Source of the DNA: Streptomyces halobius
Lineage (GTDB): Bacteria > Actinomycetota > Actinomycetes > Streptomycetales > Streptomycetaceae
Length of the DNA: 64,000 bases
Direction of reading: 5' to 3'
NCBI RefSeq assembly: GCF_023277745.1
Contig: NZ_CP086322.1
Coordinates: 6,572,001 to 6,636,000 of the forward strand
Shown here: positions 1 through 64,000 of the stretch, piece after piece
Layout of the letters: the number at the start of each line of letters is the position of its first letter
How positions within the stretch are numbered: position 1 is the first letter of the stretch
Made by a program: the position numbers and the translations under genes
The notes under the pieces: model-generated
The model's input: the letters and a program-made list of their open reading frames with translations, nothing else
Databases searched by the model: none
What the model was told of the DNA's origin: nothing

Positions 1-1280
1 CGGACGACGTCGTCGCCGGGGAGCGGGGTGGTCTCGCCGAAGGCGGCGAGGTCGAAGGGAAACGAGGGGTGGTTGGTGGGGGATGTTGACGCGGGGGCCT
101 CCTGGGAGGCCAGGGTCAGCCGGGTCAGGGCGCGGGTGCCGGTGTACGGGGCGGTGCCGGACGTCACGGGTGTGTTCGGCCCGGACGGCGCTTCGGTCAG
201 TGCGTGGGGCAGTACGCGGGCGAGCGCGTCGGCCTGTTCCTGGGCGGCGCCCGCCAGCCCGTAGACGGTCCCGTTGTGCTCGGCGCAGTCACCGATGGCG
301 AAGATACGCGGATCGCTGGTGCGCAGGGTGTCGTCCACGCGGACGCCGCGGCCGACGTCCAGACCGGCGGCCTGGGCGAGCCCGGTGCGCGGCCGGACAC
401 CGCAGGCGAGGACCACCAGCTCGGCGTCCAGGCGGAAGCCGTCGGCGAGCTCCACGGCGCGTACGGCGCGGGGCGCGGGGGCGGCGGACGACGCTTTCGC
501 CGACTCCGACCTCGACTCCGGTGTCGATGCCGAAGCCGGCTCCGACGCCGATTCCCACTCCGGCGCCTGCTGCCGCGGACCGGTCCCGATCCCTCGTACG
601 CGGCACTCGGTGTGCACCTCGATGCCGAGCGCGGCCATGTGCTTTCCGAGCAGCTCCGCGGCATCCGCATCCAGGTGACGCTCCATCAGGTGTTCGCCCT
701 GGTGCGCCAGGACGACCTGGGCGCCGCGCCCGGCCAGCGCGCGGGCCGCGGAGACCCCGAGCAGCCCGCCGCCGATCACCACGACCGGTGCGCCGGGACG
801 TACCGCGGCGGCCAGTGCCTGGCAGTCGTCCATGGTGCGGAAGGGGTGCACACCGTCCGGGAGATCACCACCGCCGGCGGTGAAGAGCCCACGGAGCGGG
901 GGCAGCACCGGGTTGGCCCCGGTGGCCAGCACGAGGAGGTCGTACGGAATGTCCTGACCGTCGTCGCACAGCACCCGCCGGGTGTCCCGGTCGATACGGA
1001 CCGCCCGGACACCGCTCATCCGGCGCGCTCCGCTGCCGGGCGCGGGCAGCTCGATGACCTCCGGCGCGTAGCGGCCCGCGAGGACCTCGGCGAGCAGCAC
1101 ACGGTTGTACGGCGGGTGCGGCTCCTCGCCGATGACGGTGACGGAGAGGGGGGCGGTGACCGCGTTGGCCACGGCGGCGCCGGAGCCTGCCGGGGCGGCG
1201 GGCGCGGCGGTCAGCTGGCGGGCGAGCCGGGCACCGGCCATCCCGCCGCCGATCACCACCACTCGCGTTGTCGGAGTCAT
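1..1280 (-). CDS. NAD(P)/FAD-dependent oxidoreductase, nitrite/nitrate reductase electron-transfer type (partial, 3' end outside window)
   Basis: At least 426 residues are visible and the frame is still open at the window edge. An N-terminal FAD dinucleotide fold starts at once (VVVIGGGMAG, residues about 7-16). A second Rossmann motif for NAD(P) follows near residue 167 (VVVIGGGLLGVSAARALAGR), and the FAD-closing motif IFAIGDCAEH lies near residue 325. This is the layout of the NirB N-terminal half or the NasB-type subunit that feeds electrons to assimilatory nitrate/nitrite reductase; which of the two depends on the missing 3' part. ATG at 1280 is chosen because the FAD motif starts right behind it. 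A Ser/Glu/Ala-rich stretch (about residues 232-263, DNA near 490-585) interrupts the NAD domain and looks like a repeat expansion. A GlnR-like four-box site lies 23 nt upstream, as for nasA. Confidence 0.82.
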   Translation of the reverse strand, partial: MTPTTRVVVIGGGMAGARLARQLTAAPAAPAGSGAAVANAVTAPLSVTVIGEEPHPPYNRVLLAEVLAGRYAPEVIELPAPGSGARRMSGVRAVRIDRDTRRVLCDDGQDIPYDLLVLATGANPVLPPLRGLFTAGGGDLPDGVHPFRTMDDCQALAAAVRPGAPVVVIGGGLLGVSAARALAGRGAQVVLAHQGEHLMERHLDADAAELLGKHMAALGIEVHTECRVRGIGTGPRQQAPEWESASEPASASTPESRSESAKASSAAPAPRAVRAVELADGFRLDAELVVLACGVRPRTGLAQAAGLDVGRGVRVDDTLRTSDPRIFAIGDCAEHNGTVYGLAGAAQEQADALARVLPHALTEAPSGPNTPVTSGTAPYTGTRALTRLTLASQEAPASTSPTNHPSFPFDLAAFGETTPLPGDDVV

Positions 1281-1303
1281 GCTCGTCAGCCTGCGTCGCG
1301 GCT

Positions 1304-1341
1304 GTTACCCGCCCGCATCCCCCCTGTTTCCCCCGCGGAAC
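1304..1341 (-). promoter_or_regulatory. Candidate GlnR operator upstream of the nitrite/nitrate flavoprotein
   Basis: Four pentamers start exactly 11 bp apart at 1304, 1315, 1326 and 1337: GTTAC, GCATC, GTTTC and GGAAC, each separated by six bases. They match the known Streptomyces GlnR pattern (gTnAc-n6-GaAAc twice) at 5, 3, 4 and 4 of 5 positions. The start codon of the gene is 23 nt away. Binding is inferred. Confidence 0.6.
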
Positions 1342-1490
1342 GCTGCGCTCAGCGAGGCGGTGACCGGTGTGTGAGGGCGGGGCGCGAGTGCGCACCGAGG
1401 AGCATGAGCACGGATGAGTACGCGTACTCCTGCGGCTGGTGACCTGCACGGCCACCATAGGCCCATGCGCAGACGTACGCACAGAGCCCC

Positions 1491-1961
1491 ATGGCGGCCG
1501 CCGCCGTCCTGGCCGCCGCCGTACCGGTCGCGACGTGGGGACTGGTCGGGCAGAACGACGACCGGGGCCTGCCCTCGTACCGGCTGGACCATGCCGTTGC
1601 GCCCCTGGACATCCCGGCCGGTCCGGACATCAAGATCGGTGTGGCCGCTCTGCTGCTCGCCGGTGCCGCCGGGGTCCTGCTGGCTCGTGCCTCGCACCGC
1701 GGGACCTTCGCACCCCGGGGGTGGCAGGTCCTGGGGCCGCTGATCATGGCGGGGCTGATGATCGGCTTCGGATGGCGGGTGCTGACCGCCGGGGTGGTGG
1801 GCGCCGACATCGGGGCCGGCCTGGTGATCATGTTCGGTGGCCCGGTGGTGGCCGGGCTGCTGCTGTGGGCGGTGGGCCGCGGGGTCTGGCTGGCGCGGCA
1901 TCGCGACGGAGACGGTGGCGACCGCGGCCCGCGGACCAGGGTCGCTCCCGGGGGCGCATAG
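1491..1961 (+). CDS. Small integral membrane protein, function unknown
   Basis: 156 residues. A hydrophobic N-terminal segment (AAAAVLAAAVPVATWGLVG) is followed by a polar loop. Three more hydrophobic segments follow (about residues 62-77, 83-103 and 107-127) and a basic, Gly/Arg-rich cytoplasmic tail. I see no enzymatic motif. ATG at 1491 is the only ATG or GTG after the in-frame stop at 1458. The codons just upstream (from 1461) also read as a plausible protein start, so a non-canonical start or a lost start codon is possible. It sits alone, divergent from the flavoprotein and convergent with the lipoprotein gene. Confidence 0.6.
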   Translation: MAAAAVLAAAVPVATWGLVGQNDDRGLPSYRLDHAVAPLDIPAGPDIKIGVAALLLAGAAGVLLARASHRGTFAPRGWQVLGPLIMAGLMIGFGWRVLTAGVVGADIGAGLVIMFGGPVVAGLLLWAVGRGVWLARHRDGDGGDRGPRTRVAPGGA

Positions 1962-2285
1962 GGCTCTGGGGCCTGAAGGAGTCACGGGGGCTGAGGGAGT
2001 CACGGGGTCTGAAGGAGTTACGGGGCATCGCCGAGGGCCGGCGAGGGGCTGCGGGCCGGAGATGCCCCGTATACGGTCCGTTGGCCCTGGCCCTGGCCCT
2101 GGCCCTGAACTTGGCCTTGGGGGTGGCCCCTGCCTTGGCCTTGGCCCCTGCCTTGGGTTCGCCCTTGCCCGCCCGGTGCGGGGTCGCTGGGGACCACGCA
2201 CGTCCCGCCGCCGGAAGGTGTCGGTGCCGCCGTGGAGTCAGGGCGGTGCGCCGGGCGGGCGCACCGCCCCGATGCCGGCGAGGCG
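1962..2285. repeat. Gene-free stretch with two minisatellites
   Basis: No gene seen. Three 18-bp units lie at 1973-1990, 1991-2008 and 2009-2026 (consensus CTGAAGGAGTCACGGGGG, one or two changes per unit). From 2081 to about 2158 the sequence is a degenerate run of six-base TGGCCC/TTGGCC units. The stretch separates two convergent genes. Confidence 0.8.
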
Positions 2286-4325
2286 TCAGCCGGCCGCCTC
2301 CGTCGGGCACAGCCGCCGCGGCTGTGCGTCCGTACGCAGCTTCGCGTCGACGCAGCCGCCCGGCAGCCCGTGGTACGCCGTCCCGCCGAAGTTGGCGGTG
2401 ACGGTCAGCGCGCCGTCGCCGAAGGCCGTGCGCTGCACGGTGCGGTCGACGGTCAGCCAGCGGAAGGACGTCATCCGCTCGGTGCCCGCGACGCGGTGCA
2501 GCGGTGCGAAGTACTTCTGCAGCGCAGCGAGTTCGGGTCCGTTCCTCGTCAGCGTCGGGCCGTCGAGGACGTAGTTGAGAGGCGTGTTGTAGAGCATCGC
2601 GAGCAGCGCGCGGGTGGTCTTCTGGGCGGGCAGCTTCTCGTACGACAGCTCCCAGCGCTCCGCGTTGACCAGTGAACTGTGCAGCGCCGTCTCGTAGAGC
2701 GGGATGCGGTACTTCGGGTCGTACATGGCCGTGACCAGCTCGTCGGGCAGCCGCACCGGCTTGAAGAAGGTCTTCGGGGCGTTCTGCGGGTAGTAGCCGC
2801 CCCACTTCTGCTTGTCGCGCTCCAGCTCCCACAGGCCGTCGGCGACCGGGGTGCCCGCCCCGTGGTCAAAGGCCAGCACCTGGTTGGCCCAGGGCTGGGC
2901 GGTCTCGGATCCGAGGACGAGGTGCCGCGACAGCCGCCGCATCCGGGCGAGCCGGTTCTCGCGGTCGCCCGCCTTTGTCATCTCATGACCGGCGCCGTGG
3001 TCGCGGAACAGCTCACCGGTCGCGTCGACGTCGAGGAAGTAACTGTCCGCCCCGTTGGCGACCATCGAGCGGGTGTGCTCGGCCAGATAGTGCTTGGCCG
3101 GCTCGGCCTTCTCGAAGGCGCGCGAGCTGAGATAGCAGCCGCGCCCGCCGAAGCCGGTCTGCGGTGTGCCGTCCGTCTTCCGTACGCAGAAGTCGGGATA
3201 GACCCGGTCCGGCCAGGCGGAGTTGGGGCTGTCGGCCGTCTTCGGGTCCTGGCCGTTGGCGAACGAGTCGTACGGCCCTACGAGGTAGCCCGCCTTCTTG
3301 GCGGCCCGTACCGCGGAGGCGTCCATCCCATCGGGACCGGAGTCGTAACCGAGCCACATACGGTCCACCCCCAGTCGCTGCAGTTCGCGGACACCGGACG
3401 CGGAGCGCGCGTCGCCCCAGAGGTAGGCGTGGAAGGCGCCGAGCAGCTTTCCGTCGGCCGGGTTCTTCTTGATCTTCTCGCGGAGGCTGCCCAGTTGGCC
3501 CGTCTGGGAGAGGTAGGAGCGGTAGTCGGCGGCGGCGGCGACCGGATTGCCGTCGGTGAGGGAGAAGGAGACGGAGTACGTACGGGTGCCCTCGCCGGCG
3601 TCGAAGGCGTGGGCGGCCGTGGTGCGCAGCCGCCCGCCGGTGGAGGTGAAGCGCAGGGATGTGCCGAGGTCGGTGGGGGTGAGATAGCTGACGCCGTGCC
3701 CGCGGCCGGACACGCCTTCGCCGCTCAGGGAGTAGCCCCACAGGGGCAGGGACAGTTCGGCTCCCACATCGACCGTGCGGCCGGCCAGGCCACCCCTCTT
3801 CGAGTTCCAGAAGGCGTCCCGTACGGGGATGTCCAGGCCCTGGCCGCGCGGGAGCTGGACGGCGGAGGCGGCGGGATCGGTGCCGGTCACCGGCCAGCTG
3901 AGGGAGCCGTCACGGTCCGACCGCAGCGCGATCCGCAGCCGTCCGTGGTCCGAACTCGCCGTCACACTCAACCCCTTGACGGGATAGCTCCAGCGCGCCC
4001 CGTTGGCCGTACCGGTCACCGGCCCCGGCTCGCCGAGCTCACCGGCGGCGGGATCGGACAGCACCAGCCGCCGCCCGTCGTCCGTGTGCGCGGTCACCGC
4101 CAGCGAGGTGGTGTCGACGACGGCCGTGCCTCCGGTCACGGGCAGTTCGAGGCGGTGCCCCTGGAGCGTGGCGGCGGACGCGCCGTCACATCCGGCGACG
4201 CCGAGCGCGGTAGCGGTGAACGCGAGGGAAGCGGCCAGCACCCGTGTGCCACGGCGTCGCCGCACGCGGCCGGCCGATGAACCTGAACTGTCCCCGGAGA
4301 CATCCCTGCTTGTGATGGATTCCAT
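2286..4325 (-). CDS. Secreted lipoprotein with a glycoside-hydrolase-like (GH101/DUF5696-type) barrel
   Basis: 679 residues. The N terminus has Arg-rich residues (RVRRRRGTR), a hydrophobic stretch and a lipobox (GVAGC, Cys near residue 46), so it should be lipid-anchored outside the membrane. Residues about 50-260 look like a beta-sandwich. The rest resembles a TIM-barrel glycosidase: MWLGYDSGPDGMDAS, then the buried acidic motif SYFLDVDATGELF near residue 430, where GH101-type enzymes carry their nucleophile Asp. A second acidic motif is VLGSETAQPW. The C terminus is a small beta domain with one possible disulfide (GGCVDAKL and RRLCP). The family name is tentative and substrate unknown. The gene stands alone; a 10-bp palindrome lies just upstream. 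Confidence 0.6.
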   Translation of the reverse strand: MESITSRDVSGDSSGSSAGRVRRRRGTRVLAASLAFTATALGVAGCDGASAATLQGHRLELPVTGGTAVVDTTSLAVTAHTDDGRRLVLSDPAAGELGEPGPVTGTANGARWSYPVKGLSVTASSDHGRLRIALRSDRDGSLSWPVTGTDPAASAVQLPRGQGLDIPVRDAFWNSKRGGLAGRTVDVGAELSLPLWGYSLSGEGVSGRGHGVSYLTPTDLGTSLRFTSTGGRLRTTAAHAFDAGEGTRTYSVSFSLTDGNPVAAAADYRSYLSQTGQLGSLREKIKKNPADGKLLGAFHAYLWGDARSASGVRELQRLGVDRMWLGYDSGPDGMDASAVRAAKKAGYLVGPYDSFANGQDPKTADSPNSAWPDRVYPDFCVRKTDGTPQTGFGGRGCYLSSRAFEKAEPAKHYLAEHTRSMVANGADSYFLDVDATGELFRDHGAGHEMTKAGDRENRLARMRRLSRHLVLGSETAQPWANQVLAFDHGAGTPVADGLWELERDKQKWGGYYPQNAPKTFFKPVRLPDELVTAMYDPKYRIPLYETALHSSLVNAERWELSYEKLPAQKTTRALLAMLYNTPLNYVLDGPTLTRNGPELAALQKYFAPLHRVAGTERMTSFRWLTVDRTVQRTAFGDGALTVTANFGGTAYHGLPGGCVDAKLRTDAQPRRLCPTEAAG

Positions 4326-4499
4326 GGTGAATGTGGATACGGGGCATGCCTAAGAACGTTCTAAGAGAGGCCCTGAGAGGAGGGATCGGGGGCCGCCCCC
4401 TTCTCTCCCCTCTCTCCCCCTCCCCCCGGGCCGCCCCTCCCCACCTCTCCTCTCCTCTCCTCTCCTCTCCCAAGACGTCACTTCACTTAAGACGTCACG
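4326..4499. other. Intergenic: palindrome, polypyrimidine tract, direct repeat
   Basis: AGAACGTTCT at 4353-4362 is a perfect 10-bp palindrome 27 bp upstream of the lipoprotein start and may be an operator. From about 4400 to 4472 the plus strand is almost pure C/T, ending in five CCTCT-type units. AAGACGTCAC occurs twice (4472-4481 and 4488-4497). Confidence 0.5.
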
Positions 4500-4951
4500 T
4501 CACTTCACTCCCTCCAGTAGTGCCATGTCCTCCTCCGTGAGCGTGATGCGTGCCGCGTCGAGGTTCTCGTCCAGGTGAGCGGGCGAGCTCGTACCCGCAA
4601 CCTGCGCAGACTCGCCTCGCACATCGCCCGAAGCCGCTGCGGCCGCCCCGCGATATGCCAGACGTCCGGCCCTGTCCGGACCACCCCTCCCTTCGTCGCG
4701 ATCACCAGCCCTTCCGGATACGGATGCAGGGCACGCGCCACCAACTCCTCGGCCACATCGGGGCCGTAGTTGTCGGCGGTTTCGATCAGCGTGACCCCGC
4801 GCTCCACAGCGCGGCGGAGCAGCGCGACGGAGCGCTGCGGGTCGTCGTGCCGAGGACCCCAGTAACCGGCGCCGACGAGCCCGCCGGTCCCGAACCCCAG
4901 CCGCCGTACCGGCAAGTTTTCACCGAACGGAAAGTGCGTTTCAGCGTCCAT
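4500..4951 (-). pseudogene. Aldo/keto reductase, internally deleted
   Basis: From ATG at 4951 the first ~115 residues are a normal aldo/keto reductase N terminus: RRLGFGTGGLVGAGYWGP, the catalytic Asp/Tyr segment GVTLIETADNYG, and VIATKGGVVRTG with the catalytic Lys. The frame then runs into nonsense (TWTRTSTRH). In another frame the nearby bases encode a typical family C terminus: VAGTSSPAHLDENLDAAR, then LTEEDMALLEGV, stop at 4500. The barrel between LRRLRV and VAGTSS, roughly 150 residues by comparison with normal family length, is missing, with the junction near 4600. This is a single internal deletion with loss of frame, not a short family member. Confidence 0.85.
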
Positions 4952-4994
4952 AAACCGGGAGCCTAGGCCGCACGCCCCTTCATAAGATCACTCA

Positions 4995-5783
4995 GTGCCC
5001 CCTCACATAGATCTCTTCACGTTGACCCTCCTCTGCTTGGCCGCCCTCGCGGCAGGCTGGATCGATGCCGTGGTGGGCGGCGGCGGCCTCCTGCTGCTCC
5101 CCGCCCTGCTGGTCGGACTCCCGCACACACCCCCCGCCTTTGTCCTGGGCACCAACAAGTCCACCGCCATCGTGGGCACCGCCGCGGCCGCCGTCACCTA
5201 CGTCCGCAAAGCCCCCATCGATCTATGGACTGCACTGCGCATCGGCCTTGCCGCGCTCGCCGGATCACTGGCCGGTGCGTTCTTCGCGGCCGGCATCAAC
5301 AGCGAGGTGCTACGCCCGCTGATCATGGCCGTTCTCGTGGCGGTGCTCGCCTTTGTCCTCTTCCGCCCCGCCTTCGGAGCCGCCCCCGCGCCCTCGGGCC
5401 CGGTCACCCGGCAGCGGGTGCTGGCGGCGATCCTCATCGCGGGCCTGGGCATCGGCTTCTACGACGGCCTGATCGGCCCGGGGACCGGCGCCTTCCTCGT
5501 CATCGCGCTCGCCGCCGTACTGCATATGGACCTGGTCACGTCCTCCGCCACCGCCAAGGTGATCAATGTCTGTACCAACGTCGGCGCCCTGACGATGTTC
5601 GCGATCCAGGGCACTGTGCTGTGGCAACTCGGCGCACTGCTCGCACTGTTCAATCTCGTCGGTGGCATGGTCGGCGCCAAAATGGCCCTGAAACGCGGCG
5701 CCGGCTTCGTCCGGGGCGTACTGGTCGTCGTGGTCGTCTCCCTTCTGTGCAAACTGGCCTACGACCAGTGGCTGGCGGTCTGA
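4995..5783 (+). CDS. TauE/SafE (DUF81) family membrane transporter
   Basis: 262 residues with about eight hydrophobic segments. The diagnostic N-terminal loop is AGWIDAVVGGGGLLLLPALL, and the second half-repeat carries GFYDGLIGPGTGAFLVIA. Both are signatures of the TauE/SafE family, usually linked to export or uptake of sulfite, sulfonates or other small anions; the substrate cannot be read here. Length is normal. The start is GTG at 4995, preceded by an in-frame region with no better start. It is transcribed away from the aldo/keto reductase relic. Confidence 0.85.
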   Translation: MPPHIDLFTLTLLCLAALAAGWIDAVVGGGGLLLLPALLVGLPHTPPAFVLGTNKSTAIVGTAAAAVTYVRKAPIDLWTALRIGLAALAGSLAGAFFAAGINSEVLRPLIMAVLVAVLAFVLFRPAFGAAPAPSGPVTRQRVLAAILIAGLGIGFYDGLIGPGTGAFLVIALAAVLHMDLVTSSATAKVINVCTNVGALTMFAIQGTVLWQLGALLALFNLVGGMVGAKMALKRGAGFVRGVLVVVVVSLLCKLAYDQWLAV

Positions 5784-5820
5784 CCCGGCCACGGTTCGTA
5801 TTCGATCCCTTACTCACCCC

Positions 5821-6131
5821 TCAGAACCGGCAGTGGTACATCCGCGCCATATCCCGCACCCTCGGCACCAGCGCCATCAACCGAGCCGGCACCCGGTAGG
5901 CCGCCGGAAGTAGGTTGCTGCGGCGATGGCGCGGGCGGCCCGCGATGTCGAACCACCGCACCCCTGGCCCCGGATCCAGGCGGTGGACGCGGGCGTCGAG
6001 GCCGCAGCCCAGATGCACACCACCGCGTCCTCGTTCGAGCGACTGTTCATCGCGCGGCCGTAGAGCCTGGCGAGGAGGTTTTCCTCCTCCTCGGTCAGAT
6101 GCGCCTTGCCTTCGGACTCGTCATGCTTCAA
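5821..6131 (-). pseudogene. Leucine carboxyl methyltransferase-type SAM methyltransferase, gutted
   Basis: Two frames together give the ends of a PF04072-type methyltransferase. The first frame (about 6131 to 6020) reads LTEEEENLLARLYGRAMNSR, the usual start of this family. The next frame (6018 down) reads HLGCGLDARVHRLDPGPG, which is the SAM-binding motif, followed by VRWFDI. It then jumps to an out-of-place C-terminal stretch (RVPARLMALVPRVRDMARMY) and stop at 5821. Only about 100 of the ~270 residues expected for the family remain. No proper start codon is left; TTG at 6131 is the nearest. Confidence 0.75.
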
Positions 6132-6277
6132 GAGTACAGAACATTCAGAATGATATGAAGATTCGAGAGGAAGAAAAATGAGGAAGATGGAGGGCAATGG
6201 TGGGTGACGTGCGGGGCGGGGTTGGGCTTGAGGCTGGGATGACGGCCGTCTCCGGTCGTCCCGCCAACTGTCCCCGG

Positions 6278-6652
6278 CTACCCGCCCGTTGACCGCGGCG
6301 AGCCCCGCCCCGCCGCGGCGACCGGCGGTTTCGGCACCTCTGTGACGGCCGTCAGCAGTACCGCCGAGTCCTCGACCGCCAGCAGCCCATGCCGCTCGTG
6401 CGGGAGCCCGGTGACCTGACCGGCGGCCAGCTCCTCCTGCCCGGCGGCCCTGGTCAGCCGGACCCGCCCGCGCAGCACCTGCAGGCTCCCTGCCGGGGGC
6501 GAATTGTGCTCGTCCAGCGCGGAACCCGCGGTCAGCGCGATCACGGTCTGTCGCAGCGGCCCGTCGTGCAGAAAGAGATGGGCGCTGCGGCCGTGGGCGG
6601 AGGCCCTGGCGTCGTCGATCTCCATACGGGTGAGGGTGTTCAGGTTCTCCAT
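6278..6652 (-). CDS. Cupin-fold protein
   Basis: 124 residues. A small beta-barrel of the cupin type: LRQTVIALTAGSALDEHNSP, then GSLQVLRGRVRLTR, and VTGLPHERHGLLAVEDSAVL. These match the two cupin motifs with Glu/His positions, but only part of the metal-binding His set is visible, so a metal is uncertain. Such single-domain cupins serve as sensors or small-molecule binders; I cannot assign a ligand. ATG at 6652. It is divergent from cutA across 410 bp. Confidence 0.7.
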   Translation of the reverse strand: MENLNTLTRMEIDDARASAHGRSAHLFLHDGPLRQTVIALTAGSALDEHNSPPAGSLQVLRGRVRLTRAAGQEELAAGQVTGLPHERHGLLAVEDSAVLLTAVTEVPKPPVAAAGRGSPRSTGG

Positions 6653-7062
6653 GGTGCGGGCCTTTCGGGTGCGGACCGCCGGCGGGGCTCCTCCTCACCT
6701 CCGTCGGTGTTCCTCTCCATCCTTGCCGGTGCCCGAGCGGGCGCAACCGGGGCGTTCGGGGCGGGGCGGGGCGTATGTACACCTACCGGGGCGTCCGGGT
6801 GCTTGACCATGACGGGGCGGGCCCGCCGCTACCGGGGTGATCATCGTCATCCGTACGATGCGACGCGAGGTGATCAGTGCCGATCGAACGTCCGCCGTGC
6901 CGAGCCCTTCCGCCATGCCTCCGTGCCGGTCCCGGCCTCAGCCCGTCCTGGTCTTCGTTCCGGCTCTTGTCCCTCGTTCCCTCGTTTCCTTGTCCCGCGT
7001 TCCTTCCCCGTTCCCGTCCCCGGACTTTCCACCTCCGTCCTCGTCTCGAAGGGTGCACCACC
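6653..7062. other. Gene-free divergent intergenic region (cupin / cutA)
   Basis: No gene seen on either strand. From about 6950 to 7040 the plus strand is dominated by CGTTCC/TCGTTC units, a degenerate polypyrimidine repeat. Promoters for both flanking genes must lie here but I see no clear consensus pair. Confidence 0.5.
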
Positions 7063-7446
7063 GTGGCCGACCCGACAGCCCTGAACGAACCGCCCGAGCC
7101 GTCCGCCCCGCCGCGCGACGTGGGGGAGCCGGCCCGTTTTCTGACCGTCATGACGACGATCGACAGCGAGCAGAAGGCCGAGCGGCTGGCGCGTGGTGCG
7201 ATCGAGGGGCGGCTCGCGGCCTGTGCGCAGGTCAGTGCGCCGGTGACCTCGGTGTACCGCTGGGAGGGCGCCGTCGAGACCGGCCGGGAGTGGCAGGTGC
7301 TGTTCAAGACGGTGGTCGCGCGTTACGAGGCGCTGGCGGCCTACCTCCATGAAGCGCACGACTATGACACCCCCGAGATCATCGCCACCCCGATCACCCA
7401 CGGTGGCTCCGGTTATCTGTCCTGGGTCGCAGAGGAGACGAGCTGA
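7063..7446 (+). CDS. cutA: Divalent-cation tolerance protein CutA
   Basis: 127 residues. The CutA1 core is complete: FLTVMTTIDSEQKAERLARG, LAACAQVSAPVTSVYRWEG, EWQVLFKTVVARYEALAAYL, and the closing YDTPEIIATPITHGG. CutA1 proteins are small trimers linked to copper and other metal tolerance; their exact role is unsettled. GTG at 7063 is chosen because upstream codons are low-complexity and the first ~22 residues are a Pro/Glu-rich leader before the fold. The stop is one base before the GTG of the protease gene, so the two are probably co-transcribed. Confidence 0.85.
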   Translation: MADPTALNEPPEPSAPPRDVGEPARFLTVMTTIDSEQKAERLARGAIEGRLAACAQVSAPVTSVYRWEGAVETGREWQVLFKTVVARYEALAAYLHEAHDYDTPEIIATPITHGGSGYLSWVAEETS

Positions 7447-7447
7447 C

Positions 7448-8764
7448 GTGCGGAGGCGCCCCGAGGCGGCCGAGCGAATCGAAACGGCCGAGGGAGTCGG
7501 AGTAGTCGGGGGAGTCGGAGTGGCTGGTGGGGCTGATGTGGCCGAGGCGTCTGGAGCGGCTCGTTCCCGGCGTCCCTGGAGGAGGACGGCGGCGGCCGCG
7601 CTCGGCGTGACACTGTGCCTGGGCACGGCGTCGGTGAGCGTCGCGTCCGTCTCCGGTGCCGACACCGGAAAACCGTCGGACCCCAACAGCTCCACTAGCC
7701 CCACCAGCGCCGCCAGTCAGGCCGAGACCGGCAGCCCCACCACGCATGGCGGCCCCGTCGAGCACGACAGTCGCAGTAACCATGACGGCCCCGCCGAGCA
7801 CGACGGTCGCAGTGACCAAGACAGCCCCGCCGAGCGTGGCGACGGCCGCGACAGTCCCGGCAGCGGCGACAATCCCGGTGGCCAGAACAAGCCCCGTATA
7901 CAGGCCAGCACCATCAACCCCGGCGCCGACTGGACCAGCCGTGACGCCGCCGCGTACTGGACACCCCGGCGCATGGCCGACGCCGCCCCGGCCGAGGACG
8001 CCACCCAGCCCACGGGCGAGGACCCGACGCGCACCACCTCCCGGCCCGCGCCCGCCGCCGGCCCCGGTGACGCCCAACCCACCCCCACCGCACGCCACTT
8101 CGACGGCATCCCGACCGTCGGCGTGCTGTTCTCCCTCGACGGGGACGCGCGGGCGCACCACTGCACCGCCAGTGTGGTGCACAGCCCGCGGCGTGATCTG
8201 ATCCTCACCGCCGGGCACTGCGAACCGGGTACCAACGCCGCCTTCGTCCCGCAGTACCAGTCGGGCGCGGACACCCAGCCGTACGGGGTGTGGGCGATCA
8301 GCGAGACCTTCGCTTACCCCGGCCGCGGTACCACCGGATCCGCTTCCGATCTCGACTTCGCCTTCGCCACCGTCGAGCCGGACGAACTCGGCCGCCCGAT
8401 CGAGTCGGTCACCGGGGCCAACGTCCTTGCCGCCACACCCGGTTACCACAACAAGGTCACCGTCACCGGCTACCCCAACGTCCGCAACGACCCGGAGGAC
8501 CGGGCCGTGAGCTGTGACACCCGCACTTCCCGGCTGGCCGGAACCCGTCAGCTGCGCATGGAATGCGGGGGGTTCTACGGCGGCACCTCGGGCAGCCCCT
8601 GGCTGACCGACGTCAGCGAGCAGACCAAGACCGGCCGGATCATCGGCCTCATCGGCGGTCTCAACGGCGGAGGCCCCAAAGGTCCGGACAACCACCGGAT
8701 CTCCTACAGCCCCTACTTCGGGACGGCGATCTTCACGCTCTACGCCCGCGCGACACAGGAGTGA
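7448..8764 (+). CDS. Secreted trypsin-like serine protease
   Basis: 438 residues. After an Ala/Gly-rich start comes an export signal (RSRRPWRR followed by a hydrophobic run to near residue 62). A long low-complexity linker (about residues 70-200) holds imperfect repeats of the type EHDGRSDQDSPAE; the DNA there is tandemly repetitive (about 7730-7860). The S1 chymotrypsin-fold domain follows: catalytic His in LILTAGHCEPG, Asp in SDLDFAFATVEP, and Ser in FYGGTSGSPWLTD. All three catalytic residues are present, with Cys pairs around His and Ser. GTG at 7448 sits one base after the cutA stop. Substrate unknown. Confidence 0.85.
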   Translation: MRRRPEAAERIETAEGVGVVGGVGVAGGADVAEASGAARSRRPWRRTAAAALGVTLCLGTASVSVASVSGADTGKPSDPNSSTSPTSAASQAETGSPTTHGGPVEHDSRSNHDGPAEHDGRSDQDSPAERGDGRDSPGSGDNPGGQNKPRIQASTINPGADWTSRDAAAYWTPRRMADAAPAEDATQPTGEDPTRTTSRPAPAAGPGDAQPTPTARHFDGIPTVGVLFSLDGDARAHHCTASVVHSPRRDLILTAGHCEPGTNAAFVPQYQSGADTQPYGVWAISETFAYPGRGTTGSASDLDFAFATVEPDELGRPIESVTGANVLAATPGYHNKVTVTGYPNVRNDPEDRAVSCDTRTSRLAGTRQLRMECGGFYGGTSGSPWLTDVSEQTKTGRIIGLIGGLNGGGPKGPDNHRISYSPYFGTAIFTLYARATQE

Positions 8765-8788
8765 GCACGCCAGGAACCGGCGGAGGCG

Positions 8789-9459
8789 CTACCGCAGCGC
8801 CTCCGCCAGCCCGTTCTCCGGTGGCCCGAGGAAGTGCGGATCCGTCCGCAGCAGCGCCTCCGCGGCCGCCTTCCCCGCCGCGAAGATCTCCCGTACGCCG
8901 CCGGCCCAGGTCAGATCGTGCCGGGCGGCGACTCCTACGCCGTACGACTCGATGCCGGCCGCCTGGCACAGCGCCACCGCACGCCGGATGTGAAAGCCCT
9001 GGCTGACCAGCACCGCCCGGTCCTCCGGTGCGCACGGCTGCGGGAGTCCCAGGTGTCGAAGCCCGCGTAATCGCTGACGATCTTCCGGGCCGGGACGCCG
9101 TGCCGCAGCAGATAGCCGCGCATCGCGTCCGGTTCGTCGTAGTCGCGGCGGCTGTTGTCGCCGGTGACCAGGATCGCGCGGACCGTGCCCCGGTCGTACA
9201 GCTCGGCGGCCGCGTCCAGCCGGTGCGCGAGATACGGCGACGGCTCGCCGTTCCACAGGCCCGCGCCGAAGACCACGGCGACCGGCGCGGCGGGCGCGTC
9301 CGCGACGGTGCCGACGCGTGGGCCGCCCGTCGCGTTCATCCAGGTCGCGGGGGCCAGCGCGAGCACTGTCAGCACCACGACGGCCTGGTACATGCGGCGC
9401 CACCCTCGCCGGGTCCGCGGCAGCCGTATTCGCCGTCGAACCAGCCCCACGCCTCGCAT
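8789..9459 (-). pseudogene. DUF218 (YdcF/SanA-like) membrane protein, frameshifted
   Basis: The first frame from ATG at 9459 gives a basic N terminus, one membrane segment (AVVVLTVLALAPATW) and the DUF218 core: VAVVFGAGLWNGEPS, AILVTGDNSRRDYDEP, YAGFDTWDS. Near 9040 the frame is lost, and the remainder continues in another frame: DRAVLVSQGFHIRRAVALC, SYGVGVAARHDL, AEALLRTDPHFLGPP, stop at 8789. A few bases are missing between the DTWDS and RAVLVS motifs. Everything else is conserved, so this is a fresh lesion or a sequencing error. Family members act in envelope processes such as vancomycin permeability. Confidence 0.8.
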
Positions 9460-9489
9460 GCGTACTCCCTCTCCCGCCCGCCTACGGGT

Positions 9490-9570
9490 GCGCAGGCCCG
9501 TACGCGGACCCGCGCTCGTGCCCGTACGCGCACCTGCACTCGTGCCCGTACGCACCTGCGCTCGTACCCG
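9490..9570. repeat. Tandem repeat, ~24-bp units
   Basis: About three imperfect copies of a unit beginning CGTACGCGGACCCGCGCTCG, the later ones with ACCTGC in place of ACCCGC. It lies in the gap between the DUF218 gene and the cyclotransferase gene. No gene is seen in 9460-9729. Confidence 0.7.
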
Positions 9571-9729
9571 TGATCGATCTCGACAGCTGCGACGCCCGCC
9601 GACCTGGCATGGTTGCAGTGGGGCCGCCGATCCCGACGACGGCGGCAGCGCACGGCCGGCCCGTCCGAGCGGGTTGCCGCCCCCCCCCGCGAAGTGCCAG
9701 CCCGGAACGGATGAGAGGATCCCCCGCAC

Positions 9730-10224
9730 ATGAGCACCGAGCACGGGCGCCTGCCGTTCTTCGTGTACGGGACGCTGCGCCCCGGGGAGGCCAACTACGG
9801 CTGGGCGCTGCGCGGCAGGACCGCGTCCGAGGAGCCGGCCCGGATCGGCGGCGCGCTGCTCTACGACGGCCCCGGGTACCCGTATGCCGTCGCCGGGCCC
9901 GAGGACGCGGTGGTCCACGGGGACCTCGTCCGGCCCCGGGACGCCGACTACGACGAGGTGCGCACGGTGCTGGACCGGCTGGAGGGCTACGCCCCCGGCG
10001 ACCCCGGGAACCTCTACGAGCGGGTGGTCACCGAAGCCGTGTGCCCGGACGGCAGGACCGTACCGGCCTGGGTCTACCTGGCGGCCGAGCCGCTCGCCGC
10101 CCGGTTGCGCGCCGTCGGCGTCCCCATCGAGAGCGGCGACTGGCTGAACGCCACCGGGGTCGCGCGGGCCCGGCGGCCGCTCGGACCCGGTGCCCCGACC
10201 ACCCGGGACCACACCGCCGGTTAA
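9730..10224 (+). CDS. Gamma-glutamylcyclotransferase-like (AIG2/GGCT) protein
   Basis: 164 residues. The N terminus carries the substrate-loop signature PFFVYGTLRPGEANYGW. A beta-barrel follows with GYPYAVAGPEDAVVHGDL and the acidic segment DRLEGYAPGDPGNLYERVVT, whose Glu positions include the catalytic acid of this fold. Family members cleave gamma-glutamyl amines or dipeptides to 5-oxoproline. The exact substrate is not readable. ATG at 9730 directly precedes the fold. The adenosine deaminase gene follows 107 bp later. Confidence 0.8.
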   Translation: MSTEHGRLPFFVYGTLRPGEANYGWALRGRTASEEPARIGGALLYDGPGYPYAVAGPEDAVVHGDLVRPRDADYDEVRTVLDRLEGYAPGDPGNLYERVVTEAVCPDGRTVPAWVYLAAEPLAARLRAVGVPIESGDWLNATGVARARRPLGPGAPTTRDHTAG

Positions 10225-10331
10225 CCTGGACGATCGCTCCCGTACGGAGGGCCACCCGTGAACGAGGCCCTTTCCCGTACCGGGAGAGCCATGACGTGCC
10301 CTACCCGTACCGCAGAACAGGTGTCACCCGC

Positions 10332-11351
10332 GTGCCTTCCCTCACTTCCACCACCTCCCCCTCGGCCCCCAAGCCCCCGCTGCCCAAGGCCGAACTGCAT
10401 CTCCACATCGAGGGCACCCTGGAACCCGGGCTGGTGTTCGCGCTCGCCGAGCGCAATGGCATATCCCTCCCGTACGCCACCGAGGATGCGCTGCGCCGGG
10501 CCTACTCCTTCACCGACCTGCAGTCCTTCCTGGACCTCTACTACGCGCTGATGGATGTGCTGCGCACCGAGGACGACTTCGCCGACCTCGCGAACGCCTA
10601 CCTCGCCCGCGCGCGGGAACAGGGCGTACGGCACGCCGAGATCTTCTTCGACCCGCAGGCGCACACCGCGCGCGGCGTCCCGATGGGCACGGTCATACGG
10701 GGCCTGGCCCGCGCGCTCGACGGCGCCCAGGAGACGTACGGCATCAGCACCCGCCTGATCATGTGCTTCCTGCGTGACGAGAGCGCCGCATCGGCCCTGG
10801 AGACCTTCGAGGCGGCCCGCCCGTATCTGGACAGGATCACGGCCGTGGGCCTGGACTCGGCGGAGGTCGGGCACCCGCCGTCGAAGTTCGCGGAGGTCTA
10901 CGCGCTGGCCCGGGAGGCCGGGCTCAAGTGCGTGGCGCACGCGGGGGAGGAGGGCCCCGCCGCCTATGTGTGGGAGGCACTGGACGTCCTCGGGGTGGAC
11001 CGGATCGACCACGGGGTGCGCTGTATGGACGACGAGCGGCTGGTGGCCCGGCTGGTGGCGGACCAGGTGCCGCTCACGGTCTGCCCGTTGTCGAACGTCC
11101 GCCTCCGGGTCATCGACGATCTCGCCGACCACCCGCTGCCCGCGATGCTGGACGCCGGGCTGCTGATCACCGTCAACTCCGACGATCCCGCCTACTTCGG
11201 CGGCTACGCGGACGACAACTTCACCGCCGTACGCGAGGCGCTCGGCCTCGACGAGGAGGCGCTGCGCAGGCTGGCGCGCAACTCGTTCCGGGCGGCGTTT
11301 CTTGACGAGGAGACGCGTGCGACGTATGTGAAGGAGGTTGACGCGTACTAG
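10332..11351 (+). CDS. add: Adenosine deaminase
   Basis: 339 residues. Metal-dependent adenosine deaminase, converting (deoxy)adenosine to inosine in purine salvage. The zinc ligands and active-site motifs are all present: KAELHLHIEGTLEPG (His-x-His), CVAHAGEEGP (His and catalytic Glu), DRIDHGVRC (His), and LITVNSDDPAYFGG (the two Asp). Length is normal. GTG at 10332 starts just before the fold; an open frame extends far upstream but is not protein-like. An N-terminal Ser/Thr/Pro tail of about 17 residues precedes the first strand. Streptomyces often carry several paralogues. Confidence 0.9.
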   Translation: MPSLTSTTSPSAPKPPLPKAELHLHIEGTLEPGLVFALAERNGISLPYATEDALRRAYSFTDLQSFLDLYYALMDVLRTEDDFADLANAYLARAREQGVRHAEIFFDPQAHTARGVPMGTVIRGLARALDGAQETYGISTRLIMCFLRDESAASALETFEAARPYLDRITAVGLDSAEVGHPPSKFAEVYALAREAGLKCVAHAGEEGPAAYVWEALDVLGVDRIDHGVRCMDDERLVARLVADQVPLTVCPLSNVRLRVIDDLADHPLPAMLDAGLLITVNSDDPAYFGGYADDNFTAVREALGLDEEALRRLARNSFRAAFLDEETRATYVKEVDAY

Positions 11352-11394
11352 TCGGCGGGTGTCGGTTGACGCGTGTCGGTCGGCGAGTGCTGGT

Positions 11395-11429
11395 TCGACG
11401 TGCACCAGTCGACGTGCACCAATTGGTGC
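11395..11429. repeat. Direct repeat plus 14-bp palindrome
   Basis: TCGACGTGCACCA occurs at 11395-11407 and 11409-11421, and the second copy runs into the perfect palindrome GCACCAATTGGTGC (11416-11429). It lies between the convergent ends of add and nasA. It could be a terminator stem, although no T-run follows. Confidence 0.6.
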
Positions 11430-11572
11430 GTACTGGCTGAACGCTTCGGGAATACCGGCTGGGCGTCGGTGCGTTGTGGCCCGCAAGGGGCCTTCGCGAC
11501 CCTTAAGAGTTCCGTCCCCCAACCCCTAAGGGGCGCCCCGCGGCGCCGCGCTACCCCCGCCCCGACCCGCTC

Positions 11573-13783
11573 CTACGCCCCCACCCGCTCCACCCGTACC
11601 GCGCATACCTTGAACTCAGGCATCCGGGATGTCGGGTCCAGCGCCGGGTTGGTCAGGCTGTTGGCTCGTCCCTCGCCCGGCCAGTGGAACGGCATGAAGA
11701 CCGTGTCCGGGCGGATCGCACCGCTCACCCGGGCCGGGGCGACCGCGCGCCCCCTCCGGGAGACCACCGCGACCGGCTCCCCGTCGGTGATGCCGAGCCG
11801 CTCCGCGAGCCGCGGATGGAGCTGTACGAACGGGCCCGGCTCGGCGCTGTTCAGCTCGGCGACCCGGCGGGTCTGCGCGCCCGACTGGTACTGGGCCAGC
11901 ACCCGGCCCGTCGTCAGCACCACCGGGTACGCCTCGTCCGTGTCCTCGGCCGCCGGGCGGTGGGTGACCGGGACGAACCGGGCCCGGCCGTCCGGCGTCG
12001 CGAAGCGGTCCAGGAACAGGCGCGGCGTACCGGGATGCACGGCCGGGGAGCCCCCCTCCGGGTCCCCCGCCGTGCGTCCCTCCGGAGTCCCCGCCGTTCC
12101 TCCCTCCGGGATCTCCGGGGCTCCCGCCGAGCCCACCCCCGAGGTCTCCGGGGCCCTCGCCGAGCCTTCCCCCGGGATCTCCGGACACGGCCAGAACACC
12201 CCGTCCTCCTCCGCGATCCGCCGGTAGGTGATGCCCGAGTAGTCCGCCGGTCCGCCCGCCGATGCCCGCCGCAGCTCGTCGAAGACCTCCTCCGGTGCGG
12301 TCGGGAAGCCCTTCTCCCGGCCCAGCCGCGCCGCGAGTCCGCTGAGTACCTCCAGGTCCGTACGGACACCGGGCGGCGGGTCCAGCGCGCGGCGCCGCAG
12401 CAGCACCCGGCCCTCCAGGTTCGTCATGGTCCCGGTCTCCTCCGCCCACTGGGCGACCGGCAGCACCACGTCCGCAAGCGCGGCGGTCTCCGACAGCACC
12501 ACATCCGCCACCGCCAGGAACTGCAACGACCGGATACGCTCCTCCACATGGGCGGCCCGTGGCGCCGAGACGACCGGGTTGGAACCCATCAGCAGCAGCG
12601 CACGGATATCGCCGCCCAGCGCTTCCAGCAGCTCGTACGCGCTGCGGCCGGGCCCCGGCAGCGAGTCCGGGTCGACGCCCCACACTTCCGCGACATGCCG
12701 GCGCGCCTCCGGGTCGTCCAGCTTGCGGTAGCCGGGCAACTGGTCGGCTTTCTGGCCGTGTTCGCGGCCGCCCTGGCCGTTGCCCTGGCCGGTCAGGCAG
12801 CCATAGCCGGACAGTTCCCGGCCCGCCCGTCCGGTCGCCAGACACAGGTTGATCCACGCACCCACCGTGTCGGTGCCCTTGGCCTGCTGTTCCGGTCCGC
12901 GCGCCGTCAGCACCATCGAGGATTCCGCGTCGCAGAACAGCCGTACGGCTTCGCGGAGTTGGGGGACCGGCACGCCCGTGATGCGCTCGACCAGTTCCGG
13001 CCAGTGCGCCATCGCGGCGGCCCGCGCCTCCGCCCAGCCGCTGGTCCGCTCCGCGATGAACGCCTCGTCCGTCCGGCCCTGCGCCACCACCAGGTGCAGC
13101 AGGCCGAGTGCCAGCGCCAGATCCGTGCCGGGCCGAGGCGCGATATGCAGATCGGCCTGTTCGGCGGTGCGGGTGCGGCGCGGATCGACGACGATCAGCT
13201 TGCCGCCGTTCTCCCGCAGCTCCGTGAGGTAGCGCAGCGCGGGCGGCATGGTCTCGGCCAGGTTGGAGCCGACCAGGATGACGCAACCGGTCCTGGCCAC
13301 ATCGGTCAGCGGGAACGGCAGCCCGCGGTCCACGCCGAACGCCCGGCCGTGCGCCGCCGCCGCCGAGGACATGCAGAAGCGGCCGTTGTAGTCGATCTGC
13401 GAGGTGCCGAGCACGACCCGGGCGAACTTGCCCAGGGTGTACGCCTTCTCGTTGGTGAGTCCGCCGCCGCCGAACACGCCCACCGCGTCCCGGCCGTGCG
13501 CCGCGCGGGTCTGCCGCAGGCCGTCCGCGACCCGGTCCAGGGCCGTGTCCCAGGTGGCAGGTTCGAGTGCCCCGGTGGCGGGGTCGCGCACCAGGGGGGT
13601 CGTCAGCCTGGCCCCTGGGGCCAGCAGCTCGGGGGCGGTACGGCCCTTGCCGCACAGCGCGCCCCGGTTCACGGGAAACGCGGTCCGCTCGACGACCTCC
13701 ACCCCCGGCCCCGAGGGCCGCAGCCCCATGCCGCATTGGAGAGCGCAGTAGGGGCAGTGGGTGTCGACTGTCGCGGCGTTCAT
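11573..13783 (-). CDS. nasA: Assimilatory nitrate reductase, molybdopterin catalytic subunit
   Basis: 736 residues. The first Cys motif (THCPYCALQCGM, Cys 10/13/17, with Cys 44 in LCGKG) binds a [4Fe-4S] cluster. NGRFCMSSAA near residue 135 supplies the Cys ligand of Mo-bis-MGD. RGPEQQAKGTDT and GRELSGYGCLTGQGNGQGG are typical of the NasA/NarB branch. There is no twin-arginine leader, so the enzyme is cytoplasmic. A Pro/Glu/Gly-rich tract (PEGGTAGTPEGRTAGDPEGG, DNA about 12040-12190) is inserted before the C-terminal molydopterin dinucleotide-binding domain and looks like a repeat expansion. It is divergent from the siroheme chelatase gene, whose product is the cofactor of nitrite reductase. 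Confidence 0.9.
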   Translation of the reverse strand: MNAATVDTHCPYCALQCGMGLRPSGPGVEVVERTAFPVNRGALCGKGRTAPELLAPGARLTTPLVRDPATGALEPATWDTALDRVADGLRQTRAAHGRDAVGVFGGGGLTNEKAYTLGKFARVVLGTSQIDYNGRFCMSSAAAAHGRAFGVDRGLPFPLTDVARTGCVILVGSNLAETMPPALRYLTELRENGGKLIVVDPRRTRTAEQADLHIAPRPGTDLALALGLLHLVVAQGRTDEAFIAERTSGWAEARAAAMAHWPELVERITGVPVPQLREAVRLFCDAESSMVLTARGPEQQAKGTDTVGAWINLCLATGRAGRELSGYGCLTGQGNGQGGREHGQKADQLPGYRKLDDPEARRHVAEVWGVDPDSLPGPGRSAYELLEALGGDIRALLLMGSNPVVSAPRAAHVEERIRSLQFLAVADVVLSETAALADVVLPVAQWAEETGTMTNLEGRVLLRRRALDPPPGVRTDLEVLSGLAARLGREKGFPTAPEEVFDELRRASAGGPADYSGITYRRIAEEDGVFWPCPEIPGEGSARAPETSGVGSAGAPEIPEGGTAGTPEGRTAGDPEGGSPAVHPGTPRLFLDRFATPDGRARFVPVTHRPAAEDTDEAYPVVLTTGRVLAQYQSGAQTRRVAELNSAEPGPFVQLHPRLAERLGITDGEPVAVVSRRGRAVAPARVSGAIRPDTVFMPFHWPGEGRANSLTNPALDPTSRMPEFKVCAVRVERVGA

Positions 13784-13806
13784 GTGCGTCAGCGTGGTAC
13801 GCGCGT

Positions 13807-13844
13807 GTTACATGCGCGGAACACCGCTGTTTCCGGCGCGCACC
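13807..13844. promoter_or_regulatory. Candidate GlnR operator in the nasA / sirohydrochlorin chelatase intergenic region
   Basis: Four pentamers start exactly 11 bp apart at 13807, 13818, 13829 and 13840: GTTAC, GGAAC, GTTTC and GCACC. They match the GlnR half-boxes at 5, 4, 4 and 3 of 5 positions. The nasA ATG is 23 nt away, identical to the spacing at the flavoprotein gene. GlnR control of nasA is established in S. coelicolor; here it is inferred. Confidence 0.65.
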
Positions 13845-13944
13845 AGGCGCCTCCCAGCGGGCCGGCGGCCGGCGGAGGCCGGACGGCACATGGATGTCGC
13901 AACGGGGAAACGGAACTGCAACGTCCGGCTGCCAGGCTCACGCC

Positions 13945-15240
13945 ATGACGGAGTCGATACCGCACCAGCCGGCCCCGGCCGCCCCGATCGACCTCGCACC
14001 GAGCGACGACCGGGCACCTGGCAACGACCCGGCGGCCGGCAACGACCCGACCGTTGGCAATGCCTTGGCGCCGAGCGGCGACCCAGTGGCTAGCAATGAC
14101 AGCCACCGTGGCGACGGCAGCGAGCATCGCCGAGCGGACCTGGCCTCCGCCGCCCCGCCCGTGGGGACGGCGGAGCTCGCCATCGAGATCACCGACCGAC
14201 TCAGCAGTCAGCTCAGCAGGGTCCGCCTGTACGGCTTCCGGCGGCCGGCCGCGCCCCGTCCCGACGCCCGTCCGGCCGTTCCCGACGTCGTACGGCAGCG
14301 CGCCCGGAAGCCCCCGCGCCCCGCCCCCGCGCCCACCCTCGTCGCGGTGGCGCACGGCAGCCGCGATCCGCGCGCCGTGCACACCGTCCACGCACTGCTC
14401 GACCGGGTCCGCGCGCTCCGTCCCGGCCTGCCCGTACGCCTCGGCCACATCGAGCTGAACCGGCCACTGCTCGCCGACACCCTCGCCGGGCTGCGCGGCG
14501 AGGCGGTTCTCGTACCGCTGCTTTTCGGCCGCGGCTACCACGTCACCCACGACCTGCCCGCCGCGCTCGCCGCCGCGCCCCACCTGACCGGCCGGATCGC
14601 CACCCCGCTCGGTCCGCACGCCCTCCTGGCGGAAGCACTGCACGGCCGGCTCCTGGAGGCCGGGTTCGGCGACGCGCACCTGGAAACCGGGTCCGGCGAC
14701 GCGCTCCGGGAGTCGGGGTTCAGCGATGCGCTCCTGGAGGCGGGGTTCGGCGACGCGCTCATGGAGGCGGGGTCCGGCAACGCGTCCGCAGCGCCCGCGC
14801 CCGCCGAGTGCGCCGCGCCAGCCTGCTGCCGCTCCCGATCTCGCTCCGGCGCCGGACGCACCGCGGTGGTGCTGGCCGCCGCCGGCTCCCGGGCGGCGCG
14901 CTCCGCCGACGACACCGCGCGCACCGCCCGGCTGCTCTCGGCCCGCCTCGGCGGCATCCCCGTCCTGCCCGCCTACGCCTCCGCGGCCACCCCGACCGTC
15001 GCCGAGGCCGTCCGTATCCTGACCGCCCGCGGCCACGACCGGATCGCCGTCGCCTCCTGCTTCACCGCCCCCGGACGGTTCGCCGCCCAGTGCGCGGCCG
15101 CCGCCCCCGGAACCGCCGCCGCGCCCCTCGGCGACCACCCCGCACTCGCCCGTCTCGTACTGCACCGCTACGACCAGGCGCTCCTCGCGCGTACCGCATC
15201 CGACCCGGACGGCATCAGGGCGGCTACCGTCACTGTATGA
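13945..15240 (+). CDS. Sirohydrochlorin chelatase (CbiX/SirB-type, two-domain)
   Basis: 431 residues. Two chelatase lobes are visible. The first begins [20 protein letters not shown] near residue 132 with the metal-binding His, and continues [14 protein letters not shown] and [18 protein letters not shown]. The second runs from [18 protein letters not shown] to [15 protein letters not shown]. It inserts iron into sirohydrochlorin to make siroheme, needed by nitrite and sulfite reductases, which fits its position beside nasA. The first ~120 residues are a low-complexity Asp/Pro/Ala-rich extension. Five 9-residue tandem repeats (residues 236-280) sit between the lobes. The stop overlaps the dgt start (ATGA). 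Confidence 0.8.
14650..14784 (+). repeat. Five in-frame 27-bp tandem repeats inside the chelatase gene
   Basis: Units of exactly 27 bp encode [36 protein letters not shown] and LMEAGSGNA. They lie in the linker between the two chelatase lobes, keep the reading frame and contain no stop. Confidence 0.9.
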
Positions 15241-16676
15241 CGGGCACACCTTCGACCACCGGCCAGGACACGGACGGCCCCGGAGCGGGCCACGACGCCA
15301 CCTCCGGCCGGACCCCCGACGGCCCCGGCGCGCACGCCCACGCCACCGTCGCCTCCCTGGCCGACGACACCCGCGCCCCCGACACCGCCGGCTACACCGA
15401 CGCCGACGCCGAGCGTTGGGTCCCCGAGCCCGACAAGCGCCCCGGGCGGACCGCTTTCCAGCGCGACCGGGCCCGAGTCCTGCATTCCGCCGCGCTGCGC
15501 CGACTCGCCGGCAAGACCCAGGTCGTCACCCCGGGCACGCTCACCCACGCCTGGGACGCCAGCCCGCGCACCCGGCTGACCCACTCGCTGGAGTGCGCCC
15601 AGGTCGGCCGCGAGCTCGGGGCCGCCCTCGGCTGCGACCCGGACCTCGTAGAGACCGCCTGTCTGGCGCACGATCTCGGCCACCCTCCCTTCGGGCACAA
15701 CGGTGAGCAGGCGCTCAACGAGGTCGCCGCGCCCTGCGGCGGTTTCGAGGGGAACGCCCAGTCGCTGCGGCTGCTGGCCCGTCTGGAGCCGAAGCGGTTC
15801 ATCCCGGCTCCGGACGGCGGGGCGGTCAGCGTCGGCCTGAACCTGACCCGCGCCGCCCTCGACGCCGCCACCAAGTACCCGTGGCCACGGGGCGCGCACC
15901 CGACCGACCCGGAGTCCTCGAAGTTCGGCGTATACGAGGACGACCTGCCGGTCTTCGCGTGGTTCCGGCATGGCGCGCCTGTCGCGGCGCGCAGCTTCGA
16001 GGCGCAGGTCATGGACTGGTCCGACGATGTGGCCTACTCGGTGCACGACGTCGAGGACGGGCTGCACGCCGGACACCTCGACCCCAATCTGCTGCTCGCC
16101 GACGGCGAGCGCGCCGAGATCTTCGCGGTCGCCGGTGAGCGCTATGCGCCGGGCGCGGACCCGGAGGCGCTGGCCGAGGCGCTGGACCGCCTCCTGGAGC
16201 AGGAGTGGTGGCCGCACGGCTACGATGGCACCGCGCTCGCCCAGGCCCGCCTGAAGGACGCCACCAGCCAGCTGATCGGCCGTTTCTGTCTGGCCGCCGA
16301 GACCGCGACCCGGGCCGCCTACGGGACCGGTCGGCTGACCCGCTACCGGGCGGAGCTGATGGTTCCGGCCGAAACACGGCTGGAATGCGCCGTTTTGAAA
16401 GCCGTCGCCGACCGGTACGTCATGCAGCGGCCCGACCAGGCGGCACTCCGCGCCGACCAGCGTGTGGTGATCGCCGAACTGGCCGAGGCGTTGCTCGCCC
16501 GCGCCCCCGACGGCCTCGATCCGCAGTTCCGTTCGCTTTTCGACGCGGCCGCCGACGACACCGCCCGTATGCGGGCCGTCATCGACCAGATCGCCGCTCT
16601 CACGGATATCTCGGCCCGCTCCCTGCACGCCCGCCTCACCCGCCCCCCTGGTCACGCATGGGGCAACCGCGGGTGA
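15237..16676 (+). CDS. dgt: Deoxyguanosinetriphosphate triphosphohydrolase-like protein
   Basis: 479 residues. HD-superfamily dNTPase that hydrolyses dGTP (or dNTPs) to deoxynucleoside and triphosphate. The metal site is clear: [15 protein letters not shown] (His) and [19 protein letters not shown] (His-Asp plus flanking His). The Asp closing the HD set lies in [16 protein letters not shown]. An Arg-rich nucleotide contact follows [11 protein letters not shown]. The first ~55 residues are a Gly/Thr/Asp-rich tail absent from most family members. ATG at 15237 overlaps the chelatase stop by 4 nt, so translation is probably coupled. In Streptomyces this gene commonly lies just before dnaG. Confidence 0.88.
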
Positions 16677-16743
16677 CCCTGGAGGGGAATCCCCTTCCCC
16701 CATCACGCTCCCTGCGGGACGCTCGAACAGGACGGTTTCGAAC

Positions 16744-16797
16744 GGGGAACGACAGAAACACCAGGGGAACGACAGAAACACCAACGGAAGAACACCA
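16744..16797. repeat. Exact 20-bp tandem repeat in the dgt / flavoprotein gap
   Basis: GGGGAACGACAGAAACACCA is present twice without interruption (16744-16763 and 16764-16783), followed by a degenerate third copy ending near 16797. It lies 100 bp upstream of the next GTG. Confidence 0.85.
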
Positions 16798-16896
16798 ACG
16801 GGGGCATGGCGCACGAGTGGCACCGAGCGGGGGACCAACCGGGGGCGTTCACGGACGCGGAAGCGGACGTACGGCACCGCAACGAGGAGGAAGCAC

Positions 16897-18159
16897 GTGG
16901 TCGACGCACACCAGACGTTCGTCATCGTCGGGGGTGGCCTGGCCGGGGCGAAGGCAGCCGAGACACTCCGCTCGGAAGGCTTCACCGGCCGGGTGATCCT
17001 CATCTGCGACGAGCGCGACCACCCGTACGAACGTCCCCCGTTGTCCAAGGGGTACCTGCTCGGCAAGGAGGAGCGGGACAGCGTCTTCGTCCACGAGCCG
17101 TCCTGGTACGCGAGGGAGGACATCGAGCTCCATCTCGGCCAGCCCGCCGTCCACTTGGACCGGGCGGCCCGCACGGTCCGCCTCGGCGACGGCACCCTCG
17201 TCGCCTACGACAAGCTGCTGCTGGCCACCGGTGCCGAGCCGCGCCGCCTGGACATCCCCGGTACGGGCCTGGCGGGCGTCCACCACCTGCGCCGCCTCGC
17301 GCACGCCGAGCGGCTGCGCGGCGTCCTGGCCTCGCTGGGCCGGGACAACGGCCATCTGGTCATCGCGGGCGCGGGCTGGATCGGCCTCGAAGTCGCCGCC
17401 GCCGCACGCTCGTACGGTGCCGAGGTGACCGTCGTCGAGGCCGCGCCGACGCCGTTGCACCATGTTCTGGGCCCCGAACTGGGCGGCCTGTTCACCGATC
17501 TGCACCGCGAACACGGCGTCCGCTTCCACTTCGGTGCCCGCTTCACCGAAATCATCGGGCAGGACGGCATGGTGCTCGCGGTGCGCACCGACGACGACGA
17601 GGAACACCCCGCCCACGACGTCCTCGCCGCCATCGGCGCGGCCCCCCGCACCGCTCTCGCCGAACAGGCCGGACTGGCCCTGGTCGACCGCGCCGACGGC
17701 GGGGGAGTGGCCGTCGACGCGTCGTTGCGCACCTCCGACCCGCACATCTACGCCGCGGGCGACGTGGCCGCCGCCGACCACCCCCACCTCGGCACCCGCC
17801 TCCGCGTCGAGCACTGGGCGAACGCCCTCAACGGCGGCCCGGCCGCCGCCCGCGCCATGCTCGGCCAGGACGTCGGCCACGACCGCGTCCCGTACTTCTT
17901 CTCCGACCAGTACGACGTCGGCATGGAGTACTCCGGCTACGCCCCGCCCGGCAGCTACGACCAGGTCGTCTGCCGCGGTGACGTCGGCAAGCGGGAGTTC
18001 ATCGCCTTCTGGCTCCGCGAGGGCCGGCTGCTCGCCGGGATGAACGTCAACGTCTGGGACGTCGCCGGGCCGGTCCAGCAACTGATCCGCGCCGGGCACC
18101 CGCTGGACGCCGACGCCCTGGCCGATCCGACGGTACCGCTGGAGTCGATGCTCCCGTAG
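16897..18159 (+). CDS. Ferredoxin/rubredoxin reductase-type FAD oxidoreductase
   Basis: 420 residues. The N-terminal FAD motif is FVIVGGGLAGAKAAETLRSE, followed by the class signature YERPPLSKGYLLG. The NAD-binding motif is LVIAGAGWIGLEVAAAARSY near residue 150, and the second FAD motif is IYAAGDVAAADHP. The C-terminal reductase dimer domain includes VEHWANALNGGPAAARAMLG. Such enzymes pass electrons from NAD(P)H to small ferredoxins that feed P450s or dioxygenases; no partner gene lies next to it. GTG at 16897 has a strong ribosome site (GAGGAGG at 16884-16890). Gene 18169 follows after 9 bp. Confidence 0.88.
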   Translation: MVDAHQTFVIVGGGLAGAKAAETLRSEGFTGRVILICDERDHPYERPPLSKGYLLGKEERDSVFVHEPSWYAREDIELHLGQPAVHLDRAARTVRLGDGTLVAYDKLLLATGAEPRRLDIPGTGLAGVHHLRRLAHAERLRGVLASLGRDNGHLVIAGAGWIGLEVAAAARSYGAEVTVVEAAPTPLHHVLGPELGGLFTDLHREHGVRFHFGARFTEIIGQDGMVLAVRTDDDEEHPAHDVLAAIGAAPRTALAEQAGLALVDRADGGGVAVDASLRTSDPHIYAAGDVAAADHPHLGTRLRVEHWANALNGGPAAARAMLGQDVGHDRVPYFFSDQYDVGMEYSGYAPPGSYDQVVCRGDVGKREFIAFWLREGRLLAGMNVNVWDVAGPVQQLIRAGHPLDADALADPTVPLESMLP

Positions 18160-18168
18160 CGTGCGGGT

Positions 18169-19203
18169 ATGACGCAGAGTCCCGCCCGTCCCACTGGCCC
18201 CGGATCGGGCGTCCCGGTCACCGTCACCCTCGACGATGTCCGGGACGCCGCCGGGCGGCTGGCCGGCGTGGCACACCGCACGCCCGTACTGCGCTCCCGC
18301 ACCCTCGACGCGCTGGTGGGCGCCGAGGTCTTCGTCAAGTGCGAGAACTTCCAGCGGGCCGGGGCGTTCAAGTTCCGCGGCGCCTACAACGCCCTCTCGC
18401 GGCTGTCACCGGAGCAGCTGGCCCGTGGCGTCGTCGCCCACTCCTCCGGCAACCACGCCCAGGCGCTCGCCCTCGCCGCCCGGGAGCTCGGCAGCAACGC
18501 CGTCATCGTGATGCCCGAGGACTCCCCGCGGTCCAAGCGCGACGCCACCACCGGGTACGGCGCCGAGATCGTCGCCTACGACCGCTACACGGAGGACCGC
18601 GCCGCCCTCAGCCGACGGCTGGCCGAGGAACGCGGGCTGGCCCTGATCCCGCCCTACGACCATCCGCACATCATCGCCGGACAGGGCACCGCCGCCCTGG
18701 AGCTGATCGAGGAGACCGGTCCGCTGGACGCGCTGGTCGTACCGGTCGGTGGGGGCGGGCTGATGGCGGGCGCGGCCACCGCCGCCACCGCTCTGGTCCC
18801 CGGCATCCGCATGATCGGTGTGGAGCCGGAGGCGGGCGACGACACCAGGCGCTCCCTGGAGGCCGGGCACCGGGTCGCCATCCCCGTACCGCGTACCCTC
18901 GCGGACGGCCAGGCCGTCGAGACACCCGGCGAGCTGACCTTCCCGGTCGTCCAGCGGCTGGTCGAGCGCATCGTGCTGGTCGGCGACGACGAGATCCGCG
19001 CCGCCATGAAGCTGCTCTTCGAACGACTGAAGATCGTCAGCGAGCCGAGCGGTGCCAGCGCCCCGGCGGCCCTCCTGGCCGGGCGCATCGGCCCTCCCCC
19101 AGTGCCCGGACGGTCCGGGCGGTGCCCCCATCCGCCCCGTATCGGCGTGCTGGTCTCCGGCGGCAACATCGGCCTGGACCGCTTCCTGGAAGTGATGGGC
19201 TGA
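18169..19203 (+). CDS. PLP-dependent threonine dehydratase / serine racemase-type enzyme
   Basis: 344 residues, fold-type II PLP enzyme. The Schiff-base Lys is in GAFKFRGAYNAL, the substrate loop is AHSSGNHAQALALAA, and the phosphate-binding Gly loop is VPVGGGGLMAGAA. The C-terminal SEPSGASAPAALL and GVLVSGGNIGLDRF are conserved. It lacks the ACT domain of biosynthetic IlvA, so it is a catabolic or serine/hydroxyaspartate-type ammonia-lyase. Residues PPPVPGRSGRCPHPP interrupt the conserved C-terminal segment. They are encoded by a 40-bp repeat element (19093-19132) that matches two other elements in this window. ATG at 18169 lies 9 bp after the flavoprotein stop. Confidence 0.87.
   Translation: MTQSPARPTGPGSGVPVTVTLDDVRDAAGRLAGVAHRTPVLRSRTLDALVGAEVFVKCENFQRAGAFKFRGAYNALSRLSPEQLARGVVAHSSGNHAQALALAARELGSNAVIVMPEDSPRSKRDATTGYGAEIVAYDRYTEDRAALSRRLAEERGLALIPPYDHPHIIAGQGTAALELIEETGPLDALVVPVGGGGLMAGAATAATALVPGIRMIGVEPEAGDDTRRSLEAGHRVAIPVPRTLADGQAVETPGELTFPVVQRLVERIVLVGDDEIRAAMKLLFERLKIVSEPSGASAPAALLAGRIGPPPVPGRSGRCPHPPRIGVLVSGGNIGLDRFLEVMG
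19093..19132 (-). repeat. Short interspersed element, copy C, in frame inside the threonine-dehydratase gene
   Basis: Read on the minus strand the copy starts GATGGGGGCACC and ends GGGGGAGG, as do copies A and B. Its interior is a hairpin (GCCCGGACCGTCCGGGC) unlike theirs. It adds residues between GRIG and RIGVLVSGGN without breaking the frame. Confidence 0.7.
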
Positions 19204-19269
19204 CCCCGGCGGGGTCCCGCCGACGGCTCCGCGGCCGGGACTGTCCGACCCCGGCCGTAGAATTCACGC

Positions 19270-21186
19270 GTGGCAGGACGGATCAACGATGACGATGTGA
19301 AGGCGGTGCGGGACGCGGTCCCGATCGACGCCGTCGTATCCGAGTACCTCCAGCTCCGCAACGCCGGCGGCGGCAACCTCAAGGGCCTGTGCCCCTTCCA
19401 CGACGAGAAGTCCCCGTCGTTCCATGTGAGCCCCGCCAAGGGGCTCTACCACTGCTTCGGCTGCCAGGAGGGCGGCGACACCGTCGACTTCATCATGAAG
19501 ATCGACCACCTCTCCTTCGCCGAGACCATCGAGCGCCTCGCCTCCCAGGCCGGCGTCACCCTGCGCTACGAGGAGGGCGGCTACACCCCCGGCCGCCAGC
19601 AGGGCGAGCGCACCCGCCTGGTGGAGGCCCACAAGGCCGCCGCCCAGTTCTACGTCGAGCAGCTCGACGCGCCCGAGGCCGAGATCGCCCGGAAGTTCCT
19701 CGCCGAGCGCGGCTTCGACCAGGCCGCCGCCCAGCACTTCGGCGTCGGCTACAGCCCGGCCGGCTGGGACCACCTCACCCGCTTCCTGCGCGGCCGCGGT
19801 TTCAGCGACAAGGAGCTGATCCTCTCCGGCCTCGCCCAGGACAGCCGCAGCGGCAAGCCCATCGACCGCTTCCGCGGCCGGCTGATGTGGCCGATCCGCG
19901 ATATCGCCGGCGAGGTCGTCGGCTTCGGCGCCCGCAAGCTCCGCGACGACGACAACGGCCCCAAGTACCTCAACACCCCAGAGACCCCCATCTACCGCAA
20001 GTCCCAGGTCCTGTACGGCATCGACCTCGCCAAGAAGGAGATCGCCAGGACCAGCCGCGCCGTGGTCGTCGAGGGCTATACGGACGTCATGGCCTGCCAT
20101 CTGGCCGGCGTCACCACCGCCATCGCCACCTCCGGCACGGCGTTCGGCGAGGGCCACATCAAGATCCTCCGGCGGCTCCTGATGGACAACGCCCGCGCCG
20201 AGGTCGTCTTCACCTTCGACGGCGACGCGGCAGGCCAGAAGGCCGCCCTGCGCGCCTTCGAGGACGACCAGAAGTTCGCCGCCGAGACCTCCATCGCCAT
20301 CACCCCCGGCGGCATGGACCCCTGTGACCTGCGGCTCGTCAAGGGGGACGAGGCGGTCGCCGGCCTTGTCGAGTCCCGCACCCCGCTCTTCGAGTTCGCG
20401 CTGCGCCATGTCGTCTCCCAGCACAACCTCGACACCACCGTCGGCCGCGCCGCCGCCCTCGACGAGGCGGCGCCCATCGTCGCCCGCATCAAGAACAGCT
20501 CCATCCAGCACGAATCCGCCGTCCAGCTGGCCGGCATGCTCGGCATCCTGGACACCCAGTTCGTGGTCAAACGCGTCGCCCAGCTCGCCCGCTGGGCCCG
20601 CGAGCGCGGCCGTGACGGCGGCCCCGGGCCGGGCCGTCAGCAGCACCGCGCCCCGGCCCCCGCCCCCGAGGAGGCCCGCCCCGCGCCTCCCCGCGGCCCC
20701 GCCCTCAACCTCCGCAGCCCCGCCCACCGCGTCGAGCGGGAGCTGCTGAAGCTCGCCCTCCAGCGCCCCGACCTGGTCTCCCCGGCTTTCGACGCCTACG
20801 GGGCCGATGAGTTCACCGCCCCGCCCTACGCCACCGTCCGCCAGTGCATCGAGGACGCCGGCGGCACCACGGCCGGCGCCGCCGACACCGGATACGTCGC
20901 CCGGGTCCGCGACGCCGCCCCCGACGACACCGTCCGCGCCATGGTCACCGAGCTCACCGTCGAACCGCTGCACACCCGCCGCGAGCCCGACGAGGCATAC
21001 GCCGGCGTCCAGTTGGTCGCGGTCCGCCTCGCCGCCGTCAACCAGCGGGTATCCGAAATCCGCGGCACCCTCCAGCGCCTCGGCCCGCACGCCGACCCCC
21101 AGCACCTCGCCGCCGTCCAGAACGAACTGTGGGTGCTCCAGCAGTACGGCCAGTCCCTGCGCGAACGGGGCTACGCGGCGCTCTAG
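19270..21186 (+). CDS. dnaG: DNA primase
   Basis: 638 residues. The N-terminal zinc ribbon is complete (GLCPFHDEKSPSF then YHCFGCQEGGD). The TOPRIM catalytic core is visible: VVVEGYTDVMACHLAG near residue 265, then FTFDGDAAGQKAALRAFE. GMDPCDLRLVKGD follows. The C-terminal helicase-binding domain is present, joined by a Pro/Ala-rich linker (about residues 455-480). It makes RNA primers at the replication fork. Length is typical of Streptomyces. GTG at 19270 is the natural start since the fold begins INDDDVKAVRDAVPIDAVV. The dnaG-then-sigma order is the conserved Streptomyces arrangement. Confidence 0.95.
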   Translation: MAGRINDDDVKAVRDAVPIDAVVSEYLQLRNAGGGNLKGLCPFHDEKSPSFHVSPAKGLYHCFGCQEGGDTVDFIMKIDHLSFAETIERLASQAGVTLRYEEGGYTPGRQQGERTRLVEAHKAAAQFYVEQLDAPEAEIARKFLAERGFDQAAAQHFGVGYSPAGWDHLTRFLRGRGFSDKELILSGLAQDSRSGKPIDRFRGRLMWPIRDIAGEVVGFGARKLRDDDNGPKYLNTPETPIYRKSQVLYGIDLAKKEIARTSRAVVVEGYTDVMACHLAGVTTAIATSGTAFGEGHIKILRRLLMDNARAEVVFTFDGDAAGQKAALRAFEDDQKFAAETSIAITPGGMDPCDLRLVKGDEAVAGLVESRTPLFEFALRHVVSQHNLDTTVGRAAALDEAAPIVARIKNSSIQHESAVQLAGMLGILDTQFVVKRVAQLARWARERGRDGGPGPGRQQHRAPAPAPEEARPAPPRGPALNLRSPAHRVERELLKLALQRPDLVSPAFDAYGADEFTAPPYATVRQCIEDAGGTTAGAADTGYVARVRDAAPDDTVRAMVTELTVEPLHTRREPDEAYAGVQLVAVRLAAVNQRVSEIRGTLQRLGPHADPQHLAAVQNELWVLQQYGQSLRERGYAAL

Positions 21187-21316
21187 AGCGCCGCGTGGGA
21201 CACGGCGCACCACCCCTCCCCACGCCCCGCCGTAGCCGCCCGGTCACGGACCGGACTCAAAAAGTGGTCGCACGCCCCTCGTGGCGGGAGTGTGTCGTAC
21301 CCCACACTGAGGAGCG

Positions 21317-22591
21317 GTGCCTGAGTCCTCGGAGCGCGGCGGATCCGGTCACACCGACCGTGGATCCGCCGCGGAACCGCTCGCGACGTACGGGACGGTC
21401 AGCGGCTCGGCCGCGGCCGTTCCCGACCTTTCTGCCGCCCCAGCTGCGATCACCCTGGAGGTCGCCCCCGTGCAGACCCAGACCCTCCCCGATGCGTCGG
21501 CCCTCTCAGAGACGGCCGTGTCCGAGCCCGTCATCCGCGACCATCCCCTGGCCCGTGCCGTACCGCCGGAGCCGATCGTGGAGCCGGTCACCGTGCCGCA
21601 GCAGGCCGGACCGCCCGCCGTCGAGACGCTCACCGAGGAGGTCACGGTCCAGCCGTCGCCTCGCCCCGAAACGGGCGGACCGTCCGCCGATCTCTTCCGC
21701 CAGTACCTCCGCGAGATCGGCCGGATCCCGCTGCTGTCCGCCGCCGAGGAAGTCGAGCTCGCGCGCCGCGTCGAGGCCGGCCTGTTCGCCGAGGTGAAGC
21801 TCACCGACACCCCCGACCTATCCTCCCAACTCGCCTTCGACCTGGACAAGTTGGTGGTCCTCGGGCGGATGGCCAAACGCCGCCTCATCGAGGCCAACCT
21901 GCGTCTGGTGGTCTCCGTCGCCAAGCGCTACGTCGGCCGCGGGCTGACCATGCTCGACCTCGTCCAGGAGGGAAACCTCGGACTGATCCGCGCCGTCGAG
22001 AAATTCGACTACGCCCGCGGCTACAAGTTCTCCACCTATGCCACCTGGTGGATCCGTCAGGCCATGTCCCGCGCCCTCGCCGACCAGGCCCGCACCATCC
22101 GCGTCCCGGTCCATGTCGTCGAACTGATCAACCGCGTGGTGCGCGTCCAGCGCCGGATGCTGCAGGAGCGGGGCTACGAACCGACTCCCCAGGAGGTCGC
22201 CGCCCATCTCGACCTCACCGAGGAACGCGTCAGCGAGGTCCTGCGGCTCGCCCAGGAGCCGGTATCCCTGCACGCTCCCGTGGGCGAGGAGGAAGACGTC
22301 GCGCTCGGCGATCTCATCGAGGACGGCGACGCCACCTCACCCGCCGAGTCCGCCGCGTTCCTGCTGCTCCGCGAACACCTCGACGCGGTGCTGTCCACCC
22401 TCGGCGAACGCGAACGCAAGGTCGTCCAGCTCCGCTACGGCCTGGCCGACGGCCGCCCCCGCACCCTTGAGGAGATCGGCCGCATCTTCGGCGTCACCCG
22501 CGAACGCATCCGCCAGATCGAGTCCAAGACCCTCAACAAACTCCGCGATCACGCTTTCGCGGACCAGCTCCGGGGGTATCTGGACTACTAG
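21317..22591 (+). CDS. hrdA: Sigma-70 family RNA polymerase sigma factor, HrdA-like
   Basis: 424 residues if GTG 21317 is used. After a ~110-residue Pro/Ala/Val-rich extension come region 1.2 ([20 protein letters not shown]), region 2 ([39 protein letters not shown]), region 3 and region 4.2 ([20 protein letters not shown]). This is a principal-type (group 1/2) factor lacking the long region 1.1 of HrdB. The position right after dnaG points to HrdA. A second in-frame GTG at 21470 has a much better ribosome site (GGAGGT seven bases upstream), would give a 373-residue protein and may be the true start. Confidence 0.85.
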
Positions 22592-22605
22592 GCCCCGGGC
22601 TTGGC

Positions 22606-22622
22606 GTCCGGCCAGGCCGGAC
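22606..22622. terminator. Hairpin between convergent hrdA-like and sugar-kinase genes
   Basis: GTCCGGCC-A-GGCCGGAC forms a compact stem between two converging genes. There is no T-run, as is usual in Streptomyces. Confidence 0.45.
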
Positions 22623-22635
22623 CCGCCCCGCCCGT

Positions 22636-24117
22636 TTACGGCTCCCGCTGGAACGCCCCCGGGTAGGCGTCGTCGCGCACCGCCAGATACTGCTGCCGTA
22701 CGGCCTGCCCGACCGGCAGTTCCTCGCCCGGCTCGAAGATCTGGCTCGCGGCCGCCGGCCACTCCGGTGGGTCGACCCACGCGGATGCGCCGCCCGGCCC
22801 GGGTTCCGCGCCGGCGGCCGGGAGGAGCGTGCCGTGCGCGACACCCAGCGCCCATGCGGCCTGCCGGGCCGCGCCCAGGGCCGCGTACTCCGCGGGCTGC
22901 GGCACCACGACCTGCACCCCGAACAGCCCCGGCGCCGCCGCCTGCACCGCGCCCAGCTCCGCGGCCGGGCCCAGCAGGAACACCCGGCGCACCACCACAC
23001 CCCGCCCGCGCAGCACATCCAGGGCGTCCGCGAGCCCGCAGAGCATGCCCTCCACGGCCGCCCGCGCCACGTGCTCCGGCTTCATGCTCTCCCGGCGCAT
23101 CCCGTGCAACGATCCGGCGGTGTGCGGCAGATGCGGCGTTCGCTCACCCTCCAGATACGGCAGCAGCACCATGCCGCGCGCACCGGGCGACGACTTCAGC
23201 GCCAGCGCGGACAGCCCCTCCAGATCCGTCCCCAGCATCTCGGCCGTACCGCGCAGCACCCGCACCGCGTTGGTGGTGTGCACCACCGGCAGATGCCGGC
23301 CCGTCGCGTCCGCGAACGAGGTGATGGTGCCCGTCGGGTCGGCCAGCGCCTCGTGATGGATCCCGAAGACGGACCCCGAGGCGCCCAGCGACACCACGGC
23401 GTCGCCCTCCCCGACGCCCAGCCCGAAGGCGGCCGCCATCGTCTCGCCCGTACCCGCGGAGATCAGCAGCCCCTCGGGGGTGAAGCCGGCCGTCCCCGAC
23501 GGCCCCAGCACCTCCGGCAGCCGCACCTGATGGCCCAGCGCCAGCTCCACCAGATCCGGCCGGTACGACTCGGTCGCCGCCGACCAGAATCCGGTCGCCG
23601 AGGCGCCGCCACGGTCCGTCGTACGCCGCGCCGGCCGCCCCAGCAGCTGCCACGCCAGCCAGTCGTGCGGCTGCATGACCTCCGCGATCCGGGCCGCGTT
23701 CGCCGGCTCGGTACGCGCCAGCCAGCGCAGCTTCGTCACCAGATGCGCCGCCTGCGGCACCGCCCCGACGGCCTGCGCCCACGCGGACCGCCCGCCCAGC
23801 GAGTCGATCAGATCCGCGGCCGCGCCCTGCGCCCGCTTGTCATTGCCGAGCAGCGCCGGCCGTACGAGATTGCCGTCGGCGTCCAGCGGCACCAGCCCGT
23901 GCTGCTGCGCCGAGACGCCGATGGCCTGCACCCCTTCGAGCAGCCCGCCGCCGGCGGCCTCGCCGAGCGACATCAGCCAGGCTTGTGGGTCGGCCTCCGG
24001 CCCCTTCTCGACGGGGTGTGGCGCGTACCCCTGCCTGATGACGGCACCCGTGTCCGCATCGCAGACGACGATTCGTGTGCTCTCGGACGAACTGTCCAAC
24101 CCGGCGACTTTCCCCAT
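22636..24117 (-). CDS. FGGY-family carbohydrate kinase (xylulokinase-like)
   Basis: 493 residues. The N-terminal actin-like ATPase lobe begins VAGLDSSSESTRIVVCDADT, and ISAQQHG-type substrate contacts follow (AIGVSAQQHGLVPLD). The second lobe has the ATP-binding loops ISAGTGETMAAAFGLG and SLGASGSVFGIH. FGGY signature 2 corresponds to RRVFLLGPAAELGAVQ and the closing YAALGAARQAAWALG. The arrangement is closest to xylulokinases, but substrate cannot be fixed without alignment. ATG at 24117. No other sugar gene adjoins it. Confidence 0.82.
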   Translation of the reverse strand: MGKVAGLDSSSESTRIVVCDADTGAVIRQGYAPHPVEKGPEADPQAWLMSLGEAAGGGLLEGVQAIGVSAQQHGLVPLDADGNLVRPALLGNDKRAQGAAADLIDSLGGRSAWAQAVGAVPQAAHLVTKLRWLARTEPANAARIAEVMQPHDWLAWQLLGRPARRTTDRGGASATGFWSAATESYRPDLVELALGHQVRLPEVLGPSGTAGFTPEGLLISAGTGETMAAAFGLGVGEGDAVVSLGASGSVFGIHHEALADPTGTITSFADATGRHLPVVHTTNAVRVLRGTAEMLGTDLEGLSALALKSSPGARGMVLLPYLEGERTPHLPHTAGSLHGMRRESMKPEHVARAAVEGMLCGLADALDVLRGRGVVVRRVFLLGPAAELGAVQAAAPGLFGVQVVVPQPAEYAALGAARQAAWALGVAHGTLLPAAGAEPGPGGASAWVDPPEWPAAASQIFEPGEELPVGQAVRQQYLAVRDDAYPGAFQREP

Positions 24118-24226
24118 GGACCCAGATGATGCCCCATGGGACGCATAAGGAGAGAGTCAGGGTTTGCCCGGACACGCCGTGTCGACGGTCCGGGGCGGTG
24201 CAGGCGGGGGCGGAGCGGCCGGTCGC

Positions 24227-24526
24227 TCAGGTGTTGCTGGTGCCCCAGTCGTCCTCATCGTTGGCCCGCTGCTCCCGCAGCGAGCGGACCCGGTCGCTGA
24301 CGGGGCCGGGCAGCCGGTCGCCGACCTTGGCCGAAACTTTGTCAAAGGCCCTGGCCGCGGCCTCGCGCCCGGTCAGCGAGACGGTCTCGACACTGTTGCG
24401 GACCGTGGGGTTCTGCGCGACCCGCTGTGCGCTCTTGCGCAGCTGCTCATACCGCTCCCGGCCGGCCCGCGTACCCAGCACGTAGCCGATGCCCAGTCCC
24501 GCGATGAACGTGAGCCGGTAGCGCAT
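24227..24526 (-). CDS. Small single-span membrane protein, YtxH-like
   Basis: 99 residues. One N-terminal membrane segment with Gly motifs (LTFIAGLGIGYVLGTRAGRE) is followed by a charged, probably helical tail (YEQLRKSAQRVAQNP ... DRVRSLREQRANDEDD). This is the pattern of YtxH-type and related actinobacterial stress-linked proteins of unknown function. ATG at 24526 is chosen because the hydrophobic segment begins there. An open frame continues upstream but is not protein-like. It diverges from the tRNA genes. Confidence 0.7.
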   Translation of the reverse strand: MRYRLTFIAGLGIGYVLGTRAGRERYEQLRKSAQRVAQNPTVRNSVETVSLTGREAAARAFDKVSAKVGDRLPGPVSDRVRSLREQRANDEDDWGTSNT

Positions 24527-24590
24527 GGCTCCACCCTTCCCTGTCGTCGGTCTCGCTCGGTGCCGTGCGCCTACCCTCCGGCGCCCGAGA

Positions 24591-24603
24591 TCACCTGAGG
24601 TGA
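24591..24603. promoter_or_regulatory. Small palindrome in the divergent region before the tRNA-Asn genes
   Basis: TCACC-TGA-GGTGA is a perfect inverted repeat, and ACCTGAGG is repeated at 24593 and 24603. A TTGGCG element (24620) and a TAAT-containing -10-like region (24646) follow before the tRNAs. Function inferred only. Confidence 0.3.
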
Positions 24604-24716
24604 CCTGAGGCGATACCGATTGGCGGAGCACCCCCCTGCTTGCGCTAATGTATGTGTCGCAGCGAGCGCGTGCCGTCCGGAAGACCGGACAGCAGTGCAT
24701 TCGAGGCACAGAGCAA

Positions 24717-24789
24717 TCCCCTGTAGCTCAATTGGCAGAGCAGCCGGCTGTTAACCGGCAGGTTACTGGTTCGAGTCCAGTCGGGGGAG
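24717..24789 (+). tRNA. tRNA-Asn (GTT)
   Basis: 73 nt cloverleaf. The acceptor stem TCCCCTG pairs with CGGGGGA. The anticodon stem-loop CCGGCTGTTAACCGG carries GTT, and GGTTCGAGTCC forms the T arm. No CCA is encoded. Confidence 0.95.
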
Positions 24790-24794
24790 CTCAA

Positions 24795-24867
24795 TCCCCT
24801 GTAGCTCAATTGGCAGAGCATTCGGCTGTTAACCGGAGGGTTACTGGTTCGAGTCCAGTCGGGGGAG
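24795..24867 (+). tRNA. tRNA-Asn (GTT), second copy
   Basis: Near-identical to the first copy and separated from it by 5 nt. Differences are confined to the bases flanking the anticodon stem (ATTCGG and CGGAGG), where the stem keeps fewer pairs. It is presumably co-transcribed with the first copy. Confidence 0.95.
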
Positions 24868-24877
24868 CAGAGGAACG

Positions 24878-24904
24878 AGGACCCCGGGAAGGGGTCCTTT
24901 TTCT
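24878..24904 (+). terminator. Rho-independent terminator of the tRNA-Asn pair
   Basis: AGGACCCC-GGGAA-GGGGTCCT stem-loop followed directly by a run of T residues. Confidence 0.9.
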
Positions 24905-25017
24905 TGTGCCGTGGAACCGAACCGCCGGTGATCCAAGTCCTCTTGGGCGTGCCTCGTCGCGCGACGAGGCCCCTCACGGGCAGCAGATCGTATGAGCGGC
25001 TATGCTGCGGCACACGG

Positions 25018-25035
25018 CGCGCACATTTGTGCGCG
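25018..25035. promoter_or_regulatory. Palindrome upstream of the CAT tRNA
   Basis: CGCGCACA-TT-TGTGCGCG is perfect and ends 12 bp before the tRNA 5' end, downstream of a TATGCT -10-like hexamer (25001-25006). It may be a processing hairpin or an operator. Confidence 0.35.
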
Positions 25036-25047
25036 ACGCGCCGTGGA

Positions 25048-25121
25048 GGGGCGGTAGCTCAGCCGGTTAGAGCAGCGGACTCATAATCCGTCGGCCGTGG
25101 GTTCGAGTCCCACCCGCCCCA
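25048..25121 (+). tRNA. tRNA with CAT anticodon (Ile2 or elongator Met); probable integration site
   Basis: 74 nt. The acceptor GGGGCGG pairs with CCGCCCC, the anticodon loop is CTCATAA, and the T arm is GGTTCGAGTCC. CCA follows in the DNA (25122-25124). CAT is read either as elongator Met or, after lysidine modification, as Ile2. The GCAGCGGACTCATAATCCG anticodon region looks more like Ile2, but I cannot settle it. The frame of the adjacent integrase relic runs through it on the other strand. Confidence 0.9.
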
Positions 25122-26654
25122 CCACTCGGCCCAGGTGCAGAACCGATCTGACCTGGGCATACGGTGCCCCGGCTGGTCTGGCCCGGCCGGGGCTTCGTGC
25201 CGTCCAGGGCCGGCTGCGTGAGCAGCGGCGGTGCCGGAGGGTGTTGCCCGGCGGGCCCGGGGGACCAGCTTGGCGGCCCTGTCGGCGACCTCACGGTCGA
25301 CCTGCGGCAAGAGGCTCGTGTAGGTGTCCGAGGTCAGCGTGACCTGGGAGTGCCGCAGCGTTTCCTTGATCGTATGGAGATCGCCGCCGGCACGTGGATG
25401 AGAGCCGCCGCCACGTGGCGCAGATCCCGCAGACTGATCGGCGGCAGGTGGGTCGTGGCGCAGATGCGACGGAAGGTGTTTGAAAACGGTCTCAGGGTGC
25501 AGCCACGAGTCATCCTCCTGCGTGAAGATCTTGCTGCGTGAAGATCTTGCCGGTGTCCTTCCACGCCGCGCCCCACTTGAGCCGCTTCTTGTTCTGCCGC
25601 GCCCGGTGCGCCCGCAGGGCCTCCACCGTCTCGCCGTCGAGCGAGATCGTGCCCCGCTCCCGACCGTCTTCGGCTCCGACTCGTACGACTCCCGGTTGTC
25701 CACGACGATCGCCTTGGAGGGGTCAGCAGACCGCGGTCGAGGTCGGTGTCCGTCCAGCCCTGCCCCACGCCCTCACCGCGCCGCAGACCGCGATGCGCTA
25801 TCAGATGGAAGAAGGCGTGGAGCCGGTCCTCCACAGCGGCGTCCAGAAAGACACCGAGCTGCTCCGGGGGCCACACCATGACCGGACTCGGCTTCACTCC
25901 CGTCGCCCGCCACCGCTCCACCCGCTCGTCGGTCCACAGCAGCGCCTTGGGCCGCTTGCCCGACGCTCGACGTGGGAGGCGGGGTTGAACGTGATGAGCT
26001 GCTGAGTGATGGCGGCGTTCAGAGCGGCCCGCAGCGTCCGCCGGATACTCTGCCGTGTCGCCGGACCGGTGATCTTGCGGAACGGCTTCATCTGAACGCC
26101 AGCCGGGCCCGCTCCTCGGCCAGCCTCGCGCGCTCAGCGGCAGGCGGTCGACTGCGCTTGCCCCACTTGCAGCGGGCGGCCTGCTCGCGGCGAGCATCGT
26201 TCTCCGCCGTGATGACCTCGTAGTCGTCCGCGATCCCGTCGAACATCTCCACCAAGTGGTTGATGTTGAGGCGTTCGAGCCGATGGTCCCCGATGCGCGG
26301 CTCGAGGCGGACGCGGATGTGCGACTCATAGCCACTGGTCGTCGTTCTGCGGGTCTTTTTCGACGCGAGCCACATATCCAGCCACTCGCCGACGGTAAGG
26401 CGCGAGGTGAGCGTCTGGCCCGTGACGAACCGTCGGCGGGTCTCCTCCCTGTCCGGGAGCGGGGCCTTGTCCGCGGCCATGGTCTCCAGAAGGTCGGCTA
26501 TGCGCCTGCGCCCCTCGTCGTCGCTGTCCGGCAGCGCGAGGAGCCCTCGCACATGGTCGAGGTCGTCCTGGGCCTCGGTCTCAACGACGATGTGGTGCAC
26601 CCTCGCGTTTTCCCGCCGCGGCGAGGAGGTGCCGCTGACCACGACTGAGCTCAC
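25059..26654 (-). pseudogene. Tyrosine site-specific integrase, broken by several frameshifts
   Basis: Read from right to left, pieces in different frames rebuild one actinobacterial integrase. The core-binding domain is at about 26600-26100 (LTVGEWLDMWLASKKTRRTT, LNINHLVEMFDGIADDYEVI). The next piece is 26091-25970 (TGPATRQSIRRTLRAALNAA). The catalytic domain then starts (FHLIAHRGLRRGEGVGQGW, first Arg) at about 25980-25730, with YESEPKTVGSGA near 25680. IFTQEDDSWLHPETVF, ISLRDLRH (second Arg) and RHSQVTLTSDTYTSLLP (catalytic Tyr) lie at about 25530-25310. The final frame continues through the tRNA and stops at 25059, ending WGGWDSNPRPTDYESAAL. At least four frame changes make it inactive. 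Confidence 0.85.
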
Positions 26655-26671
26655 GGCGGCAGCACCGCCGG

Positions 26672-26925
26672 GGCGCCTCCCACGCCTCGGAGCGCCGCAT
26701 GCCCTTCAACCAGCCGACGTAGGAAACTTGTTCTCGTGCCGTCAGCCCTGGGACGCATTCGACGTGCTGTGGGAGCCAGGACACGTGCCGCCTGTAGGTC
26801 TTCACATCGGTTCGCCGAGTGGTGGCCTGGTTCCCGTAGCTGACGATGCCCTCGTCAGGGCGCTGCATGGAGGCCGTGAGGCTGAGCACCGTGCTCTTGC
26901 CCGTGCGATCGGGGGCTACCGGTGA
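26672..26925 (-). pseudogene. ABC-transporter ATPase fragment
   Basis: The fragment starts inside a degenerate Walker A (APDRTGKSTVLSLTASMQRP). It continues through the Q-loop region (VSWLPQHVECVPGLTAREQV, SYVGWLKGMRRSEAWEA) and then stops making sense. The first Walker A glycines are replaced, no start codon is present, and the signature and Walker B halves are missing. Only about 75 residues remain. Confidence 0.7.
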
Positions 26926-27060
26926 TTGGCCATCCTTTCGAATGCCGCTCCGGGCGGGGCTGGGTGGCGAGTGTCAGCTTCTAGCCGTCAGCCGTGCTCC
27001 GGGACTGCCGAGCCGTCGGCGGTACTCGGTAAATTCTGGCTCCGGGCGACCGAACGTGAG

Positions 27061-27303
27061 TTGGTGGAGACACCGTTGAAGTCGGCGTGCACCTTGCGGG
27101 CGATGTCGTCGATCATCTTCACGCTGGTGGGCATGCTGTCAGTGGTCGGCGGTGAGGACGGAAAGCCCGTAGTCGTGTCCCCCTCCGGTGAACGCGCCGA
27201 CGCTGTGCACTCGCCACCCGCCACCGGTGCGTTGCAGCCACCCGTTCTTGACATGGACCGTCGCCTCGCTCGGCGCGTCGGCGGGCACACCCCATCGCTG
27301 GGG
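27061..27303 (-). pseudogene. C-terminal fragment of a class-A beta-lactamase-like serine hydrolase
   Basis: One frame reads QRWGVPADAPSEATVHVKNG, then WLQRTGGGWRVHSVGAFTGG and HDYGLSVLTADH before a stop. The next frame continues SMPTSVKMIDDIARKVHADF, the usual last helix. These are the KTG-like and C-terminal parts of actinobacterial beta-lactamase-related hydrolases. The nucleophile half is absent and a one-base shift splits what is left. Confidence 0.7.
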
Positions 27304-27325
27304 TTCACATCGTGGCGTGGCTGGC

Positions 27326-27520
27326 TCAGCAGCCAGCAGCCGGTGTCTGGAAGGTTCCTTGGCCCTTCACCCACATCACCCTGATAGCGGGAGCGCACCG
27401 CTGAGCGTCGTCCCATTTCGTCCAGGTCTTCGACTTGGTGGTGCCGGATTTCTGTGTGAACTGTCCGCCCCAGGAGGTGTTTCCCTTGTAGGTGTAGCCG
27501 AGCTTCGCGGTGATCTGGCA
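27326..27520 (-). pseudogene. C-terminal fragment of a secreted protein, family unknown
   Basis: An open stretch of 64 codons ending in TGA at 27326 reads ITAKLGYTYKGNTSWGG, FTQKSGTTKSKTWTKWDDA, then CAPAIRVMWVKGQGTFQTP. Aromatic-rich, Cys-containing and Thr-rich composition suggests an exported protein. No start is present, and the reading overlaps the extended end of the VanZ gene in another frame. Confidence 0.5.
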
Positions 27521-28962
27521 TCACCCTCCTCCGGATCGTCCAGCTTCTCCTTCTGGCTGGCACGGGAGTCGACCTTGCCGGTCGTGGCGTCCACATAGAC
27601 GGGCGGTATTTCCACCGAGGGGTCGTCTGCGGCGAAGGTCGTAAGCCATTGGATCCGCCACTTGCCGTCACGTTGAACTGCCAGCAGTTCACTGCCGGCG
27701 GGGTGGATGCCCTCTGCCCGTCCGGGACGCTTCACGTCGCCGAGTGCGGTCTGCTCGGCTTGTTCCTTCTTCACCTTCAAGGGAGGGAGTCCACTGGGAT
27801 CTTCTGCGGTGCGAGCGAGAAGTTGGGACACCCAGCCGGCGGTATTGATCTGAACGTCCAGCCGTATGGGCATCAAGACCCCTGAGTCGGCGCGCCGCCG
27901 CCAGCTCACCATCCATCCGAGTTCGGCCTTGTCACCGACGGGGTAGACCTGCGGCGTAGCTGCGTGCAGTTCTTTGGCGAAGTGGGCCTCGGCGTAGGTT
28001 CGGGCGATGCGCAGGGCGTCTTGTTCACCCGTAGGCGCGTTGCTGACTCCGGAAACCGGGTAGCTTGCCGACGTGGTCTCACTGGAGTTCTCCAGGCTGA
28101 CCGTGAGCTGGTCGGTGTCAGGCCAGGAGAGTTCGGCAAACCCCTGGTCCAGGGCGATGAGCAACTTGTCAGGAACGTCCTCCACGCCGGACTGAAGTTG
28201 CACATTACTGATGACATATCGGTCACCGAACGCCTTGTGTATGGCCTTCTTCGCCGCCGCCTTCTCCTTGCTTCCGGTGAATTGCAAACTGGTGGCATCG
28301 ACCGAAATCAAGGTCACCCATGCCGTGCAGACAACACCGGCAACGAGCAACGCCACACCAGCAGCGATTGCGCTCCCCCGCGCATGTGTCCGCGCTGGGG
28401 CGACCCGGCACTTGGTCAAGTGCAAGATTCCCCACGAGGCCAAGGCGCCGACGATCCCGCCAAGGGAGTTCATCTGGAGGTCGCTGCTGTCGCACCCCCG
28501 GCTGACACCGGGCAGCAGCGTCTGCAGCAACTCGGTTGCCAGGGACAGCAGCACGCTGCCGACCAGCACAGGCAGAAGCGCCCGCAGAGCCATCAGCCCA
28601 AAGAAGCCGATCGGGAGAAAGAGCAGAAGGTTCAGCAACCCCTGCTGCGTGGCAAACGGTTCGGCGATATCACGGTTGATGATGCAAATGCTCGATGGGC
28701 CTGAGAATTCTCCCCCGCTCGGCAGAAGGAGAGTCAAAGCAAATTCGGCTCCGACGGATGCTCCGAGGGCCGCGAAGGGCCACGGTCGTCCAATCGTGCG
28801 TTTTGTGAGAAGGAAGCAGATCGCAGCCACGACGAGCACAGCTGTGGACGCGATGACTATGAAGTCAGTCTGACCTTTGAATATGGCAGTGAACACGAAG
28901 TGCAGCGTCCCAATACTCAAGAGAACAAAAGAAGTTGAAGCACTGACCTCCCTGGACTGCAT
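27376..28962 (-). CDS. VanZ-domain membrane protein with large C-terminal extracytoplasmic region
   Basis: 528 residues as an open frame. The N-terminal ~200 residues hold about five membrane segments and the VanZ-like core: LNLLLFLPIGFFGLMALRAL, LLSLATELLQTLLPGVSRGC and SSDLQMNSLGGIVGAL, with the acidic residues typical of the family. A further membrane segment (ALLVAGVVCTAWVTLISV) leads into ~270 residues of predicted outside domain with no motif I know. The last ~50 residues (after DDPEEG, below about 27523) are Ser/Pro/Arg-rich. They overlap the secreted-protein relic in another frame, so the original C terminus was probably lost by a deletion. Lower GC than its surroundings. Confidence 0.65.
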   Translation of the reverse strand: MQSREVSASTSFVLLSIGTLHFVFTAIFKGQTDFIVIASTAVLVVAAICFLLTKRTIGRPWPFAALGASVGAEFALTLLLPSGGEFSGPSSICIINRDIAEPFATQQGLLNLLLFLPIGFFGLMALRALLPVLVGSVLLSLATELLQTLLPGVSRGCDSSDLQMNSLGGIVGALASWGILHLTKCRVAPARTHARGSAIAAGVALLVAGVVCTAWVTLISVDATSLQFTGSKEKAAAKKAIHKAFGDRYVISNVQLQSGVEDVPDKLLIALDQGFAELSWPDTDQLTVSLENSSETTSASYPVSGVSNAPTGEQDALRIARTYAEAHFAKELHAATPQVYPVGDKAELGWMVSWRRRADSGVLMPIRLDVQINTAGWVSQLLARTAEDPSGLPPLKVKKEQAEQTALGDVKRPGRAEGIHPAGSELLAVQRDGKWRIQWLTTFAADDPSVEIPPVYVDATTGKVDSRASQKEKLDDPEEGDARSPRSSATPTRETPPGADSSHRNPAPPSRRPGRNGTTLSGALPLSG

Positions 28963-29516
28963 CCTGGAGGCAAGGGCACGAGTCTCAGTGGGTGCAGTCG
29001 GCAGGCGGCGTCTGGAATGTCTGCCGCCCGCTTACCTGCAGCATCCCGACCGTGGCGGAACAGTACGAAACACCGCTTCAGCTGCTGGTCTTGGTTGTTC
29101 CGCTGCTCTGGCTGAACCAGCCACCCCGGTGAGGTGACGTCTGCGACACGACACATGTGCACGCTCATTGACAGACCGTCCCTCGGCAGGCGCGCCCGGA
29201 CCGCGATCGCACCCCGCAGCGCGCGCCGGATAAACCTCGCGGTACGTGGGCGGCGAAGTGGAGCCGTGATCGGTACGCGTACGTCACCACCACCGGGCAG
29301 TGCGTCACTGTGAGTTGATCGTGGCCGAGCAGGGTCAGGTGCCGGACTGTTCCGGACGGCTACGGAGTGCGAATCGGTCTGATGCCGTGCGAGCAGCACG
29401 AGCAGTAGGACCGCGGTGACGGTTGGGGCGTCGCCGGTAAGGGGCAGGGTGCGGGGAGTTACAGGATGCGCCAGCAGAGACATCCGCCAGCAGGACTCTG
29501 GTCACGTGCTTGGGTA
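28963..29516. other. No gene recognised; degraded sequence
   Basis: Only weak open frames, none protein-like for its full length. A short plus-strand stretch (about 29040-29133) reads VAEQYETPLQLLVLVVPLLW and could be the tail of a lost membrane protein, but nothing supports it upstream. Confidence 0.4.
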
Positions 29517-29909
29517 TCAAGGATCGTGCTCCGGAGTGGTGTCGTAGTTGTGCAGGCGGGTTCCGTCGGGGCCGTACACGTTGAGTACATAGCCCTGATC
29601 GAGGCGGATGCCTTGCCGGGTCAGGAAGGAAGCCAGGTTGGTGGCGAAGTCGTCGAAGTTCTTGTAGCCGGCCTTCTTGTGGGTCCACACGCTCAGCATG
29701 AGCACGCCCTTGCGGTTCTTCGTGTGGTCGATGCCGTAGACGTCGGCGTCTCCTCCGGTCTCGCGGTAGCGGTCGGCCAGTTCCGTGCCGGCCTGCGAGG
29801 AGGTTGCGGTGGTGGTCGGCGGGCCCGATGGACGAGCTTCGCCGGAGAAGTCACACCCTGTGAGAAGAACGGCAGCAGTCAGAAAGAGAACAGGCAGAAT
29901 TCGTCTCAT
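29517..29909 (-). CDS. Small lipoprotein, function unknown
   Basis: 130 residues. A clear lipoprotein signal peptide (MRRILPVLFLTAAVLLTGC) with the lipobox LLTGC is followed by a Ser/Thr/Pro spacer. A compact domain contains DVYGIDHTKNRKGVLMLSVW, YKNFDDFATNLASFL and YVLNVYGPDGTRLHNYD. I do not recognise the family. Composition and codon use look functional, unlike the surrounding relics, so this may be cargo of the former element. ATG at 29909. Confidence 0.7.
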   Translation of the reverse strand: MRRILPVLFLTAAVLLTGCDFSGEARPSGPPTTTATSSQAGTELADRYRETGGDADVYGIDHTKNRKGVLMLSVWTHKKAGYKNFDDFATNLASFLTRQGIRLDQGYVLNVYGPDGTRLHNYDTTPEHDP

Positions 29910-30456
29910 CGCGCGAGTGTCCTCGAAGCTACGGCTTCACGGTGACAGTGAGGGGTGGAGTGCAATCCACCCGCATTACTGGCGAGACCCCGTGTCGACG
30001 CGATGATTGTGCTCCAAACAGCAAGGCGCAGCCTCGGCCTTGAGCTCTTGGTCATTAGCTGTCCCCCTTGAATCAACGCAGTGATCGTGAGCCGGGATGG
30101 CTGTCCGGCTCCCATCGCTGAAGCTGGCCCCTGCCTGGAGCTGGAAGGTTGTTTGTCGGGTCACCGCTCGCAGGGAGCCCGAACTGTGCCCCTCAAACGC
30201 ATCCCGGAGGTCTTTGGTCGGCGGCCCGATGGTCAGTCGAGCCAACATGACCGTAGGTAGTTGATGCGCCTTAAACAACTGAACAAGCGTCACCTAAGTG
30301 GCCAAACGGGGTAAGTTGTAGCTATCGCTCTATATGCCGCTCATCACGGTTGCATCATCCAGAGCTACGAAATCGCAACGAGGTGGGAACAAATCGACTA
30401 ACAATCCTGCGTGGTGACAGGGCGTTGGCAGAGGCCGTGGCCGCAACATCGCTGGA
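29910..30456. other. No gene recognised; AT-richer degraded stretch
   Basis: About 550 bp with no convincing frame. It is visibly richer in A and T than the rest of the window. A minus-strand frame near 30250-30060 has coding-like composition but no recognisable motif or start. Confidence 0.4.
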
Positions 30457-30783
30457 ATGCGTAACCTGATGGCCGGGCACGTCGCCTGGCGCACGTTCGT
30501 GCGCTCGTTGCCCACGGGAGTGTCACGAAGGTGGCACGGGAGTTGGACAAGTCACGGACGCTTATGGGCCCGGTGGTCGAGGGAGTACGCCTGGGTGATG
30601 CGGGCGATGGCGTACGACCGTGAGCAGGACCGTGTGTTCCTCGCGGAGCAGCGGCAGGCCCGGCGGGATATCACCCGTCGGCACGCCAAGCTGGCGCAGG
30701 CGTTCTTGAGGAAGGCCGTGGCGCGCTCTGGGCCCTTGATCTGGGCGTGCTGTCGCCGGGCGAGCTGCTGCGGTGCTTTTAAA
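30457..30783 (+). pseudogene. Phage small-terminase-like protein, frameshifted
   Basis: Three frames in series give the layout of a Streptomyces phage small-terminase-like protein: HVAWRTFVRSLPT, then SVTKVARELDKSRTLMG (helix-turn-helix-like), then RWSREYAWVMRAMAYDREQD with RRDITRRHAKLAQAFLRKAV. The last piece is LWALDLGVLSPGELLRCF, ending in TAA at 30781. Two frame changes (near 30565 and 30720) inactivate it. Family assignment is by remembered pattern, not alignment. Confidence 0.6.
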
Positions 30784-30888
30784 GGTCGCGGCCGCGCCAC
30801 GCTGCCCGTGACGCCCGGGGAGGCATCACGGGCAGGCGGGTCAAGCATCGGGGCATCGGGGCGATGAGTGCCAAGTTCGGGTGGGCTT

Positions 30889-30919
30889 CGGAGTGCCGGG
30901 AAGAAGCCCCGGCACTCCG
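30889..30919. terminator. 12-bp hairpin downstream of the terminase relic
   Basis: CGGAGTGCCGGG and CCCGGCACTCCG form a perfect stem with a 7-nt loop. No T-run. Confidence 0.5.
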
Positions 30920-31096
30920 CGCGAGTAGTCGCCACACACATGTTTCGACGCAGATCAGAAGCGATATGTGGCACTCCTCATGCGTGAGCGATGCGTGAGC
31001 GGACGCCCCCGGACCGCCTCCGTGAAGCCTGCTCAGAGACTGTCCGAGCTGGACATCATCACCCATCTGACCTGCGACAATGTCCGCGATCTAGAT

Positions 31097-31128
31097 AGGG
31101 CCGCCATGGACGACATGGCGGCCCTTTT
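31097..31128 (+). terminator. Strong intrinsic terminator at the right edge of the accessory segment
   Basis: AGGGCCGCCATG and CATGGCGGCCCT form a perfect 12-bp stem with a 5-nt loop, followed by TTTT on the plus strand. It lies 32 bp from the end of the convergent glycosyltransferase gene. Confidence 0.8.
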
Positions 31129-31159
31129 CCCGGTTCCGGGGCAGCGGACGGTGGCGGCT

Positions 31160-32035
31160 CTAGACCACCGGTGGGCGGCCCAGCCTCGTCATACGCCACA
31201 CCGTGCGCCAGCGCATCGGCTTGCGGCGGCCGCACGGGGTCCGGACTCCTTCGGCGAAACCGCCGGCCCAGGCCCGCAGCCCCGCCGCCGACCGGCTCCG
31301 GGCAGCGGTCAGCAGCGCCCACACCCCCAGGTAGACCGGCACCAGGACCGCCGGGAGATGCCGCTTGGCCAGCCACACCCGGTTTCTGGCCACCATGCGG
31401 TGATAGACGGCGTGCCGGGTGGGCGACGTCCAAGGGTGCTGCAGCACGATCTCCGGCTCGTAGCGGATCCGCCAGCCGTCGTCCAGGGCCCGCCACGCGA
31501 GGTCGGTCTCCTCGTGCGCGTAGAAGAAGTCGTCCGGCCAGCCGCCGATTCCGTCCAGCATCGGCATGGACAGCGCGTGACCGCCGCCGAGGAACGTCGT
31601 GACGAGGCCGCCGCGCGCCGGGTCTCCGACGCGGAGGCGGGGGACGTGCCGTCGCTGGGTGCGTCCCCGTTCGTCGGCGATCCGAAAGCTCACGATCCCC
31701 AAGGCGGGGTCGCGCGCGTACAGCTCTTCCAGCCGGCTGAAGACGTCCGCGCTGATCAGCAGTCCGTCGTCGTCGAGGTCGACCACCACGTCCACGTCTC
31801 CGGACGTGCGCAGCTCCTCCAGCGCCGCGTTCCGGCCGCCGGAGACCCCCAGATTCTCGCTCAGCTCGATGCCCGTCGTGCCGTCGGGCAAGGGGGGCAG
31901 CGGGGAGCCGTTTCCGACGACCACGATCCGGGTCGCCGGGAGGTCCTGCTTGGCGACCGAGTCGAGCAGCGCCTGCAGCTCGGCGGGGCGGTTCCCCATG
32001 GTCAGGATGGCGACGCCTACGCGCAGATGAGGCAC
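31160..32035 (-). CDS. Family-2 glycosyltransferase
   Basis: 291 residues, GT-A fold. RVGVAILTMGNRPAELQALL opens the nucleotide-binding half. NLGVSGGRNAALEEL and VDVVVDLDDDGLLISADVF hold the DxD-type metal site, and FFYAHEETDLAWRALDDGW is the ED motif of family-2 inverting enzymes. The C terminus has one hydrophobic segment (VLVPVYLGVWALLTAA) that may anchor it to the membrane. GTG at 32035 has GGAG seven bases upstream and the fold starts right there; ATG at 32080 is possible but lacks a ribosome site. Sugar and acceptor are unknown; the glycan cluster starts 4 kb away. Confidence 0.85.
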   Translation of the reverse strand: MPHLRVGVAILTMGNRPAELQALLDSVAKQDLPATRIVVVGNGSPLPPLPDGTTGIELSENLGVSGGRNAALEELRTSGDVDVVVDLDDDGLLISADVFSRLEELYARDPALGIVSFRIADERGRTQRRHVPRLRVGDPARGGLVTTFLGGGHALSMPMLDGIGGWPDDFFYAHEETDLAWRALDDGWRIRYEPEIVLQHPWTSPTRHAVYHRMVARNRVWLAKRHLPAVLVPVYLGVWALLTAARSRSAAGLRAWAGGFAEGVRTPCGRRKPMRWRTVWRMTRLGRPPVV

Positions 32036-32358
32036 ATGAATGCTCCGTTCTGGTGACTGGCGGAGGATGCTAGCCGTCATGGCGTGGTGAGGGCGGATAT
32101 GTGTCGTACGGGGGTGCGAGTGCCGCCCGACCTGGCCTTCTCTATGGAGCTGCGGCCGATCTCCGAAGACTTCGTGCCCCAGGCGCCGGCTGTTTCCGGT
32201 CTCGATCGCGATCGACTGCCGGGTGAGGCGCCGTCCGCCGAGAGCGCGATGGCGGCTGCCGCAAGTTGGGCAACGGCTGAGGACGCCGCCGAGCCGGCCC
32301 ACGTCTTCGAGGCCGTGGTGCGCAGCCGCGGCGGTGGCTGATGGCAGCGGCCAGGGCG

Positions 32359-33150
32359 TCAGGACTCGGCGGCCTCCCCGTCGGCCAGGATGCTCGGGCG
32401 GGCGACGAACTCCCTCTCCGGGCTGAAGCGCACCGCGAGGCCGTCGGCCAGGGAGCGCAGCGCGCCGGCGCAGTCACCGCGGAACGAGGAGCCGTGCATG
32501 ACGGCCAGCGTCCGCGGCTTCAGCTTGGCGAGGGAGCGCAGCGTCTCGACCGCCGCGGTCAGGCAGGAGGTCTGACGGAGCATCTCCTCGGCTTCCAGAG
32601 CGACCTCGACCAGATCGTCCTCGGTGACCGCGGGGCCGTTGCCGACGTGGGTGAAGAGGTCACCGCACAGCAGCGTGCGGGTGGTCTCCTCGTACAGCAC
32701 CCGTGACTCCCAATTATGCGGCACATGCGGGGTGTTGAGGTTCCGGACACGGCGGCGGCGCACCTTCTTGCCGCCCAGGTCGAGCGTCTCCTCGTGGGCC
32801 ATCGGGCGCGGCGGACGGTCGGCCAGGTCGTTGAGGGAGACCAGACAGCCGAGCAGGCCGTGGGCCACCTCGGCGTGCGGGGCCGCGGCCAGGAACTGGT
32901 TCATGGCGCCGCACTCGTCCGCCTCGACATGCCCGAAGGTCAGCCAGCGCAGCCGGTCCAGGGGCACCACCCGGCCGACGGCTTCCGAGACGGCGGGGAA
33001 CAGCGACCGCATGCCCGTGTGGAAGAGCAGCGGTTCCTCCGCGTCGACCAGGAATTGGTTGAAGGTGAACCCCGCGGGCGGCGCGATCTCGGGTACGAAG
33101 GTGGATACCCGGTAGATGCCCTCGGCTATCTCATCGACGGATGTCTCCAT
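32359..33150 (-). CDS. MBL-fold metallo-hydrolase (flavodiiron-like beta-lactamase fold)
   Basis: 263 residues. The fold runs from GIYRVSTFVPEIAPPAGFTF, with FNQFLVDAEEPLLFHTGMRS, FGHVEADECGAMNQFLAA (metal-site region, with His-x-Glu-x-Asp as in the diiron-type MBL proteins) and LYEETTRTLLCGDLFTHVGN to LKPRTLAVMHGSSFRGD. The His-x-Glu-x-Asp motif in place of His-x-His-x-Asp-His is characteristic of the flavodiiron/ODP branch. No flavodoxin domain is attached. Activity is unknown. ATG at 33150 has GGAAGGA ten bases upstream. Confidence 0.78.
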   Translation of the reverse strand: METSVDEIAEGIYRVSTFVPEIAPPAGFTFNQFLVDAEEPLLFHTGMRSLFPAVSEAVGRVVPLDRLRWLTFGHVEADECGAMNQFLAAAPHAEVAHGLLGCLVSLNDLADRPPRPMAHEETLDLGGKKVRRRRVRNLNTPHVPHNWESRVLYEETTRTLLCGDLFTHVGNGPAVTEDDLVEVALEAEEMLRQTSCLTAAVETLRSLAKLKPRTLAVMHGSSFRGDCAGALRSLADGLAVRFSPEREFVARPSILADGEAAES

Positions 33151-33221
33151 GAGCAGCACGTCCTTCCAGCACCACCCCCTGCCCATGGTAGATCCGGGAA
33201 ACGGGTCGTGCCGGGCGAGGT

Positions 33222-33382
33222 GGCCGCCCGCTTCCCCGCGGCGCGGAGTCCGAAGTGGGGCCCGGCGATGTGTTCGTCGTCTCTCCCGGGCATGACGCCT
33301 GGGTCGTCGGGGACGAACAGTGCGTGGTGAACGACTTCGCCGGCGGTATGGCGGCCGAGTACGGCAAGGCGAACGGGGAGTG
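33222..33382 (+). pseudogene. C-terminal fragment of a cupin protein
   Basis: An open stretch ending in TGA at 33382 reads ESEVGPGDVFVVSPGHDAWV, then VGDEQCVVNDFAGGMAAEYG. GPGD followed by PPGHDAWVVGDE is the typical second cupin motif. No start and no first motif are present upstream, so only the last ~45 residues survive. Confidence 0.6.
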
Positions 33383-33424
33383 ACAGGCCGGGTCTTCCGG
33401 AATGACGAGGTTCTTCCGTATGTC

Positions 33425-33446
33425 GGAATGCGGAATGCGGAATGCG
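33425..33446. repeat. Heptamer tandem repeat
   Basis: GGAATGC three times in a row with a partial fourth, in the gap before the thioredoxin gene. Nothing else is seen in 33383-33637. Confidence 0.8.
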
Positions 33447-33637
33447 GCATGCGGGCTGTCGGGTATCGGCGTGTGGTCGCCCACGCCGATTCGTCTGTCT
33501 TCAGGTGTCTAGGACGGCGTCCCGTGGGCAGGGGAGCGGGACGGTCCGGCACGCGCGGCGGAACAGGGCGCACGGTGTGCTTGTTACCCCAGCTGGACAC
33601 TTACGGGACACCCACGACAGATCGGAAGCAGGCAGGC

Positions 33638-34021
33638 ATGGCCACCATTGAGCTCACCAAGGACAACTTCGACGAGATCGTCTCCGGCGGCGATTTCGTC
33701 CTGATCGACTTCTGGGCCGAGTGGTGCGGCCCCTGCAAACAGTTCGGCCCGGTCTTCGAGCGGTCGTCCGAGAAGCACGACGACCTGGTCTTCGCCAAGG
33801 TCGACACGGAGGCACAGCCCGAGCTGGCCGCCGCCTTCGAGATCCAGTCCATCCCCACGCTGATGATCGTCCGCGACAACATCGCGGTGTTCGCCCAGGC
33901 GGGCGCGCTGCCGGAGGCCGTCCTGGAGGACGTCATCGGGCAGGCCCGCGGACTGGACATGGACGAGGTACGGGCCTCGGTCGCGGAGGCCCAGCAGGGT
34001 GGGCAGGCAGCGGGCGCGTGA
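33638..34021 (+). CDS. trxA: Thioredoxin
   Basis: 127 residues. The redox site is FWAEWCGPCKQFGPVFE near residue 28, the cis-Pro segment is FEIQSIPTLMIV, and the last helix is LPEAVLEDVIGQARG. It is cytoplasmic, with no signal peptide. The final ~20 residues (DEVRASVAEAQQGGQAAGA) extend beyond the canonical fold. ATG at 33638. The stop overlaps the GTG of the phosphatase gene (GTGA), so the pair is translationally coupled. It is one of several Streptomyces thioredoxins; no thioredoxin reductase is adjacent. Confidence 0.9.
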   Translation: MATIELTKDNFDEIVSGGDFVLIDFWAEWCGPCKQFGPVFERSSEKHDDLVFAKVDTEAQPELAAAFEIQSIPTLMIVRDNIAVFAQAGALPEAVLEDVIGQARGLDMDEVRASVAEAQQGGQAAGA

Positions 34022-34614
34022 GTGAGCTGCTGCTGATCCGGCACGGCGAAACCGAGTGGAGCCGCGCGGGGCGGCACACCGGCTGGACCGATCTGCCGCT
34101 CACCACCGCAGGTGAGGAGCAGGCCCGCGCACTGCGGCCGCTGCTGTCCGGCCGCAGGATCGGGCGGGTCCGCGCCAGCCCGATGGCGCGGGCGCTGCGC
34201 ACCGCCGAGCTGGCGGGTCTCGCGCGGCCGGAGACCGATGCCGAGCTGCGGGAATGGGATTACGGCGGCTACGAGGGCGTCACCACGGCCGAGATCCACC
34301 GCGGCAGGCCCGGCTGGTATCTGTTCACCGACGGTGTCGCCCCCGGGCCCGAGGAGCATCCCGGGGAGTCGCCCGAGCAGGTCGGGGCGCGGGCCGACCG
34401 GGTGCTGGCGCGGATCGCGCCCTGGCTCGATGCCGATGAGGGCGATGTGGTGCTGGTGGCGCATGCGCACTTTCTGCGGGTGCTGACCGCCCGCAGGCTC
34501 GGGTTGCCGGCCGCGGCGGGCGGACTGTTCACGTTCGAGACCGGGACGGTCGGGGTGCTGGGGAGTGAGCACGGTCGGCCGGCGGTGGTCGCGTGGAACG
34601 CCCGGAGCCTTTGA
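34018..34614 (+). CDS. Histidine phosphatase (phosphoglycerate-mutase-like) family protein
   Basis: 198 residues. The catalytic histidine motif is LLLIRHGETEWSRAGRHTG at the N terminus, with the second Arg in RVRASPMARALRTAELAG, the acid in LREWDYGGYEG and the second His in VLVAHAHFLRVLTARRLG. Small stand-alone members are broad phosphatases acting on sugar phosphates or other metabolites. Substrate unknown. GTG at 34018 overlaps the thioredoxin stop by 4 nt. Confidence 0.87.
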   Translation: MSELLLIRHGETEWSRAGRHTGWTDLPLTTAGEEQARALRPLLSGRRIGRVRASPMARALRTAELAGLARPETDAELREWDYGGYEGVTTAEIHRGRPGWYLFTDGVAPGPEEHPGESPEQVGARADRVLARIAPWLDADEGDVVLVAHAHFLRVLTARRLGLPAAAGGLFTFETGTVGVLGSEHGRPAVVAWNARSL

Positions 34615-34756
34615 CGCGAGCGGGGGGCTGTGAAGACTCCGGGTCGTGAGGTGGTCTGCGCCTGTGAGGTGGCCTGGGCCTGTGAGGGGCTGCGCGGGTT
34701 ACCGGGCTACGGGGCCATCGGGCCGCCGCGGGGCTACCGGGCCATCGGCCGACGGC

Positions 34757-35788
34757 TCACCGGGCCATCGGGTCGAGGTGCAGGGGTTCCACCTTGCCCT
34801 CGATCATGGCGCCCAGTCCCTGTACGGCGCAGGTGCTGGGGAAGTCCGCGATATGCACCGGCATGGTGGTGGCCTGATGGATCATCGACTCCAGGCCGGG
34901 GATCAGCGCGCTGCCGCCCGCGAGCATCAGACCGCGCTCCCCGAGGTCGGCGACCAGGTCCGGCGGGCAGCGGCGGAGGACCGCCCCGATGCCGTCGAGA
35001 ATCGCGGTCAGAGGGGTGGCGACGGCATGCCGGATCCGCTCGGGGTCGACGAACACGGAGCGGGCCTGGCCGCTGTGTACGTCCCGGCCGTGCACTTCGT
35101 TCGCACCCGAGGCGGCTCCGTCGCCGTTCGAGAGCAGCAGGTGCATCGGGCGTACGCCCCGGCCCCGCAGCATCAGCTGGTGGTGCAGCCGCAGATGCTG
35201 GATGACCGCGTGATCGATGGCATTGCCGCCCACGGGGACGGTCTCGGCGGCCACGATCGAACCGAGTGAGAGCACCGCGACCTGTGTGGTTCCGGCACCG
35301 CACACCACGATCATGGTCGCTTCGGGGTGCTCCACCGGGAGTCCGCAGCCGACGGCCGCGGCGATCAGCGTGTCGACCAGCTCCACCTGGCGGGCGCCGA
35401 CGCCGGTGAGCGTCTCCACGGCGGCCCGCTGGGTGAGCGGATGGCTGCCGTGCGGGAGGCAGACCGCGGCCCGCAGCACGCGCCGACGCCACCAGCCCCT
35501 GCGCAGCTTTTCGCTGATCAGGCTGCGCAGCAGCCGCTGGGCCATGTCGATGTCCACCACGGTGCCGCCGGTGACCGGGCGGAACACCCGAATGTGGTCG
35601 GGGGTGCGGCCGTCCATCTTCTCGGCCTGGGTGCCGACGGCCAGCATCGCGCCGGTGCGGACATTGACCGCGGCGGCGGTCGGTTCATCGATGAGCAGGC
35701 CCTGGTTCTTGACATACACCCTGGTCCGGGCCGCGCCCATGTCGACGGCGGTCGAGCAGCGCCGCAGCTGGGCCAGGCTGATGGTCAT
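34757..35788 (-). CDS. mbl: MreB/Mbl-family actin-like protein
   Basis: 343 residues. Actin-fold phosphate loops are present: TAVDMGAARTRVYVKNQGLL (phosphate 1), TMIVVCGAGTTQVAVLSLGS (phosphate 2) and GLMLAGGSALIPGLESMI (adenosine loop). LLIDEPTAAAVNVRTGAMLA and VFRPVTGGTVVDIDMAQRLL match MreB. It is divergent from classic MreB in several loops, as is the second actin homologue (Mbl) of Streptomyces that helps build the spore wall. ATG at 35788 has GGAGGAA upstream. The gap to the phosphatase gene (34615-34756) contains CCGGGCTAC/CCATCGG repeats and no gene. Confidence 0.8.
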   Translation of the reverse strand: MTISLAQLRRCSTAVDMGAARTRVYVKNQGLLIDEPTAAAVNVRTGAMLAVGTQAEKMDGRTPDHIRVFRPVTGGTVVDIDMAQRLLRSLISEKLRRGWWRRRVLRAAVCLPHGSHPLTQRAAVETLTGVGARQVELVDTLIAAAVGCGLPVEHPEATMIVVCGAGTTQVAVLSLGSIVAAETVPVGGNAIDHAVIQHLRLHHQLMLRGRGVRPMHLLLSNGDGAASGANEVHGRDVHSGQARSVFVDPERIRHAVATPLTAILDGIGAVLRRCPPDLVADLGERGLMLAGGSALIPGLESMIHQATTMPVHIADFPSTCAVQGLGAMIEGKVEPLHLDPMAR

Positions 35789-35972
35789 GGGTGATTCCTC
35801 CCCAAGGGGACTGGTATGGATGGAGTACTCGCACGTGACCATGCGCACCTGATCACTCGTACGCCATCCTCCGGTCGTGGCACGTCAGCTGCCTGCTGGG
35901 GAGGGCCAGTCGGGGGACGGGAGAAGCGGCGTGGCGCCGGGGCCCGCCCCCTGGCTCGGGGGCGGAACGGCT

Positions 35973-36581
35973 CTAGTCCACGCGCCGCTGGAACAGGCCC
36001 CAGGTGAACTCCGCGACGAGGGCGTGGGGCGTGCCGTCGGGGCCGGGGGCCGTGCAGGCCAGTTTCCATCGGGTGGGCGCGCTGCCCTCCATCGGGCGGG
36101 CCGGGGCGAAGGCGCGGGCGACCTCGTCGACGGTGCAGGACCAGGGGGTGAGGTCCGCGGTGGTCCGGAGCTCGGGGGCGGCGGCGCCGGGCGCCCGCAC
36201 CAGCCAGGCGTTCCAGACGGTGCCGCGGGCGGCGGCGAGCACCTCGAACCGCAGATCGGGCCAGAGGGGGACGGGCCAGGTCAGTGCCTGGCAGGTCAGG
36301 TCGCCGAGGGGCCGGGTGGTGACGGTTTCGGGGGTTCCGAGCAGCGCGCGGTAGGGCTGCACTCCGCCCGCCCGCGGTGTGTGCATCCGGGCCTGCCAGC
36401 GGCGGTTGGCCTCGCGCATCTCCGCGCGGGAGACGCCCAGTTCGCGCAGCGCGTCCTCGACGAGGCCGGGCTGGTGGTCGGCCATGCGGCGCAGCAGGAC
36501 GAGTTGGAAGGCGAGCGGTCCGGGCAGGTGGGGCGGGGCGGGGGAGCCGGCGGGCGGGTCGTTGTCAGTGGTGCGGTTCAT
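35973..36581 (-). CDS. Conserved-looking protein of unknown function, last gene of the glycan cluster
   Basis: 202 residues, soluble. After a Pro-rich start it has a helical segment (PLAFQLVLLRRMADHQPGLV, EDALRELGVSRAEMREANRR) and then a mixed alpha/beta region (WPVPLWPDLRFEVLAAARGT, VWNAWLVRAPGA, KLACTAPGPDGTPHAL). I do not recognise it. ATG at 36581 lies inside the end of the FkbM gene (about 17 nt overlap); another ATG at 36590 is possible. The overlap argues for co-translation with the cluster. Confidence 0.7.
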   Translation of the reverse strand: MNRTTDNDPPAGSPAPPHLPGPLAFQLVLLRRMADHQPGLVEDALRELGVSRAEMREANRRWQARMHTPRAGGVQPYRALLGTPETVTTRPLGDLTCQALTWPVPLWPDLRFEVLAAARGTVWNAWLVRAPGAAAPELRTTADLTPWSCTVDEVARAFAPARPMEGSAPTRWKLACTAPGPDGTPHALVAEFTWGLFQRRVD

Positions 36582-37374
36582 GATGGACATGGTCGTGGAC
36601 GGTGCGGGTCGCGGGGGAGCCGGGACGGTCGCCGTCGGGGAGGAAGAGGACGGAATTGACGTAGCGGCGGTGCGGCGCGAGGGAGCGGCGCAGCAGCCCG
36701 TGTTCGGCGACGTGGGAGGTGCGGGACTGGTGAGCGGACAGATCGAAGTCGGCCAGTGGTGTCCAGTGGGCGTGCGGCAGGACCCAGCCGCGATAGCCGC
36801 GGGCGGCCGTCCAGTCCAGTACCGGCCCGAGCGGCTGGATGCGGGTCTCCAACTCGACGAAGAGCGACGGGTGTTCGCGCTCGATGAGGTCGGCGGCGCC
36901 GCGCAGCACCGCCAGCTCTCCGCCGTCCACGTCGATCTTGATGAGGGTGACCGCGGCCAGCCCGAGGGCGTCCAGGGGGAGGCAGGGCACGTCCAGGGCG
37001 GTGCCGTGCAGTCCGCGGCGGACGAGCGAGGAGACCCCGCGGTCGCCGCGGCCGTCCGGGGGCAGCCAGAGGGTGGCGCAGCCCGCGCGGTCGGTGGCCG
37101 CGGCGGAGACCACCTGGACATGCGCCGGGGAGACGGAGGCGAGCAGCCGGGCGAGGTGGGGGACCGGCTCGATGGTGACGACACGATCCGCGCGCCGGGC
37201 CAGCCGCCGGGTCCAGGGGCCGTACCACCCGCCGACGTCCACGGCCGTGCCGCCCGGCGGGCAGAAGTCGGCCAGCCGCCGCAGCTCCGGTTCGAACCGC
37301 GGATAGAGCCCGGCCGCCAGGGCCGACACCAGCCGGCCGGGGAGCCGCGGGCCGAGCCGGGCGGCGAGCGTCAC
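36565..37374 (-). CDS. FkbM-family SAM-dependent methyltransferase
   Basis: 269 residues. The SAM-binding motif is GGTAVDVGGWYGPWTRRLA, followed by VVTIEPVPHLARLLA. The FkbM signature LIKIDVDGGELAVLRGAADL lies in the middle, with HPSLFVELETRIQPLG after it. FkbM enzymes O-methylate hydroxyls, often on sugars or polyketides; here a surface sugar is likely from context. GTG at 37374 overlaps the Trm112-like stop by 4 nt (GTGA). Confidence 0.88.
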   Translation of the reverse strand: MTLAARLGPRLPGRLVSALAAGLYPRFEPELRRLADFCPPGGTAVDVGGWYGPWTRRLARRADRVVTIEPVPHLARLLASVSPAHVQVVSAAATDRAGCATLWLPPDGRGDRGVSSLVRRGLHGTALDVPCLPLDALGLAAVTLIKIDVDGGELAVLRGAADLIEREHPSLFVELETRIQPLGPVLDWTAARGYRGWVLPHAHWTPLADFDLSAHQSRTSHVAEHGLLRRSLAPHRRYVNSVLFLPDGDRPGSPATRTVHDHVHHEPHH

Positions 37375-37748
37375 GACCGTGTCTCCTGGTCGGCGGTGTG
37401 GTGCGTGGCCTCGGGTGCCGGGGCGGAGGTGGCCGAGCCGATGGTGGCCGATCCGGTGCTGGCCGGGCCGGTGGTGGCCGGGGCCGAGGGGGATGGTGCG
37501 ATGTTGGCGTCGGCTTCGGTGTCACATGTCAGGGATCCGGTGTCCGCGAGGTGGCGGAGGATGCGGACGTGTTCGGCGTCGGTGACCTGCTCGCCCGAGG
37601 AGGGGAGGAGCTGGGGGATGCCGTCGGCGATCGGATAGCGGCGCCGCAGCCGGGGGTTGTAGAGGGCGTCGTCGGGGGTGAGGAGGGACAGCGGGCCCTT
37701 GTCGAGCGGGCAGGCGAGGATCTTCAGCAGTGGGTCATCTGGCTTCAT
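37371..37748 (-). CDS. Trm112-family protein with low-complexity tail
   Basis: 125 residues, about twice the length of a typical bacterial Trm112. The first ~62 are the Trm112 fold: LLKILACPLDKGPLSLL with one Cys, then YNPRLRRRYPIADGIPQLLP. The remainder is an Ala/Thr/Ser/Pro tail with repeats of ATTGPASTGSATIGSAT, absent from standard family members. Trm112 proteins act as small activators or stabilisers of methyltransferases. Placement between three methyltransferase genes fits that role (inference). ATG at 37748 lies 14 nt inside the preceding EamA-like gene. Confidence 0.78.
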   Translation of the reverse strand: MKPDDPLLKILACPLDKGPLSLLTPDDALYNPRLRRRYPIADGIPQLLPSSGEQVTDAEHVRILRHLADTGSLTCDTEADANIAPSPSAPATTGPASTGSATIGSATSAPAPEATHHTADQETRS

Positions 37749-38760
37749 GGCTCAACTCCGTTAGGGGGGAGGGTGGTTCACCGGCAGGGGATTCACCGGC
37801 AGAGAGTTCAGAGGCAGAGGGGTCACGGGCAGCGGAAGAGGTGGTGGCCGGGGCGGGGTCGGGGGCTCGGGCCGGGGCGCCGCGGTCGTGGCGGGGAAGT
37901 GCGAGCAGGACGGACAGGGCGACGGCCGTGCCGCCCAGCCGGAGCGCCAGCCGTACCGGCTCGGCGGGTAGCGGTTCCCCGAAGGCGACGGTGCCGCAGG
38001 CGACGGTGAAGACACAGGTGACGGTCGAGCAGACGGGGACGATGACGGAGGCGCGGCAGCGTTGCAGCGCGGTCTGGGACAGCACCAGGCCGGTGGCTCC
38101 GGTGAAGACAAGGAGGTACGGGTAGGGCGAGCGGAAGAGTTCCGCGGCGGCGCCCGGGATGTCGCGGGTGGTGAGCAGTCCGGAGACGCCCTTGATGGCG
38201 AGTGAGCTGACGCCGTAGAGCAGGCCGACGGCCACTCCGTAAGGGACGCCGGCGGTCGGCAGACGGTGGCGGCGCCTGGCGCGGCGTTCCGCCGAGGCGT
38301 ACAGCAGCAGCCCGGCGGCCAGCGACGGCACGGCGATGGCGAGCAGCCGCGCGGGCGGCGCGGTACGGGCGATGGCCCGCGCGTCATCGCCCTGGAGGGA
38401 GGCGACGACCAGCACCAGCGCGACGAGGATCGCCACGATGCCCTGCCGCTCGCGGCCGCTGGTCCGCTCGCCGAGCACCACCGAGGAGAGGAGCAGCAGC
38501 AGGACCAGACCCGAGACGAAAATGCCCTGAGCGGCGGCGAGGGGGAGGGTGCGATAGACGGCGAGTTGGGCGGCGAAGCCGGCGGCCAGGGCGAGCGAGC
38601 CGCCGAGCCACAGCGGGCTGCCGACGAGATGGCGCACGACCCGGGCGGGCTGCCGGGTACAGAGCGCGGGCAGCGCGGACAGCGCGCGCTTCTCCAGCAC
38701 AAAGCCGGTGCTGTAAAGGACGTTGGCGAGCAGCGCGGCCGCCACGCCCCACCACAGCAT
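37735..38760 (-). CDS. EamA/DMT-like multi-spanning membrane protein
   Basis: 341 residues with about nine to ten hydrophobic segments. It begins MLWWGVAAALLANVLYSTGF, then ALCTRQPARVVRHLVGSPLW, GIFVSGLVLLLLLSSVVLGE, and later LVFTGATGLVLSQTALQRC and VIVPVCSTVTCVFTVACGTV. This is the small-multidrug/drug-metabolite-transporter arrangement of two half-repeats. The tail is an Asp/Pro/Ser-rich repeat (LSAGESPAGEPPSP). In a glycan cluster it could carry a lipid-linked sugar or act as a flippase, but this is inference only. ATG at 38760. Confidence 0.75.
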   Translation of the reverse strand: MLWWGVAAALLANVLYSTGFVLEKRALSALPALCTRQPARVVRHLVGSPLWLGGSLALAAGFAAQLAVYRTLPLAAAQGIFVSGLVLLLLLSSVVLGERTSGRERQGIVAILVALVLVVASLQGDDARAIARTAPPARLLAIAVPSLAAGLLLYASAERRARRRHRLPTAGVPYGVAVGLLYGVSSLAIKGVSGLLTTRDIPGAAAELFRSPYPYLLVFTGATGLVLSQTALQRCRASVIVPVCSTVTCVFTVACGTVAFGEPLPAEPVRLALRLGGTAVALSVLLALPRHDRGAPARAPDPAPATTSSAARDPSASELSAGESPAGEPPSPLTELSHEAR

Positions 38761-38764
38761 CGCC

Positions 38765-39538
38765 CTACTCCCTTCTCCGGCGGGCATGCGCGAGCAGGAT
38801 GGAGGCCAGCGACGGGACATGGCACGCGGCGCGGTCGAGGGGCCGCAGCGGGCGCGGCACATCGTGATACGGCGCGCCGGCGATCCGTACGACATCGAAG
38901 CCGGACGCGGTGAGAAAGCCACGGAGCGCCCGGGCGGTGTAGAGGCGCAGATGGCCGACGACCTGGGTGCCGGGCCGGCCGTGGACATGTCGCATGCTCA
39001 CCTCCGAGAAGACGGGCTGGACCCCGGCGAGCAGGAGTCCGCGGTTGTACCAGGCGGCGAGATTGGGGGTGGAGAGCATCAGATGACCGCCGGGGCGCAG
39101 CACCCGGCGCAGTTCGTCCAGGGCCGCGTCGGGGTCGACGAGATGCTCGACGACCTCGCCGAAGAGGACGGCGTCGGCGGAGCCGGTCGCGAACGGCAGC
39201 CCGCCGTCCGTCAGTTCACCGCGTACCGCATACGGGACACGGGTCGCGGCGCGGCGCAGCGCGTCCTGCGACCAGTCGACGCCGACCAGCCGGTGACCGG
39301 CGAGGACGCCCGCGGCGGTGGCGGCCGCGGTGCCGTCGCCGCAGCCGATGTCCAGGATGGTCGCGGCCGGCGTCCCGGTGCGTACCGGGCCCAGGGCGCG
39401 GGCCAGCAGCAGGGCCTGCCGTCGGCTGCGGGCATCACCGGAGGCGACCGGCACGGCGGGGTTCTCGTAGAAGTCGCGCAGTCCGGCGGGGGTCGGCGCG
39501 GGGCCGGGGGAAGGAGGAGCGGTCGGGGGACGGGTCAT
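38765..39538 (-). CDS. Class I SAM-dependent methyltransferase
   Basis: 257 residues. The SAM motif is ATILDIGCGDGTAAATAAG near residue 60, followed by LVGVDWSQDALRRAATRV, VLFGEVVEHLVDPDAALDEL and LRRVLRPGGHLMLSTPN, the usual UbiE/methyltransferase-11-like pattern. C-terminal RALRGFLTASGFDVVRIAG is conserved. The substrate is unknown. ATG at 39538 overlaps the preceding gene's stop by 4 nt (ATGA); the EamA-like gene starts 4 bp after its stop. Confidence 0.85.
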   Translation of the reverse strand: MTRPPTAPPSPGPAPTPAGLRDFYENPAVPVASGDARSRRQALLLARALGPVRTGTPAATILDIGCGDGTAAATAAGVLAGHRLVGVDWSQDALRRAATRVPYAVRGELTDGGLPFATGSADAVLFGEVVEHLVDPDAALDELRRVLRPGGHLMLSTPNLAAWYNRGLLLAGVQPVFSEVSMRHVHGRPGTQVVGHLRLYTARALRGFLTASGFDVVRIAGAPYHDVPRPLRPLDRAACHVPSLASILLAHARRRRE

Positions 39539-41145
39539 CGGGCGCCTCCTTCGGCCCGGGGCGCGGGCGGAGTCGGGGGTGGGGCCCAGGCGGTGGCGGC
39601 GAGCGAGCTCTCGAAGAGCTCGCCCAGCCGGGCGCCGGCCGCGTCGTCCAGGAGGGCGTGCGACCAGCGCAGCGCGAGCTGGACGCGGCCGCCGACGGAG
39701 ACGGTGGTGACGGTCAGCCCGCGCGGCATCCGGGCCGGGGCGGAGAACCACACCGCGGTCGGGCGGCCCGCGTCACCGAAATCCAGCGGGTAGGGGATAC
39801 GGCCGATGTTGGAGAGGAGCGTGGTGGACGTCCAGGGGGCGGCGACGGTACGCAGCGCGCGGGTGACCGCCCCGCGCAGTCCGACGGGCAGTACGGGAGC
39901 GGTCAACAGCGCTCCGGCGAGCCCGAGTTGGGATCCGGTCGTGGACTTGAGGGCGCGGGTGCGGGCGGCCGTACGACGCAGCAGCCGGGCCACCGCGCCG
40001 GGGTCGGGCGGGTCGGCGGTGAGCAGCTCGGCGTCCCGGCGTTCCTCGGGGCCGAAGCCCACCGAGACCAGCCGGGTGCCGTTGCCGATGGGCATGTCCG
40101 CCCCGCGCGGGCGGTCGTCCACGGGCATGGTGACGACGACGGGGGAGGCGGGGACATCGTGCAGCCGGTTCCAGCGGGCCGCCATCAGACAGGTGGCGAC
40201 GAGAAGTTGATCGTTGACGGTGTAGCGCGCCCGGCCGTCGACGCGCGGCGGCCGGGCGGGAACGGGGAGCTCGGTGATGAGCATGCCGTTGTCGGTGAGG
40301 GGGTTGGTGCCGGTCTTGGTGCCGGTGTTGATGGCGGTGTTGGTGGGGGGCTGGATGAGGTCGCTGTGCTCCTGCCACCGGCTGCGCTCCCGGTCGTGGC
40401 CGACGCCCTGCGCGTGGCTGTGCTCCTGCCGCTGGCTGGGGTCCTGTTCGTGGTCCTGGTTCTGCTCGCGGCGGTCGTTCGGCGTGTGGTCGGGGGCGAG
40501 GCGGGCCGGGCGGGCGAGGCCGTGTCCGGGGCCCGCGGCGTCTCCGGGGCGGTTCCGGTCCCCGGCGGGTCCGGTGGCGCGTACGGGCGGCGGGGCCGGG
40601 GAGTTGTCCGCGCCCCCGTACAGCTCGGCGGCGGTGGCCAGCACACGGAGGCAGGCCGGGCCGTCCAGCGCGGTGTGGTTGATGGCGAGGAACAGTACGG
40701 TGCCGTCGGCCGCCCCCGGGCGTTCGATCACCTCCAGCCGCACGGGCGGCGACGCGTCCAGGGGCGGGCAGCCCGCGAGCGCGCGTTCCCGGGCCCGTAC
40801 CAGCGCGTCCGGGCCGGGTGGCGGGAAGACGACCGGGTCCACATCCGGGGCGGCGGTGAGCTCCCACTCGTAGCGGCGGCACCACCGGCGGACGGGGGCC
40901 TGGCGCATCAGGACGCGGGGGTGCCGGGTGAGCGCCTGGTGGAACGCGGCGCGCAGGCGCGCAGGGTCGACCCGCCCCGGGAGGTGCACCTCGATGTGGA
41001 CGGTCTCCGGCTCGTCGTCCTGGAGGCAGTGCCGCGCGATCTCGTCGACGACGGGGAAGGGGACGCGGGCGAGGACGGGTTGGCGGGCCGTGGCCGTCGG
41101 CGGGCCGCCGGACGGTTCGTGCCGGGCCGGTTGCAGTGCGGTCAT
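39535..41145 (-). CDS. Condensation/PapA-like acyltransferase
   Basis: 536 residues. It has the two-lobe chloramphenicol-acetyltransferase-like fold. The first lobe includes IEVHLPGRVDPARLRAAFHQ and the catalytic motif TVLFLAINHTALDGPACLRV (N-H-x-x-x-D-G, in place of H-H-x-x-x-D-G). The second has YTVNDQLLVATCLMAARWNR and STTLLSNIGRIPYPLDFGDA. A long Gln/His/Arg-rich insert with repeats of EQDPSQRQEHSHAQG (DNA about 40270-40540) splits the lobes. No adenylation or carrier domain is nearby, so this is a stand-alone acyltransferase, probably acylating the glycan. Its ATG shares one base with the preceding stop. Confidence 0.78.
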   Translation of the reverse strand: MTALQPARHEPSGGPPTATARQPVLARVPFPVVDEIARHCLQDDEPETVHIEVHLPGRVDPARLRAAFHQALTRHPRVLMRQAPVRRWCRRYEWELTAAPDVDPVVFPPPGPDALVRARERALAGCPPLDASPPVRLEVIERPGAADGTVLFLAINHTALDGPACLRVLATAAELYGGADNSPAPPPVRATGPAGDRNRPGDAAGPGHGLARPARLAPDHTPNDRREQNQDHEQDPSQRQEHSHAQGVGHDRERSRWQEHSDLIQPPTNTAINTGTKTGTNPLTDNGMLITELPVPARPPRVDGRARYTVNDQLLVATCLMAARWNRLHDVPASPVVVTMPVDDRPRGADMPIGNGTRLVSVGFGPEERRDAELLTADPPDPGAVARLLRRTAARTRALKSTTGSQLGLAGALLTAPVLPVGLRGAVTRALRTVAAPWTSTTLLSNIGRIPYPLDFGDAGRPTAVWFSAPARMPRGLTVTTVSVGGRVQLALRWSHALLDDAAGARLGELFESSLAATAWAPPPTPPAPRAEGGAR

Positions 41146-44100
41146 CAGCTGGTCTCCTCCCCGCTGCCGCCGGGGCGGACGGGGCCGTCGGGGCCGTCGT
41201 CCCGAGCCCGGTCGGCACCGCCCGGCCGCCTCCGGTCGGCCCAGTCCGGCCCGCCGGACCGCGTCCGCCCCTGGGCCACGATCGGCCGCCCGGCCTCGGC
41301 CGGCACACCCGCCCTGGACGGGCCGCGCCGCGCCGGTCCGCCCCGCGTCCCGGCGCTCCCGGTTGACCGCCCGGCGTCTTCGTCCCGGCCGCCCGGCTCC
41401 CCGTGCCCCGTCCCGCCGTCCCGCCGCCGACGGGGCAACGGTGGTGCGGGTGGAGGCGACGGCGGCGCGTATGGACCGGACGACGGGGGTGACGGGGACG
41501 AGGTCGGCGCGTACGGACCGGATGACGGGCGCGACGGGAACGACGGAGACGCATACGGACCGGACGACGCCGGCGAGAGGCCCGGATCAGGCATCTCCGC
41601 CGGGCCGTCCGCGACCGCGCCCCGTCCCGTCGGCCGGTGCCGCACCGGTACGGTCACCACTGCCGCCGCGAGCGCCAGCAGGGCCAGCGCCTGGGCGGTC
41701 CCGCTGAACGCGCCCTCGCCGGCGGCGGCCGGCCCGCCCGCGCCGAGGGCCGCCGTAGCGCCCGCGCCCAGCATGGCGAGGAAGGCGAGCGGCAGCAGCA
41801 GGTCCGGCCGGAAGCGGGCGAGCAGCGCCAGCAGCGGCACGATCAGGGCGTACGGCCCCGCTGCCATCGCCACCACCACGGTGAGCGCCAGCGTGCCCAG
41901 CACCCAGGACGGCGCGGGCGGGGCCTGCGCGTCCGGTGGCGGGGTGCGCGGGGTGCGCCGGACGAGGGCGGAGACGATCAGCAGTGCGATGCCCAGGGCG
42001 CCGCCGATCAGGCCGAGGTGGTAGGCGGTGGCCGGTTCGTAGAACAGCTCGACGGTGCCGCCCGCGCCCGCCGGGACGAGGAAGCCCTGCTGCCAGCCGT
42101 CCAGGCGGAGGGGCGTCAGTTCCCGGCCGTTGAGGGTGGCGCGCCAGCCGTCGTTGGCGTTCTCGTACATCTGGAGATAGGCGGCCCTGCCCGCTCCGAC
42201 GGCGACGGTGCGGCGATCGCCCGCCCAGTCCCGGGCGGTGACGTCACGTACCGGAGACGCAACCGTGGAAGCAGCCGAGGACGCCCCGGGTGCCCCGGCC
42301 CCCTCCCCCCTCCGCAGCGTCACATCCGTCAGGGCCAGTGGGCCCTGGTCACCGGCCTCCACCCGGTGCTGCCCGGACGGCAGTTCCAGGTGGCCGTCGC
42401 GGGCCTCGCCGGCACACAACTCCACCTCGACCGGGCGGCGTTCGGTGAGATCGCGGACGTGTCCGGAGGCGCGCGTGGCGTGCAGTACGCCGTCGACGGC
42501 GAGCATCGGGCCCTGGCCGCAGCCGACCGAGAAGCGTTCGTCGGCCGGCGGCCGCGGGGTGCGGTAGGCGTCCAGCGCCGGGAGATGGACCTCGCTGAGG
42601 CCCACCGGCAGCTGGAGGGCCTGCCCGGCGACGGGGTTGTGCAGGGTCAGCGGCTTGACCTTGCTGATGGTGATGTCGAGGCGGTCGGTGGTGATCGGGT
42701 CGAAGCGGGCCTGGCCGTTCTCGTCGACGCCCGCGGTGGCCGCGCCGTCGGGCGAGTTGATCAGTATCTGCTCGGGCCGGGTGGAGATCCCGCCGGCCGC
42801 GGCCAGCACGATCTGGTCGATCTTCTTCTTGCCGGGCCAGCGCAGATGGAGCGTGGGCCGGTCGCCCGCGATCCAGGCGGTGGTCAGATCGCCGTCGACG
42901 AGGTTGCGGGGGCTGAGCGACGGGCCGAAGCCGAAGCCGGTGGAGTCGGCGGTGGCGGTGATCCGGTCCTTCTGCCCGGGTGCGATCCGGTCCAGCAGCC
43001 GGTCGAGTTCGGGTCCGGGGACGGCCACCGCCTTGCCGGAGATCTCGTAGGACGCGCCGGTGCGCGTACGGAACTGGCGGTGCAGCCCGTTCTCGGCGGA
43101 GACCGGGGAGAGTCCGCCGGGATCGCTGCCCCGGTGGAGGGAGACGGTCTCGGCGGGGGCGCCGGAATCCTGTGCGTCGGCGGGGAGTTGGAGGAGACGG
43201 GTGACCTGCACGCCGGGGACGGAGACCTCCGCGAAGCCGGCGCCGGAGAGGCCGGCGCGCGGGGTCTGCGAACCGAGGATGGTGACCTTCAGCCAACGCG
43301 CCTTCCCGGCCGGGGCCTTGACCTGCTGCGGGGACCCGTCGGGCCGCAGCGGGCTCTCGGCGCTGCCGCGGTCGGTCTGGACGCGTACGGAGGTCGGGGC
43401 GGCGCGCAGACCGTCGCCGGGCAGCGGAGTGAGCGAGATCGACGACGGGACGGTCGTCGGCCGGGTGAAGGCGATCTGCACCCACTGGCCCACGGGGTCG
43501 CCCGCGCTGCCCTCCGCCCAGGCGGTGTCCGGGTTGCCGTCGAAGGCGTTCACCGGGTCGTACTGCGGCAGGTGGAAGAGCCAGTTGCCGCTGGTGGAGG
43601 CGGTGACGGAGCGGGCGCCGCGGAGTACCGCGGTGGTCTGGTGCGCGATGCCGGAGGTGGGCAGGATCTGCCGGGGCGGCCGGCCGGGGTCCTGGACGCT
43701 GTCGGGATGGTTGGTCTCGTCGGCCGTGTACGTGTACGACGTATTGCTGTTGACCAGGCCGAAGCGGGTGTCGGCGCGGCGCAGGCCGTCGGCGGTGAGC
43801 TGGAGCGACGGGGTGCCGATGCCGGGGTGATGGTCGCCGGCCAGGATGGTGGGGCGGGAGCGCAGGGCGGGGTCGGCGGACAGCTGGAGGAGGGCCTCCG
43901 GGCCGCCGCTGAGCCGTGCGGTGTCCGCGACGGACTTGGCGGTGACCGGGCCGGGCTCCGGAGTGTCGCGGGGCTCGTAGATCTCGACGGAGCGCTGGCG
44001 CGGGTAGAGGCCCTGGATCTGCGGCGGTGTCCCGGCGGGGATCCTCCCCCCGGTGGTCAGCGGGCCGAAGGCGGCCACCTTGCGGTAGCCGGATGCCTCC

Positions 44101-45785
44101 AGGGTGCGTGCGACGGTCTGCGGTGGGACGTAGCCGATCTGGTCCGGATCGAGATCGTTGCGTACGACCACGTCGTGGATCCCGGCACGGCCCAAGTGGT
44201 CGCGCAGGCCGGGGACGTGGGCGCCGGTCAGCAGGGCCTGTTCGACGGCGTCCAGGGCGCGGCGGGAGCCCGGGGTGCCGAACGGGACGAAGTCACGCTG
44301 CGCCCAGGGGGACCGGGCGAGGACGTCCAGGGGCTGGTCGATCGGCGAGCCCCAGGTGTAGATGCCGTGTGCGGTGGCGGGGACGACCAGGGCCCGGTTG
44401 TCGGGGGTGTGGGTCCTGAGCCAGTCGGCGGTCCGCTCCCAGTAGCCGGGGAGTTTGGTGAAGGCGCCGGGCTGGAGGACGCTGCCGGTCAGGAAGGGGA
44501 GGGCGAGGGCGGGCAGGACGAGGAAGGCGGTGAGGAGCGGGAGCCGGCGGCGGGCGGGAACGCGGCGGGTGCCCCGGCGTTCCGCGACGACCTGGAGCAG
44601 ATGCGCCAGCCCGAGGGTGAGCGCCAGGGCGAGGCCGGGGGCGAATTTGTAGATGTTGCGGAACGGGCGCAGCCAGCCGTTCAGCCAGTCCTGCCACAGG
44701 CCGTGTGCGGGGCCGCCCAGCGCACCGCCGTATCCGGCCAGCGTGATGAGCGCCACGGCCAGCACGGTCAGCAGCAGCCAGCGCCGCTCGGGCAGATCGC
44801 GGCGGGCCAGTCCGGCCAGGCCGAGCGCGGCGGCCAGCGCGGAGCCGAGCACCGCGAACGCGTTGGCCGTCATGGTCAGACCGGCCGGCAGCCAGGGTTC
44901 GCCGAAGTTGAGATAGCCGACCCAGTTGCCCGCGCCGCGCAGCAGCTCGGTGGCGGACATGGTGCCGGTGGTGGTGTCGGCCTGCTCGATGAACGGCATG
45001 AAGTCCTCGCCGTGGATGCCCAGCAGGAGCAGCGGTACCACCCACCAGGCGGTGGCCAGCAGCACACCGGGGATCCACCAGGCCAGCAGCTTCGGGCGGC
45101 GCGGCCCCGTACGGGAGAGCAGATACAGGCCGACGGGTAACAGCGAGGCCAGCGTCGAGGCCGCGTTGACACCTCCCATGAAGGGGATCAGCAGTGCCGA
45201 GCGGGTGGCCGCGATTCGGGCGCTGACCTGTGCGTTCGTCAGTGGCAGCAGCACCCAGGGCAGCAGCGCGCCGGGCAGCGCGGCCGCGGAGGTGGAGCCG
45301 ATGACGATGGTGAACGTCGGCCACAGGGCGTAGCAGGCGGCGGCCATCGTCCGGGACGGCGCGGTGCCGAAGCTCAGCCGTTCGGCCAGTCGCAGCGCGC
45401 CCCAGAACGCGGCGGTCACGATCAGCGACATCCACAGCCGCTCGGCCAGCCAGACGGGGAGGTGCGCCAGATCCGTCAGGCCGTAATACGGGAGGGTCGG
45501 GAAGGCATAGCCGACGTACTGGTCCGCGATACCGCCGAAGCCCGCCCGGTCGTGCCACAACTGCCCGAGGTCGCCAAGGAACCGCCAGGGGTCCGTCGTC
45601 ACGCCCAGCTTGGTCTCGAAGGTCATCTTCCCTGGTGAGGGGGCCAGAAAGCCGACCAGGGTGAGCGCCCAGAACCCGAACAGCCAGCGCCTGCCACGAG
45701 GTTGGCCGGACGGCGGGGCGGACGTGGACGTGTCCCCGGTGTCGGGCGATCCCGGGGACATGGACGGTTCGAGGGTCTGGGTCAT
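41145..45785 (-). CDS. AftD-like (DUF3367) membrane arabinofuranosyltransferase-type protein with carbohydrate-binding domains
   Basis: 1546 residues. The N-terminal ~480 residues hold about eleven membrane segments with the GT-C-type first-loop acid region (GFLAPSPGKMTFETKLGVTT). FRNIYKFAPGLALALTLGLA and WLRPFRNIYKF are typical of the mycobacterial AftD family. Two discoidin-like (F5/8 type C) modules follow in the outside part (FDGNPDTAWAEGSAGDPVGQ, VDGDLTTAWIAGDRPTLHLR). A beta-rich module leads to three or more C-terminal membrane segments and a cytoplasmic Gly/Pro-rich tail with three SGPYA repeats. Decaprenyl-phospho-arabinose is the known donor for this family; in Streptomyces the sugar is not known. 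ATG at 45785. Confidence 0.83.
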   Translation of the reverse strand: MTQTLEPSMSPGSPDTGDTSTSAPPSGQPRGRRWLFGFWALTLVGFLAPSPGKMTFETKLGVTTDPWRFLGDLGQLWHDRAGFGGIADQYVGYAFPTLPYYGLTDLAHLPVWLAERLWMSLIVTAAFWGALRLAERLSFGTAPSRTMAAACYALWPTFTIVIGSTSAAALPGALLPWVLLPLTNAQVSARIAATRSALLIPFMGGVNAASTLASLLPVGLYLLSRTGPRRPKLLAWWIPGVLLATAWWVVPLLLLGIHGEDFMPFIEQADTTTGTMSATELLRGAGNWVGYLNFGEPWLPAGLTMTANAFAVLGSALAAALGLAGLARRDLPERRWLLLTVLAVALITLAGYGGALGGPAHGLWQDWLNGWLRPFRNIYKFAPGLALALTLGLAHLLQVVAERRGTRRVPARRRLPLLTAFLVLPALALPFLTGSVLQPGAFTKLPGYWERTADWLRTHTPDNRALVVPATAHGIYTWGSPIDQPLDVLARSPWAQRDFVPFGTPGSRRALDAVEQALLTGAHVPGLRDHLGRAGIHDVVVRNDLDPDQIGYVPPQTVARTLEASGYRKVAAFGPLTTGGRIPAGTPPQIQGLYPRQRSVEIYEPRDTPEPGPVTAKSVADTARLSGGPEALLQLSADPALRSRPTILAGDHHPGIGTPSLQLTADGLRRADTRFGLVNSNTSYTYTADETNHPDSVQDPGRPPRQILPTSGIAHQTTAVLRGARSVTASTSGNWLFHLPQYDPVNAFDGNPDTAWAEGSAGDPVGQWVQIAFTRPTTVPSSISLTPLPGDGLRAAPTSVRVQTDRGSAESPLRPDGSPQQVKAPAGKARWLKVTILGSQTPRAGLSGAGFAEVSVPGVQVTRLLQLPADAQDSGAPAETVSLHRGSDPGGLSPVSAENGLHRQFRTRTGASYEISGKAVAVPGPELDRLLDRIAPGQKDRITATADSTGFGFGPSLSPRNLVDGDLTTAWIAGDRPTLHLRWPGKKKIDQIVLAAAGGISTRPEQILINSPDGAATAGVDENGQARFDPITTDRLDITISKVKPLTLHNPVAGQALQLPVGLSEVHLPALDAYRTPRPPADERFSVGCGQGPMLAVDGVLHATRASGHVRDLTERRPVEVELCAGEARDGHLELPSGQHRVEAGDQGPLALTDVTLRRGEGAGAPGASSAASTVASPVRDVTARDWAGDRRTVAVGAGRAAYLQMYENANDGWRATLNGRELTPLRLDGWQQGFLVPAGAGGTVELFYEPATAYHLGLIGGALGIALLIVSALVRRTPRTPPPDAQAPPAPSWVLGTLALTVVVAMAAGPYALIVPLLALLARFRPDLLLPLAFLAMLGAGATAALGAGGPAAAGEGAFSGTAQALALLALAAAVVTVPVRHRPTGRGAVADGPAEMPDPGLSPASSGPYASPSFPSRPSSGPYAPTSSPSPPSSGPYAPPSPPPAPPLPRRRRDGGTGHGEPGGRDEDAGRSTGSAGTRGGPARRGPSRAGVPAEAGRPIVAQGRTRSGGPDWADRRRPGGADRARDDGPDGPVRPGGSGEETS
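41455..41580. repeat. In-frame tandem repeat in the tail of the AftD-like gene
   Basis: Three imperfect ~40-50 bp units, each containing GC(G/A)TA(T/C)GGACCGGA(C/T)GACG, encode successive SGPYAxPS motifs on the minus strand. The unit lengths keep the frame. Confidence 0.75.
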
Positions 45786-45834
45786 GACAACCGCCGGGGG
45801 ACGAGGGGCGGCCGGCCGGGGAAGCGGAGCAAGG

Positions 45835-46560
45835 TCATGCCAGCCGCCGGAGGATGAGGAGGAGGTTCCAGGTGGCGAACTCGCGGACGCCGGGGAGGCG
45901 GGGAATGGTCTCGGCGAGGAACGGTGCATAGCGCGAGCGGGCCGACACGACGGCGATGTCGTCGCGGGCGCGCACCTGACGCAGGGTGGGGCCGATGTGC
46001 ACGGTGAAGAGGTTCTCGCCCAGGGTGTGCTTGGCCGGCCGGCCGGTGCGCCGCCGGTAGCGGGCACGGGCCCGCTCGGCCCCCAAGTAGTGCCAGGGCG
46101 CGGTCTCATGGCCGCCCCAGGGGGACAGCCAGTTGGTGAAGGACACATAGATCAGCCCGCCGGGGCGGGTGACCCGGACCAGTTCGCTCAGGAAGGTCCG
46201 TGGGTCGGCGACGTGCTCCAGCACGTTGGACGAGAAGCAGACATCGGCGGCGCCGTCGGCCAGCGGCAGCAGATAGCCGTCCGCGACCACCGCCCCCTCG
46301 GGGACCCGGCCGCGGGCGGTCAGCTCCGCCGTATCGGGCTCGAAGAGATAGCCGTGCGCGCCGCGGCGCCGGAACTCCTCGGTGAAGTGCCCGCTGCCGC
46401 CGCCGATGTCGGCGACCACCGCGCCCTTCAGCGGGATATGGCGTTCGACCTGGTCGGCGGCGTCGCGGGCGAGCAGCCGGTAGCACTGTTCCGGTTCGGC
46501 CTGTTCCCGGAGGAAGGCCCGGAAGAGGGCGTAGGACCTGCGGAGCGAGGGGTCGCGCAC
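45835..46560 (-). CDS. Class I SAM-dependent methyltransferase
   Basis: 241 residues. KGAVVADIGGGSGHFTEEFR is the SAM motif, with GYLFEPDTAELTARGRVPEG and FSSNVLEHVADPRTFLSELV followed by RVTRPGGLIYVSFTNWLSPW. The C terminus (FAETIPR-type and ATWNLLLILRRLA) is close to sugar and lipid methyltransferases of mycobacteria-like surface-glycan loci. GTG at 46560 lies 7 bp after the stop of the GT4 gene. It is separated from the AftD-like gene by 49 bp. Confidence 0.85.
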   Translation of the reverse strand: MRDPSLRRSYALFRAFLREQAEPEQCYRLLARDAADQVERHIPLKGAVVADIGGGSGHFTEEFRRRGAHGYLFEPDTAELTARGRVPEGAVVADGYLLPLADGAADVCFSSNVLEHVADPRTFLSELVRVTRPGGLIYVSFTNWLSPWGGHETAPWHYLGAERARARYRRRTGRPAKHTLGENLFTVHIGPTLRQVRARDDIAVVSARSRYAPFLAETIPRLPGVREFATWNLLLILRRLA

Positions 46561-46567
46561 CGGTGCC

Positions 46568-47767
46568 TCACCGCCTGCGGAGCGTGTTGACGAACGCCTC
46601 CGCGGCGACCGCCCGGAAGCTGCGGACCGTATGGCTCCATCGGAAGCGGGCGGCGCGCTCCGCGGCGGCCGCGGCCAGGGCGTCCCGGCGGCGGCCGCTG
46701 AGGGCGAGGGTGCACCAGTGCGCGGCGAACGCGCTCTCGCCACGGGCCAGCAGACCGGTGACGCCGTCCTCCACGGAGTCGCGCAGGCCGGGGATGTCGA
46801 AGCCGACAGCGGGGGTCCGGCGCGCGGCGGCCTCCATGACCACCAGGCCCCAGCCCTCGACGAGCGAGGGGTGCAGCAATACCCACGCAGAACAGAGAAG
46901 TTGGTGTTTACGCTGCTCGGATATGTGGCCGGTGAAGGTGACATCGGGGCCGGCCATCGCCGTCAGCCGCGCCCGCTCCGGCCCGTCGCCGACGATCACG
47001 ATCCGGCCGCCGGTCACCGGGCGCACCCGCTCCCACAGACGCAGCAGCAGATCGATGCGCTTGTACTCGACGAGCCGCCCCATGGCCAGGAAAAGCGGTT
47101 CCGGCGCCTTCGGCACGAGCGGTCCGGGCTCTTCGACACCGTTGTGGACCAGGCGGATACGGTCCGGATCCACGCCGAGGCCGTGCAGCGCGGACGCCGT
47201 CGAATCCGAGACGGCGACCATCAGGTTGCGGCGGTGGGTACCGGCCAGCGCCCAGTGCTCCAGACGGCGGCCGAGCCGGGCGGCGGGCCCCGGATAGCGC
47301 ATCCGCCACAGGTCCGTATGGACGTGGTTGACCAGGCACAGTGTCGGGCCACGGTGCCACAGCGGCGCCAGATACGGCATCCCGTTGCACACCTCGACCA
47401 GCAGATCGCAGGCGCCGACCCGGCGGGCCAACTGGCGGGGCGCACGCAGGAAATGACCGGCGTCGCCGCCCGCGGACACCACGCGGTAGTTGCGGATGGG
47501 GGCACCTCCCTGCTCGAGCGGAGCCGAGAGCTTGGGGGAGGCCGGTCCGCCGCACAGCAGGGTGACCTCGTGGCCGTGTGCGGTGAGCCCTTCGGCGATC
47601 CGGTCCACCAGGAGCTCGGAACCGCCGGCGGCGGCGTTCCCGAGGTCGCGGCGGGCCAGGAAGACGATACGGCGGGGAAGCGGGGGCGGCCCGGACGAGG
47701 GGGGTGCGGGCAGGGGGGACGGCGGGGGTGGTGCGAGGGGCGGTGACGGTGGTACGTGCTGGGGCAT
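46568..47767 (-). CDS. Family-4 glycosyltransferase (GT-B fold)
   Basis: 399 residues. After a Pro-rich leader the N-terminal half begins RIVFLARRDLGNAAAGGSEL. The C-terminal half has LFLAMGRLVEYKRIDLLLRL, IVIVGDGPERARLTAMAGPD and the donor-binding EX7E motif in HPSLVEGWGLVVMEAAARRT. This is a retaining, nucleotide-sugar-using enzyme that probably acts on the cytoplasmic side. In frame between CGGP and IRNYRV it carries residues ASPKLSAPLEQGGAP, encoded by short repeat element copy A. ATG at 47767 follows a 398-bp gap. It is the first gene of the tightly packed cluster. Confidence 0.86.
   Translation of the reverse strand: MPQHVPPSPPLAPPPPSPLPAPPSSGPPPLPRRIVFLARRDLGNAAAGGSELLVDRIAEGLTAHGHEVTLLCGGPASPKLSAPLEQGGAPIRNYRVVSAGGDAGHFLRAPRQLARRVGACDLLVEVCNGMPYLAPLWHRGPTLCLVNHVHTDLWRMRYPGPAARLGRRLEHWALAGTHRRNLMVAVSDSTASALHGLGVDPDRIRLVHNGVEEPGPLVPKAPEPLFLAMGRLVEYKRIDLLLRLWERVRPVTGGRIVIVGDGPERARLTAMAGPDVTFTGHISEQRKHQLLCSAWVLLHPSLVEGWGLVVMEAAARRTPAVGFDIPGLRDSVEDGVTGLLARGESAFAAHWCTLALSGRRRDALAAAAAERAARFRWSHTVRSFRAVAAEAFVNTLRRR
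47495..47541 (+). repeat. Short interspersed element, copy A, in frame inside the GT4 gene
   Basis: 47 bp starting GATGGGGGCACCTCCCTG, with the interior CTCGAGCGGAGCCGAGAG and ending CTTGGGGGAGG. The interior and ends match copy B (48183-48268); the ends match copy C (19093-19132). It adds about 15 residues without a stop. Confidence 0.75.
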
Positions 47768-48165
47768 GTGCGCTCCAACTCGTCTCAGGGTGCGGTACCA
47801 GCGGTGGGGGACGTACTGCGCTGAGTCGTTCGGGGCTGTGCTGCATCATGCTGCGGTGCTGGACGTGCTACCGGGCCGGCGTCCGGAGGTACTGCGGTGC
47901 CGACGCGCGGAACCTACTGGTGCTCGGGTGTTGCCGAACTGCCGTATTGCTCGGGTGTTGCCGTGGTGGCGCTGAAGGTATGTCCGTGTTGCCGAGGTAT
48001 TGACGTTCTGCTGCGGTGCCGTTGCCGTGGTGTTTCGGAATTCTGCCGACTGGAAGCACGGTCGTCTGCGTGTGGGGTGGATAGTTTTCGCCGCCGTGTT
48101 CGATACGGCTACTCACCGGGATGACAAGTCCGGGGTCCGTCCTCGCTGACGGATCCGCACTTCGC
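47768..48165. other. Gene-free region upstream of the GT4 gene, with direct repeats
   Basis: No gene seen. TGCTCGGGTGTTGCCG occurs at about 47930-47945 and 47949-47964, and shorter GTTGCCG copies follow to 48030. The promoter of the nine-gene cluster should lie here, but I see no clear consensus. Confidence 0.5.
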
Positions 48166-49251
48166 TCAGGGCCTGCCGATCCGCCTCCCCCACGTTCTCG
48201 GCCGCTCCCCCACGTTCTCGGCTCCGCTCGAACAGGGGCGACCCCCATGACCAGGGAGGTGCCCCCATCCGCGCACCACCAACACCACGCCCACCAGCGC
48301 AAGCACGCCGCCCGCCGCCGCGGCGCCCACCGGGAGCCTCTCCCCGACCAGCGCCAGCTTGTCGCTGTCGGCCTTCGCCAGCGCCACCTGGGCCCGCTGC
48401 GTCGCGGGCGTGAACTGGAGGTGCTCGCCGTCCAGCAGCGTCACCGCGTCGCGCCGGGCACCCGGCGCCCGCAGCGTCTTGCGCGGCGAGATCGAGGCAT
48501 GGATGATCCGGCCGGTGCGCCGCTCGACGACCAGCTCGATCCCGGAGTTCGCATACCACTCCTCGGCCTGGATCTGGCCCTGCGTCGGCCGCCCGACCAG
48601 CCGGCCGGGAACCTGCCGGCTGCCGGTCCGGGTGGGCCGTACGGTCCCGGTGAAGCGATAGCCCCGGTACCCCTGGATCGTCTTCGTCCCGGCGAAGCGG
48701 AGCGGCACTGCGGCGCCCAGTGTGTTGTCCCACCAGCGGTAGCTCTTCTTCTGCACATCAAAGGGGAATTTGAGGTACGCATCCCCGTCGAAGCGGGTCG
48801 GGGCCTCCTCGCAGCAGTGCACCGGGGCATTGCTGCGCCGGTCGACGACCCAGCGTTCGGTGGTCCACTGGAACGCCTTCCGCGGATCCTTCAGGGCCAG
48901 CGTCTTCGGGGTGTCGACCGTCGTGGAGACATCCCACACGGCCCGCCCGCTCGCCAGGCTCGCCGGGACGTCGCCCAGCACATGGCGGGTGATGGTGATC
49001 TTCTGCCGCTCCCTGGTCTTGAGTGACGTGGTGTCGAAGTAGGCGCCGCGTCCGGTGAAGACCGTGGTGACATCGACATCGACCGGGGTGACCTTGGCCC
49101 GCGGCTCGACGTACCAGGCCAGCATGGGCGCGAGGACCAGCAGGAAGACGCCGAGACCCAGCAGGACCAGCGACAGGGGCGAGGCGGTGACCGGGACTCC
49201 GGCCCGCTCGGACCGGGCCGAACGGTCGGGGCTCGTACCGGAATTACGCAT
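48166..49251 (-). CDS. DUF3068 (PorA-family-like) membrane-anchored protein
   Basis: 361 residues. An N-terminal membrane segment (LSLVLLGLGVFLLVLAPMLA) precedes a long outside region: TPVDVDVTTVFTGRGAYFDT, RYVVDRRSN-type turns, CCEEAPTRFDGDAYLKFPFD, GYRFTGTVRPTRTGSRQVPG and EEWYANSGIELVVERRTGRI. A second membrane segment near the C terminus (AAAAGGVLALVGVVLVVRGW) anchors the far end. This layout is that of the DUF3068 family, linked to the actinobacterial envelope. The last ~28 residues are encoded by short repeat element copy B. ATG at 49251. It is probably associated with the glycan cluster on the same strand. Confidence 0.78.
   Translation of the reverse strand: MRNSGTSPDRSARSERAGVPVTASPLSLVLLGLGVFLLVLAPMLAWYVEPRAKVTPVDVDVTTVFTGRGAYFDTTSLKTRERQKITITRHVLGDVPASLASGRAVWDVSTTVDTPKTLALKDPRKAFQWTTERWVVDRRSNAPVHCCEEAPTRFDGDAYLKFPFDVQKKSYRWWDNTLGAAVPLRFAGTKTIQGYRGYRFTGTVRPTRTGSRQVPGRLVGRPTQGQIQAEEWYANSGIELVVERRTGRIIHASISPRKTLRAPGARRDAVTLLDGEHLQFTPATQRAQVALAKADSDKLALVGERLPVGAAAAGGVLALVGVVLVVRGWGHLPGHGGRPCSSGAENVGERPRTWGRRIGRP
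48183..48268 (-). repeat. Short interspersed element, copy B, at the 3' end of the DUF3068 gene
   Basis: On the minus strand it starts GATGGGGGCACCTCCCTG, has TCGAGCGGAGCCGAGA inside and ends GGGGGAGG. It is 86 bp, longer than copy A, with an internal duplication of CTCCCCCACGTTCTCGG (48184-48200 and 48204-48220). Confidence 0.75.
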
Positions 49252-49477
49252 AACGAGCACTCCTGGAAGCGGTGGGGGACACGCCCTGGTGCACGTGCGG
49301 CGTCGACTGACGCGCCATGGGCCGGGAAGGTAAGCGAACACTTGACAGGGCGTCAATGCCCTTCCAGACTCGGCAAGCACCACGACTGACGTGGTGCCGC
49401 GCTGTGGGAACGCGGCATCGAGCCGGACCCGTGGGCGCAATCCGCCCCGGGCCGGACCGTGTGCCGTACCAACTCGA

Positions 49478-49500
49478 CGGAGGCCGACAAACGGCCTCCG
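49478..49500. terminator. Hairpin before the small membrane protein gene
   Basis: CGGAGGCC-GACAAAC-GGCCTCCG, perfect 8-bp stem, 27 bp upstream of ATG 49527. It may end an upstream transcript or be a leader element; no T-run. Confidence 0.45.
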
Positions 49501-49526
49501 CCATCGACGAAGGGGCTCGCCGCGCC

Positions 49527-49673
49527 ATGCACCGAATGCTCGCCGCCGTCCTGACCGCGCTGGCCGCCGCCGCCCTCGCCGTGGGCGCCGGGTGCGGCAT
49601 CGTCGCCGCCCTGGAAGTGCCTCCCGAACAGCCCAATGTGCCGCTGGTGACCTTCGACCGGACCGGCGAGTAG
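49527..49673 (+). CDS. Small single-span membrane protein
   Basis: 48 residues: one N-terminal hydrophobic helix (MLAAVLTALAAAALAVGAGC), then VPPEQPNVPLVTFDRTGE. Size and pattern (short hydrophobic N terminus plus a Pro-rich polar tail) fit the small secreted/anchored proteins common in Streptomyces. No function can be given. ATG at 49527; an open frame continues upstream without protein-like features. It ends 10 bp before the PucR-type gene. Confidence 0.5.
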   Translation: MHRMLAAVLTALAAAALAVGAGCGIVAALEVPPEQPNVPLVTFDRTGE

Positions 49674-49683
49674 GGGGCCGGGC

Positions 49684-51048
49684 GTGACGAGACCGGGTAT
49701 GACGAGGCGGGTCTCGGGCAGTGCGTCACCGGCCGGGCGTGGTGACGGGGGACGGGGTGTGGTGACCGCCGTCCGCTCGGCCTGGCGGGAGGTCCCGCCC
49801 TACCAGGTGCGGCGGTTCGCCGCCCTGGCCATGGACGAGGTGCCCACCCTGGCGCAGGACATCCTGCGGGAGATCCGTCACGAGTACCCCCAACTGCCCC
49901 TCATCCCGGATGAGTTCGGAGAGCCGCAGGCGCTGGTCGGCATCCGGCAGTCGCTGGAGCACTTCGTGGAGCACATGACGGCCGGGCTGGACCGCCCGCA
50001 TGTCCACCCGCGTGTCTTCCAGGACTTCGGCCGCGGCGAGGGCATACAGGGCCGCAGCCTGGACGCCCTCCAGGCCATCTACCGGCTCGGCGTACGGCTG
50101 GCCTGGCGGCGGCTCGCCGAGATCGGCCAGCAGGTCGCCATCCCGGCCCCGGCGATGTACGAACTCGCCGAGTCCGGCTTCGAGTACCTCGACGGACTGG
50201 TCGCCGAATCCGTACGCGGCTACGCCGAGGCCGCCGCCCGGCAGGCGGGCGAGCGGCTGAGGCTGCAACGCCGCCTGATGGAGCAGCTGTTCGCGGGCGA
50301 TTCGGAGGTGGCTGCGCGCGGCGAGGGGTGCGGGGTGCGGCGGCAGCGACGGGACAGCGGCGGACCGGCGAGCGTCGCCGACGACGCGGGTGATCCGGTG
50401 CCCGCGCTCGCCGAGGTCGCCGCCCGGGTCGGCTGGCCGCTGCCCGAGCGGGTGGCGGTCGCGGTGCTGATGCGCCCGGCCCGGGAGGCGGTGGCGCCCG
50501 CCGTCGCCTCGGACGTCCTGCTGGACATGGAGTGCGAACGGCCGCGGATGGTGGTGCCGGAACCGGACGCCCCGGGGCGGAGGGAACTGCTGGCGCGCGC
50601 GGCGGCCGGCTGGTCGGGCGCGATCGGGCCCGTCGTACCGCTGCCGGACGCCGCGAAGTCGCTGCGCTGGGCCGGGTCCGCGGTCGGCCTGATAGAGCGC
50701 GGAATGCTGCCCGCGGGCGAGCTGCTGCAGTGCACCGAGCACACCGAGGCACTGGTCCTGCTGCCGCCCGAGGAACTGATCGACGACCTCACCCGCCGCC
50801 GTCTCGCGCCGCTGACCCGCTGCGGCCCCACCCACGCCCGCCGGCTCGCGGAAACCCTGCTCGCCTGGCTGGAAACCCGCGGCGGCGCCCCCGAGGTCGC
50901 CGCCCGGCTCGGCGTCCATCCCCAGACCGTGCGCTACCGGCTGCGCCAGATACGGGAGTTGTGGGGCTGCGAGATGGACGACCCGGACCGCCGCTTCGAA
51001 CTGGAACTGGTGTTACGGGCACGGAGGTTACGGGGGGAGTTGGGGTAG
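49684..51048 (+). CDS. PucR/CdaR-type helix-turn-helix regulator
   Basis: 454 residues. The N-terminal half is an alpha-helical sensor domain (FAALAMDEVPTLAQDILREI, LDALQAIYRLGVRLAWRRLA). The middle resembles the degenerate GGDEF-like domain of this group. The C-terminal HTH_30 domain is clear: LAETLLAWLETRGGAPEVAA, then RLGVHPQTVRYRLRQIRELW. Such proteins are activators responding to metabolites. It is divergent from the DUF3068 gene and could control the glycan cluster (inference). GTG at 49684; ATG at 49699 is a possible alternative. Confidence 0.82.
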   Translation: MTRPGMTRRVSGSASPAGRGDGGRGVVTAVRSAWREVPPYQVRRFAALAMDEVPTLAQDILREIRHEYPQLPLIPDEFGEPQALVGIRQSLEHFVEHMTAGLDRPHVHPRVFQDFGRGEGIQGRSLDALQAIYRLGVRLAWRRLAEIGQQVAIPAPAMYELAESGFEYLDGLVAESVRGYAEAAARQAGERLRLQRRLMEQLFAGDSEVAARGEGCGVRRQRRDSGGPASVADDAGDPVPALAEVAARVGWPLPERVAVAVLMRPAREAVAPAVASDVLLDMECERPRMVVPEPDAPGRRELLARAAAGWSGAIGPVVPLPDAAKSLRWAGSAVGLIERGMLPAGELLQCTEHTEALVLLPPEELIDDLTRRRLAPLTRCGPTHARRLAETLLAWLETRGGAPEVAARLGVHPQTVRYRLRQIRELWGCEMDDPDRRFELELVLRARRLRGELG

Positions 51049-51086
51049 GGGGCGGCGGCCCGTCCCACGCCCCGCCCGCGGCAGCG

Positions 51087-51371
51087 TCAGCTGAAATCGA
51101 GGTCGCCGGTACGCGTCCGCTTCAGCTCGAAGAACGTGTCGTATCCGGCGAGGAGCCGGGCGCCGTCGAAGGCCCGTGCCGCCTCCTCGCCGCGCGGGAT
51201 GGCCGTCAGGAGCGGGACCCAGCCCTCGTCCAGCAGTGCGCGGTACTTCGAGGGGAGGTCCTCACGGCCCTCGTTGAGCACCGAGAGGCTCATCACCCGG
51301 AAGCGCAGATCCAGCTCCCGGTGCCGCTCACCGGCTCGGGCCGACGCGCCTCCTCGGGGCGGCGCACCCAC
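51087..51371 (-). pseudogene. Mycothiol-dependent nitroreductase (DsbA/Rv2466c-like), deleted
   Basis: The open frame has RELDLRFRVMSLSVLNEGRE then YRALLDEGWVP, typical of residues ~35-65 of the DsbA-fold Rv2466c family. It jumps directly to the family's last segment (LLTAIPRGEEAARAFDGARL, FFELKRTRTGDLDFS). The redox CPWC/CPFAW-type N terminus and ~110 central residues are missing. About 80 of ~210 residues are left. The two parts are in one frame, so an in-frame deletion has occurred. Confidence 0.72.
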
Positions 51372-51402
51372 TCGGGCCGACGCATCTGCCCGGCTGACGC
51401 GC

Positions 51403-51834
51403 CTACTCGGGCGCGATGCCCAGCATCCGCTGGAGCAGCTCCTTGAGCAGCGTCCGCTCGGCGACGGTCAGCTGGCCGAGGGGCTCTCGCGCGAAGTCCA
51501 GCGAGGTGCGCAGCCGCTCGGCGGTGCGCTCGCCCTCGGCGGTCGGGGCGGCCAGTTTGACGCGGCGGTCGGCCGGGTCGGGGCGGCGCTCCACCAGACC
51601 GCGGGACTCCAGACGGTCCACGATGCCGGTGATGTTCGACGGCTCGCACCTCAGGCGCTGCGCGACCCTGCGCATCGGCAGCGGCTCGACGCAGAGCAGG
51701 CTCAGCACCCGCGCCTGGGCCCCGGTGAGGGAGTGCTCGGCCGCGGCGTGCTCGTACTCCTCGTAGTAACGGGCGACGACGGTGCCGATGAGGTCGACGA
51801 CCTCGACGGTCAAGGGGTCTGCGCGCGGAGTCAT
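51403..51834 (-). CDS. MarR-family transcriptional regulator
   Basis: 143 residues. The winged-helix domain is clear: AAAEHSLTGAQARVLSLLCV, RRVAQRLRCEPSNITGIVDR (recognition helix), then LESRGLVERRPDPADRRVKL (wing with the DxR motif). The C-terminal dimer helix is LLKELLQRMLGIAP. Its ATG at 51834 is 86 bp from the divergent oxidoreductase ATG, and a perfect palindrome lies between them. I infer that it represses the oxidoreductase and itself. Upstream in-frame ATGs (51852 and further) exist but the fold begins near 51834. Confidence 0.85.
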   Translation of the reverse strand: MTPRADPLTVEVVDLIGTVVARYYEEYEHAAAEHSLTGAQARVLSLLCVEPLPMRRVAQRLRCEPSNITGIVDRLESRGLVERRPDPADRRVKLAAPTAEGERTAERLRTSLDFAREPLGQLTVAERTLLKELLQRMLGIAPE

Positions 51835-51856
51835 ACACAGGAGGATACCCACATGC

Positions 51857-51885
51857 TTGACAACATGAAATATCGGGAGCATGAT
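51857..51885 (+). promoter_or_regulatory. Sigma-70-type promoter of the oxidoreductase gene
   Basis: A consensus TTGACA (51857-51862), 17 bp spacer and CATGAT (51880-51885, 4 of 6 matches to TATAAT). The palindrome 51886-51904 directly follows, covering the expected transcription start. Confidence 0.6.
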
Positions 51886-51904
51886 TGTTTCAGAACCTGA
51901 AACA
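51886..51904. promoter_or_regulatory. Palindromic operator between MarR regulator and oxidoreductase
   Basis: TGTTTCAG-AAC-CTGAAACA is a perfect 8-bp inverted repeat with a 3-bp centre, typical of a MarR site. A ribosome site (AGGAGGA) follows at about 51907. Confidence 0.75.
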
Positions 51905-51920
51905 TTAGGAGGATGGCGCT

Positions 51921-52940
51921 ATGCCCGCACTGCCCACGACCAGCCGCGAATGGCACCTCGTCGCCCGCCCGCACGGCTGGCCCACCCCGGAGGACTTCGC
52001 GCTGCGCGAGGCCGCGGTGCCCGAGATCGGAGAAGGCCAGATCCTCGTCCGCAACCAGCACTTCTCCGTAGACCCGTACATGCGCGGCCGGATGAACGAT
52101 GTGCAGTCGTATGTCCCGCCGTTCCAGCTGGACCAGCCGATGGACGGCGGCGCGGTCGGCGAGGTCATCGCCTCGCGCGACGATTCCTACGCCGTCGGCG
52201 ACCACGTCCTGCACGGCCTGGGCTGGCGCGAGTACGCGGTGCTGGACGCCGAGCGCGCCGCGAAGGCGGATCCCTCGCTGGCTCCGCTCACCGCCTACCT
52301 CGGTGTGCTGGGCATGCCCGGCCTGACCGCCTACGCGGGCCTGCTGGAGGTCGCCTCCTTCAAGGAGGGCGACGCCGTCTTCGTGTCCGGCGCGGCCGGC
52401 GCGGTGGGCAGTGAGGTCGGCCAGATCGCCAAGCTCAAGGGCGCTTCCCGGGTCATCGGCTCCGCCGGCTCCGACGAAAAGGTCAGGCTCCTGGTGGAGG
52501 AGTACGGCTTCGACGCCGCCTTCAACTACAAGAACGGCGATGTCACCAAGCAGCTCAAGGAGGCCGCGCCGGACGGCATCGACGTCTACTTCGACAACGT
52601 CGGCGGCGACCACCTCGAAGCGGCCATCAGCGCGCTCAACGTCCACGGCCGCGTGGCGATCTGCGGCATGATCTCGATGTATAACGCCACCGAGCCGTCC
52701 CCGGCACCGCGCAACCTCGCGTTGGTGATCGGCAAGCGACTGCGCCTGCAGGGTCTGCTGGTGGCCGACCACGCCGACCTGCAGCCGCAGTTCGTCAAGG
52801 AGGTCTCCGCCTGGATCCGCTCCGGCGAGCTGAAGTACGACGAGACCAAGATGCAGGGCATCGAGAACGGCGTCGAGGCGTTCCTGGGCATGCTGCGCGG
52901 CGAGAACACCGGAAAGATGATCGTGAGCCTGGACGGCTGA
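51921..52940 (+). CDS. NADP-dependent zinc-independent oxidoreductase (MDR superfamily, CurA/leukotriene-reductase type)
   Basis: 339 residues. The GroES-like N-terminal half has LREAAVPEIGEGQILVRNQH, VDPYMRGRMN and GGAVGEVIAS, without the zinc-ligand set. The Rossmann half has the dinucleotide motif VFVSGAAGAVGSEVGQIAKL and SAGSDEKVRLLVEEYGFDAA. Members reduce alpha,beta-unsaturated carbonyls and quinone-like molecules using NADPH. Normal length. A promoter and perfect palindrome lie just upstream, divergent from a MarR regulator, suggesting induction by a toxic electrophile (inference). ATG at 51921. Confidence 0.88.
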   Translation: MPALPTTSREWHLVARPHGWPTPEDFALREAAVPEIGEGQILVRNQHFSVDPYMRGRMNDVQSYVPPFQLDQPMDGGAVGEVIASRDDSYAVGDHVLHGLGWREYAVLDAERAAKADPSLAPLTAYLGVLGMPGLTAYAGLLEVASFKEGDAVFVSGAAGAVGSEVGQIAKLKGASRVIGSAGSDEKVRLLVEEYGFDAAFNYKNGDVTKQLKEAAPDGIDVYFDNVGGDHLEAAISALNVHGRVAICGMISMYNATEPSPAPRNLALVIGKRLRLQGLLVADHADLQPQFVKEVSAWIRSGELKYDETKMQGIENGVEAFLGMLRGENTGKMIVSLDG

Positions 52941-53125
52941 TGGTTCACGGCTGACAGGCGACGGCGGCAAGGCCGACGGCTGTCGGTCGGCCTGCCGGCC
53001 GGCGGGGGAGGAGAGGCAACGCCCCTCGGCCTCACCTCCACCCCCTTGCGCCCGCCCGCTAGGCTCGGCCGCAAGCCGTCGCGATACGTGGGCGCGAGTC
53101 GCGGCGAACCACAGGAGGATCTCGT

Positions 53126-53554
53126 ATGTCCATCCAGACCGTCGACGTCGTCTACACCGCCGTCGCCACCGCCGAGAACGGCCGGGACGGCCGCGTCGCC
53201 AGCGACGACGGCAGGCTCGACGTGGTCGTCAACCCGCCCAAGGAGCAGGGCGGCAGCGGCGCCGGCACCAACCCCGAGCAGCTCTTCGCGGCCGGGTACA
53301 GCGCCTGCTTCCAGGGCGCGCTCAGCGTCGTCGCCCGCCGGGAGAACGTGGATGTCTCCGGCTCCCGGGTGACCGCCAAGGTCGGCATCGGCAAGACCCC
53401 GGCCGGCGGCTTCGGCCTCACGGTCGAGATCGCCGCCTCGATCCCGAAGGTCGACGCGGCCACCGCCAAGGACCTCGTGGAGAAGGCGCACCAGGTGTGC
53501 CCGTACTCCCACGCCACCCGCGGCAACATCGAGGTCAGGCTGACCGTCGACTGA
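53126..53554 (+). CDS. ohr: Organic hydroperoxide resistance protein (Ohr/OsmC family)
   Basis: 142 residues. The peroxidatic Cys is in LFAAGYSACFQGALSVVARR and the resolving Cys in EKAHQVCPYSHATRGNIEVR. Arg and Glu of the active site are in the DGRDGRVASDDGRLDVVV region. It reduces organic peroxides to alcohols using lipoyl or thiol donors. The ATG at 53126 has AGGAGGA upstream. It lies near the MarR regulator but the operator there faces the oxidoreductase, so I do not assign it to that regulator. Confidence 0.92.
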   Translation: MSIQTVDVVYTAVATAENGRDGRVASDDGRLDVVVNPPKEQGGSGAGTNPEQLFAAGYSACFQGALSVVARRENVDVSGSRVTAKVGIGKTPAGGFGLTVEIAASIPKVDAATAKDLVEKAHQVCPYSHATRGNIEVRLTVD

Positions 53555-53702
53555 GACGGCTCCGCCGGAGGCCCGTCCTCAGCACAGTCCGAAGCCGAGG
53601 GCCGTACCCCAGCGGGGTGCGGCCCTCGGCCGTTCGTGGGGGACGACACCCCGACGCCTCTTCCGTGACATGGGACACATTGCCGATGTCTTGACGCATC
53701 CA

Positions 53703-53756
53703 CCGTGTAATCGATTTCGTGAAGGCTTGCAGGAACTCGCGAAATCGATTACACGG
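53703..53756. promoter_or_regulatory. Paired LacI-type operators upstream of rbsR
   Basis: CCGTGTAATCGATTTCG (53703-53719) and its exact reverse complement (53740-53756) are 20 bp apart. Each carries the palindromic core AATCGATT typical of RbsR/LacI sites; centres are 34 bp apart. A TTGACG element (53691-53696) precedes them. Confidence 0.8.
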
Positions 53757-53771
53757 AGCGGCGACGGCGCC

Positions 53772-54791
53772 ATGGCGAACATCAAAGACGTGGCGGAGCG
53801 GGCGGGGGTCTCCGTCGCCACCGTCTCCCGGGTGCTCAACGGCCGCAGCCCCGTCGCCGAGACCCGTGAGCGGGTGCTCGCCGCCGTCCAGGACCTGGGC
53901 TACCGCCCCAACAACGTCGCCCGCGCACTGCGCACCGCACGCACCGGCACGCTCGGCCTGATCATCAGCGACCTCACCAACCCCTTCTTCACCGAGCTGG
54001 CGGACGCCGTCGAGGACGAGGCCCGCAGCCTCGGCTACAGCCTCGTCATCGGCAACGCCGGCGAACGCCCCGACCAGCAGGACGACTACATCCGGACCCT
54101 GCTGGACCGACGGATCGACGGCCTGCTGGTCAGCTCGGCCGGCACCGGCTCGCCGATGCTCAGCGAGGCCGTCGCCTCCGGTACCCCGCTGGTCCTGCTG
54201 GACCGCGCGGTGCCCGGCGTCGACGCCCCCTGCGTACGCGCCGACGGCCGCGCCGCGCTCACCGAGCTCGCCGCCCACCTCGCCGCCCTCGGCCGCCGCC
54301 GCCCTGCGATCATCGTCGCCCCGGCCGGCACCCCCACCGGCGACGAGCGCCTGGACCTCTTCCGTACAGCGCTGGCCGCGCACGGCATCGCGCTGCCGGA
54401 CGAGCGTGTGGGCGCCACCCTCGATCTCCAGCACACCGGCGGCCGCCGGGTGATGAGCGACTTCCTGGACCTGGCCGAGCCGCCGGACGCGGTGCTCGCC
54501 ACCGACAACCTGATGGCGCTGGGCGCGATGGACGAACTCCGCGCGCGCGGCCTGCGGGTCCCCGACGATGTAGCGCTGGTGGTCTATGACGACGTGCCGT
54601 GGTTCGCGCACACCGATCCGCCGCTGACCGCCATCACCCAGCCCACCCGCGAACTGGGCCGGGCCGCCGTGCACACCCTGCTGGAGTGTGTGGAAGACCG
54701 CCGTCCCGACTCGGTGCTGCTGCCCGCTCGCCTCGTAGTGCGCCGTTCCTGTGGCGAACCCGGCACCACCGACGGGCGGACCTCCGACTGA
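53772..54791 (+). CDS. rbsR: LacI-family repressor, probable RbsR
   Basis: 339 residues. The DNA-binding domain is textbook: IKDVAERAGVSVATVSRVLN, then VAETRERVLAAVQDLGYRPN and the hinge VARALRTARTGTLGLI. The periplasmic-binding-like sensor domain follows (NPFFTELADAVEDEARSLGY, AVLATDNLMALGAMDELRAR). It heads an ABC sugar operon and a ribokinase, and its own operators lie at 53703-53756. Ribose is the expected effector. ATG at 53772 follows the second operator by 16 bp, so the protein should control its own gene. Confidence 0.87.
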   Translation: MANIKDVAERAGVSVATVSRVLNGRSPVAETRERVLAAVQDLGYRPNNVARALRTARTGTLGLIISDLTNPFFTELADAVEDEARSLGYSLVIGNAGERPDQQDDYIRTLLDRRIDGLLVSSAGTGSPMLSEAVASGTPLVLLDRAVPGVDAPCVRADGRAALTELAAHLAALGRRRPAIIVAPAGTPTGDERLDLFRTALAAHGIALPDERVGATLDLQHTGGRRVMSDFLDLAEPPDAVLATDNLMALGAMDELRARGLRVPDDVALVVYDDVPWFAHTDPPLTAITQPTRELGRAAVHTLLECVEDRRPDSVLLPARLVVRRSCGEPGTTDGRTSD

Positions 54792-54868
54792 CGCGTCTCC
54801 GAGAACGGACTCCAGACCCACGCGACAACAGAACCCAGAGGCAGACACCCGACAGAGAGGGGCAGCGC

Positions 54869-56548
54869 ATGACCGGCGTCAAAGATGACGTACCGGGCGG
54901 CCGCGAACTGCTGCGTGTGGAGGGGGTGACCAAGTCGTTTCCGGGGGTGCGCGCGCTGGACGGGGTGGATCTCAGCCTGCGCACCGGTGAAGTTCACGCC
55001 CTCCTCGGCGAGAACGGGGCCGGCAAGAGCACACTCATCAAGATGCTGTCCGGCGCCCACCGTCCCGACGGGGGCCGGATCGTGGTGGCCGGTCAGGAGG
55101 TGCACATCCGCTCCGCGCAGGACGCGGCGCGGCTCGGCATCGCCACCATCTACCAGGAGTTCACTCTCGTCCCCGGTCTGACCGTGGCCGAGAACATCTT
55201 CCTCGGGCGCCGGCCGCGCACCGCGCTCGGCCTCGTCGACAAGAAGACGATGCGGGCGCGGGCCGCCGAGCTGCTCCAGCGCGTACGGCTGGACGTCTCC
55301 TCGGACACCCCGGTCGCCGAACTCGGCATCGCCCGGCTGCAGATGGTGGAGATAGCCAAGGCGCTCAGCCTGGACGCCCGCGTCCTGATCATGGATGAAC
55401 CGACCGCGGTACTCAGCTCCGAGGAGGTGCAGACCCTCTTCGGCATCGTCCGCGAACTGCGCGCATCCGGCGTCGGCATCATCTTCATCACCCACCACCT
55501 CGATGAGATCGGCGCACTCGGCGACCGGGTCACGGTCCTCCGCGACGGCCGCTCGGTCGGTGAGGTACCCGCCACCACCGACGAGGACCGGCTGATCCGG
55601 CTGATGGTCGGCCGGGACATCGCCGAGCAGTACCCGCGCCGCCGCCCCGACGAGCCGGGCGCACCCCTGTTGCGGGTGCGCGGTCTGACCCGGCATGGGG
55701 CCAAGGGCGCGCGGGGCGCACCGGCCGGACCGGTCTTCGAGGGCGTCGACTTCGAGGTGCGGGCCGGTGAAGTGGTCGGCCTCGCCGGGCTGGTGGGCGC
55801 GGGCCGTACGGAGTTGGCGCGGGCGGTCTTCGGCGCGGACCGCTATGACGCCGGGACGGTCGAGGTGGACGGCAAGCAGCTGGCCCGTGGGGACGTACGG
55901 GCCGCGATGCGCGCCGGGCTCGGCCTCGTACCGGAGGACCGCAAGGGCCAGGGCCTGGTCCTGGACGCCTCGCTGCAGGACAATCTGACGCTGGCCCGGC
56001 TGGACCGCGACGCCCGTGGCGGGTGGGTGGACCGGCGCCGCCAGCGGCGCCAGGCGGCCGCCGTCGCCGGGCAGTTGAAGGTCCGGATGAGCGGCCTCGG
56101 CCAGTCCGCCCGCACTCTCTCCGGCGGCAACCAGCAGAAGATCGTCATCGGTAAGTGGCTGCTGGCCGAGGCCCGGCTGCTGATCCTCGACGAGCCGACC
56201 CGGGGTATCGACGTCGGGGCGAAGGTCGAGATCTACCAGCTGATCAACGAGCTGACGGCGGCCGGTTGCGCGGTGCTGATGATCTCCAGCGATCTTCCGG
56301 AGGTGCTCGGGATGAGCGACCGGGTGCTGGTGATGGCGCAGGGCCGGCTGGCCGGGGAACTCCCGGCCGGGCGGGCCACCCAGGACGCGGTGATGGAACT
56401 GGCCGTCCGGGCCCCGAAGTTGGCGGCATCGGTCGGTGCCCCGCAGTCGGCGGCCCCGGGCCCGGCTGCCTCGGCGAACGCCGCCACCGGGACCGTACAC
56501 ACCATGAACAGTCCAGGTCAGAGCGCGATGGAGGGCTCGGATGACTGA
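54869..56548 (+). CDS. rbsA: Ribose-type ABC transporter, double ATPase subunit
   Basis: 559 residues with two ATPase domains. The first has Walker A HALLGENGAGKSTLIKMLSG, a signature VAELGIARLQMVEIAKALSL and Walker B VLIMDEPTAVLSSEEVQTLF. The second lacks a perfect Walker A (VVGLAGLVGAGRTELARAVF) but has LSGGNQQKIVIGKWLLAEAR and LLILDEPTRGIDVGAKVEIY, as is normal in RbsA-type proteins. It powers sugar import with the RbsC permease. The last ~50 residues (after LAVRAPKLA) are a low-complexity tail. ATG at 54869; its end overlaps the rbsC start. Confidence 0.93.
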   Translation: MTGVKDDVPGGRELLRVEGVTKSFPGVRALDGVDLSLRTGEVHALLGENGAGKSTLIKMLSGAHRPDGGRIVVAGQEVHIRSAQDAARLGIATIYQEFTLVPGLTVAENIFLGRRPRTALGLVDKKTMRARAAELLQRVRLDVSSDTPVAELGIARLQMVEIAKALSLDARVLIMDEPTAVLSSEEVQTLFGIVRELRASGVGIIFITHHLDEIGALGDRVTVLRDGRSVGEVPATTDEDRLIRLMVGRDIAEQYPRRRPDEPGAPLLRVRGLTRHGAKGARGAPAGPVFEGVDFEVRAGEVVGLAGLVGAGRTELARAVFGADRYDAGTVEVDGKQLARGDVRAAMRAGLGLVPEDRKGQGLVLDASLQDNLTLARLDRDARGGWVDRRRQRRQAAAVAGQLKVRMSGLGQSARTLSGGNQQKIVIGKWLLAEARLLILDEPTRGIDVGAKVEIYQLINELTAAGCAVLMISSDLPEVLGMSDRVLVMAQGRLAGELPAGRATQDAVMELAVRAPKLAASVGAPQSAAPGPAASANAATGTVHTMNSPGQSAMEGSDD

Positions 56549-57542
56549 GCTGCTGAAAGCCCCTGCGGACATGCCACCGGCCGCCGGCCGGGAGCACGGC
56601 CCTGGGCAGTGGTTCATCCGAGCGGTCCTCAGGAACGGCCCGCTCGGCGGACTGATAGCCCTTGTCGTCGTGATGGCGGCGCTGTCCGAGGACTTCCTCA
56701 ACGGACAGAATCTCCTCAACGTCGGTGTCCAGGCGTCGGTCACCGCGATCCTCGCCTTCGGCGTCACCTTCGTGATCGTCTCGGCCGGTATCGATCTGTC
56801 GGTCGGCTCGGTCGCGGCACTGTCCGCCACCGTCGTCGCCTGGGCCGCCACCGTCGAGGGGCTGCCCGTCTGGCTCGCGGTGCTGCTCGGCCTCGCGGTC
56901 GGCGGGGCGGCCGGACTGCTCTCCGGCGCCCTGGTCGCCTACGGCAGACTGCCCGCCTTCATCGCCACGTTGGCGATGCTCTCGATCGGCCGCGGCCTGG
57001 CCCTGGTCCTCTCCGGCGGCTCACCGATCGCCTTCCCCGGCGGGGTCAGCAGGCTCGGCGACACCCTCGGCGGCTGGCTCCCCGTTCCCGTGCTCGTCAT
57101 GATCGCCATGGGGCTGGCCGCCGCACTGATCCTGGCCCGTACGTACACGGGGCGCGCGATGTTCGCGATCGGCGGCAACGAGGAGGCGGCCCGCCTCTCC
57201 GGCATCGACGTCAAGCGCCGCAAACTGGCTGTCTACGCGTTGTCCGGCCTGTTCGCCGCGGTCGCCGGCATCGTGCTCGCGGCCCGGCTCACCTCCGCGC
57301 AGCCGCAGGCCGCCGTCGGCTACGAGCTCGACGCCATCGCCGCCGTCGTGATCGGCGGGGCCAGCCTCTCCGGCGGCTCCGGGAAGGCGTCCGGCACGCT
57401 CATCGGCGCCCTCATCCTCGCCGTACTGCGCAACGGTCTCAATCTGCTGAGCGTGTCCGCCTTCTGGCAGCAGGTCGCCACGGGTCTGGTCATCGCGCTC
57501 GCCGTCCTGTTGGACACCCTGCGCCGCCGGAGCGCGCGATGA
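56541..57542 (+). CDS. rbsC: Ribose-type ABC transporter permease
   Basis: 333 residues with about eight to ten membrane segments. The family signature is present: GVTFVIVSAGIDLSVGSVAA, GALVAYGRLPAFIATLAMLS, GRAMFAIGGNEEAARLSGID and VVIGGASLSGGSGKASGTLI. It forms the channel for the RbsB-bound sugar. ATG at 56541 lies 8 bp inside the end of rbsA and its stop overlaps the rbsB start (ATGA), so the three genes are translationally coupled. Confidence 0.93.
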   Translation: MTELLKAPADMPPAAGREHGPGQWFIRAVLRNGPLGGLIALVVVMAALSEDFLNGQNLLNVGVQASVTAILAFGVTFVIVSAGIDLSVGSVAALSATVVAWAATVEGLPVWLAVLLGLAVGGAAGLLSGALVAYGRLPAFIATLAMLSIGRGLALVLSGGSPIAFPGGVSRLGDTLGGWLPVPVLVMIAMGLAAALILARTYTGRAMFAIGGNEEAARLSGIDVKRRKLAVYALSGLFAAVAGIVLAARLTSAQPQAAVGYELDAIAAVVIGGASLSGGSGKASGTLIGALILAVLRNGLNLLSVSAFWQQVATGLVIALAVLLDTLRRRSAR

Positions 57543-58597
57543 GGGCCGGGACGAAGAGGCTGCCCAGGCCTATGGCGCAGGCGCCGGCCGGGCGTACGAC
57601 GGAGACGCTGCCCAGGCGTATGAGCAAGGCGCTGCCCAGACGTATGAGGAAGGCGCCGGCCGTGCGGACGAGGACGGCCGCCCGGATCAGGGCATCGCTC
57701 GCGGCGGGGCTGGCCGCGACCCTCGCCCTCGGCGTGGCCGGCTGCGACCGCGGCGGCGACACCGACCTCGGCCTCGCCCTCTCCACGCTGAACAACCCGT
57801 TCTTCATCGGCATCAAGGAAGGGGCGCAGGCCGAGGCGGACGCCCGCGGTCTGCACATCAACATCACCGACGCCCAGAACGACCCCACCCAGCAGATCAA
57901 CCAGATGGAGACGTTCACCAGCCAGGACGTCCGGGCGGCGATCATCAACCCGGTCGACTCCGACGCCGCCGTCCCCGCCGTCGGTGTCGCCAACCGGGCC
58001 AAGGTGCCCGTCATCTCCCTCGACCGCGGTGTCAACGGCGGCGATATCGGCTCGACCATCGCCTCCGACAATGTGGAGGGCGGCCGTCTCGCCGCCCGGA
58101 CGCTGGCCGAAGCGCTGGGCGGCAAGGGCAAGGTGGCCTTCCTGGAGGGTCGGCCCGGCACCTCCGCCGCCCGCGAACGCGGCCAGGGCTTCGAGGAAGG
58201 CATCAAGGAGTACCCCGGTATCCAGGTCGTCGCCCGGCAGCCCGCCGACTTCGACCGCACCAAGGGCATGGATGTGATGTCCAATATGCTCCAGGCGCAC
58301 CGCGATATCGGCGGGGTGTTCGCTGCCAACGACGAGATGGCGCTCGGCGCGTCCAAGGCGCTGGGCGGCAGGTCCGGCGCGGAGGTGAAGGTGGTGGCGT
58401 TCGACGGCACCCCGGACGGCGTCCGCGCGGTCCGCGACGGCAGCCTCACCGCGACCGTCGCCCAGCAGCCGAAACTCCTCGGCAAGCGGGCGGTGGACTG
58501 GGCCCTGAAGGCCGCCCGCGGTGAGAAGCTGCCGAAAACGGTCAAGGTGCCGGTGGTACTGGTGACGGCGGAGAACGCCGCACGGTTCGATGGCTGA
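57539..58597 (+). CDS. rbsB: Ribose-type ABC transporter substrate-binding lipoprotein
   Basis: 352 residues. The mature domain is a periplasmic-binding protein I fold: LALSTLNNPFFIGIKEGAQA, INPVDSDAAVPAVGVANRAK, ISLDRGVNGGDIGSTIASDN and VKVVAFDGTPDGVRAVRDGS. The lipobox is ALGVAGCD near residue 68. Before it comes an unusually long 50-residue cytoplasmic leader full of repeats (LPRPMAQAPA, LPRRMSKA, LPRRMRKAPA), encoded by a DNA tandem repeat. A signal peptide of this length is atypical; an internal ATG nearer the hydrophobic segment (for example at RMRKAPAVRTRT) may be the true start. Confidence 0.88.
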   Translation: MRAGTKRLPRPMAQAPAGRTTETLPRRMSKALPRRMRKAPAVRTRTAARIRASLAAGLAATLALGVAGCDRGGDTDLGLALSTLNNPFFIGIKEGAQAEADARGLHINITDAQNDPTQQINQMETFTSQDVRAAIINPVDSDAAVPAVGVANRAKVPVISLDRGVNGGDIGSTIASDNVEGGRLAARTLAEALGGKGKVAFLEGRPGTSAARERGQGFEEGIKEYPGIQVVARQPADFDRTKGMDVMSNMLQAHRDIGGVFAANDEMALGASKALGGRSGAEVKVVAFDGTPDGVRAVRDGSLTATVAQQPKLLGKRAVDWALKAARGEKLPKTVKVPVVLVTAENAARFDG

Positions 58598-58644
58598 CGC
58601 GACACAGCGCGAAGGCTGACGCCGCGGAATCCGACGGCGAGGAC

Positions 58645-58674
58645 GGCGGTCCGGCCCGGGTGGGCCGGACCGCC
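58645..58674. terminator. 13-bp hairpin between rbsB and rbsK
   Basis: GGCGGTCCGGCCC-GGGT-GGGCCGGACCGCC, perfect stem of 13 bp with a 4-nt loop and no T-run. It lies in the 115-bp gap between the transporter genes and the kinase gene. Confidence 0.8.
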
Positions 58675-58712
58675 CGGAGACACATGGGTGAGAGGGAAAG
58701 GGAGAGCGGCGG

Positions 58713-59630
58713 ATGTACGACGTCCTGGTGGTCGGCTCGGCCAACGCGGATCTGACGGTACGGGTGGAACGGCGGCCCGGCGCGGGCGAGACCGTACTCG
58801 GCACGGACCTGGTCGAAACGGCCGGCGGCAAGGGCGCCAACCAGGCGGCCGCCGCGGCCCGGCTCGGCGGGCGCACCGCGTTGCTGGCACGGGTCGGCGG
58901 CGACGCCTTCGGCGAGCTGCTGCTGGCTGCCCAGCGCGAGGCGGGCACCGATGTCGCGCCGGTGATCGTGGACGCCGCGGCCCGGACCGGCACCGCGATG
59001 ATCATCGTCAGCCCGGACGGCGACAACAGCATCGTTGTCTCACCCGGCGCCAACGCCGCGCTCAGCCCGCGGGATGTGGCCGCGGCGAAGGACATCATCG
59101 CCGCTTCCTCCGTGGTCTCCCTCCAGCTGGAGATCCCGATGGAGAGCGTACGGGCCGCCGCTGCGACCGCCGAGGACGCCTGCACCCGTGTGGTCCTCAA
59201 CCCCTCCCCGGCGCCCGAGGCCCTGGCGCCCGAACTCCTGGCCTCGGCCGACCCGTTGGTGGTCAACGAACACGAGGCCCGGCAGCTGTCCGGTCTCACC
59301 GACGGCAAGCCCGCGGAGTGGGCGTACGCGCTGCGGGAGAAGGGGGCCCGCTCGGTCGTCGTCACTCTCGGCGGGGACGGCGCCCTGGTCCTGGACGCCT
59401 CGGGAGCGCAGGACGTCCCGGGTGTGCGGGTCAAGGCCGTGGACACCACGGGCGCGGGCGACGCCTTCACCGGTGCCCTCGTCACCCGCCTGGCCCGCGG
59501 CGACGCTCTCCCCGACGCCGCCCGCTTCGCCGTACGCGTCGGCGCCGCCGCGGTCACCAGGCCGGGCGCCCAGCCCTCGTACCCGAGCCTTGCGGAGCTG
59601 GACGAGCTGCCGGAACTGCCGGGGGACTGA
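58713..59630 (+). CDS. rbsK: Ribokinase
   Basis: 305 residues, PfkB family. The substrate-binding Gly-Gly motif is in VETAGGKGANQAAAAARLGG near residue 42. PfkB signature 2 is VDTTGAGDAFTGALVTRLAR with the catalytic Asp, and the ATP-site segment is VVTLGGDGALVLDASGAQDV. It phosphorylates ribose brought in by RbsABC to ribose-5-phosphate. Ribosome site GGGAGAG lies upstream of ATG 58713. The operon has no rbsD (pyranase) gene between rbsB and rbsK. Usual length. Confidence 0.92.
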   Translation: MYDVLVVGSANADLTVRVERRPGAGETVLGTDLVETAGGKGANQAAAAARLGGRTALLARVGGDAFGELLLAAQREAGTDVAPVIVDAAARTGTAMIIVSPDGDNSIVVSPGANAALSPRDVAAAKDIIAASSVVSLQLEIPMESVRAAAATAEDACTRVVLNPSPAPEALAPELLASADPLVVNEHEARQLSGLTDGKPAEWAYALREKGARSVVVTLGGDGALVLDASGAQDVPGVRVKAVDTTGAGDAFTGALVTRLARGDALPDAARFAVRVGAAAVTRPGAQPSYPSLAELDELPELPGD

Positions 59631-59769
59631 GCGCTCCTGTTGGCACCCGTCGGTCCCGTCGGCCCGCACCTTCCGGTCGGCCTGTGTGGCTCCTCACCAT
59701 GCCCCGTCGCCCCCGTTCGCCGTCATCAGCCGCTGTGCCGCTGTCCCCCGTCGCGTCCTCATCGGCCGG

Positions 59770-60060
59770 TCACTTCCCTGCAACCGTCAGGCCCGTCAGG
59801 CCCCTGCGGACCGAGCTCCTTCGGTCCGTACAGGGCGTGCTCCGCACCCGGGGGGCGAGCCGGGCGTCCTCGGGCGTGACCGCCATTTCCTGCGGATCGG
59901 CCGCTATCGCCGCCACGTCGTAGCGCGACAGCGCCAGTTCGGCGAAGACCACCGGACCCGCGCCGCGGCCGGCCGCCTCGGTGACGAGCGCGGCCATCCG
60001 CGCGGCATTGGCGTCGATATCGCGCGGGACCGGCGTGAACTGTGCGGCAGCAATGATCAC
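59770..60060 (-). pseudogene. Carbon-nitrogen hydrolase (nitrilase-superfamily), N-terminal fragment
   Basis: The open frame from GTG 60060 begins IIAAAQFTPVPRDIDANAAR and contains the catalytic Glu region GPVVFAELALSRYDVAAIAA, the first element of the nitrilase Glu-Lys-Cys set. After about 77 residues it turns into unrelated sequence (TDRRSSVRRGLTGLTVAGK). The Lys and Cys motifs, i.e. about two-thirds of the enzyme, are gone. No matching remainder is seen downstream in another frame. Confidence 0.75.
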
Positions 60061-60206
60061 GCGCCCATGATGCCCGCCGCGCCCGCCACGCGTGTGAGCC
60101 TGTGGATAACTTCCTCGCGCCCAGGTGGCGGGTGTGGCCGGCGGGGCGCCGCTCGGGTGGCGGGGGCGGGGCCGGAAAATGGGGACCGCGCGTCGCCCCG
60201 CCCCGA

Positions 60207-61541
60207 CTACCCCCGCGCCACCTCCCCCGCCGCCACTGTCACGATCGCCCGCACCTGCCCGGTGATCGCGACCCGGTTCCGTACGAAGACGGGATCGCTG
60301 ACCTTGCCGCTCGCCGGGTCCGTGTTGCCGGGCCCGAACGTCAGCACCGGCGTGTGCAGATGCCCGCCCGCGAGCCCCGGCCGCACCGCGTCCCGCAGCA
60401 GTGTCGCCCGATAGGCGATCTCGTTGGAGAGGTAGTCGCCGCCGCCCCCGGCACGGGCCGTCGACCCCGGAGTCGGACCGTCCGGCCGCTCGACCGGCTC
60501 CGTGCCGCCCGCCGGGATCTCCGTGACGGCGGTGTTGTCGCGGACCGGATACGGCCCGGTGCCGGCCGCGACGATCCGCTCGTACGGCAGCGTGGTGGTC
60601 GTCCACTGCGGCTGCGGGTGCACCGTCGGCACCCTGTCCGGAATCGGTACCGTCCCGGTCGCGGACTCCCGGGCGTTGTCCGGAGAACCGCCCCGCCAGG
60701 CCCCGTTGGTCCGCTCCAGATCGAACTGCCCCGGTCGCCCCTGGCTGACGGTGGTGAACAGATCCACCTGCCGCGCCCCGCGCCGGACATGCGGAAGCAG
60801 CGTCCGCTCCACCGTCCCCTCCGCGAAGTCCGCCCACCGCACCGGGAAGACCGCCGTCTCGATCCGGGCCGGCCGCCCCGACGCGGTACGCACCGTCGTC
60901 CCGTCCAGCGCCAGCGCCGCCGCCCCCGACGGATTGCTGCGCCGCACATCGTCGTCCAGCTGGAACGGATCAAAACCGGTCACGACGACCCGTAGTACGT
61001 GTTTCCCGGCAGGCAGGTCGATCGAGTCCTGGCCTCGCGAAGTCCGCTCCAACAGGCCGACAAGTGCCTCCCGTTGGGACGCCGACGGCGTGAAACCAGG
61101 CTGCCATTCCCTCAGTTCCCTGGTCATTCCGAGCCGCGCCCAATACAGCGGCCGATCGTCGTCCCGGCTCAGTCCCGCCCGTCGCCCGCCACCGCCCTTC
61201 GCAGGAGCTTCGCGCCCCTCATATTCCGCGGGCCCGCGCCCCTGCGCCCGGTCCACGGCCCGCCGCCACAGCGCGCGCCCTTCGCGTGCGACATACCGCT
61301 TCGCCTCCGGGTACGTCGTCACCCGCGCCAACCCGCGTGCGAACTCCCGCTCCCACCGGGCGAATCCGCTGCGCCGCAGGATCTCCTGGGGCGCGGCCTG
61401 AGTCAGCCGTTTCTCCTCGACGGTGGCGGCCGACGTGTCACCGGAGGCCGCCGTGGCCGCTTCCGGAGCCGTCAATGACAGGGGGACCGCGGCGATCACC
61501 GCGAGACCGAGTGCGCCCAGCTTGGTACGTATGTGTCTCAT
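60207..61541 (-). CDS. Secreted pyroglutamyl-peptidase-I-like protein with Cys-to-Ser change
   Basis: 444 residues. A signal peptide (KLGALGLAVIAAVPLSLTAP) is followed by ~170 residues of helical extension. The C15 fold begins LRVVVTGFDPFQLDDDVRRS and NPSGAAALALDG. The Glu motif is FDLERTNGAWRGG, and the His motif is GGHLHTPVLTFGPG. Where pyroglutamyl peptidases have the nucleophile Cys (YxCN), this protein reads GGGDYLSNEIAYRATLL, so Cys is Ser. That predicts a different or lost activity; a Ser nucleophile cannot be excluded. ATG at 61541. Confidence 0.75.
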   Translation of the reverse strand: MRHIRTKLGALGLAVIAAVPLSLTAPEAATAASGDTSAATVEEKRLTQAAPQEILRRSGFARWEREFARGLARVTTYPEAKRYVAREGRALWRRAVDRAQGRGPAEYEGREAPAKGGGGRRAGLSRDDDRPLYWARLGMTRELREWQPGFTPSASQREALVGLLERTSRGQDSIDLPAGKHVLRVVVTGFDPFQLDDDVRRSNPSGAAALALDGTTVRTASGRPARIETAVFPVRWADFAEGTVERTLLPHVRRGARQVDLFTTVSQGRPGQFDLERTNGAWRGGSPDNARESATGTVPIPDRVPTVHPQPQWTTTTLPYERIVAAGTGPYPVRDNTAVTEIPAGGTEPVERPDGPTPGSTARAGGGGDYLSNEIAYRATLLRDAVRPGLAGGHLHTPVLTFGPGNTDPASGKVSDPVFVRNRVAITGQVRAIVTVAAGEVARG

Positions 61542-61647
61542 GGGGTGAGTAAAGCGGGTACGCGCACCGGAACGATAGAGCTACCGCTGCCGGACCGATC
61601 ACGCAAACCCTCACCGCTCACGGAAAATCCCCCGGGGCCCGGCTGTC

Positions 61648-62319
61648 TCAGCCCTTCACCCCTTCACCCCCGCCCCGCCCCAGCAGCGCGAGGAAATCCC
61701 GGAACGACGCCGGCATATCGACGTTCTCCGGATCCAGCAGCCACTGGAGCTGGAGCCCGTCCATGACGGCGACCATGAGGGGAGCCGCCTGCTCCGGCGT
61801 CAGGCCGCCGGGCAGCGAATCGCCGAACTCGGTCCGGAGGAGGACGGCCAGCCCTTCCCGTACGGCGCGGAAACGGGACTCGAAGAAGTCCCGGGCGGGG
61901 TGGTCCTCGGTGACACTGTCCGCGGACAGGACCGTGTAGGTCTGGACGATCCCGGGGCGGGTGGCGTTGTAGTCGACGAGTTGGGCGAGGGTCTCGGTGC
62001 GCCAGGCCCCGGAAGACGCCGCGGCGGAGGCGAAATCCCAGCGGTCACGCTCCTCCAGGACACCGACCAGCAGCTGTTCCTTCGTGGGGAAGTGGTGCAG
62101 CAGCCCCTGCTGGGTCAGTCCGGCGCGCTCGGCGACGGCGGCCAGGGACGTACGGCGGTAGCCACGCTCGGAGATCAGCTCCATGGCGGCCTGCAGTATC
62201 GCCGCACGCCGCTCCGCACGCTGGGCTGCCCGCCCGCCGCCACCGCGCCGCGAACCCGGCCGGGTCCCGGCACCGGACGTGTCCTGATCTCGTGCGGCCA
62301 ACGGGTCTCTCGCGTTCAC
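61648..62319 (-). CDS. TetR-family transcriptional regulator
   Basis: 223 residues. The helix-turn-helix is LQAAMELISERGYRRTSLAA then VAERAGLTQQGLLHHFPTKE. The C-terminal ligand domain (YNATRPGIVQTYTVLSADSV, AAPLMVAVMDGLQLQWLLDP) is of the TetR_C_6-like type. It is divergent from a GH3 beta-glucosidase gene. A 16-bp palindrome lies between them, so it may repress that gene and itself. GTG at 62319 is chosen because upstream codons are not protein-like. The first ~27 residues are an Arg/Gly-rich tail before the DNA-binding domain. Confidence 0.87.
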   Translation of the reverse strand: MNARDPLAARDQDTSGAGTRPGSRRGGGGRAAQRAERRAAILQAAMELISERGYRRTSLAAVAERAGLTQQGLLHHFPTKEQLLVGVLEERDRWDFASAAASSGAWRTETLAQLVDYNATRPGIVQTYTVLSADSVTEDHPARDFFESRFRAVREGLAVLLRTEFGDSLPGGLTPEQAAPLMVAVMDGLQLQWLLDPENVDMPASFRDFLALLGRGGGEGVKG

Positions 62320-62335
62320 CGGGCGAGCGTAACCC

Positions 62336-62351
62336 GCGGGGAATTCCCCGC
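62336..62351. promoter_or_regulatory. 16-bp palindrome between the TetR and GH3 genes
   Basis: GCGGGGAATTCCCCGC, a perfect palindrome 16 bp upstream of the TetR start and about 108 bp from the GH3 start. It is a good candidate operator. Confidence 0.55.
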
Positions 62352-62459
62352 CATCCCCTGCGCCGAAATATAACGGAACGATAACTTCCCCTACTAGGTG
62401 CACGGTGGGAGGGTATGAATTCAGGCCATGGCCCCGGACGCCCGCCCAGGGAGCGCCGT

Positions 62460-64000
62460 ATGACCACCCACCGCACCGAATACGCACCCGCCGTGACGAA
62501 GGCGCTCGCCGGGCTCGATCTCGACACCAAGGTCCGGCTGTTGTCCGGCCAGGACATGTGGACGCTGCCGGCCGTGCCCGGCATCGGGCTGCGGTCGCTG
62601 GTGATGTCGGACGGCCCGATCGGGGTGCGGGGCCGGAAGTGGGGCGGCGGGGATCCCTCGGTCGCGCTGCCCAGTCCTACGGCGCTGGCCGCCACCTGGG
62701 ACCCGGAGCTGGCCCGTCGCGCCGGTCATCTCCTCGCCCAGGAGGCCCGCCACAAGGGCGTCCATGTACTCCTGGCACCGACCGTCAATCTGCACCGCAG
62801 TCCTCTGGGGGGCCGCCACTTCGAGTGCTACGCGGAGGATCCGCTGCTGACCGGCGCGATCGGCGCCGGGTATGTGCGAGGTGTGCAGGAGGGCGGGGTC
62901 GGTGCCACGGTCAAGCACTTCGTCGGCAACGACGCCGAGACGGACCGGCTCACCGTCGACAACCGTATCGCCCCGCGCCCGCTGCGCGAGCTCTACCTCG
63001 CGCCCTTTGAGTACATCGTCAAAGACGCCCGCCCCTGGGGCATCATGACCGCCTACAACCAGGTCAACGGCACGACGATGACCGAGCACCGCTCTCTCGT
63101 CAATGAAGTCCTCCGTGGTGAATGGGGATTCGACGGCTGCAACGTCTCCGACTGGACGGCGGCCCGCGACACAGTGCGCGCGCTCCGGGGCGGCCTGGAC
63201 GTGGCGATGCCGGGGCCCCGTACGGTCTTCGGCGCGCCGCTCGGCGCCGCCGTACGCGCGGGCGAGGTCGCCGAATCGGAGGTGGACGACGCGGTGCGCC
63301 GAGTGCTGCTGCTCGCTGCCCGTACGGGATGCCTGGAAGGGGTGCCGCCCGCCGTCGACCCGGCGGACGTCCCCCAGGGGATCGACGGCCGGGCGCTGGC
63401 CCGGGAGATCGCCCGGCGGGCGTTCGTACTGCTGAGGAACGAGCCGGGGTGGGACCGGGCCGGCGACGGGGCCCGGCGGGCGCTGCCGATCGACGCGGCC
63501 GCGGTGCGCAAGGTCGCCGTCATCGGGGCGGCCGCCCGGGATGCCCGGGTGCTGGGCGGCGGCTCCGCGACCGTCTTCCCCGAGTGGATCGTCTCCCCGC
63601 TGGAGGGCCTGCGCGCCGCGCTGCCCGACGATGTCGAGGTCACCTTCGAGATCGGCGCCGATCCCCGCACCAGGGTCCCGCACGCCCGCGCCGGTTTTTC
63701 CCTGCGCGCCCGCTATCTCGCCTCCGACGGGCAGCTCCTCGCCGAAACACCCCAGTTCGACGGACAGGTACTGACCGTAGGAGACCTCCCCGACGGTGTC
63801 ACCCGGCAGAACCTCGACGCCGTCGAGCTGACCGGCAGCTTCACCCCGCAGCGCACCGGCAGCCACACCCTCGCGGTCTCCGGCACCGGCGATCTGCGGC
63901 TCACCGTGGATGGCGCGGTGCTCTTCGACGAACGCTGCGTCCCGGAGGGCGGCGACCCGTTCGAGGCGTTCATGAACCCCGTGGAGCGGCGGGTGACGAC
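62460..64000 (+). CDS. GH3 beta-glucosidase with PA14-like domain (partial, 3' end outside window)
   Basis: At least 513 residues visible. The GH3 N-terminal barrel starts LTKVRLLSGQ-like (LDTKVRLLSGQDMWTLPAVP) and has MSDGPIGVRG, ECYAEDPLLTGAIGAGYVRG, VKHFVGNDAETDR and the nucleophile region WGFDGCNVSDWTAARDTVRA with its Asp. The C-terminal alpha/beta domain begins near residue 300 (EIARRAFVLLRNEPGW). A beta-rich PA14-like insert (TGSFTPQRTGSHTLAVSGTG) is reached before the window ends. It hydrolyses beta-glucosides, probably cytoplasmic since no signal peptide is present. ATG at 62460 has GGGAG upstream. Confidence 0.9.
   Translation, partial: MTTHRTEYAPAVTKALAGLDLDTKVRLLSGQDMWTLPAVPGIGLRSLVMSDGPIGVRGRKWGGGDPSVALPSPTALAATWDPELARRAGHLLAQEARHKGVHVLLAPTVNLHRSPLGGRHFECYAEDPLLTGAIGAGYVRGVQEGGVGATVKHFVGNDAETDRLTVDNRIAPRPLRELYLAPFEYIVKDARPWGIMTAYNQVNGTTMTEHRSLVNEVLRGEWGFDGCNVSDWTAARDTVRALRGGLDVAMPGPRTVFGAPLGAAVRAGEVAESEVDDAVRRVLLLAARTGCLEGVPPAVDPADVPQGIDGRALAREIARRAFVLLRNEPGWDRAGDGARRALPIDAAAVRKVAVIGAAARDARVLGGGSATVFPEWIVSPLEGLRAALPDDVEVTFEIGADPRTRVPHARAGFSLRARYLASDGQLLAETPQFDGQVLTVGDLPDGVTRQNLDAVELTGSFTPQRTGSHTLAVSGTGDLRLTVDGAVLFDERCVPEGGDPFEAFMNPVERRVT

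What the first reader, a model, noticed from the sequence alone, without database searches (positions are those of the whole stretch)
35973..49251. Packed surface-glycan assembly locus built around an AftD-like protein
Nine minus-strand genes run with overlaps or gaps of at most 49 bp: GT4, methyltransferase, AftD-like DUF3367 giant, PapA/condensation-like acyltransferase, methyltransferase, EamA-like membrane protein, Trm112-like, FkbM methyltransferase and an unknown. A DUF3068 envelope protein sits just upstream and a PucR regulator beyond it. AftD is known from mycobacterial arabinogalactan/arabinomannan, a polymer not described for Streptomyces. The set predicts a methylated and acylated extracellular glycan of unknown structure.
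Basis: inference. Interest (0 to 1): 0.7.

Follow-up and report, generated by a model that had tools for sequence, protein, structure and literature searches.

The report
Streptomyces relative of mycobacterial envelope locus
A group of genes that tuberculosis-type bacteria use to build and move parts of their special outer coat is also present, in a fixed order, in many Streptomyces that are not known to have such a coat, which suggests that they make an undescribed surface sugar-lipid.

Summary
Nine minus-strand genes (35973-47767) have overlaps or gaps of at most 49 bp. A DUF3068 gene and a divergent PucR regulator lie upstream. It is not chance: 31 of 31 unnamed Streptomyces loci are collinear, as are 55 of 55 named loci with full flanks (4 loci are in both sets).

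The core, DUF3068 (NCBIfam equivalog of PgfA), GT4, methyltransferase and AftD, corresponds to the Corynebacteriales aftD-tmaT-lmcA/pgfA-mtrP locus and recurs in other actinomycete families. A condensation-fold acyltransferase, second methyltransferase, NIPA/EamA protein and Trm112 protein form a Streptomyces-type tailoring block; FkbM and the last gene vary.

Arabinose is not supported for this genome: no DPPR synthase, DprE1 or Emb was found. In all, 14 of 60 AftD-positive Streptomyces showed neither of the first two; other Streptomyces carry both.

Best reading: assembly and trafficking of a lipid-linked surface glycan, with AftD as an extracytoplasmic GT-C enzyme using a polyprenyl-phosphate sugar of unknown identity. 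New variant of a known kind; interest 0.55.

The parts
49684..51048 (+). PucR-type regulator (C-terminal HTH_30), divergent from the rest
   Evidence: PF13556 E 3.8e-20; found divergent within 3 kb of DUF3068 in 92 of 97 Streptomyces loci with flank
48166..49251 (-). DUF3068 / PgfA-LmcA family envelope protein; soluble domain between an N- and a C-terminal hydrophobic segment
   Evidence: PF11271 E 2e-77; NCBIfam NF053601 PgfA equivalog 323.8 bits, cut-off 160; weak match to the LmcA crystal chain 7n3v, E 8e-4; hydropathy
46568..47767 (-). GT4 glycosyltransferase, counterpart of the GT (Rv0225 position) in the Corynebacteriales locus
   Evidence: PF13692 E 3e-26; best genome-wide match of the family-f3 locus GT4, E 2.4e-40, next 2.2e-16
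45835..46560 (-). MT1, class I methyltransferase, counterpart of MtrP / Rv0224c
   Evidence: PF08241 E 9e-18; best genome-wide match of the family-f3 locus methyltransferase, E 1.3e-53, next 3.0e-7
41145..45785 (-). AftD-family GT-C glycosyltransferase with F5/8-type and AftD-type carbohydrate-binding modules, about 1546 aa
   Evidence: PF11847 E 5e-212, PF24607 E 1e-14, PF00754 E 4e-10; match to the solved AftD-type chains 6w98 and 6wbx over nearly their whole length, E 3e-132
39535..41145 (-). condensation/BAHD-fold acyltransferase (PapA-like)
   Evidence: invariant HxxxD (H157, D161) in 28 homologues; 251 PDB chains at E<=0.001, condensation and HCT folds, best 2.2e-12, from a model of mean pLDDT 65.5
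38765..39538 (-). MT2, class I methyltransferase
   Evidence: PF08241 E 1e-19; 31 of 31 loci, 56 of 57 named loci with flank
37735..38760 (-). NIPA/EamA (DMT superfamily) membrane protein; candidate flippase (inferred)
   Evidence: PF05653 E 3e-10; 29 of 31, 55 of 56
37371..37748 (-). Trm112-like protein, a likely methyltransferase partner (inferred)
   Evidence: PF03966 E 1e-10, over cut-off; the NCBIfam Trm112 equivalog cut-off is not reached (33.5 of 77 bits); 31 of 31, 52 of 56
36565..37374 (-). FkbM-family methyltransferase, variable end of the cluster
   Evidence: TIGR01444 E 8e-18; 22 of 31, 48 of 56
35973..36581 (-). conserved protein of unknown function, variable end of the cluster
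   Evidence: no family match; 18 of 31, 39 of 54; confident model (pLDDT 86.5) without a convincing PDB match

Best explanation
This is a Streptomyces version of an ancient actinobacterial envelope locus whose best-known form is the aftD-tmaT-lmcA/pgfA-mtrP region of Corynebacteriales. Proposed mechanism: the GT4 enzyme builds a lipid-linked (glyco)lipid or glycan precursor in the cytoplasm. MT1, MT2 (with Trm112), the condensation-fold acyltransferase and, in many strains, FkbM methylate and acylate it. The NIPA/EamA protein may flip it. DUF3068/PgfA carries or presents the lipid outside the membrane. AftD, held to the growing glycan by its carbohydrate-binding modules, adds sugar residues outside from a polyprenyl-phosphate donor. 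The PucR protein controls the divergent promoter. In this genome the donor is probably not polyprenyl-phosphate arabinofuranose; polyprenyl-phosphate mannose is the simplest known alternative in the genus. Shown here: families, gene order, correspondence of the core with the Corynebacteriales locus, and failure to find the known arabinose-donor genes. Inferred: every biochemical step, the order of steps and the product.
For: Collinear order in 31 of 31 unnamed and 55 of 55 named full-flank Streptomyces loci. PgfA equivalog. The methyltransferase and GT4 of a family-f3 locus, which carries an AT3 acyltransferase next to DUF3068, have their best match in this genome at MT1 and GT4, by 46 and 24 orders of E-value over the next, and no comparable match in the two AftD-negative Streptomyces tested. 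The core recurs outside Streptomyces: of 18 hand-picked loci of 9 families, GT4 is near AftD in 18, DUF3068 in 15 (one at only 39 bits), MT1 in 14, all three in 13; 8 control stretches (two overlap) gave none but the expected second DUF3068. AftD keeps E267 and K59 in 137 of 137 sequences and an acidic residue at 57 in 137 of 137. In Corynebacterium, loss of the DUF3068 gene affects LM/LAM and loss of TmaT, MtrP or MmpA affects trehalose-lipid export (PMC8698533, PMC8972800, passages); mycobacterial PgfA co-precipitates with MmpL3 (PMC9678360, passages). No DPPR synthase or full DprE1 was found here.
Against: No product, transcript or mutant is known. AftD presence is statistically associated with DPPR synthase and DprE1 in the genus (Fisher p 0.001 and 1e-5; relatedness not removed), which speaks for arabinose in part of the genus. 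Streptomyces species are reported to have lipoteichoic acid and are not known to make LM/LAM (PMC3196553, PMC5882110, passages). In 5 of the 18 non-Streptomyces loci the core is incomplete within 20 kb or the held contig, and in 4 deeper-branching loci MT1 and DUF3068 were not found. No AT3 TmaT counterpart is among the nine genes; MmpA was not searched for.
Confidence: 0.6

Rival explanations
1. The locus makes a true arabinofuranose-containing polymer (arabinan or LAM-like), with AftD using polyprenyl-phosphate arabinose as in mycobacteria.
For: AftD family membership. 56 of 150 Streptomyces carry a DPPR synthase at 44-51% identity and 55 of those 56 a DprE1 homologue. AftD presence is positively associated with both.
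Against: The window's own genome and 13 other AftD-positive genomes of 60 showed neither; in the 8 of these 14 that were re-searched at E<=0.001 there was no DPPR synthase and only partial matches to the FAD-binding part of DprE1. No Emb in 9 of 9 Streptomyces tested. 24 genomes have DPPR synthase without AftD. The Streptomyces AftD has Gly or Ala (112 of 112 rows) where 21 of 25 others have Asp at position 61.
Confidence: 0.2
2. It is a biosynthetic cluster for a decorated small glycolipid (specialised metabolite) that borrowed envelope enzymes.
For: Patchy presence (60 of 150 Streptomyces); condensation-fold acyltransferase, several methyltransferases and a dedicated divergent regulator; second copies in 2 genomes, one 0.2 Mb from the end of an 11.4 Mb chromosome (G294); aftD is named among the frequently recombined genes of S. 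rimosus (PMC6437091, one passage).
Against: Order and content are very steady. No PKS, NRPS or sugar-nucleotide gene among the nine. The core is shared across actinomycete families and with the envelope locus of Corynebacteriales.
Confidence: 0.15
3. The genes serve glycosylation of secreted proteins, as the Pmt pathway does.
For: Pmt of S. coelicolor transfers mannose from polyprenol phosphate mannose to peptides outside the membrane (PMC5882110, passages).
Against: AftD with several carbohydrate-binding modules and DUF3068/PgfA points to polymer and lipid; no known protein-glycosylation enzyme among the nine.
Confidence: 0.05

Closest known systems
aftD-tmaT-lmcA/pgfA-mmpA-mtrP locus of Corynebacteriales (NCgl2757-2764; Rv0224c-Rv0236c)
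   Same: AftD, DUF3068 (LmcA/PgfA), GT and MtrP-type methyltransferase together, plus an acyltransferase (PMC7775120, PMC8698533, PMC8972800, PMC6034362, passages)
   Different: A condensation-fold acyltransferase instead of AT3 TmaT; extra MT2, NIPA/EamA, Trm112, often FkbM; PucR regulator; no Emb found. That Streptomyces lack mycolic acids is established knowledge, not tested here. MmpA was not searched for.
AftD arabinofuranosyltransferase (PDB 6w98, 6wbx)
   Same: Homology over nearly the full length, GT-C domain and carbohydrate-binding modules, acidic positions 57 and 267
   Different: Position 61 is Gly or Ala in 112 of 112 Streptomyces rows; donor genes not found in this genome
PgfA / LmcA (DUF3068)
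   Same: Passes the NCBIfam equivalog cut-off twofold
   Different: Function in a host without known mycolates or LM/LAM is untested; the genome has a second copy elsewhere
Condensation/BAHD/PapA acyltransferases
   Same: HxxxD motif and fold
   Different: No Pfam or NCBIfam model matches; substrate unknown

Membership tests
AftD (PF11847) | GT-C N-terminal domain over the curated cut-off | tested here: met
   705.8 bits, cut-off 26
AftD (PF11847) | C-terminal carbohydrate-binding modules | tested here: met
   PF24607 and PF00754 over cut-off
AftD (PF11847) | conserved acidic residues of the GT-C active site | tested here: inconclusive
   E267 in 137 of 137; position 57 D in 97, E in 40 of 137. 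Their catalytic role is recalled; PMC6034362 (passage) names other motifs (DX3DX18D and DX2EX12E) for C. glutamicum AftD, which I did not map
AftD as arabinofuranosyltransferase | decaprenyl/polyprenyl-phosphate arabinose pathway in the host | tested here: not met
   no DPPR synthase at E<=0.001 and only partial DprE1 matches in the own genome; the same DPPR query matches 67 of 150 in the genus at 1e-10
AftD as arabinofuranosyltransferase | arabinosyl transfer activity | not testable with these tools
   needs biochemistry
Corynebacteriales aftD/tmaT locus | AftD, DUF3068, GT and MtrP-type methyltransferase at one locus | tested here: met
Corynebacteriales aftD/tmaT locus | AT3-type acyltransferase TmaT | tested here: not met
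   the acyltransferase of the window is of condensation fold and no PF01757 match was seen in the proteins scanned; AT3 found in loci L203 and L216
Corynebacteriales aftD/tmaT locus | MmpA (Rv0226c) membrane protein | not tested
   MmpA was not used as a query
PgfA/LmcA | NCBIfam NF053601 equivalog | tested here: met
   323.8 bits, cut-off 160
PgfA/LmcA | binding of a lipid transporter of the MmpL3 type | not testable with these tools
   needs protein-interaction work
Condensation/PapA acyltransferase | HxxxD(G) motif | tested here: met
   H157 and D161 invariant in 28 rows, G162 in at least 90%
Condensation/PapA acyltransferase | fold of the condensation/BAHD superfamily | tested here: met
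   251 PDB chains at E<=0.001, top rows probability 1.00, query TM 0.38-0.50, rmsd 10-16; model mean pLDDT 65.5 with a disordered middle

The most novel reading that the evidence does not exclude
The mycobacterial AftD/PgfA/MtrP locus is a specialised descendant of an older actinobacterial glycan-lipid assembly and trafficking system that needs neither mycolic acids nor arabinose. In Streptomyces such as this one it builds an undescribed methylated and acylated lipoglycan, with AftD transferring a sugar other than arabinofuranose.
Probability: 0.35. Interest if true: 0.75.

Novelty: new variant of a known kind. Interest (0 to 1): 0.55.

Why it matters
AftD, PgfA/LmcA and MtrP are studied for roles in arabinogalactan, LAM and mycolate export in Corynebacteriales, where some are essential (PMC6034362, PMC7775120, PMC9678360, passages). 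Finding their counterparts together in hosts without known mycolates, where 90 of 150 sampled relatives do without AftD, means that their basic functions can be tested apart from the mycomembrane in harmless, tractable species. It also predicts a surface polymer for a genus whose envelope is thought to be well described, and separates AftD from the known arabinose donor genes in 14 of 60 AftD-positive Streptomyces sampled.

Tried and rejected
Residue 57 against donor genes: Glu at 57 goes with absence of DprE1 (10 of 14 against 9 of 48 rows, Fisher p 4e-4), but on the protein tree only 5 supported independent pairs exist and residue 57 differs in about one of them or none. Rejected as shared ancestry.

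AftD against DPPR synthase and DprE1 across the genus: associated, but no species tree was at hand, so relatedness is not removed. Kept as evidence for the rival. Limits of that table: 11 genomes with weak DPPR matches (67 at 1e-10 less 56 strong; 30-35% identity) were counted as negative; no more than 10 candidates a genome were scored; of the 14 genomes with neither gene, 6 were not re-searched, and some are fragmented (G246, 82% complete in 1770 contigs; G267, 1140 contigs; G319, 780 contigs).

Actinoplanes atsA, met in a search for TmaT: it is followed by chemotaxis genes, so it does not look like this locus (PMC11064477, passages).

Promoter and terminator scan: one promoter-like site outside the nine genes and one terminator-like site inside AftD on the other strand, both within what shuffles give.

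The 18 non-Streptomyces loci were picked by hand from the matching genomes for contig length and family spread.

Print status, in this open library only: no paper held both PgfA and Streptomyces. AftD with Streptomyces gave 6 papers: of three I saw passages, PMC2610374 (mention of a hygromycin gene), PMC6437091 (aftD named among frequently recombined S. rimosus genes) and PMC7688586 (clinical isolates); the other three I saw in the listing alone. DUF3367/AftD-like terms gave 1 paper. AftD with other genera gave 1,070 papers at two of six terms; the 5 listed held no AftD, so that search settles nothing. The AftD cryo-EM paper PMC7263364 is not held; what I say of catalytic residues 57 and 267 is recalled.
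Full report
What is there. The window lies in a 9.24 Mb genome that reads as a Streptomyces: its AftD has best-segment identities of 84-85% with S. inhibens, S. chattanoogensis and S. endophytica. On the minus strand, nine genes run from 47767 down to 35973 with overlaps of 1-17 bp or gaps of 4-49 bp: GT4, methyltransferase (MT1), AftD, condensation-like acyltransferase, methyltransferase (MT2), NIPA/EamA membrane protein, Trm112-like protein, FkbM methyltransferase and a protein of unknown family. DUF3068 lies 398 bp upstream of the GT4 gene, on the same strand; a PucR-type regulator points the other way beyond it.

Is it more than chance. In the named set, 55 of 80 loci have full flanks and 55 of 55 keep the order. 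Counting only loci with enough flank: DUF3068 72 of 72, GT4 74 of 74, MT1 76 of 76, acyltransferase 58 of 58, MT2 56 of 57, NIPA 55 of 56, Trm112 52 of 56, FkbM 48 of 56, last gene 39 of 54. Four loci are in both sets. The PucR gene is divergent within 3 kb of DUF3068 in 92 of 97 loci with flank. The locus is thus PucR/DUF3068-GT4-MT1-AftD-acyltransferase-MT2-NIPA-Trm112, with a variable FkbM/unknown end.

Distribution. AftD is in 60 of 150 Streptomyces, 139 of 296 genomes of the class and 30 of 198 of the phylum. DUF3068 is in 114 of 150 Streptomyces, including all 60 with AftD; this genome has a second, stand-alone copy at C1:7276840-7277739.

The core is found beyond mycolate formers. Loci of family f3 (unnamed; both f3 genomes tested carry Emb, so I take it for a mycobacterial family) hold GT4 and MT1 together downstream of AftD in 4 of 4 stretches, and DUF3068 was detected in 2 of 4; an AT3 acyltransferase lies next to DUF3068 in L203. 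This is the arrangement published for Corynebacteriales: AftD, TmaT, LmcA/PgfA, MmpA, a glycosyltransferase and MtrP (PMC7775120, PMC8698533, PMC8972800, PMC6034362; passages seen). The f3 methyltransferase finds MT1 as its best match in this genome at E 1.3e-53 (next 3.0e-7), and the f3 GT4 finds this GT4 at 2.4e-40 (next 2.2e-16); two AftD-negative Streptomyces have nothing better than 1.5e-7 and 3.4e-16. This is a one-way genome-wide test. NCBIfam names the DUF3068 protein PgfA, 323.8 bits against a cut-off of 160. In 18 hand-picked loci of nine further families, GT4 is near AftD in 18, DUF3068 in 15, MT1 in 14, all three in 13; in four deeper-branching loci of the phylum MT1 and DUF3068 were not found. 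Eight control stretches, two of them overlapping, gave no match of any of the ten queries except the second DUF3068. In L216 of family f83 the same core sits with an AT3 acyltransferase and a polysaccharide flippase-like protein.

The Streptomyces block. The acyltransferase has no Pfam or NCBIfam match, but H157 and D161 of an HxxxD motif are invariant in 28 homologues, and its model (mean pLDDT 65.5) matches condensation, epimerisation and HCT domains (251 PDB chains at E<=0.001, but with rmsd of 10-16 in the listed rows). Most of the 120 listed relatives that bear an NCBI name are called condensation protein. It may stand in for the AT3 enzyme TmaT (inference). Trm112 proteins are known methyltransferase partners (family knowledge), so a pairing with one of the methyltransferases is likely. 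The NIPA/EamA protein belongs to a superfamily that holds flippases of lipid-linked sugars (recalled); its role here is inferred. In the 18 non-Streptomyces loci this block was not seen as a block; only L209 had an acyltransferase match and L205 and L207 a NIPA match.

The donor. Mycobacterial AftD is described as an arabinofuranosyltransferase with a lipid-linked donor (PMC6034362, passages). With the DPPR synthase of an f3 genome as query, 67 of 150 Streptomyces match at 1e-10, of which 56 at 44-51% identity; with DprE1, 82 of 150 at 1e-30. The two lie close together (L233, L234). The window's genome has neither, and 14 of the 60 AftD-positive genomes showed neither. In 8 of these 14, searched again at E<=0.001, no DPPR synthase appeared, and DprE1 gave only partial matches to its FAD-binding part (itself carries no positive control, one search is that control). 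The other 6 were not searched again, and some are fragmented. Emb was absent in 9 of 9 Streptomyces and found in 2 of 20 genomes, both f3. Against my reading: AftD is positively associated with DPPR synthase (32 of 60 against 24 of 90, p 0.001) and with DprE1 (46 of 60 against 36 of 90, p 1e-5), relatedness not removed. So arabinose remains possible in part of the genus but not, by known chemistry, in this genome. Streptomyces make polyprenol phosphate mannose and are said not to be known for LM/LAM (PMC5882110, passages).

Is the AftD enzyme likely active. Over 137 sequences (112 Streptomyces rows, 25 others), K59 and E267 are invariant, position 57 is Asp in 97 and Glu in 40, and position 61 is Gly or Ala in all 112 Streptomyces rows but Asp in 21 of 25 others. 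The enzyme looks intact, with a changed loop beside the first acidic residue; that 57 and 267 are catalytic is recalled, and PMC6034362 names other motifs for C. glutamicum AftD. A link between Glu57 and the missing donor genes fails when relatedness is considered.

Verdict. A real, conserved envelope locus, a new variant of the Corynebacteriales aftD/tmaT kind. The product is unknown. The main value is that it makes the basic role of AftD and PgfA testable in species without known mycolates, and that it separates AftD from the known arabinose donor in some hosts.

Noticed in passing
L233:4845-8687; L234:8241-11215: 56 of 150 Streptomyces carry a DPPR synthase at 44-51% identity, 55 of them with a DprE1 homologue, lying next to each other in the two loci read (a small protein between them in L233 looks PAP2-like by eye, not scanned), although no Emb was found in the 9 Streptomyces tested: a possible arabinose-donor module of unknown use.
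   Followed up: partly
L232:9326-10324 (G000 C1:7276840-7277739): A second, stand-alone DUF3068/PgfA gene; DUF3068 occurs in 114 of 150 Streptomyces, so also in 54 without AftD.
   Followed up: partly
L074 and L075 (G294); L093 and L092 (G245): Two genomes carry two copies of the locus, one with Asp and one with Glu at AftD position 57; the Glu copies lack FkbM and the last gene, and that of G294 lies 0.2 Mb from a chromosome end.
   Followed up: partly
window 34757-35848: An MreB/Mbl-like gene follows the locus in the same orientation; matched in 15 of 111 Streptomyces loci held, several of which lack that flank.
   Followed up: partly
L214 (family f77): Three stretches matching AftD within 20 kb, suggesting tandem AftD-type genes; one other f77 genome shows 4 AftD matches.
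   Followed up: no
L088, L094: The NIPA/EamA gene gave no match although neighbours on both sides are kept, so this step may be replaceable.
   Followed up: no
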